Positions 1 to 29,502 of a stretch of DNA of 29,502 nucleotides are shown piece after piece (position 1 is the first letter of the stretch; the number at the start of each line of letters is the position of its first letter). The stretch is from Spirochaetales bacterium (GTDB taxonomy: Bacteria; Spirochaetota; Spirochaetia; SZUA-6; DRHE01), in the NCBI GenBank assembly GCA_016930895.1, contig JAFGFV010000271.1:1-29502 (forward strand), read 5' to 3'. The notes below the pieces were generated by a model. It was not told the origin of the DNA. It did not search any database and saw only the letters and a list, made by a program, of their open reading frames with translations. Position numbers and translations under genes: made by a program.

Positions 1-359
1 GCCGGGCCCTTGACCAGGCGCTCGATCGGCGCCTCCGAGGCGGTGATGTCGCTCCAGTACCAGCACTCCTGCAGCGTTCCCTTGGGAGTCTCGATCCTGC
101 GGCAGCGGTGATTGCCCTCGGTCCAGGTCTCCACCCTGCAGTCCTGGGGAATCTCCCGGAAGGGAAAGTAGCCCTGGAGGTAGAAACCGGCCCCCAGCTC
201 CCGGTGCCAGTCCAGGTAGGCGTCGCTGATCTTGAAATCCCGGGGCCGCTCGCCCCGGGCGATCAGGGCGGTGGCCCAGTAGTCCAGGTCGGCGAACCAG
301 GGAACTCGATCCGGCTGGCCGCCCTTGAGAATCGTGAGCACACGTTCCCGTGGTGTCAT
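1..359 (-). CDS. UroD/MtaA-family protein, N-terminal part (runs off left edge)
   Basis: This is the first 119 codons of a leftward gene whose remainder lies outside the window. It starts at the ATG complementary to 357-359, preceded by a GGGAGGACC ribosome site. The N-terminus MTPRERVLTILKGGQPDRVP is the typical opening of the uroporphyrinogen-decarboxylase superfamily (COG0407-like), where RERV...G..PDR.P forms the first helix and strand of the barrel. The zinc-ligand region in the C-terminal half is not visible, so I cannot say whether it is of the methyltransferase (H-x-C...C) or ligand-less type. True HemE starts differently and none of its substrate motifs are present. A promoter and two palindromic operators lie directly upstream, so it is probably the first gene of a regulated operon, plausibly for sugar catabolism like the related genes further right. 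Family assignment is fairly sure; function unknown. Confidence 0.75.
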   Translation of the reverse strand, partial: MTPRERVLTILKGGQPDRVPWFADLDYWATALIARGERPRDFKISDAYLDWHRELGAGFYLQGYFPFREIPQDCRVETWTEGNHRCRRIETPKGTLQECWYWSDITASEAPIERLVKGP

Positions 360-400
360 GGTCCTCCCTGGAAACCCGCACCGCCCTCTGAAAGTTTATT

Positions 401-416
401 GTGCAACCGGTTGCAC
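401..416. promoter_or_regulatory. LacI-family operator (proximal)
   Basis: GTGCAACCGGTTGCAC is a perfect 16-bp palindrome with the central CG typical of LacI/GalR-family operators. It lies between the predicted -10 (418-423) and the start codon at 359, covering the predicted transcription start. No LacI-type regulator is encoded in the window; the only sugar-type repressor here is a ROK protein at 12574-13779, whose family uses different sites. The regulator is therefore likely outside the window. Confidence 0.7.
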
Positions 417-446
417 TATTCTCGCCCAGGTTTGGCCTGCTGTCAA
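417..446 (-). promoter_or_regulatory. Predicted promoter of the truncated UroD-family operon
   Basis: On the minus strand a perfect -35 TTGACA (complement of 441-446) is followed after 17 bp by GAGAAT (complement of 418-423), matching TATAAT at 4 of 6. The predicted start of transcription falls near 410, inside the palindrome at 401-416, the classical arrangement for repression. Confidence 0.6.
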
Positions 447-541
447 GCTTCGTTTGACGGTTCTCCACCGATTTCTGCCGATCCGAGAGGCACCCAGGGC
501 AGACTCCGAGGCTCGAAAGAGAGTTCAAGGGAACCAGCTCC

Positions 542-557
542 GTGCAACCGGTTGCCG
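542..557. promoter_or_regulatory. LacI-family operator (distal)
   Basis: GTGCAACCGGTTGCCG repeats the proximal operator with 14 of 16 positions identical, including the full GCAACCGGTTGC core (544-555). Its centre is 141 bp from that of the proximal site, upstream of the -35 box. Paired operators at such spacing allow DNA looping by a tetrameric repressor. It lies just downstream of the stop codon of the SPFH gene. The rest of 360-591 shows no gene. Confidence 0.6.
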
Positions 558-591
558 ACCGCCTTGCCTGTCGGAACTCCGGGCCAGGCGG

Positions 592-1638
592 TCAGGAGCG
601 GCGGCGTTTCCCCGCCGGCATCGGCTCTGCCGGCTCGGGGGAGAGCCGTCGGGCCAGCCCGGTTAGAACCGGCGTCAACGCCGCGAGGGGATCGGCACCG
701 GCCCCTACCTGGGTCAGCTGGGCCCCCCGGAACAGGTCTCCGAGGGCCCGGGCGATGTCAGCGGGAAGCTCCAGCTTGCGAAGCTGCATCTGCAGCTCGT
801 GCTCCGCCCGCCGCTGGAGCATCTGGCCTTCCACCCGCAACGCCAGGACCGCATTCTCGATCTTCCGCAGCTCGCGCTCGTGCTCGAGGGCCTCGGCCTC
901 GTGTTTCTGCCTGAGCAGCCGCACCGGCGCTTCGGCGTCAGCGCGATCGCGTTCCAGACCCGCGTTGAGCTGAGCCTTCTCCCGCTCCCGCTCGACGCGC
1001 AGCCGTTCGGTCTTCTGACCCTCCTCCTCGAGCTCCCGCTGTGAGTCGATCTCGGCGAGGCGCAGCTCCCGTTCGGTCTGGATCCGGGAGCGTTCGCTGG
1101 TCGAACGGATGCGCTCACGGACTTCGGCCTCCAGCTTCTGGCGCAGGTCCTCGTCGGTCAGGAACACCTGAGCCACCTGGACCACATCCAACTCGATACC
1201 CCAGCCCTCCTCCGCGTTCCCGGCACCGCCCACCACTCCGTCCAGGGCCCGTGCGATCGCCTCCGTGAGAGTCGTCTTGCGCCCTTCGATGCACTCCTGC
1301 ATGGTCAGCCCTGCCGTCACCGCTCGCAGCTCCCCCATGCACAGCTGGCTGATCAGGGACTGGATCTGCTCATGCCCCCGGCCCTGGGTAAAGTCGAACA
1401 GCCGCGCGGCCAGCTCGGGCCGCACCACCCGGTAGATGACGATCCCCTTGAAGCGCAGGGGAATCCCGTCCCGGGTTTCCTGGGTCATCTCGAAGGTCGC
1501 CTCTTCCTTTCCGCTGGGAACGACCGCATAGGCCCGGCCCGGAAGACGGACCCCTCGGGCCCCCAGGCCGAGGTTAGCGAGCTCGCCCTTGCGCGCCAAC
1601 ACCAGTGACTCGTTCGGTCTTGCCTGAACAGCACACAT
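592..1638 (-). CDS. SPFH/band-7 domain coiled-coil protein
   Basis: A 348-residue protein. Residues about 1-160 fit the SPFH (stomatin/prohibitin/flotillin) fold, with an early segment VQARPNESLVLARKG, a FKGIVIYRV strand and the LDVVQVAQV strand that usually closes the domain. Residues about 160-295 are a long, highly charged coiled coil rich in E, R, K and Q, followed by a short Pro-rich tail ending GKRRRS. Unlike most SPFH proteins it has no N-terminal membrane segment, so membrane attachment, if any, would be peripheral or through partners. I chose the ATG at 1636-1638 because AGGAGG lies 6 bp upstream. An in-frame ATG at 1680 with a weaker GGAG would add 14 residues and would put the leader hairpin at 1655-1676 inside the coding region. 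It lies behind the terminator of the VWA gene, so it should have its own promoter, but I could not find a convincing one. Specific role unknown. Confidence 0.75.
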   Translation of the reverse strand: MCAVQARPNESLVLARKGELANLGLGARGVRLPGRAYAVVPSGKEEATFEMTQETRDGIPLRFKGIVIYRVVRPELAARLFDFTQGRGHEQIQSLISQLCMGELRAVTAGLTMQECIEGRKTTLTEAIARALDGVVGGAGNAEEGWGIELDVVQVAQVFLTDEDLRQKLEAEVRERIRSTSERSRIQTERELRLAEIDSQRELEEEGQKTERLRVEREREKAQLNAGLERDRADAEAPVRLLRQKHEAEALEHERELRKIENAVLALRVEGQMLQRRAEHELQMQLRKLELPADIARALGDLFRGAQLTQVGAGADPLAALTPVLTGLARRLSPEPAEPMPAGKRRRS

Positions 1639-1654
1639 GCCAAGCCTCCTATCC

Positions 1655-1676
1655 GCCTCCCGCTCCGCCGGGAGGC
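1655..1676 (-). promoter_or_regulatory. Leader hairpin just upstream of the SPFH gene
   Basis: GCCTCCCG (1655-1662) and CGGGAGGC (1669-1676) form a perfect 8-bp stem with a 6-base loop, ending 16 bases before the start codon at 1638. In the transcript the GCCTCC arm could also pair with the ribosome site AGGAGGC (1644-1650 region), so two structures compete. No T-run follows, so it is not a terminator. Confidence 0.4.
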
Positions 1677-1754
1677 CCATCGTCTGTTGCTCCAAGCGTA
1701 GCGGCGCCAGGGAGGTTTCTTCTGTGCTGTGCGGCACAATCGTCGGGCAGGAGG

Positions 1755-1808
1755 AAAAAAACAGAGGGCGGGAGCTGCCCCGCACCGTCGGTGCGACAGC
1801 TCCCGCCC
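1755..1808 (-). terminator. Rho-independent terminator of the VWA gene
   Basis: Five bases beyond the stop codon of the VWA gene, GGGCGGGAGCTG (1766-1777) pairs perfectly with CAGCTCCCGCCC (1797-1808), with an inner GCACCG/CGGTGC stem. On the minus strand it is followed shortly by seven T (complement of 1755-1761). One of the clearest terminators in the window. Confidence 0.9.
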
Positions 1809-1812
1809 CAGG

Positions 1813-3687
1813 CTACTTGGCCACGATTACCTGGGCCGCGGACTCCACCTCCCCGCTTCCGACGTTCAGAAGCCGCGAGAAGACCACGTAGCTGGCCGCC
1901 ATCTCCAGCACCGTGCCGGTGAGGATGTAGTCCGCGTTCAGCGACCGCCCCACTTCCAGGGCGCTGACCTTGTCGGTGAGAGAGTCAACATCGAGGCTCC
2001 TGTCCCGCAGGGCTGCCGCCATCCCGGTCTGAGGGATCACCCGGAGAGTGCGGACCCGGGCGACCTCCACGTAGACCAGGTCGGACAGCTCAGCCGCCAG
2101 CCCCGGGGCGACAGCGCCCTGGGAGGCGAACTCACCGACGGCCACGACCCCGCTCGGCCTGCCGCGCAGGTCCAACGCAATCTCCCGGCACAGAGCGGCG
2201 AAGTGCTCCTCCTGGGAGCGCTGCGGTACGGGGGGCCGGATCTCCATGTCCTGCCCGAGCCTCCGGATCTGCTCCTCCGCGATCTGCAGCTCCCTGCCCA
2301 AGGTTTCGACGTAGTTGTCCAGGATCGCGATCGGCTTGTCGAAACCCCGGTCGTCCAGGCGCACGCGGGCGTTCACGATCTCCTTCTTGGCCGCCAGGGC
2401 CAGCTCGAACGCCTCCCGGAGGCGCGCCGGGTCCTCGCCGGAGTAGTACAGCTCCCCGATCGCTTTGAGACTCTGAGCGAAGTGCAGCATGGTGCCGGAG
2501 TGGAGGACCACGGCGTCCGAGAATCCTACGACCGCCGGTGGGCCTTCCACGAAGCTCGCCTGGAGCACGTAGGGGCCGGCCTGGTAGGACTTGCCGTACA
2601 CGTCCTCGTAGCGCACTGTGAAGCGCGCCACGTCCGCGGGTCCGGTGAAGCGCTGCGGGTGGACGCGGACCTGCGCCAGGATCGTCTCGTAGTCTCCGTG
2701 ATGCAGCGTCGGGAGATAGTAGCGGATCGTGTTTCCGCTCCTGCGGTTCTCGTAGCCCCAGGTGTCCAGGACGTCCACGTCGACCAGGAACTCCAGAGTC
2801 ATCTCCACGTTGCGCGCCAGGGCCACCACCATGCGGTCGAGCTCGCTCCCGAAGGTCTTCTCCATCTCCTCCCGGTCGGAGATGAAACGCGAGCTGCCCT
2901 CGCCGACCTTGCCCATCTGGACCATGAGCTCCAGGTCGAAGGACTGCCCCACTCCAATGGTGGAAATGCTCACCCCCTGGGCGGAGAAGCCCCGGGCCAC
3001 TTCCAGGATGCTCGCACGCGAGTTGCCGCAGGTGTCGCAGCCGTCGGAGAGGAACATGACCCGGTTGGTGTACTCGCGGCTCAGGTTCTTCATGACCTCC
3101 AGGCAGCCCAGCTCCAAACCGTCCCGGATGTTGGTGCTCCCCGCCGGGCTGATCGAGTGCACGGCGCGGCGAAAGCGCTCCCGGGTCTCCGCGGAGCTCA
3201 TCCGGGTAGCCGGGAAGACCACCTCGGCGCCGCTGCTGAAGATCACCAGGGACACGTAGTCCACCGGCCGGACCCGCTCGATGAAGATGTCGAAGGCGTC
3301 CTTGACCCAGTCGAGCTTGTCGGCGTCGGCCATCGAGCCGCTGTGGTCGATGACGAAGGCCAGGTTCATGGGCGTGAGCTTCTGGAACTCCATCTTGCCG
3401 CCCTGAATCCCGATCTGGAACACCTCCTCCTGCCCCTCCGTGGACAGCTGCCGGCAGCCGGAGTACAGGCTCACCCCCAGCAGGGAGTCGGGCTGCGGAT
3501 AGTGGTAATCCACGGCCGCGACGTAGGAGTCGACGTGCACCTCTTCGGGGGGCACGATCACTCCCCGCTCGGCCAGGTAGCTGCCCCGCCCGCTGCTGCC
3601 CGCGGCCGCCTCGGCTGCGCCGCCGGCCCAGGCGACCACCGGGGCCAGCCCAGCGCACATGACCAGAATCGGCAGTAACTGTTTCAT
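1813..3687 (-). CDS. Secreted von Willebrand factor A protein with CsgG/FlgO-like C-terminus
   Basis: A 624-residue exported protein. The start at 3685-3687 is chosen for its AGGAGGT ribosome site and because the protein then opens with a signal peptide (MKQLLPILVMCAGLAPVVAWA, likely cut after AWA). Residues about 108-290 are a VWA domain: the metal-ion-dependent adhesion site D-x-S-x-S is intact (D114, in FVIDHSGSM), with later AGSTNIRDGL and MFLSDGCDTCG elements that provide the remaining MIDAS Thr and Asp. The middle (about 290-450) looks like the beta-sandwich usual after VWA domains in bacterial Ca-activated-channel-like proteins. A short coiled coil lies near 455-490. The last 120 residues (VVAVGEFASQG..., LEVGRSLNADYILTGTVLE..., FSRLLNVGSGEV) resemble the periplasmic CsgG/FlgO/TolB-N-like fold. 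The protein probably acts in the periplasm or at the cell surface as a metal-dependent binding module. It forms a single-gene unit with its own terminator. The VWA call is strong; the C-terminal call is from pattern memory. Confidence 0.8.
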   Translation of the reverse strand: MKQLLPILVMCAGLAPVVAWAGGAAEAAAGSSGRGSYLAERGVIVPPEEVHVDSYVAAVDYHYPQPDSLLGVSLYSGCRQLSTEGQEEVFQIGIQGGKMEFQKLTPMNLAFVIDHSGSMADADKLDWVKDAFDIFIERVRPVDYVSLVIFSSGAEVVFPATRMSSAETRERFRRAVHSISPAGSTNIRDGLELGCLEVMKNLSREYTNRVMFLSDGCDTCGNSRASILEVARGFSAQGVSISTIGVGQSFDLELMVQMGKVGEGSSRFISDREEMEKTFGSELDRMVVALARNVEMTLEFLVDVDVLDTWGYENRRSGNTIRYYLPTLHHGDYETILAQVRVHPQRFTGPADVARFTVRYEDVYGKSYQAGPYVLQASFVEGPPAVVGFSDAVVLHSGTMLHFAQSLKAIGELYYSGEDPARLREAFELALAAKKEIVNARVRLDDRGFDKPIAILDNYVETLGRELQIAEEQIRRLGQDMEIRPPVPQRSQEEHFAALCREIALDLRGRPSGVVAVGEFASQGAVAPGLAAELSDLVYVEVARVRTLRVIPQTGMAAALRDRSLDVDSLTDKVSALEVGRSLNADYILTGTVLEMAASYVVFSRLLNVGSGEVESAAQVIVAK

Positions 3688-3989
3688 CTCGCAGTACCTC
3701 CTATATACCCTGGAGGATTGCAGGAAGCGTGCCAAGACCGACTCGGATCTATTTATATGTGGGGTATAGAACTGCTACCAGGACTGGGAAGGCTACCGGG
3801 ATCAACCGGAGATGGTGCGCCCCCGGACGGGCGACGGAGGTTGAGGGGGGTGCCGGTGTCCGAGCGGGCCGGCTACCCGTGTTCGAGCGCCTTCGTCGTT
3901 CGACCCCTTGCTCTTGACAACCCGGCAACATCGGCGTTACCACCAGAACCATACGGAATGTCAGGCACTCCTACGCGCTTGGAGGAAGA
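3688..3989. other. Divergent intergenic region between the VWA and cDPGS-like genes
   Basis: This 302-bp gap holds no convincing gene. Seen in it: CCTCC (3697-3701) and GGAGG (3712-3716), which on the VWA mRNA would pair the Shine-Dalgarno with an anti-SD across a 10-base loop; an AT-rich patch at 3748-3770 with TATAAA on the minus strand as a possible -10 for the VWA gene (its -35 is poor); GGGTGCCGG (3848-3856) pairing with CCGGCTACCC (3869-3878) with one bulge; and a rightward promoter at 3914-3943. Confidence 0.5.
3914..3943 (+). promoter_or_regulatory. Possible promoter of the cDPGS-like gene
   Basis: A perfect TTGACA (3914-3919) is followed after 18 bp by TACCAC (3938-3943), a weak -10 matching 3 of 6. 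The distance to the start codon at 3990 (GGAGGAAG ribosome site) is reasonable. The weak -10 suggests help from an activator or a different -10 choice. Confidence 0.35.
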
Positions 3990-5357
3990 ATGAAACGCAG
4001 GAACGTCATCATCATCGGTGCTGCAGGCCGGGATTTCCACAATTTCAACGTGCACTTTCGGGGCAACGAGGCTTACCGCGTCGTGGCCTTCACGGCCGCT
4101 CAGATTCCGGACATCTATGGGCGCAGGTATCCGGCCAAACTCGCCGGGGAAGGGTACCCGGAGGGGATTCCCATCCATGACGAGCGCGAGCTGCCCGAGC
4201 TGATCAGAAGGCTCGAGGTGGACGAGTGCGTGTTCGCCTACAGCGACGTGTCCTACCAGCACGTGATGGGCATCTCGGCGATCGTGAACGCTGCCGGCGC
4301 GAGCTTCGTCCTGCTCGGAACCAGGGACACCATGCTCGAGAGCACGAAGCCCGTGGTGGCCGTGGGGGCGGTGCGAACCGGCAGCGGCAAGAGCCAGACC
4401 TCGCGCCGGATCATCGAGATCCTGATGAGCAAGGGGCTGCGGGTCGTGGCGGTCAGGCACCCCATGCCCTACGGCGAGCTGGAGGGCAACGAGGTGCAGC
4501 GCTACGCAAGCCTGGAGGACCTGAAGAAGTATCGCTGCACGCTGGAGGAGATGGAAGAGTACGAGCCGCACGTCACCCGGGGCAACGTGATCTACGCCGG
4601 CGTGGATTACGAGGCGATCCTGCGGGCGGCGGAGCACGACCCGGACGGCTGCGACGTCGTGCTGTGGGACGGGGGCAACAATGACTTCCCGTTCTACCGC
4701 CCGGATCTGATGGTCACGGTCGTGGACCCGCATCGGGCGGGCAACGAGCTCACCTACTACCCGGGGGAGGCCACGCTGCGAATCGCCGACGTGGCGGTGA
4801 TCAACAAGATGGACTCCGCCGATGGGGCCAGCATCCAGACGGTGCGGGAGAGCATCGCCCGGGTCAACCCCAAGGCTGTGGTGGTGGACGCCGCCTCGCC
4901 GATCCGGGTGGACGACCCGCGGGTGATTCGCGGCAAGCGGGTGCTGGTCATCGAGGACGGCCCGACCTTGACCCACGGAAACATGAAGATCGGAGCGGGA
5001 GTGGTGGCGGCGCGCAAGTACGGGGCAGCCGAGCTGGTGGACCCCAGACCCTTCACCGTCGGCCGGATCTCCGAAACCTTCCAGATCTATCCCAACATCG
5101 GAACGCTTCTGCCAGCGATGGGCTACGGCGAGCAGCAGCTGGCGGACATGGAGGAAACGATCAACCGCTGCGACGCGGAGGCAGTGATCGTAGCCACGCC
5201 TATCGACCTGAGCCGGATCATCAAGCTCAAGAAACCCAGCACCCGGGTTTTCTACGACCTGCAGGAGATCGGGGAGCCCACTCTGGAGGGAATCCTCCAG
5301 GACTTCGTGGAGAAGCACAAGCTGAGAGGCGGGAATCCACGGGGAACAACGCCGTGA
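3990..5357 (+). CDS. Cyclic 2,3-diphosphoglycerate synthetase-like P-loop protein (COG2403 type)
   Basis: A 455-residue cytoplasmic protein. It opens with a Rossmann-like segment (RRNVIIIGAAGRDFHNFN). The Walker A sequence is GAVRTGSGKS (about 126-135), and a later VLWDGGNNDFPF segment and VINKMDSAD give it a GTPase-like look, which is how such proteins are often annotated. Overall order and length (about 460 residues) match cyclic 2,3-diphosphoglycerate synthetase of methanogens, which closes 2,3-bisphosphoglycerate into the cyclic anhydride using ATP. Bacterial homologues are known but I recall little direct proof of activity, so substrate is inferred. The start has a strong GGAGGAAG site. 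It is followed after 28 bp by a HAD phosphatase gene on the same strand, and gap lies about 2.5 kb away, a context compatible with phosphoglycerate chemistry. Confidence is good for the family, low for the exact reaction. Confidence 0.7.
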   Translation: MKRRNVIIIGAAGRDFHNFNVHFRGNEAYRVVAFTAAQIPDIYGRRYPAKLAGEGYPEGIPIHDERELPELIRRLEVDECVFAYSDVSYQHVMGISAIVNAAGASFVLLGTRDTMLESTKPVVAVGAVRTGSGKSQTSRRIIEILMSKGLRVVAVRHPMPYGELEGNEVQRYASLEDLKKYRCTLEEMEEYEPHVTRGNVIYAGVDYEAILRAAEHDPDGCDVVLWDGGNNDFPFYRPDLMVTVVDPHRAGNELTYYPGEATLRIADVAVINKMDSADGASIQTVRESIARVNPKAVVVDAASPIRVDDPRVIRGKRVLVIEDGPTLTHGNMKIGAGVVAARKYGAAELVDPRPFTVGRISETFQIYPNIGTLLPAMGYGEQQLADMEETINRCDAEAVIVATPIDLSRIIKLKKPSTRVFYDLQEIGEPTLEGILQDFVEKHKLRGGNPRGTTP

Positions 5358-5385
5358 TCGCGGCAATCCCGGGAAGCTGACGGCA

Positions 5386-6219
5386 GTGGCTCTTCCCTGC
5401 CTGGCGGACCACTTCGATGGGGTGATCTTCGACGTCGATGGGGTGCTGGAATACCAGGGAAAGGCCTACCCGGGCGCCCGGGAGTTCCTCGAGATGCTGC
5501 GGCGCCAGGGCAAGAAGATCAGGATCCTGACCAACAGCACCCTCAAGAGCCGCAAGGTCTGTGCAGAGCGGCTCCGGGCCAAGGGCCTGGCCGTGGAAGA
5601 CTCGGAGGTCATCACCGCTTCCTTCGCCACCGCCGAGTACCTGAGGCGGAAACGGGCGCGCTCCTGCTGGGTGCTGCTCAAGGGGGAGGGGCGGGAGGAG
5701 TTCTCAGACCTCATGCAGGACCAGGAGCACCCGGAGTTCCTGGTGCTGGGCGACTGCCGCGATGAGTTCAACTTCGACCAGATGAACCGGGCTCTCCGGC
5801 TGCTCCTGGAAGGGGCCCGTCTGGTCGTCATGATCCCCGAGCGGATCGACAGCAGCCTCGGAAGCCTGGAGCTGACCGTCGGTGCGTACGGGCGGATGCT
5901 CGAGGAGGCGACCCGGCAGCGGGCCGTATACGTCGGGAAACCCAACCGCGCCATCTTTGCCGCTGCCCTGCGGAGCATGGGCGTGCGCCCCAAGCGAAAG
6001 GTACTGATGGTGGGCGACAAGGTTTCCACGGACATCCTCGGCGCCCGTCGGATCGGGATTCCCTCGGCGCTCATCCGCACCGGAGAGTACCGCGAAGGCG
6101 ATCTTGACAGCCGCATCCAGCCCGACTACACCTTCGATTCGATTCAGGATCTGGCGCGGGCTTGGACCGCCGGGTGCCTTGCCGGTGAGACTCCGGGGGC
6201 GGGATCAGGGAGCGCTTGA
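5386..6219 (+). CDS. NagD-like HAD-IIA phosphatase
   Basis: A 277-residue soluble HAD hydrolase. Motif I is FDVDGV with the nucleophile D16 and acid/base D18. Motif II is LTNST (48-52), the form found in NagD/phosphoglycolate-phosphatase-like HAD-IIA enzymes. K185 lies in VYVGKPN, and motif III is GDKVSTD (D211, D216). The large C2 cap between motifs II and III fits the family. Family members hydrolyse small phosphates such as phosphoglycolate, nucleotides or sugar phosphates; the substrate here is not readable. The start is a GTG at 5386 with only a weak upstream GGGAAG. It is 28 bp downstream of the cDPGS-like gene, so the two are probably cotranscribed, and a phosphoglycerate-type substrate is possible. 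Its last 15 bp overlap the end of the convergent racemase gene. Confidence 0.8.
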   Translation: MALPCLADHFDGVIFDVDGVLEYQGKAYPGAREFLEMLRRQGKKIRILTNSTLKSRKVCAERLRAKGLAVEDSEVITASFATAEYLRRKRARSCWVLLKGEGREEFSDLMQDQEHPEFLVLGDCRDEFNFDQMNRALRLLLEGARLVVMIPERIDSSLGSLELTVGAYGRMLEEATRQRAVYVGKPNRAIFAAALRSMGVRPKRKVLMVGDKVSTDILGARRIGIPSALIRTGEYREGDLDSRIQPDYTFDSIQDLARAWTAGCLAGETPGAGSGSA

Positions 6220-6909
6220 TACCGCTTCGAGGCGGCTCAAAGCCGCATCCACGTGGATCCGGGAGGTGTTGAGGAACGGGAGCCCCAGCTCGTCGCGGGG
6301 AAACATCAGGGGTAACTCGGTGCAGCCCAGAATCAGGCCGTCGATGCCCTCCTGTTCCTTCAGGCGCCCAATGATCCGGAGGAATCCCTCCCGGGTCTCC
6401 GGCAGAACCCGGCCCTCCTCCAGCTCGGCAAAGATCTTCTCGTGCACGTAGCGCTGCTCCGGCGCAGACGGCACCACGATTTCGAGGCCGGCCCGGGCGA
6501 ACACCTCAGGATAGAAGTCCGCCCCCATGGTGAAGCCCGTGCCCAGCAGCCCCGGACGCCGCAGCCCGACCGCCACAGCCCGGGAGCAGGCCGCCTCCAC
6601 GATGCTGACCAGCGGCACCGGGGACCGTGCGGCGATCCGGTCGAAGTAGCGATGCGGCGTGTTCGAGGCAATCAGGACCAGATCGGCTCCGGCGCGCTGG
6701 ACGGCCTCGACCGCGGACAGGAGCAGCTCTACCAGCTCGGCGTGCCGCTCGGCTTCCTGGAGCCTCAACATCCGAGTCAGGCTTACGCTGTAGACCAGGA
6801 GCGCGGGAAGCTCGCCGTGATGGCGCACCCGGTAGCCCTCGAGAAACAGGCGGTAGTAGTCGACGGTCGACTCGGGGCCCAGTCCCCCGACGATTCCCAG
6901 CGTGGCCAT
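6205..6909 (-). CDS. Aspartate/glutamate racemase-family protein
   Basis: A 234-residue protein of the Asp/Glu/hydantoin racemase superfamily. The N-terminal GIVGGLGPESTVDYY is the signature of aspartate-racemase-like members. The second catalytic cysteine is present (C196 in LILGCTELPL). The first catalytic position lies in IASNTPH (S82-N83-T84), where many members have a cysteine. Two-base racemases with only one cysteine are known (E. coli YgeA uses Thr and Cys), so this may be active on an amino acid other than Asp, or with altered stereochemistry. The start ATG at 6907-6909 follows GGAGGTGTCC. It is divergent from the ParB-like gene 123 bp away and converges with the HAD gene, with a 15-bp tail overlap and no visible terminator. 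Confidence 0.8.
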   Translation of the reverse strand: MATLGIVGGLGPESTVDYYRLFLEGYRVRHHGELPALLVYSVSLTRMLRLQEAERHAELVELLLSAVEAVQRAGADLVLIASNTPHRYFDRIAARSPVPLVSIVEAACSRAVAVGLRRPGLLGTGFTMGADFYPEVFARAGLEIVVPSAPEQRYVHEKIFAELEEGRVLPETREGFLRIIGRLKEQEGIDGLILGCTELPLMFPRDELGLPFLNTSRIHVDAALSRLEAVSSAP

Positions 6910-6984
6910 GGACACCTCCTTCGGCGAACACACGGTAGCCGGCCTGCATCGACCTGGCAAGAGCAGGGAGCGGCGGCCGCGCTC

Positions 6985-7014
6985 TTGATCGTGCTGCCCG
7001 CCCGGGCCCATACT
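6985..7014 (+). promoter_or_regulatory. Possible promoter of the ParB-like gene
   Basis: TTGATC (6985-6990), 18-bp spacer, CATACT (7009-7014, 4 of 6 to TATAAT). The predicted start would be about 7021, giving a leader of only about a dozen bases before the ATG at 7033, where no good ribosome site is seen. Confidence 0.35.
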
Positions 7015-7032
7015 GGTCCACAGGTGCCAACG

Positions 7033-7833
7033 ATGAGCGGCAAGCTGAAGTGCTTTCACGAGGAGCTGCGCGGCCGGCAGTACAACACCCTGCCGGTGGG
7101 CCTGCGGGTCATCGAGGTGAGCAGGATCACCGGTTCCCTCGGCAAGTGCGAGGAGCTCGACGGCAGGTTTCAGCCGCGCGGCCGCACCCACCGCAAGGAG
7201 CGTCACCGACGTACCCGCATGGACCGCATGTTCAGCAGCTTCGACGCGGGCGCTTCGCTGCCGCCCATCGATGCGTACCTCTACGCCGGTGAGTACTATG
7301 TCGTGGACGGGCACCGGCGGGTAGCCTCCGCGATCACCGCCGGCCGCGAGTTCATCGACGCGAACCTCACCGAGGTGGTCCTGCTGGGAGACCGCCGTTC
7401 CCAGGAAGGGGCGCTCTCGCGCCGGGCCTTCGAGCAGCAAACCGGGCTCACGAACGTGCGTTTGACCAACGAGGCCGGCTACCGCTTCCTGCTGAAGGAA
7501 ATCGAGGCGACCGCCGGGGAAGGATCCGTCCGGGAAAAAGCGAAGACCTGGTACTCCAGGACGTACCTCCCGGCCTGCAAGGCCATCGAGCGCGCTGGGC
7601 TCCCCGAGTTCTTCCCGGGGATGCGGGAGGGGGACCTGTTCGTCATGATCCTGCGTTTTCACCGGGAGCTGGACTCGGGATTCGAGAAGAGCGGGGATTT
7701 CGAGGAGGTCCTCTCGCGCTTCCTGGCCGCCCGCAGGAAGCTTCGCTTCAGGCTGAACCGCTGTGCGCCGTTCCGCTGGATCGCGCGCGTCTTTGGCCGG
7801 CGCCCGCCGGAATACCGAAGCCCGCCCGAATAA
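7033..7833 (+). CDS. Orphan ParB/sulfiredoxin-fold domain protein
   Basis: A 266-residue basic protein. Residues about 64-120 carry the ParB N-terminal/sulfiredoxin-like signature: LPPIDAYLYAGEYYVVDGHRRVASA, with DGHRR at 92-96, the nucleotide/phosphate-binding box of this fold. The N-terminal 60 residues are rich in Arg and His. The C-terminal half is helical and ends in an Arg-rich tail. No helix-turn-helix of chromosomal ParB is recognisable and no ParA gene is nearby, so a role in chromosome partition is unlikely. Single-domain GHR proteins of this fold can be CTPases, nucleases or kinase-like enzymes. I chose the ATG at 7033; a GTG at 7024 is also possible. The stop codon is part of the A-run of the oppositely oriented gap terminator. 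Function unknown. Confidence 0.65.
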   Translation: MSGKLKCFHEELRGRQYNTLPVGLRVIEVSRITGSLGKCEELDGRFQPRGRTHRKERHRRTRMDRMFSSFDAGASLPPIDAYLYAGEYYVVDGHRRVASAITAGREFIDANLTEVVLLGDRRSQEGALSRRAFEQQTGLTNVRLTNEAGYRFLLKEIEATAGEGSVREKAKTWYSRTYLPACKAIERAGLPEFFPGMREGDLFVMILRFHRELDSGFEKSGDFEEVLSRFLAARRKLRFRLNRCAPFRWIARVFGRRPPEYRSPPE

Positions 7834-7860
7834 AAAACGGGCGGCCCCGCGGGACCGCCC
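7832..7860 (-). terminator. Rho-independent terminator of gap
   Basis: On the minus strand, 19 bp after the GAPDH stop, GGGCGG and CCGCCC arms (7855-7860 with 7839-7844) plus an inner CCCGCGGG pairing form a GC-rich stem. It is followed by G and six T (complement of 7832-7837). On the plus strand no T-run follows, so it serves the leftward gene. Confidence 0.85.
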
Positions 7861-7879
7861 CTAGTAGTCGTTGCCGGCT

Positions 7880-9046
<1,167 letters not shown>

Positions 9047-9051
9047 TCATG

Positions 9052-9080
9052 CTTATAGTCTAACGAGCCGTTTTGATCAA
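9052..9080 (-). promoter_or_regulatory. Promoter of gap
   Basis: On the minus strand TTGATC (complement of 9075-9080), 17-bp spacer, TATAAG (complement of 9052-9057, 5 of 6). The transcript would have a GC-rich leader of about 100 bases containing two copies of GACGGTTC. Confidence 0.7.
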
Positions 9081-9152
9081 GCGGTTGCCATCGGTTTCCG
9101 GGCTTCTGCGCCTGAACCGGTCTCCTGAAGGGCCTGCCCGCATTCCCTGCGT

Positions 9153-9181
9153 TTCGCAACGACCTCCTGATGTGGTAAGAT
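9153..9181 (+). promoter_or_regulatory. Promoter of the UroD-like gene at 9211
   Basis: TTCGCA (9153-9158, 4 of 6), 17-bp spacer, TAAGAT (9176-9181, 4 of 6). The predicted start is about 20 bases before the ATG at 9211, which has GAGGAG 7 bp upstream. Confidence 0.55.
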
Positions 9182-9210
9182 CAGTGGTCAATTCGCCGAG
9201 GAGCATACAC

Positions 9211-10275
9211 ATGACATCTCTCGAACGAACCCAGAGAGCCATCAGCATGAAGTCCATCGACCGGGTGCCCCAGTTTCCGATCCTGATCGCCCCGGCCTGC
9301 CAGCTGGTCGGCGTCAAACAACGGGACTATTCCCTGGACCCCGAGGTCATGGCCGACACCCTGATCCGGGCCCGGGATCTCCTCGACACCGACGGGATCT
9401 ACGTGTCCCGGGACAACTGGGTCTATCACGAGGCCCTCGGGGGCGAGCTGATCTTTCCGGAAGATGACGAGCCCTACAGCAAGCAGACGGTGCTGCCGTC
9501 GGTCAAGGAGTTCAGGAAGCTCCGGGTCCCAGACCCGCAGACCGCCCCCGGCATGAAAACCCTCCTGGCCGCGGCCCGCAAGGTCGTGGCGGCGGTGGGG
9601 GACCGCTACTACATTCAGGCCAACATCGATTGCGGTCCGTTCAGCTTGGCCGCAGTGTTGCGCGGAGCCGAGTCCTTCCTGCTGGACCTGATGACCGAGA
9701 ACGAACGCGATCTCGAGGAGTTCCTGGACTTCTGCACCGAGGTGGTCGTGGCCTACGGAAAGGCCATGATCACCACCGGAGTGCATGGGATCCAGTATGG
9801 AGACTCGACGGCCAGCCTGGTCGGCCCGGAGCACTACGAACGCTTCGCGCTGCCCTACCAGGAGCGATCCGTGGATGCCCTGATCGGTCCGGAGTGCGAC
9901 GTCTGGATCCACATCTGCGGAAAAACCGATCACCTCCTGCACTTCCTGAGACCCCTGCCCATCCAGGGATTCGAGGTCGACGCCAAGGTCCCGATGACTA
10001 CAGCCAGGCGCCTGCTCGGGGACAAGATCGCGATCAAGGGCAACCTGGACACGACCTTCCTGCTCCGGCAGACGCCCCAAGAGGTCTACGACGCCACGAT
10101 GGGTATCCTGAGGGAAGGGGACTTCCGCACCGGGATCGTCATGTCCCCGGGCTGCGGCGTCGCGCGCATGACCCCGCTGGAGAACCTGCGGGCCATGACC
10201 CGTGCCTGCGCGGACTACCGACCCCCCGACGGAGCGGGCTCCCCGGATCCCGGCGGCTCCGACAGCAACAGATAG
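9211..10275 (+). CDS. UroD-superfamily protein with methyltransferase-type zinc site
   Basis: A 354-residue (beta/alpha)8-barrel protein of the UroD/MtaA/CmuA family. I chose the ATG at 9211 because it follows GAGGAG and gives the family-typical opening MTSLERTQRAISMKSIDRVP. The zinc ligands used by corrinoid methyltransferases MtaA and CmuA are all present: H234 and C236 in WIHICGK, and C315 in MSPGCGV. The barrel segment IAIKGNLDTTFLL is also typical. In that family the zinc activates a thiol for methyl transfer from a corrinoid, but no corrinoid-binding protein is visible here, so the substrate is open. The C-terminus is a low-complexity Pro/Gly/Ser tail (PPDGAGSPDPGGSDSNR), encoded across a 61-bp overlap with the convergent AGE epimerase gene. 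It belongs by position to the sugar locus that follows. Confidence 0.85.
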   Translation: MTSLERTQRAISMKSIDRVPQFPILIAPACQLVGVKQRDYSLDPEVMADTLIRARDLLDTDGIYVSRDNWVYHEALGGELIFPEDDEPYSKQTVLPSVKEFRKLRVPDPQTAPGMKTLLAAARKVVAAVGDRYYIQANIDCGPFSLAAVLRGAESFLLDLMTENERDLEEFLDFCTEVVVAYGKAMITTGVHGIQYGDSTASLVGPEHYERFALPYQERSVDALIGPECDVWIHICGKTDHLLHFLRPLPIQGFEVDAKVPMTTARRLLGDKIAIKGNLDTTFLLRQTPQEVYDATMGILREGDFRTGIVMSPGCGVARMTPLENLRAMTRACADYRPPDGAGSPDPGGSDSNR

Positions 10276-11456
10276 CAGTTGAGAAACGCCCTGGGGATGT
10301 GGAAGAAGCCCTTCACACACCCCTTCAGGGTCTGAGACACCGATCCATCGCGGCGCAGGTAGCCGTACCATTCCCCGTATCGAGGATCCGGGAAGTACTT
10401 GAAGCTCCAATAGTGCAGCCGTTCGTACCAGCTCATGAGGGCCTCGTCGCCGGTCTGGTCGTAGGCGAGCAGCAGGGCGTACAGTCCCTCCGCGTGAGGC
10501 CAGAAGAGCTTGGCATCCCAGTCCTGGCTCTCTCCCCAGTCCTCATCCTGGTGGCCCGGCGGCTTGCCCGCGAAATCCACGAAGTTGAACAGCCCCCCGT
10601 GCACAGGGTCCCAGCCACGGCGCATCGTCCACTCCATGATCCTGCAGGAGCGCTCGACGATCCCTCGATCCTGCAGATGCACGCCCTCGCGCAGGCAGAA
10701 CCACGCGGACTCCAGACAGTGCCCCGGGGTAACGGAGCGGCCCTCGGGCTCGGACAGATCCACGCCGCCGTCCGCCAGCACACGCTCGAACATGGCCTGC
10801 TGCTCGTCCCGGGCAAAGGTGTACAGCTCTTCGTGGACCCAGCCCCGGATCAGCTCCGTGTAGCGGGGATCGTCCCGGAGGGCCCGCAGCTCCTGGGTCG
10901 TGTTGATCAGAATCATGCCCGGTGCATGCTCGCGGTATACCGCCCTGCGCACCCCCGGCTGCACATCGAGCTCCCCGGACTGGAGCCGCTCCACGATCGA
11001 CCAGTACAGTCGCTCAGCCTTGTGAAGGTATTCCTCTCGCCCGCTCGCCTTGGCGTACTCGGCAAAGGCGAGAACCACGAAGGCTTCCGCGAAGATCTCA
11101 GCGGGACGGGAGTACAGAGGCTCTCCCTCCCGCGTGAGCTTCGTGTAGGCGTGCCCGTCCTCGTCCAGGGCAAACCTGGCCAGGAACTCCACTCCCAGTC
11201 GCGAAGCCTCCAGCCACTCGACTCTCGGCTCAACGGCGTTGCACAACTTGGCGAACATGTAGGCCTCGCGGCCTTGAGGCCACAGGTACTTGCCCGTTCC
11301 GTACGGGCTGCCGTCACGCTCCAGCATGGTGAGGTACCCGCCGAAGCTCCGGTCCAGGGAGTGCTCCAGCCAGAACGGTACACAGTCCTCCAACAGCTGG
11401 ACGCGATAGAACTCCCGCAGCGCCCCCCGGTCCCGCAGGGAAAAGCGGCTCATCAT
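10215..11456 (-). CDS. AGE-family epimerase/isomerase (copy 1)
   Basis: A 413-residue (alpha/alpha)6-barrel enzyme of the N-acylglucosamine 2-epimerase family, which includes N-acetylglucosamine 2-epimerases, cellobiose epimerase and YihS-type aldose-ketose isomerases. Catalytic histidines are visible: H246 in TPGHCLESAWF and H386 in FFHIPRAF, with WPHAEG (H321, E323) between them; the FFHIPR form is close to that of mammalian GlcNAc 2-epimerase. The exact sugar cannot be read. The start at 11456 overlaps the stop of the UroD-like gene upstream (ATGA), so translation is probably coupled; a second ATG follows immediately. It is the last gene of the leftward transporter operon and overlaps the end of the convergent UroD-like gene by 61 bp. 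Its Pro/Gly/Ser-rich tail looks like an extension formed by that overlap. Confidence 0.9.
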   Translation of the reverse strand: MMSRFSLRDRGALREFYRVQLLEDCVPFWLEHSLDRSFGGYLTMLERDGSPYGTGKYLWPQGREAYMFAKLCNAVEPRVEWLEASRLGVEFLARFALDEDGHAYTKLTREGEPLYSRPAEIFAEAFVVLAFAEYAKASGREEYLHKAERLYWSIVERLQSGELDVQPGVRRAVYREHAPGMILINTTQELRALRDDPRYTELIRGWVHEELYTFARDEQQAMFERVLADGGVDLSEPEGRSVTPGHCLESAWFCLREGVHLQDRGIVERSCRIMEWTMRRGWDPVHGGLFNFVDFAGKPPGHQDEDWGESQDWDAKLFWPHAEGLYALLLAYDQTGDEALMSWYERLHYWSFKYFPDPRYGEWYGYLRRDGSVSQTLKGCVKGFFHIPRAFLNCYLLLSEPPGSGEPAPSGGR

Positions 11457-12565
11457 CGGCCGTTCCCGAGGGTCAACGGCGGCAGATCAAAATGCTCCCG
11501 GTAGGCGTTGACCATGGCCTGATAGTTCCTGAGGGGGACGCTGGCCGTGATGGCGTTGCTGGCGGTGAAGATGTGCCCCCCACTGCCCCAGCCCTCCTCC
11601 AGAATCCGGTGGGTCAGCTGGCGGATCTCTTCCTGTTCGGCAAAGCTCAGGATCTTGCCACAGTCCATGTTTCCGAACAGCAAGATGCGCTCGCCGTACA
11701 GCTCCTTGAGGCGCTTGAGGTCCATGCCGGCGCTCATGTCGATCTCCAGATACCCGTCCACCTCGCATCCCAGAAGGAATCCGTCGATCACGGGCCAGAT
11801 GTCTCCGTCGGTGGCGTTGATCGAAAAGCGGCCTGCTTCCCGAAGCCGACGGGCACATGTCCGTACCTCCGGCACGATGAACTCCTCGTAGGACTGCGGA
11901 GAAATCAGCAAGCGCTTGCCGGCGAAGTCCCCTCCGATGCCGACCTGATCCACCCCGACACGGATGTAGTCCTCGATCACTTTGAGGGCCCGCTGCGTGG
12001 CCATGCGAAAGTGCTCACGCGCCACTTCCGGTGCCAGGAGCATGACCTGCATCAGGTCCGCATCGGTCCAGATCCCGTGAAAGTATGCCGGAGCCAGGAT
12101 CGGCAAGTCCAAACCGCGACGGGCCATTTCCTCCCGCAAGAATCGGAATACGAGGTAACACTCCTCGGGCAGATCCCCAAGCATGGACTCCGCGACGCGG
12201 CGGTTGCGCTCCTGGAGACGCAGGACGGGGTCCCCTCGTTCCTGGAGCTCGAAGTGCAGGCCCAGCTCTTCGAGGGGGTCGTACACGTAGCTCTCCCCCG
12301 GAACCGGGTTGGGGCTGACGTACAGCATATCGTGCCCCAGAACCTGCGCAATCTCCAAGCGATCGCTCGCATAGCGCCTCAAGGCAGCCTCGAAGCCAAA
12401 CGCCTCGGCCTGGGCAAGCCAGGACTCCATGTCTCCCATATACTCGGCAAAGGGCCTGCCAAGGATCTCGTCCGCCAACGGAGGCAAGAGGACGTACTCG
12501 AACAGCGGGGTGCGGTCCGGCTCATGATGAAGAAAAGCGGCTTCCACGCGTTCCCGAGAGGTCAT
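11453..12565 (-). CDS. UroD-superfamily protein lacking the zinc ligands
   Basis: A 370-residue UroD-fold protein. The start ATG at 12563-12565 gives the typical opening MTSRERVEAAFLHHEPDRTP, with GGAG 12 bp upstream; a GTG at 12583 would add six residues and overlap the ROK gene. Where the methyltransferase-type relatives have H-x-C, this protein reads SINATDGD (N250-A-T-D-G), and where they have the third ligand Cys it reads TASNAIT (about 335-341). All three zinc ligands are thus missing. The barrel is otherwise complete (GVDQVGIGGDFAGKR, ILLFGNMDCGKIL). This rules against an MtaA-like zinc mechanism and suggests a different reaction on a similar ligand. It is translationally coupled to the AGE gene downstream and sits 8 bp after the ROK stop codon, within the sugar transporter operon. 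Confidence 0.8.
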   Translation of the reverse strand: MTSRERVEAAFLHHEPDRTPLFEYVLLPPLADEILGRPFAEYMGDMESWLAQAEAFGFEAALRRYASDRLEIAQVLGHDMLYVSPNPVPGESYVYDPLEELGLHFELQERGDPVLRLQERNRRVAESMLGDLPEECYLVFRFLREEMARRGLDLPILAPAYFHGIWTDADLMQVMLLAPEVAREHFRMATQRALKVIEDYIRVGVDQVGIGGDFAGKRLLISPQSYEEFIVPEVRTCARRLREAGRFSINATDGDIWPVIDGFLLGCEVDGYLEIDMSAGMDLKRLKELYGERILLFGNMDCGKILSFAEQEEIRQLTHRILEEGWGSGGHIFTASNAITASVPLRNYQAMVNAYREHFDLPPLTLGNGR

Positions 12566-12573
12566 GATCTGTT

Positions 12574-13779
12574 TCAGCTCCACTGCGAGAAGTATCCGAT
12601 CAGGATGACGCTGCTCGTGCCCATCAGGCGGATGTCGTCCCTATCTTCCGAGTAGAACATCTTCAGCGACCTGGCGATCGGACGGAGGGTCAGATTCATG
12701 ACCACCCGCTCGATGCTCTCGAACAGGAACCGGTTGCCGTCGATCACGGAGCCTCGCAGGATGATCATCTCGGGGTTGAAGATGTTGGCGATGTCGGCCA
12801 GCCTCTCTCCCACGCTGGTCCCCACCTGGCCGAAGATGTTGCGGGCAAAGCGGTCGCCGTTGTTGGCCGCGACGATCACATGCTCGATCTGAAGGGCCTC
12901 GACCTCGCCGCCGCAGTGCTTGAGCACTTCGCTGTTCACCCCCTGGTCGAGCCCTTTGCGCACCTCCGAAAGGATGTACCCCTGGGAACTCACGGTTTCC
13001 AGACAGCCGGTGTGCCCGCAGAAGCACAGCTGGCCGTTGTCCTGGCTGTGGGTATGCCCGAACTCCCCGGCGTAGTGGCTCTTGCCCATGTAGATCTCGC
13101 CGTTGGTTACAATCCCCATTCCGATCCCTTCCCCGATCATGACACACAGGAAGTGATCGACCCCGATCCCCTTGCCGTAGTACTTCTCCCCCAGGGCACA
13201 GGCGTTAGCGTCGTTGACCAGGAAGCAGGGAATCCCGTACCGGTCCTCCACCAGTCTCTTCAGAGGCACGTCGTACCAGCCCTTGGCGAACAGATACTCG
13301 TGCGAGACCCCGGCCAGAGGGTCCATGTGGCCCCCCATGGCCGCGCCGATCCCGAAGATTTTTCGGGAAAACCGACCCGCTTCCTGCACCAGGCCGTCCA
13401 GCACGTCGTACAGCTTCGTGAGCAGCTCGTCCTTGGGCATGCCGGAATACGTGGGCGCGCTGCGTTCCGCCATCACGGTGCCAACGGTGTTGATCAGCAC
13501 CCCTCTCATGTACGACACGCTCATGACCAGCACGACGTTCAGCCCCACGTCGGGATTGAGCTCCAAGTAGGTCGAGCGCCGCCCTCCGGTGGAGAGGTCG
13601 CGATCGGTCTCGGTGATCATCCCCATCTCGATGAGCAGCTTGATGTACTTGACGATCGAGGAGGGACTGAGCTTGAGCAGGGCAGCCAGACGGTTGCGGG
13701 TGATGCGCTTGTAGTTCAGGATGAGCTTCAGGATCGCGTTCATCCTGCTCTTCTGTACCGCCGAGAAGTCCGCGAACAT
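12574..13779 (-). CDS. ROK-family transcriptional repressor
   Basis: A 401-residue NagC/XylR/Mlc-type regulator. Residues about 12-65 are a winged helix (ILKLILNYKRITRNRLAALL, then STGGRRS). The ROK domain follows, with VNDANACALGE (N189, D190) and the structural zinc site H242, C252, C254, C259 in GHTHSQDNG-LCFCGHTGCLE. The N-terminal phosphate loop DxGxT of ROK sugar kinases is replaced by VMSVSYMRG, so it should sense rather than phosphorylate its sugar. It lies 15 bp after the second permease gene; the start ATG at 13777-13779 has only a poor ribosome site overlapping the previous stop (TAGGGG). By position it probably controls the divergent promoters at 17117-17222, including its own operon. 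Confidence 0.92.
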   Translation of the reverse strand: MFADFSAVQKSRMNAILKLILNYKRITRNRLAALLKLSPSSIVKYIKLLIEMGMITETDRDLSTGGRRSTYLELNPDVGLNVVLVMSVSYMRGVLINTVGTVMAERSAPTYSGMPKDELLTKLYDVLDGLVQEAGRFSRKIFGIGAAMGGHMDPLAGVSHEYLFAKGWYDVPLKRLVEDRYGIPCFLVNDANACALGEKYYGKGIGVDHFLCVMIGEGIGMGIVTNGEIYMGKSHYAGEFGHTHSQDNGQLCFCGHTGCLETVSSQGYILSEVRKGLDQGVNSEVLKHCGGEVEALQIEHVIVAANNGDRFARNIFGQVGTSVGERLADIANIFNPEMIILRGSVIDGNRFLFESIERVVMNLTLRPIARSLKMFYSEDRDDIRLMGTSSVILIGYFSQWS

Positions 13780-13794
13780 GGGCGCGCGCGGCCC

Positions 13795-14667
13795 CTACCC
13801 TTTGAGCGCGCCGGCGGAGATTCCGGCGATGAAATCCCTCTGCATCAGCCACATGATCAGCAGCACCGGAAAGACGACCACGCACCCCATCGCGGCCATA
13901 GGACCCCAGATCAGGGCCTTGTCGGTGATAAAGCCGGCGACGAGCACGGTGAGCGGCTTGGAGCGGTTTACCGTCAGGATGACCGCATAGAGGAACTCGT
14001 TCCAGCTGAACACAAAGGTGAGCATCCCGGTGGCGATGAGCCCTGACTTGACCATGGGAGTGGTGACGTACAGGTAGCGCTGCGGCAGGGTGCAGCCATC
14101 CAGCATGCTCTGCTCTTCCACCTCGAAGGGGGCCTCCTGGTAGAATCCGATCATCAGCAGAATGACCAGCGGCAGGTTGAAGCTGGTGTTCATGATGATC
14201 AGGGAAAGCACGTTGTCCATGAGCCGCAGCGAACGGATGATGTAGAACACCGGCACCGCGACCACGATGGCCGGGTACATCTTCTGCACCAGGAACCATC
14301 CGGCCATCACGTTCTTGATTCGCTTGGGGAGGGCGCCGTTGATCAGGGAGTAGGAAGCCATGGAGCCGAAAGCGACCGTGAAGACCGTGGCCCCCGCAGC
14401 GATGAGCAGCGAGTTCATCAATCCCTTGAGCAGCTGATACTTGGCCACCAGATCGATGAAGTTCTGAAAGGTGATCTTGGTCGGGAACATGACCGGTGGG
14501 CTGGAGTAGTACTCCTGTTCGACCTTGAAGGCGTTGGTGATCAGCCAGTAGAAGGGAAACAGGATTGCCAAAAACAGCACGATCAGGATGATGACCCGGG
14601 CGGGGAAACCGAGAAAGTTGCTCAGGTACCCGGAGCGTCTGCGTCTGGATGACCTCTCGATCCTCAT
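13795..14667 (-). CDS. ABC sugar transporter permease (MalG type)
   Basis: A 290-residue inner-membrane protein with about six membrane segments, the first at about 24-45 after a very basic N-terminus (MRIERSSRRRRS). The cytoplasmic EAA loop that docks the ATPase is at about 181-209 (EEQSMLDGCTLPQRYLYVTTP). It belongs to the carbohydrate uptake CUT1 family and ends with the usual RDFIAGISAGALKG. The start at 14665-14667 has AGGAGG and overlaps the stop of the first permease gene by 4 bp (ATGA). No ATPase gene is in the window; CUT1 systems commonly share an MsmK/UgpC-type ATPase encoded elsewhere. Confidence 0.93.
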   Translation of the reverse strand: MRIERSSRRRRSGYLSNFLGFPARVIILIVLFLAILFPFYWLITNAFKVEQEYYSSPPVMFPTKITFQNFIDLVAKYQLLKGLMNSLLIAAGATVFTVAFGSMASYSLINGALPKRIKNVMAGWFLVQKMYPAIVVAVPVFYIIRSLRLMDNVLSLIIMNTSFNLPLVILLMIGFYQEAPFEVEEQSMLDGCTLPQRYLYVTTPMVKSGLIATGMLTFVFSWNEFLYAVILTVNRSKPLTVLVAGFITDKALIWGPMAAMGCVVVFPVLLIMWLMQRDFIAGISAGALKG

Positions 14668-15569
14668 CCCAACCTCCTGAGCTGAAGGTTTCGCAGGCGG
14701 ATGAAGCCCCAGGCCACGATCGACATGACGATGACGAACAGGATGGCGGTGGCCGAGGAATACCCGACGTCGAGGAATTTGATCCCCTGCCGGTAGATGT
14801 AGGTGGGCAGCATCTCCGTGGCGTTTCCCGGACCGCCCTGGGTCATGACAAAGATGACGTCGAAGATCTTGAAGGCATCGATGAAGCGGATCATGGCCAC
14901 GATGATGATGACCGGAGAAGCGATCGGAAGCACGACCTTGGTGAACAGCTTCCAGGGTGAGGCCCCGTCCACGCGGGCGGCATCCAGGAAGCTCGTGGGT
15001 ATCGACTTGATGGAGGACAGCACGAGGACCGCCACAAAGGGAACGAACTGCCAGCAGTCCACGAAGACGATCGTATAGATCGCGATCCGGTAGTCGCCGA
15101 TCCACGATACGGGGGGTATGCCCACGAAACTCAGCAGGTAATTGACGACCCCGTAGGTGCGGTCCATCATCATCCGCCACAGAGTCCCCGCGGCCACCGG
15201 GGCGATGATCATGGGCACCAGCAGGATGGTCGTGAGCAGCCTCGAGAGGCGGTTATCGTCGGACAACAGCATGGCCACGATCACACCGAGGACGATCTCG
15301 ACGGATACCGACAGCACGGCAAACAGAACGTTGTTGGTCAGGGCTTTGATGAAGATCTCATCCCGAAACATGTTGACGTAGTTCTGCAAGCCCACGAACA
15401 CGGGCCTGGAAGAAGCGATGGTCAGCTTGTAGCGATGCAGGCTCAGCACCAAGCCGTACCCAAGGGGAATGAAAGCGGCGATCATGAGCACTGCAACTAC
15501 CGGCAGGAGGAATGTCCAGGACCAGATCTTGTCGACCGTGGTTTGACGCACGTGCCTGGTTACCAGCAT
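14664..15569 (-). CDS. ABC sugar transporter permease (MalF/UgpA type)
   Basis: A 301-residue integral membrane protein, partner of the next permease. The first segment is at about 18-42 (FLLPVVAVLMIAAFIPLGYG), and the EAA loop is SFLDAARVDGASPWKLFTKV. The segment IFDVIFVMTQGGPGNATEML is a hallmark of CUT1 MalF-like subunits. The start at 15567-15569 follows AGGAGG. It lies 88 bp after the binding-protein gene, with a stable hairpin in that gap. Confidence 0.93.
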   Translation of the reverse strand: MLVTRHVRQTTVDKIWSWTFLLPVVAVLMIAAFIPLGYGLVLSLHRYKLTIASSRPVFVGLQNYVNMFRDEIFIKALTNNVLFAVLSVSVEIVLGVIVAMLLSDDNRLSRLLTTILLVPMIIAPVAAGTLWRMMMDRTYGVVNYLLSFVGIPPVSWIGDYRIAIYTIVFVDCWQFVPFVAVLVLSSIKSIPTSFLDAARVDGASPWKLFTKVVLPIASPVIIIVAMIRFIDAFKIFDVIFVMTQGGPGNATEMLPTYIYRQGIKFLDVGYSSATAILFVIVMSIVAWGFIRLRNLQLRRLG

Positions 15570-15592
15570 GGGACGTTCACGCCTCCTAAGAC

Positions 15593-15626
15593 GGTTAGAC
15601 CTCTCTTTTCGGGGAGAGGTCTAACC
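15593..15626 (-). promoter_or_regulatory. Intercistronic hairpin between binding protein and permease genes
   Basis: GGTTAGACCTCTC (15593-15605) pairs perfectly with GAGAGGTCTAACC (15614-15626) around an 8-base loop. No T-run follows in either direction. Such hairpins after a binding-protein gene usually protect the upstream mRNA from 3' exonucleases or partly stop transcription, raising binding protein over permease levels. Confidence 0.7.
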
Positions 15627-15657
15627 GATGAATCATTTCCGACGGAAGGGCGACACT

Positions 15658-16953
15658 CTACCGACCGGTGTTCTTGATCCCGGGGGCCGGCGGGTACTCG
15701 CTCAGGACCTTGGCCAGGCCGGCTTCCATGAAGCTCACCGCCCTCTCCAGGTCCCACTGTCCGGTCACGTAGTTGGCCACGGCGTCACGGATGGTCGTTT
15801 CGGCCATCGTGCCCGCGGGAATGCGCCACCAGATCACGGCTCCCTGGTCGGAGGCCTTCTTGTGCGGATACAGCTTCGAGTTCTTGATCTCCGGCATCTC
15901 CCACACCGAGGCCCGGGAAGGCAGGATCGCGTAGTCCACGTAGTTCTTGAGCTGCTTCTCGGCGGAGGTGTAGAACTTGATCCACTCCCAGGCGGCGTCC
16001 TTGTTCTTGGATGCCTTCGGAATTCCGATGTCCCAGGAGGACAGAACCGTCACTCCGTTCTTGGCGTAGGGAATCGGCGCGATGGCCCATTTGTTCACGA
16101 CCTTGGACTTCTCGGGATCGTCGCCGTTCGGGGCTATGCCCAGGGTAGGCCAGGAAAAGGCAATCCCCGCGTTGCCGTTCAGGAAGGCGGCGTCCGATTC
16201 GGCCAGGTTCCAGGCCGGAGCGGCGGGATCGGCGAATTCGAACCAACGCTTGGTGACCCTCAACGCCTCGCGCGTCTCCGGAGAATCGATGGTCAGGTTC
16301 CAGTCCTCGTCGGCCCAGCGGCCATCCAGGGACCAGTGGACCATCATCCATAGCCCGCTCAGCTGCTCTTTCACCCCCGGGATGGCGATAGCGTAGAGCC
16401 CGGGAGGATTGTGTATCTCCTCGCACACTTCGAAGAACTCGTCCCACGTCTGGGGGAACTCCTTGATCAGGTCGGTCCGGTAGGCCAGGGTCTGCGGGGT
16501 GTTGGAGAAGGGAAAGCCCATGATCTTGCCGGCCCACTTGCCCGACTGCTCCCAGAGGCCGGCAAGGAAGTCGGAGGTGTCGAAGTTGTCCCTCTCGATG
16601 TACGGTTCCAGGTCCTCCATGAACGGCTCGAACTCGCCGTCCCACTGGCACGCCGGAGTCACCACGTCGTAAGTGCTGTCCCCGGTGGACAGGGCAAGTC
16701 CCATCTTCTCGTACAACGTGATGTACGGGAAGTCCACGATCTCGACCTCACAACCGGTCTTCTCCGTGAACTCCGCCGCGTACTCCTTGGCAGCGTCCGC
16801 ATAGGTGGCCGAGAAGTACAGGCAGGTGATCTTCTGGCCGGAGAAGGGCTTGCCTTCCGCGGCCGGTGCCGACTCCTTGCCCCCTCCCGCAAACACCACG
16901 GCAATCGAGGCGAGCATCAGCAACGCCACGCAGACTATCAGTCTCCTCTTCAT
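15658..16953 (-). CDS. ABC sugar-binding protein (CUT1 solute-binding protein)
   Basis: A 431-residue periplasmic binding protein, first gene of the leftward transporter operon. The signal peptide MKRRLIVCVALLMLASIAVVFA is followed by GGGKES; there is no lipobox cysteine, and this A-GGGKE end is familiar from spirochaete binding proteins. The mature part has the CUT1 architecture (EFTEKTGCEVEIV, TYDVV, GIAFSWP with the Asn/Gly-rich NGNAG turn, and DAAWEWIKFYTSAE). Many Trp residues (WDIG, WWRIPAG) would line a sugar pocket. Ligand not readable. The start at 16951-16953 has AAGGAG. A promoter with good consensus lies at 17117-17145, giving a leader of about 155 bases. Confidence 0.93.
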   Translation of the reverse strand: MKRRLIVCVALLMLASIAVVFAGGGKESAPAAEGKPFSGQKITCLYFSATYADAAKEYAAEFTEKTGCEVEIVDFPYITLYEKMGLALSTGDSTYDVVTPACQWDGEFEPFMEDLEPYIERDNFDTSDFLAGLWEQSGKWAGKIMGFPFSNTPQTLAYRTDLIKEFPQTWDEFFEVCEEIHNPPGLYAIAIPGVKEQLSGLWMMVHWSLDGRWADEDWNLTIDSPETREALRVTKRWFEFADPAAPAWNLAESDAAFLNGNAGIAFSWPTLGIAPNGDDPEKSKVVNKWAIAPIPYAKNGVTVLSSWDIGIPKASKNKDAAWEWIKFYTSAEKQLKNYVDYAILPSRASVWEMPEIKNSKLYPHKKASDQGAVIWWRIPAGTMAETTIRDAVANYVTGQWDLERAVSFMEAGLAKVLSEYPPAPGIKNTGR

Positions 16954-17088
16954 CGTCTACAACTCCTTTCGCTTGGTTGGCTTCTTCGAACTCGAACCTC
17001 GCTCCGAGCTACGCAACGGTTCGCCTGCCCGGACTGGCGCGGATGTGCCTGACCATCTCCTCCTCCCCCGTCTGACACCTGGACGTGT

Positions 17089-17114
17089 ATCTATGGATCT
17101 CCAGACATAGATCC
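17089..17114. promoter_or_regulatory. Inverted repeat at the start of the transporter operon (possible operator)
   Basis: ATCTATG (17089-17095) and CATAGAT (17106-17112) form an inverted repeat. GGATCT (17095-17100) and AGATCC (17109-17114) form a second, overlapping one. The site begins right at the predicted transcription start downstream of the -10 at 17117, a natural place for repressor binding, most simply by the ROK protein of the same operon. It could also form alternative leader hairpins. Confidence 0.45.
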
Positions 17115-17116
17115 TC

Positions 17117-17145
17117 ATTTTACGGGGTGACACTTCTGCCGTCAA
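17117..17145 (-). promoter_or_regulatory. Promoter of the sugar transporter operon
   Basis: On the minus strand TTGACG (complement of 17140-17145), 17-bp spacer, TAAAAT (complement of 17117-17122). 5 of 6 match in both boxes; one of the best promoters in the window. Confidence 0.8.
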
Positions 17146-17193
17146 GACTTTTTTTACTTGTCGAACTATTTCCCTCTATTTTCGTCTCGTTCA

Positions 17194-17222
17194 TTGACAG
17201 AATGATTGAATGCTCGTAGAAT
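17194..17222 (+). promoter_or_regulatory. Divergent promoter of the UroD-AGE-flavoprotein operon
   Basis: TTGACA (17194-17199, perfect), 17-bp spacer, TAGAAT (17217-17222, 5 of 6). Back-to-back with the transporter promoter, with 48 bp between the two -35 boxes. That stretch contains CTATTT twice (17166-17171, 17176-17181), spaced 10 bp, one helical turn. The predicted start near 17229 excludes codons before it from the gene. Confidence 0.8.
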
Positions 17223-17274
17223 CGAGAACTGTTATGCATGTACTGCGGATTCTTCTCGAAATCTGAGGCTGCCG

Positions 17275-18330
17275 ATGCAGTCGGGCAAGGATACAGTCCG
17301 CCTCGCGCTGAACAAGAGGCAGACCGAACGCCTTCCGTGCTTTCCCCTCATCGATATCGCGTTTGCCTCCGCGTACGTACGCGAACCCATGCGGGAGGTT
17401 CAGCTGGATCCCCGCCTCCATGCCCGGGCACTCAGCGCCTGCGCCGCAGAGCTTCCCGTGGACGGAATCTACATCAACCTGTGCCTCGGGCGCGATCAGC
17501 CCTGCAGGCTCTCGGAGGGAACGTACCAGCTGGACGATGCCCTGACCCTGGCGATACCGGAAAACGATGTCCTGTCGAGCGCCGGGACGGAGATCACCTC
17601 TCTCGACGACCCGCGTTTCGGCACTGCAGAGCTCTATCACCCCGGCATGCTCGAAACCTTTCGGCTCATATCCCCCCGGATCAGGGAAACCGCCGCGGTG
17701 GTCGTCGGGGTTACGGGGACATTCTCGCAGGTGGCCTTTCTCTACGGGGTGGCTGAGACCATGATCGCGATCCTGGACCGGCCGGAGGAAGTCGAGCGGG
17801 CCCTCGACCGGCGTCATTCGGTCGCGATTCGTCAGGTCCGCGAGCTGGCCGCCGCGGGAGCCGAGTTCATCTGGATCGGAGAGGGACTGGGCTCCGGGAG
17901 TCTGATCAGCCCCGCGCAGTATCGACGCTTCGTCCTGCCGTACGAACAGTCACTGGCGGAGGAGATCGCCAGGAGCGGCGCTTCCTCGATTCTCCACATC
18001 TGCGGCAACGTCACCGCTGCTCTACCGGACATCGCCGCGAGCGGAGTCGACGGTTTCGACCTCGACTATCCGGTCGACTTGAGCACGGCACTGGATACCC
18101 TTCTGCCGGCCATGGCAGTCAAGGGAAACATCGACCCCGGGCTCTTTCTCCCGGGGGCAGAGGCAAGGCTGCAAGCCGCCTGCCGGCAGGCCATCGACAC
18201 CGCGTACGGCAGGAAAGGCTTCATCCTCTCCACGGGCTGCCTGGTGCCGCGGGATTCGAGCCTGCGGGGGTTTGAGATCGTGGCGGATTGCTGCCGAGAA
18301 CCCTACCGATCACGGAGGAACGCGGAATGA
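17275..18330 (+). CDS. UroD-superfamily protein with zinc site (first gene of divergent operon)
   Basis: A 351-residue UroD-fold protein. The ATG at 17275 is chosen because it follows TGAGG at proper spacing and lies downstream of the predicted transcription start. H241 and C243 in LHICGNVT and C322 in STGCLVP match the three zinc ligands of MtaA/CmuA-type methyltransferases. AVKGNIDPGLFL corresponds to the conserved KGN barrel strand. The N-terminus is atypical (MQSGKDTVRLALNKRQTERL), shifted from the usual RERV...PDR pattern. It overlaps the AGE gene by 4 bp (ATGA), so a UroD-like/AGE pair is coupled here just as on the leftward operon. Reaction unknown; no corrinoid protein is encoded nearby. 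Confidence 0.83.
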   Translation: MQSGKDTVRLALNKRQTERLPCFPLIDIAFASAYVREPMREVQLDPRLHARALSACAAELPVDGIYINLCLGRDQPCRLSEGTYQLDDALTLAIPENDVLSSAGTEITSLDDPRFGTAELYHPGMLETFRLISPRIRETAAVVVGVTGTFSQVAFLYGVAETMIAILDRPEEVERALDRRHSVAIRQVRELAAAGAEFIWIGEGLGSGSLISPAQYRRFVLPYEQSLAEEIARSGASSILHICGNVTAALPDIAASGVDGFDLDYPVDLSTALDTLLPAMAVKGNIDPGLFLPGAEARLQAACRQAIDTAYGRKGFILSTGCLVPRDSSLRGFEIVADCCREPYRSRRNAE

Positions 18331-19544
18331 AGAGGAAACGGATCGAGACCCTCAGCAAGTACTTCTACGACGAGCTGGTCGGCAACACCCTCCCCTTCTG
18401 GATCGATCATGCCACCGACCGTGAGTTCGGCGGCTTCACCACCTTTCTCGATCGCAAGGGAGCCCTCCTGTGCCCGGACAAACCGATGTGGGTCATGGGC
18501 CGGATCACCTGGCTGCTGGCACGGCTCTACAACGAGCTGGAGAAGCGAGAGCAATGGCTGGAGCTGGCGCGCCACGGCATCGACTTCATTCGCAGGTACG
18601 GTTTCGACAGGGACGGACGGATGTTCTTCCTGGTGACCCGGGAGGGCCGACCCCTTCGCAAACGCCGCTACCTCTTCACCGAGACCTTTGCGGTCATTGC
18701 ACTGGCCGAATACGCCCGGGCCTCCGGGGACCGAGAGTCTCTCGAACTGGCCAAAAAGACCATGAACCTGATCGAGGATCTGTACGCCCGTGAACCCGGA
18801 ACCCCGGGGGCCCTGGAGCCCAAGATCATTCCCGCGACCCGCAGCTTCCGAGGCCACTCCATGGCGATGATCCAGATCAACACCCTCCAGGTGCTGCGGG
18901 CCGCCGATCCCGGCGGAGACTACGACCTCCTGATCGACCGGGCGATCGACGAGGTCTTCCGCTATTTCGTCAAGCCGGATCTCAAACTCCTCCTGGAAAC
19001 CGTGGGCCCCGCCGGGGAGTACCTGAAGGAGCTCCCCGAAGGACGCTGCGTCAACCCGGGGCACGCGATCGAAACCGCCTGGTTCATCATGGAGGAGGGA
19101 CGGCATCGACGAGACATGTCCTACGCCCAGAAGGCCCTGCCGATTCTCGACTGGTCGCTGGAGTTGGGCTGGGACAAGAAGTATGGCGGGATTCTCTACT
19201 TCGTGGACAGCGAAGGCAGGCAGCCCGTGCAACTGGAGTGGGACATGAAGCTCTGGTGGCCCCACAACGAGGCGATCTACGCAACCCTCCTGGCCCATGC
19301 CCTGACCGGGGAGCCGAGATACCTGGCGTGGTTCGAGAGGATCCTGAGCTGGTCCCTCAAGCACTTTCCGGACAGGCAGTACGGGGAGTGGATCGGTTAC
19401 CTGCATCGTGACGGGAGCCCGGCCCAGGACGTCAAGGGGAACCTATTCAAGGGCCCCTTCCACCTGCCCCGGCAGCAGCTGTTCTGTCACCTCCTGCTCG
19501 AGCAGATGCTCGCCGGAGCTCTTCCCGCAGGCATCTCCGGCTGA
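18327..19544 (+). CDS. AGE-family epimerase/isomerase (copy 2)
   Basis: A 405-residue (alpha/alpha)6-barrel enzyme of the N-acylglucosamine 2-epimerase family. Visible active-site elements are RGHSMA (H177), NPGHAIETAWF (H246), WWPHNEA (H313, E315) and GPFHLPRQ (H379). Copy 1 (10215-11456) shares the spacing of H246 and the FHxPR box but differs widely elsewhere, so the two are old paralogues, perhaps with different sugars. The start ATG overlaps the stop of the UroD-like gene and has GGAGGAA upstream. It is followed after 10 bp by the flavoprotein gene. Substrate not readable. Confidence 0.9.
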   Translation: MKRKRIETLSKYFYDELVGNTLPFWIDHATDREFGGFTTFLDRKGALLCPDKPMWVMGRITWLLARLYNELEKREQWLELARHGIDFIRRYGFDRDGRMFFLVTREGRPLRKRRYLFTETFAVIALAEYARASGDRESLELAKKTMNLIEDLYAREPGTPGALEPKIIPATRSFRGHSMAMIQINTLQVLRAADPGGDYDLLIDRAIDEVFRYFVKPDLKLLLETVGPAGEYLKELPEGRCVNPGHAIETAWFIMEEGRHRRDMSYAQKALPILDWSLELGWDKKYGGILYFVDSEGRQPVQLEWDMKLWWPHNEAIYATLLAHALTGEPRYLAWFERILSWSLKHFPDRQYGEWIGYLHRDGSPAQDVKGNLFKGPFHLPRQQLFCHLLLEQMLAGALPAGISG

Positions 19545-19554
19545 GCGGACTACG

Positions 19555-20118
19555 ATGAAAGTTCTGACGCTGCAGGGCAGCCCGAGACGCCAAGGGAACA
19601 CCGCCACCCTGCTGGCCGCCTTTCTGGAAGGACTGCGGGAGGGCGGGGTCGGAGACATCCAGGAGATCCACCTCGACGAGGTGACGATCCAACCCTGCCG
19701 CAACTGCGACACCTGCCGCCAGCCAAAGGGTCCCTACTGCGTGATCGAGGACGACATGCAGGGCCTGTTCACGCCGTTCATCGAAGCCGATCTGGTCGTG
19801 ATGGCTTCCCCCATCTACTGGTGGAGCGTGACCGCACAGCTCAAGCTGTTCATCGACCGGCTGTACGGCCTGGATCCGGAAACCCGCCCCGAGTTCTTCC
19901 AAAGCAAGAAGCTGGTGCTGATCCTGACCTACTACAGCGAGGACCCGAACTCAGGCGCCGAGATCACCCTCTCGATGTTCCGGGAAATCGCCGAGTACAC
20001 CGGCATGCCGATCGCCGGCATCCTGCGCTACTGCTCGGGCACGACCCACGTGCGGGATTCGCACCGGACCCTCGCCGACGCCCGGGATCTGGGCAGGCGC
20101 CTCGGCGGAGCTGCCTGA
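19555..20118 (+). CDS. Flavodoxin-fold NAD(P)H:FMN reductase with four-cysteine motif
   Basis: A 187-residue flavoprotein. QGSPRRQGNTATLL is the FMN-phosphate loop, and ASPIYWWSVTAQLKLFIDR is the second conserved block of the NADPH-dependent FMN reductase/iron-sulfur flavoprotein family. C48, C51, C54 and C62 form C-x2-C-x2-C-x7-C, the spacing known from iron-sulfur flavoproteins that carry a 4Fe-4S cluster, suggesting an electron carrier in an anaerobe. Ten bp after the AGE gene on the same strand, so probably part of the UroD-AGE operon, where a redox step may be needed. No strong ribosome site is visible (GAGCGG). It converges with ybaK with a 7-bp gap. Confidence 0.85.
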   Translation: MKVLTLQGSPRRQGNTATLLAAFLEGLREGGVGDIQEIHLDEVTIQPCRNCDTCRQPKGPYCVIEDDMQGLFTPFIEADLVVMASPIYWWSVTAQLKLFIDRLYGLDPETRPEFFQSKKLVLILTYYSEDPNSGAEITLSMFREIAEYTGMPIAGILRYCSGTTHVRDSHRTLADARDLGRRLGGAA

Positions 20119-20125
20119 GCCTGCC

Positions 20126-20602
20126 TCACACCACGTCGGCGAAGCGCGCCCCGATCGTCCCGGCCAGCTGCGCCGGGGCGATCTCGATCTGTGTTCCCCG
20201 GCGGCCGGCGCTGACCAGGATCCATTCGAACAGGAGCGCGCTCTCGTCGATCCAGGTGGGGAAGCTCTTTCTCATCCCGACGGGAGAGCAGGCCCCGCGC
20301 ACGTAGCCGGTGAGCTCCAGGAGCTCGGCCACCTTCACCATCTCGATCTTTCGCGTCCCCGCCGCCAGCGCCGCCTTCTTGAGATCGAGCTCGCACGGCC
20401 CCGGCACGCAGTAGACCCGCAGGCCCCCGTCCGCCCCCCGGGTCACCAGGGTCTTGAACACCCGCTCCGGCTCAACCCCCAACGCCGCTGCGGCGCTCAG
20501 CGCGTCCAGGTGCTCCTCGTCGACGCGGTAAGAGCGCAGCCGGTGCGGGACGCCGCGGGACTCGAGGGCACGGATGGCATTGGTCTTGGCGCGCGTGGCC
20601 AT
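20126..20602 (-). CDS. ybaK: YbaK/EbsC-type Cys-tRNA(Pro) deacylase
   Basis: A 158-residue protein of the YbaK/ProX editing family, which hydrolyses Cys mischarged on tRNA-Pro. The catalytic-type lysine K50 lies in RVFKTLV, CELDLKKAALAAG follows, and GYVRGACSPVGMRK is the family signature loop. Length matches YbaK. The start at 20600-20602 has GGGAG upstream. It lies 41 bp downstream of the larA-like gene on the same strand, probably a shared transcript of convenience. Confidence 0.9.
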   Translation of the reverse strand: MATRAKTNAIRALESRGVPHRLRSYRVDEEHLDALSAAAALGVEPERVFKTLVTRGADGGLRVYCVPGPCELDLKKAALAAGTRKIEMVKVAELLELTGYVRGACSPVGMRKSFPTWIDESALLFEWILVSAGRRGTQIEIAPAQLAGTIGARFADVV

Positions 20603-20643
20603 GGCGACACTCCCCGACAGCGCTGCCGCCGTTTGCGAAATTT

Positions 20644-22035
20644 CTACCCCCGTGGCATCGGAATGCCATAGGGGCCGTCGGCCAGGAAGGCGATGCGGGG
20701 CTCGTTTCCCGCCCCGTGCGTCGCGGCGTGCCGGGTGCGGGTCTCCTCGACCACGGCGCGCACCACCTCCTGCACGTTGTCCATCTCGGGGAGGTAGCGC
20801 CGGTCCTCCTCGAGATATCGGTTCCCGTCCACTCCGGGAATCACGGAGCACTCTCTCTTGTCCAATTGCGGGCTGTAGTATACCAGTCCCTCGACCCCGA
20901 CCGACTGCAGTACCGCCGCCCAGGCCTGGACCTCCCACTGCTCCGGAACGAAGGTCCAGTCGCGAGAAAACAGCAGCCGCCGGAAGCGCTCCGGCCCGAT
21001 CAGGGTGAGCAGGTGCAGCAGGCTGCGGTAGCGCTCGCTCCCCACCGGGTTCGTGTCGGTGTTGGCGGCCACCAGCAGGATCCTGCCGCCGGGAAGCACC
21101 GCCCGCTCGGCCGCCAGGGCGGCCTTGACCGCCTGGTAGTGGTTCACGCTTACGGCTCCCCCATGGGTGATCACCAGGTCGTAGCGCCCTTCCAGGGGAA
21201 TCGAGACGTAGCTCTTGAGGAAATCGAAGGCCGCCAGGTGAGCCTGCTCCAGCTCACCGGCGAACACCCCCGTCGGCCGGTACTCCTTGTCCAGAGTCAC
21301 GTTGACCATGAAGTCCGCCCCGACCATCCGGGCTGCTTCGAGGGCCATCTCATGGCAGGGATTGCCTGCGAGCTCCAGGTCGCGGGCTGCCGGGCAGTCC
21401 ATGATCTCGGCGCTGTGGAAGCGGTAGGTGGTGGCCTCGCCCACGAGACCCGGACAGATCGACTTGCGCCCCCCGGAGGCCCCGGCAACGAAATGGCTCT
21501 CCACCAGCCCGGTCAGGATGCGCAGGTCCGCTTGGGTGTACCGCCGATCCACCGAAACCTCCATGCCCGATGAAGTGGCGCCGAGGGAAACCAGCGCGGC
21601 CGGATCGGCGGCGTCGTGGCTCTCGACTGGAACTCCCACCGCGAACACCCGGGGATCCAGGAGCGCCCTCACCTGCGCCTCGCTGAGCGGAGCGTGGGTC
21701 CCGGTGGCCACCAGCACCAGGAGCCGGGAGGCTTCGAACCCGCAGTCCATCAGCCTGCGCAGGATCGGCCACAGGATCCCGCCTTCTCCCCGATAGGGGA
21801 CCGGCCGGGTGTGGTCCGAAACCACGATCACCGCCCGCGCCGCGGGTTTGGCGCCCAGAGTGCGCCGCGCCAGGCTCTCGAGGCTATCGCAGCCGATCGG
21901 CTCCTCCAGGGCCCTCTCCACCGCCGCAGCCGGGTGTGCCAGCGGGGCCACCCGGCCCATCCTCAATACCTCCGCGGTGTCCGGGAGCTCCAGGCGAAGG
22001 GGGTCGCGGCCGAACAGGATCTCCACGGTCCTCAT
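20644..22035 (-). CDS. LarA-family nickel-pincer-dependent racemase
   Basis: A 463-residue protein of the lactate racemase (DUF2088) family. Residues known from Lactobacillus plantarum LarA are all matched at a near-constant offset: SDHTRP (73-78), H114 in ATGTHAP (LarA H108), H181 in ESHFVAG (H174), K191 in GGRKSICPG (K184, which binds the nickel pincer cofactor) and H207 in RFHSAE (H200, nickel ligand). The family includes racemases for lactate and other 2-hydroxy acids, so the substrate is not certain. The cofactor makers LarB, LarC and LarE are not in the window. The start is taken as the ATG at 22033-22035, with no clear ribosome site; a possible promoter ends only a few bases upstream, which would make the mRNA nearly leaderless. 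Divergent from the MtfA-like gene 118 bp away. Confidence 0.88.
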   Translation of the reverse strand: MRTVEILFGRDPLRLELPDTAEVLRMGRVAPLAHPAAAVERALEEPIGCDSLESLARRTLGAKPAARAVIVVSDHTRPVPYRGEGGILWPILRRLMDCGFEASRLLVLVATGTHAPLSEAQVRALLDPRVFAVGVPVESHDAADPAALVSLGATSSGMEVSVDRRYTQADLRILTGLVESHFVAGASGGRKSICPGLVGEATTYRFHSAEIMDCPAARDLELAGNPCHEMALEAARMVGADFMVNVTLDKEYRPTGVFAGELEQAHLAAFDFLKSYVSIPLEGRYDLVITHGGAVSVNHYQAVKAALAAERAVLPGGRILLVAANTDTNPVGSERYRSLLHLLTLIGPERFRRLLFSRDWTFVPEQWEVQAWAAVLQSVGVEGLVYYSPQLDKRECSVIPGVDGNRYLEEDRRYLPEMDNVQEVVRAVVEETRTRHAATHGAGNEPRIAFLADGPYGIPMPRG

Positions 22036-22042
22036 GGCCGCC

Positions 22043-22072
22043 AGTATGACCGAAATCCGGGCGGCCGTCCAA
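22043..22072 (-). promoter_or_regulatory. Possible promoter of the LarA-like gene
   Basis: On the minus strand TTGGAC (complement of 22067-22072), 18-bp spacer, CATACT (complement of 22043-22048). Transcription would start almost at the ATG, so either the mRNA is leaderless or this call is wrong. Confidence 0.3.
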
Positions 22073-22153
22073 CCTCGCGGCACCCTGGGAGCCCCGTCGG
22101 TAGACGCCCGCGCCGGGACCGGCGTATCTTCTGCGAGGGAGAAGCCGAAATCG

Positions 22154-22981
22154 ATGCGACTGTTCCACGGGGTTCGACGCCGGCGCCTCGGGAACCGGAA
22201 CCTCCTGGACGAGGAGTCCTGGAGCTGGCTGCTGGAGCAGCATCCGTTCCTGACGGGCCTCAACCCTGAGGAGCTGGACCGTTTGCGCGCGCTGACGACC
22301 CTGTTCCTGCACGACAAGACCTTTGAGGCTGCCGAAGGCTTCGTCCTGGAGGATCACGTGCCCGCGGTGATCTCCATCCAGGCCGCCCTGCCGGTGCTCA
22401 ACCTCGGCCTGGACGCGTACGCCGGCTGGAAGACCGTGGTCGTGGTCCCAGAAGGCTTCCACCAGGAACACCTGGAGGTGGACCCGGGCGGGATCGTCCG
22501 CGAGTGGACGGAGCTGGACCTGGGTGAATCCTGGGACGAGGGTCCCGTGGTGCTTTCCTGGGAGGACGTGGAGGCCTCCGGCTGGGGCGACGGATTCAAT
22601 GTCGTAGTCCACGAGGCGGCCCACCGCCTGGACCTGACCGATGGGGCCGTCAACGGCAGGCCGGCGCTGCACCGGGAGATGGACCCGCAGGAATGGCACG
22701 ACGTGTTCACCGCCGCCTACCGGGACCTGGAACAGCGGGTGCGGCGCAGGAGAAGGACTGCGGTCGATTCGTACGCCCTGGAAAACCCCGGAGAGTTCTT
22801 CGCCGTGGTGAGCGAGCTGTTCTTCGAGCTGCCGCGGACCCTCGAGCGGGAATACCGCGAGGTCTACCGGCTGCTCGCAGCCTACTACCGGCAAGACCCC
22901 GCCCGCAGGGCGCAAGACCCCGCCCGCAGGCGGCAGGCCTCAAGCCGCAGGGACGGCTCCTTGTCCGCAGGTGGCCAGTAG
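22154..22981 (+). CDS. mtfA: MtfA-type zinc peptidase (M90 family)
   Basis: A 275-residue cytosolic metallopeptidase-like protein. HEAAH (153-157) is the gluzincin HExxH site, and E214 in NPGEFFAVVSE is the third zinc ligand, matching the layout of E. coli MtfA (HExxH near 149-153 and Glu 212). In E. coli MtfA binds the repressor Mlc and so affects glucose uptake. Mlc is a ROK protein, and this window encodes a ROK repressor, but no link between the two is shown. The start ATG at 22154 has a somewhat distant GAGGGAG. The last 30 residues contain two near-identical copies of QDPARR(R/A), encoded by a 21-bp tandem repeat. The Ca2+-ATPase gene follows after 47 bp. Confidence 0.88.
   Translation: MRLFHGVRRRRLGNRNLLDEESWSWLLEQHPFLTGLNPEELDRLRALTTLFLHDKTFEAAEGFVLEDHVPAVISIQAALPVLNLGLDAYAGWKTVVVVPEGFHQEHLEVDPGGIVREWTELDLGESWDEGPVVLSWEDVEASGWGDGFNVVVHEAAHRLDLTDGAVNGRPALHREMDPQEWHDVFTAAYRDLEQRVRRRRRTAVDSYALENPGEFFAVVSELFFELPRTLEREYREVYRLLAAYYRQDPARRAQDPARRRQASSRRDGSLSAGGQ
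22891..22932 (+). repeat. 21-bp tandem duplication in the mtfA 3' end
   Basis: GCAAGACCCCGCCCGCAGG occurs twice with a period of 21 bp (22891 and 22912), in frame, giving two ARQDPAR-like heptads in the tail of the protein. Likely a recent slippage event in a non-essential tail. Confidence 0.7.
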
Positions 22982-23028
22982 CGCTACCCTGGGAGAGCGA
23001 TCCAACCAGGAACCATCGGGGGGTTTCC

Positions 23029-25926
23029 ATGACCGATTCGAGGAGCAATTCGAGCGCCGAGCCCTGGTACGCCCGCTCAGTGGAGGATTCCCTCTCCGCC
23101 CTGGGCAGCGACCCCGCCCTTGGACTCTCCGAGGAGAAAGCGGCCCGCCGCCTGCAGACCGGCGGCCCCAACGAGCTGGTCGAGCGGGGAGGAAAGGGAC
23201 CGCTGAAGATCCTGGCTCGTCAGTTCCTGTCCCTCATGGTAGCCCTCCTGGTCGGCGCCGCCCTGGTCTCGGGGGTCGTGCTCGGAGAGTGGGAGGACGC
23301 CCTGGTCATCCTCGTGATCGTGGTGCTCAACGCCGTGCTGGGCTTCTGGCAGGAGTACCGGGCGGAAAGGGCCCTGGAGGCCCTGAAGGCCATGTCGCGT
23401 CCCCTGGCCAAGGTCAGGCGGGGGGGGCAGGTCCGGGAGATACCCGGCCGGGAGCTCGTGCCGGGGGACGTGGTGCTCCTGGAGGCCGGGAGCCTGATCC
23501 CGGCCGACGCGCGCCTGTTGGAGTCGGCAAACTTGAAGGCCCAGGAGGCTGCGCTGACCGGCGAAGCCGAGGCGGTGGAGAAGCACGCGGCAGCGCTGGC
23601 CCAAGAGGAGCTCCCCCTGGGAGACCGGCGCAACATGGTGTACATGGGCACGGTGGTGACCTACGGCCGGGGCACCGCCGTGGTCACGGCCACCGGCATG
23701 CGCACGGAGCTGGGCCGAATCGCCGGGCTCCTGGAGGAGACCCCGGAGGAGAGGACGGTCCTGCAGCGCAAGCTGGCCCAGCTCACGGTCTTCCTGGTCT
23801 TCGCAGCCCTCGCGCTGATCGCCCTGGTCGGTCTGGAAGGCTGGCTTCTGCGCGGTCTGGGGCTGAAGGAGCTCTTCATGACCGCGGTCAGCATGGCGGT
23901 GGCCGCCATCCCCGAGGGTCTGCCCGCCGTGGTCACGATCGCCCTGGCCCTGGGTGCGCAGCGGATGCTCAAGCGCAGGGCCCTGATCCGCCGCCTTTCG
24001 GCCGTGGAGACCCTGGGCTCCGTCACAGTCATCTGCACGGACAAGACGGGGACCCTGACCCAGAACCGCATGACCGCCACGCTCCTGGAGCTTCCGGACC
24101 GACGCCTCGAGCTCCCACGTGGTGAGACTCCCGCCGAAATCCCCGCGGACGACGCGGGGGCCTGGCTGCTCCTCGCCGGCGGCGCCCTCTGCAGCGATGC
24201 GGTTCTCCGCTCCGAATCCGAAGCCGAACCTGCTGAAGCTTCGGGTTCAGAACCGGTCTCGAGCGCCGGGGACCGCTTCCAGACCCTGGGGGATCCCACC
24301 GAGGGCGCCCTGGTGGCGGCCGCGGCCCGGGTCGGGTTGGAGAAACAGCTGCTCGAACAGCGCTATCCCCGCGTCGGGGAGCTGCCCTTCGATTCCGAGC
24401 GCAAGCGTATGACCACCGTGCATGCCCTGGATGCGGAAGCCGCCGCGGGGGCGAGCGGCCCCATCGCAGGCGACCCTCCGGGCGGTGGGCTGGCGGCCCT
24501 CCCGGAAGCAGTGCGCAGCTGGGTCTCGCGGGAGGAGGCCCGGCACTTGGCCTTCACCAAGGGGGCGGTGGACAGCCTGCTGGAGGTCTCGAGCTTCGTG
24601 TGGACCGATCAGGGGCCGCAAGAGCTCGGCCCGGACCGCCGGCAAGCCATCCTGGAGGCCAACGATCGTCTGGCCGGGCAAGGCATTCGGGTGCTGGGCG
24701 TGGCCGTTCGCACGCTCGACCGCCGGGGGTCGACGGAACGACCGTCGGACCGAGGCTCCCTGGGCGAGCTTGCCGTGGAGGAGCTGGAGCGCGGGCTCGT
24801 GTTCGTGGGCATGACGGGCATGCTCGACCCGCTGCGCCCGGAGGTCAAAGTGGCGGTGGAAACCTGCCGGCGCGCGGGGATCCGCCCGGTCATGATCACC
24901 GGAGACCACCCCCTGATCGCCCGCTCGATCGCCAAGGAGCTGGGGATCAGCGGCGCAGACCAGGCCATGACCGGCGCCGAGCTGGCCCGCCTGCCCGCCG
25001 AGGAGATCTCGGCCAGGGTCCAGGAAGTCTCGGTGTATGCCCGGGTGGCCCCGGAGCACAAGCTCAAGATCGTGGATGCCCTGCAGGAGCACGGCGAGAT
25101 CGTGGCCATGACCGGCGATGGGGTCAACGACGCCCCGGCGCTCAAGACCGCCGACATCGGCGTGGCTATGGGCATCACCGGCACCGACGTCTCCAAGGAA
25201 GCCTCGGACATGGTGCTGCAGGACGACAACTTTGCCACCATCCTGGCGGCGGTGGAGGAGGGCAGGATCATCTTCGACAACATCCTGCGCTTCGTCCGGT
25301 ACATCATCTCGGCCAACTGCGCCGAGATCCTGGTCATGATCGTCGCGCCCCTGCTCGGGATGCCCCTCCCGCTGTACCCGGTGCAGATCCTGTGGATGAA
25401 CCTGGTCACCGACGGCCTTCCGGCCCTGGCCCTCGGCGTGGAGCCCGGGGAACCGGACGTCATGTCGCGCCGCCCCCGCAGCCCCAAGGCCCCGATCCTG
25501 ACCCGGAGCATGGGCCTGCACATCCTGTGGGTCGGCCTGCTCATGGCGGTGCTGGCCCTGGCGGCGGGCGTGGTCCCCTATCGCTTCGCGGAGCGCCTGC
25601 CGGAATGGCGGACCATGCTGTTCACCACCCTGGTGTTTTGCCAGCTGACCCTGGCGCTCGTGGAACGCTCCAACCTGCAGTCGCTGTTTCGCCTGGGCCT
25701 GCTGTCCAACCGGGCCATGCTGTGGGCGGTCGGAGGGACCTTCGGGCTGCAGCTCGCGGTGATCTACGTGCCCTTCCTTCAGGGCTTCTTCAAGACGATG
25801 CCGCTGCGCGCCAGCCAACTCGGGATCTGCGCCCTGCTGAGCCTGGCCATGATCGCGGCCCTGGAGGGCTCCAAGGCGATCGCCAGGGGCAGGCTCCGCA
25901 AGACCCGCCAGAACCCAGGCGCCTGA
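23029..25926 (+). CDS. P-type calcium-transporting ATPase (type IIA/PMR1-like)
   Basis: A 965-residue membrane pump. N-terminal cation-ATPase domain, two membrane segments (about 65-105), actuator domain with LTGEA (177-181; the usual final Ser is Ala), PEGL in the fourth segment (295-298), phosphorylation site [10 protein letters not shown] with D338, and hinge [12 protein letters not shown] near 695. Calcium ligands of SERCA are readable: E in IPEGLPA, N and E in [10 protein letters not shown], and N, T, D in [14 protein letters not shown]. In the eighth segment the SERCA site-I Glu position appears to be Gln (VFCQLTLAL), as in single-site PMR1-type pumps. The nucleotide domain carries Ala/Glu-rich insertions (24200-24560). 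It likely exports Ca2+ (or Mn2+) from the cytoplasm. The start ATG has a G-run as ribosome site. Confidence 0.92.
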
Positions 25927-25939
25927 GCGCCGTAGGGTA

Positions 25940-25969
25940 TTGGCGTTTGTCGCGGGATCTTGGTATATT
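25940..25969 (+). promoter_or_regulatory. Promoter of the small Cys protein gene
   Basis: TTGGCG (25940-25945), 18-bp spacer, TATATT (25964-25969). Embedded in an AT-rich island that contrasts with the surrounding GC-rich DNA. Confidence 0.6.
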
Positions 25970-25970
25970 C

Positions 25971-25992
25971 CTATATATTCCGAGCTATATAG
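25971..25992. promoter_or_regulatory. AT-rich inverted repeat at the predicted start site (possible operator)
   Basis: CTATATA (25971-25977) and TATATAG (25986-25992) form a perfect 7-bp inverted repeat around TTCCGAGC. It starts right after the -10 box, so it covers the predicted transcription start, and ends next to the GAGGAG ribosome site. As DNA it is operator-like; as RNA it could form a weak hairpin beside the ribosome site. Confidence 0.5.
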
Positions 25993-26007
25993 AGGAGATC
26001 TTTCTTC

Positions 26008-26322
26008 ATGCCCCGTATCACCATCGACTCTGGAATTTGCGGCTTCAGCACGACGATCACCACGACCTCCGAGGACCGGCAGCACGTGAGGATTGCCTAC
26101 GAAACCGAGTGCCCGCACGCCGCCAGAGCGCGGGAAGCGCTCACGGAAGTCGACGCCTTCCAGGAAGTGTTCCGCAAGCCCCACGAGACCAAGGTCTACC
26201 AGACTCTCTCGCCTCACCTGCCGCATGCGGCCTGCCCGCTGAGCGCAGGGTTCCTGAAGGCCATCGAGGTGGCCGCGGGGCTTGCCCTCCCCAAGGACGT
26301 GTCCATAAAGATCGAGGCTTGA
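26008..26322 (+). CDS. Small conserved-looking Cys/His protein of unknown function
   Basis: A 104-residue soluble protein with a clear GAGGAG ribosome site, its own promoter and a possible operator. It contains GICGFSTTI near the N-terminus, TECPHAARAREAL in the middle and LPHAACPLSAGFLKAIEVAAG near the C-terminus, so three cysteines and nearby histidines could form a metal or redox site. From memory it resembles a family of about 100-residue proteins in anaerobic bacteria and archaea listed as a domain of unknown function (possibly DUF6951); I could not check this. No membrane segment or signal peptide. The following TRAP receptor gene is 71 bp downstream and may be cotranscribed. Confidence 0.65.
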   Translation: MPRITIDSGICGFSTTITTTSEDRQHVRIAYETECPHAARAREALTEVDAFQEVFRKPHETKVYQTLSPHLPHAACPLSAGFLKAIEVAAGLALPKDVSIKIEA

Positions 26323-26393
26323 GCCGCCCCTCTGCGCTCCCGTCTCGCCTCTTGCTCTTGCCGCCACGGAAGTCTCCGTGCCATGATGTTGCC

Positions 26394-27404
26394 ATGAGGC
26401 ACCCCAACAACGTGGTTCGATTTCCTCTTCTGCTGGCGGCGCTGTTTCTGGCGGGGAGCCTCGGGCTTTCGGCAGTGACCATCAAAATCGCCACCCTGGC
26501 CCCGGCCGGCAGTCCCTGGGTGGATTCCCTGCGCCGCCTGGCGGGAGACCTGGAACGGTCCTCCGACGGCACCGTGAGCTTCAAGATCTACGCGGGGGGC
26601 GCCGCGGGGGAAGAGGCGGACATGATCCGCAAGATGCGCATCGGACAGCTCCAGGGGGCCGCCCTCACCCAGCTCGGCCTCTCGCTGCTGGAGCCGGGCC
26701 TCCTGGCCCTCAGCACCCCCTTCCTGATCCAGGACGAAGAGGAGCTGGACCGCGTGATGGCGCGCCTGCGCCCGGAGTACTCCCGCCGGCTGGAGGAGCA
26801 GGGATTTCAGCTGCTGTCGTTCCTCAAGGCCGGGTGGGTGCATTTCTTCGGCCGGCAGGCAGTGGGGACCCCCGGGGAGCTCCGGGGCCAGCGACTTGGC
26901 CTGCCGGACGGGGACGCCGACTTCGTCGAGATCTGGCGGAGCATGGGTTTTAGCGCCTTCTCTCTCCCCATGGGGGACCTGCTCGTTGGACTGCAATCGG
27001 GCATGGTGGACGCCTACTACTCCCCCCCGGCGGTGGCGGCAAGCTTCCAGTGGTTCGCCCTGACCCCGCACATGTCCGAGATGCGGATCGCACCAGTGGT
27101 CGGGGGCATCCTTCTCACGGCGAGGGCCTTCCAGAAGATCCCCGAAGAACTGCGGCCCCTGGTGCGGGAGCGTTTTCTCCAGCTCGATCGGGAGATCAAC
27201 CGCGGCATGACCGCCCTGGAGCAGGATGCCCTGACGGCCATGCTGCGGCGCGGTCTGATCGTGGACCCGGTAGCCCCGCAAGCCAGACGGGAGTGGGAGG
27301 AGCTCGGGCAACGGGGAGCGCAAGTCGTGATCGGGCGAGTGTTTACCCGCACGGACTACGAACTGGTGGCCTCCGCCGTGCGGGAGCGAAGCACCCAGCC
27401 ATGA
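26394..27404 (+). CDS. TRAP-type solute-binding protein (DctP family)
   Basis: A 336-residue periplasmic receptor. Signal peptide at 1-26 (hydrophobic core LLLAALFLAGSLGL). TIKIATLAPAGSPW and GGAAGEEADMIRKMRIGQL are typical DctP blocks, the latter close to treponemal TatP-type receptors. GLQSGMVDAYYSPP matches the later conserved stretch. TRAP receptors bind carboxylates or other small anions and hand them to DctQ/DctM membrane subunits, but no such genes lie in the window. The treponemal-like receptors can pair with a TPR protein (TatT), also not seen. The ATG at 26394 has no clear ribosome site. Its stop overlaps the start of the esterase gene (ATGA), so the two are coupled. Confidence 0.88.
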   Translation: MRHPNNVVRFPLLLAALFLAGSLGLSAVTIKIATLAPAGSPWVDSLRRLAGDLERSSDGTVSFKIYAGGAAGEEADMIRKMRIGQLQGAALTQLGLSLLEPGLLALSTPFLIQDEEELDRVMARLRPEYSRRLEEQGFQLLSFLKAGWVHFFGRQAVGTPGELRGQRLGLPDGDADFVEIWRSMGFSAFSLPMGDLLVGLQSGMVDAYYSPPAVAASFQWFALTPHMSEMRIAPVVGGILLTARAFQKIPEELRPLVRERFLQLDREINRGMTALEQDALTAMLRRGLIVDPVAPQARREWEELGQRGAQVVIGRVFTRTDYELVASAVRERSTQP

Positions 27405-28456
27405 TCGCGGGCCTGCTGGTTGCCGTAGTCCCACTGCTCGCCCTGTATCTCCTGCTGAGGGTGAACCGCCTGCGCTATCGCGAAGAGGGTACCCTCGACC
27501 TGCGGGTCGCAGTCATGCTCGGACTCGCGCAGAGGGGCAAACGCTCTCACGCCTTGGATGCTGCCGGACTTCGCCCCGTGGAGGAGCAGCGCGCGGAGTT
27601 GGAGGCCCTGACCAGGCGTTTTGCCAACGGGGGTCCCAGGATGGCGATGGAGAGGGACCTCGAGGTTCCAGGACCTGCCGGTCCCGTCCCGGTCCGTCAC
27701 TACCGCCCCGCCCCGGAGCCGCAAGGAAGCCCGATATTGGTGTACCTGCACGGCGGGGCGTTCGCTCTGGGCAGCATCGATACCCATGCCAATGTCTGCC
27801 GTGCTCTGGCTGCGGCGGCGGGCTGTAACATCCTATCGGTAGGATACCGTCTGGCCCCCGAGCATCCGTACCCTGCGGGCCTGGAGGACGCCTACGCCGT
27901 GCTGTGCTGGGCCGCCTCCGGGGGCGACGCCCCGCTCGCGGGCGGACCCGTCGGCGATCCGGAGCGCCTGGCGGTCTCAGGGGACAGCGCAGGCGGCACC
28001 CTCGCCGCGGCGCTCTGCCTGATGGCGCGGGACCGCGACGGCCCCCGGATCGCGCACCAGGCCCTGGTGTACCCTGCTACCGATGCTACCACCGTCGAGC
28101 GCGAGAGCTACCGGCTGTACGGCCGCGGCTACATGCTCGATACCGAGCAGATCCTCTGGGCCACGGAGCAGTACCTCCCCGATCCGCAGGACCGCTTCCT
28201 GCCCTACGCCTCTCCCCTGCTGGCCCCCAGCCATGCCAACCTGCCGCCGGCCACGATCGTGGCCGCCGAGTTCGACGTGCTGCGGGACGAAGGCCAGGCG
28301 TATGCGGAAGCCCTGCAGCGCGCCGGCGTGCCGGTGCGCTACGAGTGCGTTCCCGGCGTGGTCCATTCCTTTTTCTCCGTGCAGCGTTTCCTGCCTCAGG
28401 CGCGACGCGCCGTGCAGTGGATCGCCGAGGACCTCCGGCGCTCCTGGGGCGGCTGA
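27401..28456 (+). CDS. HSL-family alpha/beta-hydrolase (esterase/lipase)
   Basis: A 351-residue hydrolase with a membrane-anchoring N-terminal helix (about 2-20). HGGAF (117-121) is the oxyanion-hole box of the hormone-sensitive-lipase family, with Ala in place of the third Gly. GDSAGG (194-199) holds nucleophile S196; D292 in EFDVLRDEG and H322 in VVHSFFS complete the triad. YRLAPEHPYPAGLEDAY is highly typical. Family members hydrolyse short acyl esters and lactones. The start overlaps the DctP stop by 4 bp, so a receptor and a hydrolase are made together; the ester might yield the ligand of the receptor, which is inference only. The N-terminal helix suggests attachment to the inner membrane. 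Confidence 0.9.
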   Translation: MIAGLLVAVVPLLALYLLLRVNRLRYREEGTLDLRVAVMLGLAQRGKRSHALDAAGLRPVEEQRAELEALTRRFANGGPRMAMERDLEVPGPAGPVPVRHYRPAPEPQGSPILVYLHGGAFALGSIDTHANVCRALAAAAGCNILSVGYRLAPEHPYPAGLEDAYAVLCWAASGGDAPLAGGPVGDPERLAVSGDSAGGTLAAALCLMARDRDGPRIAHQALVYPATDATTVERESYRLYGRGYMLDTEQILWATEQYLPDPQDRFLPYASPLLAPSHANLPPATIVAAEFDVLRDEGQAYAEALQRAGVPVRYECVPGVVHSFFSVQRFLPQARRAVQWIAEDLRRSWGG

Positions 28457-28514
28457 GGCTCACAAAGCCGCGAGTCGCCTCGTCTGCGTCTGCATGACGT
28501 CTGCGTCACTCAGC

Positions 28515-28543
28515 TTGACTTCCCGCAGGCACGGTCTCATACT
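28515..28543 (+). promoter_or_regulatory. Predicted promoter of the molybdenum-hydroxylase operon
   Basis: TTGACT (28515-28520), 17-bp spacer, CATACT (28538-28543). It lies in the 178-bp gap after the esterase gene, about 90 bp before the next start codon. No other element was seen in this gap. Confidence 0.5.
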
Positions 28544-28634
28544 GAAATCCGCGCCGCCCCGAGGAGCCGCCGGCGCCTCGCTGGGATCTCCTGAGCACGG
28601 GGCCACGCCAGGGCGGGCGAAGAAAGGACGGGCC

Positions 28635-29459
28635 ATGGCGGCAGAGGTACAGTGGTTCTTTCCGCGCGAGCTCTCTGAAGTGCCTTCGCTCCTGGCACAG
28701 GAGGGCGTCGTCCCGCACGGAGGGGGCACGGGACTGCTCCTTGGCGGCATGAGCCAGGTCCGGGGCCTCGTGGATCTGAGCCGCCTGGGGCTGGGCGATA
28801 TCCGGAAGGATGGGGCCAGCGCGTGTATCGGTGCTGCTGCCAGCTACGCCGCGGCGGCCGCGGCCGCGGCAGCCTGGGAACCCCGCCACGTGCTGGCCCG
28901 GTCCCTCAGCGCGGCAGCCAACACGCCGCTTCGAAACCGCATCACCGTCGGCGGCAGCATCGCCTTGTTTCCCTACTGGTCCGACCTGGTGGGACCCCTG
29001 CTCGCCCTGGAGGCCGAGGTGCACCTGGTGGGAAGCCACGAGGGCTGGCTGCCGCTACCGGAGTACCTGGCAAGGAGGGAGCCGCGGCGCGGGTCGTTGA
29101 TCACCGAGGTCCGCTGGGAGGAGCAGGGATGGGTCGGCGAGTACCGCAGATGGACCCGGACCCGCACTGACCGGCCGGCTTTCAGCCTCGTCGCCGTGGG
29201 CAGGCGGTCGCGCAAGCGGTCCAGCGAACTGCGGGTCGTGTTGGTGGGATGCTCCGGGCGACACCGGCGGCTCACCGAGGTCGAAGAGGCTGTGGCCGCC
29301 GGGGAGGAGCCGGCAGCCGCGGCAGCCAGGGCTCAGATCGAGATCCCCGCCCGCATGGGTTTCAGCGGCACATACCTGTCGCACTGCGCCCGGGTCGAGC
29401 TCGAGCGGGCCCTGAGCGCTCTGAGGGCAAACGGCTCCGGGGCCGAGGACGGAACGTAG
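28635..29459 (+). CDS. FAD-binding subunit of xanthine/CO dehydrogenase-type enzyme
   Basis: A 274-residue protein of the CoxM/CutM/XdhB FAD-binding family. VPHGGGTGLLLGG (about 26-38) is the first FAD pyrophosphate loop, and NRITVGGSIALFPYWSDLVGPLLALEAEV corresponds to the second FAD motif with its conserved (S/D)D-L-x-P-x-LLAL. The C-terminal CO-dehydrogenase flavoprotein domain follows (RPAFSLVAV, RRLTEVEEAV). In these enzymes the subunit passes electrons from the 2Fe-2S clusters of the small subunit to NAD+ or other acceptors. A run of nine alanines sits near residue 72-80. The start at 28635 has AAAGGA. A small-subunit gene seems to begin 11 bp downstream, so this opens a molybdenum-hydroxylase operon, its substrate unknown. 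Confidence 0.85.
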   Translation: MAAEVQWFFPRELSEVPSLLAQEGVVPHGGGTGLLLGGMSQVRGLVDLSRLGLGDIRKDGASACIGAAASYAAAAAAAAAWEPRHVLARSLSAAANTPLRNRITVGGSIALFPYWSDLVGPLLALEAEVHLVGSHEGWLPLPEYLARREPRRGSLITEVRWEEQGWVGEYRRWTRTRTDRPAFSLVAVGRRSRKRSSELRVVLVGCSGRHRRLTEVEEAVAAGEEPAAAAARAQIEIPARMGFSGTYLSHCARVELERALSALRANGSGAEDGT

Positions 29460-29470
29460 GCGAGGTAGGC

Positions 29471-29502
29471 ATGGAAGCAAGGATTCGAATCAACGGGGAG
29501 GA
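29471..29502 (+). CDS. Start of a probable 2Fe-2S subunit gene (runs off right edge)
   Basis: Only about ten codons are visible: MEARIRINGE and onward, after a GAGG ribosome site. The xIxxxxNGE pattern is how small ferredoxin-like subunits (CoxS/XdhC type) of molybdenum hydroxylases begin, and such a gene is expected next to the FAD subunit. Based on very little sequence plus context. Confidence 0.5.
   Translation, partial: MEARIRINGE

Follow-up and report, generated by a model that had tools for sequence, protein, structure and literature searches.

The window (the whole stretch of 29,502 nucleotides analysed here) is a metagenome contig whose closest kin are Spirochaetota. It holds a divergent gene locus, in which all genes listed in an earlier note on this DNA were confirmed by Pfam and by reading of the sequence:

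9211..10275, plus strand: UroD3, UroD superfamily (PF01208, E=3.8e-62)
10215..11456, minus strand: AGE-L, N-acylglucosamine 2-epimerase superfamily (PF07221, E=1.9e-46)
11453..~12565, minus strand: UroD2, UroD-fold protein (PF01208, E=1e-18)
12574..13779, minus strand: ROK transcriptional regulator with winged helix and CxCGxxGCxE motif (PF00480 and HTH)
13795..~14667, minus strand: second ABC sugar permease (PF00528)
14664..15569, minus strand: first ABC sugar permease (PF00528, E=3.6e-16)
15658..16953, minus strand: CUT1-type extracellular sugar-binding protein, SBP_bac_1 (PF01547, E=4.4e-40)
16954..17274, no strand assigned: putative divergent promoter/operator region with a 7-nt inverted repeat (17089-17095 / 17106-17112)
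~17275..18330, plus strand: UroD1, UroD superfamily (PF01208, E=7.7e-39)
18327..19544, plus strand: AGE-R, N-acylglucosamine 2-epimerase superfamily (PF07221, E=7.1e-50)
~19555..20118, plus strand: FMN-reductase-like flavoprotein (FMN_red) with clustered cysteines (PF03358, E=3e-21)

The left operon reads on the minus strand in the order binding protein, two permeases, ROK, UroD2 and AGE-L; the right operon diverges from it on the plus strand with UroD1, AGE-R and the flavoprotein. The earlier note had assigned a CUT1 transporter and a ROK repressor to two operons: the genes are present, but the left operon alone carries them. Its observation that a UroD gene overlaps an AGE gene by ATGA in each operon holds, since both junctions are 4-nt overlaps (11453-11456 between UroD2 and AGE-L, 18327-18330 between UroD1 and AGE-R). 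The third complete UroD-like gene described there is UroD3, which converges on AGE-L with a 61 bp overlap of the 3' ends, and the right operon indeed ends with a Cys-motif flavoprotein of the pattern C-x2-C-x2-C-x7-C. The start of UroD2 was placed at ATG 12565 from comparison with relatives (the ORF begins at GTG 12583), that of the second permease at ATG 14667, where it overlaps the upstream permease by ATGA.

The combination of an SBP_bac_1 binding protein and two BPD_transp_1 permeases identifies the transporter as a CUT1 importer. The closest PDB match of the binding protein is the maltose-binding protein MalE3 (6dtq). Pfam recognised no ABC ATPase in the operon among the window ORFs scanned; CUT1 importers commonly use shared ATPases. 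For the corresponding region of four relatives the 7-nt inverted repeat was not reported, which makes an operator role at most a suggestion; a conserved operator was discarded as a candidate.

AGE-L and AGE-R are 39% identical and both belong to the AGE superfamily: they pass the PF07221 gathering score (159.3 and 170.6 bits, respectively) and contain the HxxE and FHxPR motifs, which we take to be the catalytic motifs of the superfamily. The closest PDB entries are 8bry and 2gz6 for AGE-L and 8bry for AGE-R (E=1.2e-117). In contrast to GlcNAc 2-epimerase, both score below the cut-off of the equivalog model NF052547 (321.1 and 351.2 bits vs 600) and both are coupled to a UroD gene, while AGE-L has an 8-residue insertion a little upstream of its DAKLFWPH segment. 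Ordinary amino-sugar uptake, in which the two enzymes interconvert N-acetylglucosamine and N-acetylmannosamine under a NagC-like ROK and the UroDs perform an unrelated methylation side-task, would agree with the nearest PDB entries of both AGEs, which are N-acylglucosamine 2-epimerase, and with NagC as the nearest NCBIfam model of the ROK protein. We regard it as unlikely, however: besides the AGE scores, that of ROK also remains below its cut-off (207 vs 650), the scanned ORFs of the locus include no recognisable amino-sugar deacetylase, deaminase, kinase or lyase, and the translational coupling of UroD and AGE recurs in relatives.

Known UroD-fold proteins are heme enzymes or methyltransferases that function in methylotrophy. 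UroD3, UroD2 and UroD1 pass the PF01208 gathering score of 23.9 (210.7, 68 and 134.1 bits, respectively) and miss the cut-offs of both the MtaA/CmuA family TIGR01463 (182.1, 45.4 and 97.0 bits vs 235.4) and the HemE model TIGR01464 (72.9, 30.8 and 50.9 bits vs 302.95), the latter scores ruling out a HemE role. With HemE they have the fold and the Pfam family in common, but they differ by an HxC or NxT motif. No gene of heme, methanol or methylamine pathways was recognised in the locus, which agrees with the earlier view that these UroDs are not ordinary parts of such pathways. The MtaA-type motif HxC...C, presumably the zinc-ligand motif of the MtaA/CmuA type, is complete in UroD1 (HICG...TGC) and UroD3 (HICG...GC). 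UroD2 is devoid of these ligands: NATDG and SNAIT replace HxCG and GC (N-x-T...N), and the residues N256, D259, H337 and N343 are invariant in an alignment of 51 sequences. MtaA is the top PDB match of UroD1 and UroD3 by sequence (4ay7 for UroD3, E=2e-21) and of UroD1 also by fold. Structure models were used for fold matching only; Foldseek gave a TM-score to MtaA of 0.82 for UroD1 (pLDDT 95.6) and of 0.66 for UroD2, whose AlphaFold model (pLDDT 92.5) matches both MtaA and UroD.

Compared with MtaA and the soluble coenzyme M methyltransferases of TIGR01463, the fold is therefore the same and the zinc motif is common to UroD1 and UroD3, whereas the scores below the family cut-off, the sugar-transport setting, the lack of a detected adjoining corrinoid gene and, for UroD2, the missing zinc motif are different. 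The methyltransferase I proteins of UroD-family O-demethylases (MtvB, OdmB, VdmB, CdmB, MtoB) belong to the same superfamily and some of them are zinc-free, as predicted for UroD2; CdmB and the Moorella O-demethylase are named as such in the available part of PMC13222342. They are described with a corrinoid protein and with methoxyaromatic or haloalkane substrates, whereas the window UroDs lie in a sugar-import setting. Type 1 mlp clusters, according to the available part of PMC10418091, resemble the window in encoding several distinct MtaA-like proteins together, and they encode a corrinoid protein and a Ram/RACE activase. In the window the UroDs are instead surrounded by ABC transporter, ROK and AGE genes, and a local corrinoid HMM found no corrinoid protein beside them.

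Zinc in the UroD superfamily activates thiols, and because of this a thio-sugar route was considered, in which the zinc-motif proteins UroD1 and UroD3 would act on a sulfur-containing sugar at its thiol or methylthio group. Their intact motif is consistent with such a route, as is the connection of the related mlp clusters to methyl-sulfur metabolism (PMC10418091, available part). Yet no sulfur-specific gene was recognised in the locus, and the mlp clusters include a corrinoid protein and an activase, of which no corrinoid protein was found in the window, so that we consider this route quite improbable.

Conservation was assessed in 59 related loci, found by two peptide patterns and truncated by contig ends, with the window as the 60th. 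Their genes were called by a longest-ORF script, which produces short or antisense errors such as an antisense ORF over the corrinoid gene of locus L015. Among the 13 Spirochaetota loci with UroD2 (12 and the window) the layout SBP-permeases-ROK-UroD2 is found in ten, and in nine a UroD gene directly adjoins an AGE gene on the same strand. Over all loci this adjacency occurs in 11 of 60, outside Spirochaetota in just 2 of 47. The expectation that a neighbourhood survey would find the pairing conserved across genomes is thus borne out for Spirochaetota, but elsewhere the pairing is rare. The three distinct UroD-fold proteins of the window recur in relatives alongside AGE, and UroDs of more than one clade take part: the AGE-paired UroDs do not form a single lineage, UroD2 standing apart from the zinc-type group and UroD1, UroD3 and the UroD of genome G044 forming separate subclades therein, and genes of the UroD3 clade are located downstream of AGE in L004 and L007 and upstream of AGE in L005. 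Since the pairing is conserved in Spirochaetota and involves more than one UroD clade, the functional coupling of UroD and AGE proposed earlier cannot be dismissed for want of conservation, and we find it supported.

In L003 a different, M28-peptidase-like gene occupies the AGE-L slot, and in L054 a gene of the same cluster does. No common partner of UroD2 was found outside Spirochaetota, no Pfam family occurring in more than two of 69 UroD2 neighbours (69 of 86 were used; the 17 left out were mostly short or doubtful ORFs). Searches for UroD2 in further genomes of two phyla returned 1 of 390 and 1 of 383 genomes, only already-known ones. Two genes of L015 and L012 that lack an identity had no PDB match. 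Flanking genes of the window, among them LarA, tRNA-editing, M90 and Asp/Glu racemase, were rejected as parts of the system, as none of them had a homologue at E<=1e-5 in the 59 loci.

UroD genes are numerous in these bacteria: each of five Spirochaetota genomes has between 23 and 70 URO-D matches. In G001, a relative in one contig with 48 such matches, 24 lie within 5 kb of a match to the permease family PF00528, which spans all importer types, vs 7.8 expected (one of 1000 circular shifts was as high). Only three AGE genes are present in this genome; three of the 48 matches lie within 3 kb of AGE (5 of 1000 shifts), and these are the counterparts of UroD1-3 of the window. Gfo/Idh dehydrogenases occur five times among 127 UroD neighbours, a count that omits the three UroDs of the counterpart locus, and are missing from the 25 families listed for a control of 125 random proteins (127 were drawn, two very long ones left out). 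A zinc-site census of G001 covered 45 of the 48 UroDs, with one more added afterwards; U3788, one of the 45, aligns ambiguously.

The large number of UroD genes could mean that they are just frequent and came to lie beside AGE without shared function, and a phylum scan, in which 28 of 30 AGE loci had no UroD in the 4.2 kb examined each, points the same way. This explanation was already disfavoured by the ATGA overlaps, the pairing in more than one clade and the circular-shift tests, and is very improbable in our view. That the UroDs and AGEs serve one sugar pathway we consider likely.

The earlier note had also stressed that a corrinoid protein is missing. This is true of the locus: Pfam found no B12-binding domain in 39 window ORF queries, and the corrinoid HMM found no corrinoid protein among window ORFs of at least 80 aa. 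Within the stretches covered, no corrinoid gene was found near UroD2 in 58 of the 59 related loci either. The exception is L015 (Caldilineae), in which the genes of UroD2, AGE, a phosphoesterase and a corrinoid protein are consecutive, the latter being of the methyltransferase type (closest 1y80, E=1.2e-59). Stand-alone corrinoid proteins, defined as open frames of 170-300 aa with length as a proxy, were present in all 15 UroD2-bearing genomes tested, which were hand-picked from the 59 loci, vs 11 of 40 genomes without UroD2 (Fisher p=6e-7; among the 11, G020 has a weak match, E=1.5e-4). Within Spirochaetota the numbers are 5 of 5 vs 4 of 20. Genome size and life style are confounders of this co-occurrence, as is phylum for 10 of the 15 genomes. 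The corrinoid count rises with first-look candidates of the UroD2 profile, which are not confirmed genes (rho 0.56, 20 Spirochaetota genomes); G016 has 28 UroD candidates and zero stand-alone corrinoid proteins by the length rule. In G001 a corrinoid gene is present within 8 kb of only one of the 48 UroD matches, which is not above chance. Six of its eight corrinoid genes directly adjoin MttB or MtmB methylamine-type methyltransferases and thus have partners of their own, and a seventh adjoins an AraC-type regulator. As a clue to unusual chemistry the missing gene is weakened by L015 and by the 15 genomes: it is a statement on the locus, not necessarily on the chemistry.

Given the L015 protein and the 15 of 15 genomes, the demethylation suggested earlier could proceed by way of a corrinoid protein whose gene lies at another site in the genome, whereas for the decarboxylation suggested alongside no specific evidence was found. 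Our preferred reading, held tentatively, is that an imported modified sugar is demethylated by means of a corrinoid protein that acts in trans, and that the AGE enzymes process the product. The two divergent operons would import and convert one modified sugar with a methyl group, in the simplest case as an O-methyl ether; this methylated substrate is something we infer, the sequence itself bearing no sign of one. As the substrate-side methyltransferase, the zinc-less UroD2 may load the methyl group onto a corrinoid protein whose gene lies outside the locus. The MtaA-like, zinc-motif UroD1 and UroD3 might move it on to an acceptor of the thiol type or work at a second position, and the sugar thus freed would be epimerised or isomerised at C2 by AGE-L and AGE-R. 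In favour of this reading we counted the conserved layout, the pairing of more than one UroD lineage with AGE, the proximity to permeases and AGE in G001, the zinc motif and MtaA match, the L015 operon, the corrinoid co-occurrence and the known zinc-free UroD methyltransferases. Against it we counted the corrinoid gene at only one of 60 loci, the chance-level proximity and the MttB/MtmB partners in G001, the variable AGE-L slot, the rarity of the pairing outside Spirochaetota and the want of a recurrent Pfam family among the UroD2 neighbours, the 28 AGE loci without UroD, the confounded co-occurrence, G016 and the sequence bearing no sign of a methylated substrate.

The main rival to corrinoid-linked demethylation is corrinoid-free chemistry, in which the UroDs act directly on the imported sugar derivative (e.g. 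as decarboxylase, lyase or metal-dependent isomerase) and AGE on the product, the invariant Asn/Asp set of UroD2 forming a new active site. The 59 loci at which no corrinoid gene was found speak for it, as do the G001 UroD genes accompanying ABC importer genes rather than corrinoid genes, the Gfo/Idh neighbours, the MttB/MtmB partners and the loss of the zinc ligands in UroD2, with its four invariant residues. The L015 operon, the co-occurrence in 15 of 15 genomes, the intact zinc motif of UroD1 and UroD3 and the zinc-free methyltransferases in the available part of PMC13222342 argue against it, and we regard it as possible but doubtful. It is close to the idea of the earlier note.

Extending the demethylation reading, and more tentatively, we propose that a radiation of UroD-fold proteins, with spirochaetes among the hosts, may provide substrate-specific catabolic enzymes tied to ABC importers. 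These would strip modified sugars of methyl groups or other one-carbon units, UroDs of the zinc-less UroD2 type and of the zinc type working in series with AGE and with a shared corrinoid protein in trans. Dozens of UroD-fold proteins are encoded per genome here, many beside ABC importers. Should sugars be their substrates, a biological role would emerge for a large family of mostly unassigned proteins, and the anaerobic breakdown of methylated plant and microbial sugars would become testable. At title and abstract level, in mostly non-subscription papers, no link of UroD to sugars or to AGE is described, and no description of a corrinoid route for anaerobic methylated-sugar breakdown was found in the literature searched. 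With one binding protein, three UroDs and two epimerases the locus is a compact test case.

At E<=1e-5 none of the 59 related loci contains a homologue of the flavoprotein, which was rejected as a core part and is regarded as accessory. A distant homologue in G001 (33% identity, E=2.8e-25) is located beside another UroD (L069:4802-5371), which leaves room for a wider link between flavoproteins of this kind and UroDs.

On this 29.5 kb metagenome contig two divergent operons flank an intergenic region of 321 bp (16954-17274), and Pfam scans together with the sequence bore out the gene list of the earlier note. The features concerned are the following, with UroD and AGE denoting UroD-fold proteins and N-acylglucosamine 2-epimerase superfamily proteins:

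Leftward operon, in order: SBP_bac_1 binding protein, two ABC permeases, ROK regulator, UroD2, AGE-L
Rightward operon, in order: UroD1, AGE-R, FMN-reductase-like flavoprotein
9211-10275, + strand: UroD3, convergent with AGE-L
20126-22317, - strand: aminoacyl-tRNA-editing-domain gene and LarA (lactate racemase family) gene, adjoining the right operon
6205-7662, - strand: 485-aa ORF, C-terminal half matching Asp/Glu/hydantoin racemase (PF01177), N-terminal half without assignment

Both UroD-AGE junctions show an ATGA overlap. Neither an ABC ATPase nor a B12-binding protein was recognised in the window by Pfam scans. UroD1 shares 26% identity with UroD3 and 22% over 200 residues with UroD2, while AGE-L and AGE-R are 39% identical; all are old paralogues rather than products of a recent duplication. 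Very probably UroD1, UroD2 and UroD3 work together with both AGE epimerases in one sugar import and conversion pathway, which is the most cautious reading. A 13-bp hairpin was noted by eye at 15593-15626 (GGTTAGACCTCTC ... GAGAGGTCTAACC) between the binding-protein and permease genes, a usual site of an mRNA-stabilising or attenuating hairpin.

Scanning a UroD2 alignment against a contig collection described as covering 84,980 species genomes yielded at least 59 loci in many phyla, a lower bound since two peptide patterns were used. Twelve are Spirochaetota by title. Among these and the window the order SBP-permeases-ROK-UroD2 is found in 10 of 13 loci. The UroD-AGE pairing, from which the earlier note had argued for a common pathway, is kept in this phylum, with a UroD directly adjoining an AGE on the same strand in 9 of 13 loci, but elsewhere in only 2 of 47, L012 (Ruminiclostridium) and L015 (Caldilineae). 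Of the four remaining Spirochaetota loci, L006 and L048 end at a contig edge, L031 contains 208 masked N and L032 has no pair. L007 shows the order UroD1-AGE-UroD3 according to the tree, L004 looks alike (its first UroD was left out of the tree), and in L005 a UroD3-clade gene lies upstream of AGE; the third UroD thus belongs to the set instead of merely lying next to it. A different gene occupies the AGE-L slot in both L003 and L054:

L003:11144-12331, after UroD2: M28-peptidase-like gene (Pfam on the L003 copy only)

L054 has the same cluster. The window's aminoacyl-tRNA-editing-domain and LarA genes are without homologues in the 59 related loci, and Pfam analysis of neighbours found no recurring UroD2 partner outside Spirochaetota; the 69 UroD2 neighbours overall include 2 with Fer4 domains. 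In L012, a MAG, UroD2-AGE-UroD lies within a large carbohydrate cluster (GH3, CBM96 protein, DHDPS-family and transaldolase-family genes), and in L045 (Omnitrophota) and L050 a common run of eight genes precedes UroD2, followed by a second UroD.

AGE in general is not tied to UroD: a phylum scan detected AGE (E<=1e-30) in 68 of 392 genomes, and only 2 of 30 AGE loci fetched from it had a UroD within the 4.2 kb examined, one being the counterpart of the window's locus in G001, a Spirochaetota relative. In a tree of 58 UroDs, UroD2 is separate from the zinc-type group. The latter has distinct subclades for UroD1, for UroD3 and for an AGE-paired UroD from genome G044. The operon of this further pair also encodes a PfkB kinase and a pyruvate-formate-lyase-like glycyl-radical enzyme (Pfam), with transaldolase-like and Gfo/Idh-like neighbours judged by eye.

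All three UroDs fall under the NCBIfam cut-offs for MtaA/CmuA and for HemE. Alignment with the methyltransferase MtaA shows that UroD1 and UroD3 keep the H-x-C ... C motif, which binds zinc in MtaA. At the matching places UroD2 has N-x-T-D-G and S-N-A-I-T, with N256, D259, H337 and N343 unchanged throughout the alignment of 51 sequences. The AlphaFold models are confident (pLDDT 92.5 for UroD2, 95.6 for UroD1); that of UroD1 resembles MtaA (TM-score 0.82), that of UroD2 both MtaA (0.66) and human UroD. Zinc-free UroD-family methyltransferases are on record (CdmB, the Moorella O-demethylase; PMC13222342), so loss of the motif alone does not exclude methyl transfer.

Characterised non-HemE relatives mostly transfer methyl groups (introduction of PMC10418091). 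Since, moreover, two of the three UroDs keep the MtaA metal motif and one relative has a corrinoid gene in place, we tentatively favor methyl removal: the imported sugar would be demethylated, the methyl group passing via a corrinoid protein encoded in trans. In that relative, L015, UroD2, AGE, a phosphoesterase and the corrinoid protein (PF02607 and PF02310, best PDB match 1y80) are consecutive on one strand. Against this reading, a corrinoid gene was not found within the stretches examined at 59 of 60 loci. Corrinoid-free chemistry on the sugar is a close second, only slightly less likely. In favor of the corrinoid route, a stand-alone corrinoid protein (open frame of 170-300 aa) was detected in 15/15 UroD2-bearing genomes, chosen by hand from the 59 loci, versus 11/40 without UroD2 (7/20 in the phylum of L015's genome, 4/20 in that of G001). 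Across the latter 20 genomes the corrinoid count rises with first-look UroD candidates (rho 0.56; 0.64 including G001); genome size likewise tracks (rho 0.44, including G001). Genome G016 has 28 UroD candidates and no stand-alone corrinoid protein by the length rule.

UroD-AGE sugar operons were not found described in full-text literature searches, the nearest reports among the results being on the mlp clusters (PMC10418091) and the chloromethane system (PMC13222342). The families and the fold are already known; the sugar-operon combination seems to be new to the literature within reach of these searches, and so does the zinc-less UroD2 type.

URO-D matches number 48, 23, 39, 39 and 70 in five Spirochaetota genomes, G001 (a single contig of 4.84 Mb) and four others. 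In G001 an ABC permease match (PF00528; 143 matches, all importer types together) lies within 5 kb of 24/48 UroDs, against a circular-shift mean of 7.8, with 24 reached in 1/1000. AGE lies within 3 kb of 3/48, all three at the counterpart locus (the genome has 3 AGE genes). Excluding that locus, 127 proteins beside 45 UroDs include 10 BPD_transp_1 versus 3 among 125 random proteins, and 5 each of SBP_bac_1 and Gfo/Idh, neither in the 25 families listed for the random set; ABC_tran (4 vs 4) and xylose-isomerase-like TIM barrel (3 vs 2) showed no difference. Corrinoid proteins (8 matches of PF02607) lie within 8 kb of 1/48 UroDs, with 1.07 expected by chance. Neighbours were scanned for seven of the eight genes: six are immediately beside MttB or MtmB, which counts against the corrinoid route for the UroDs, and the seventh adjoins an AraC-type regulator, then formate-tetrahydrofolate ligase. 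A census of 45/48 metal sites found the full H-x-C...C in 6, the UroD2 type once and 11 ending in HN(I/L)Q, with histidine in place of the last cysteine. One row (L075:3116-7805) comprises MttB, a corrinoid protein, a 460-aa gene and an HSCG...HNIQ-type UroD, possibly linking this class directly to corrinoid chemistry. The window flavoprotein has a homologue in G001 (L069:4802-5371; 33% identity, E=2.8e-25) immediately ahead of another UroD gene; the flavoprotein-UroD link is possibly wider than the window's locus.
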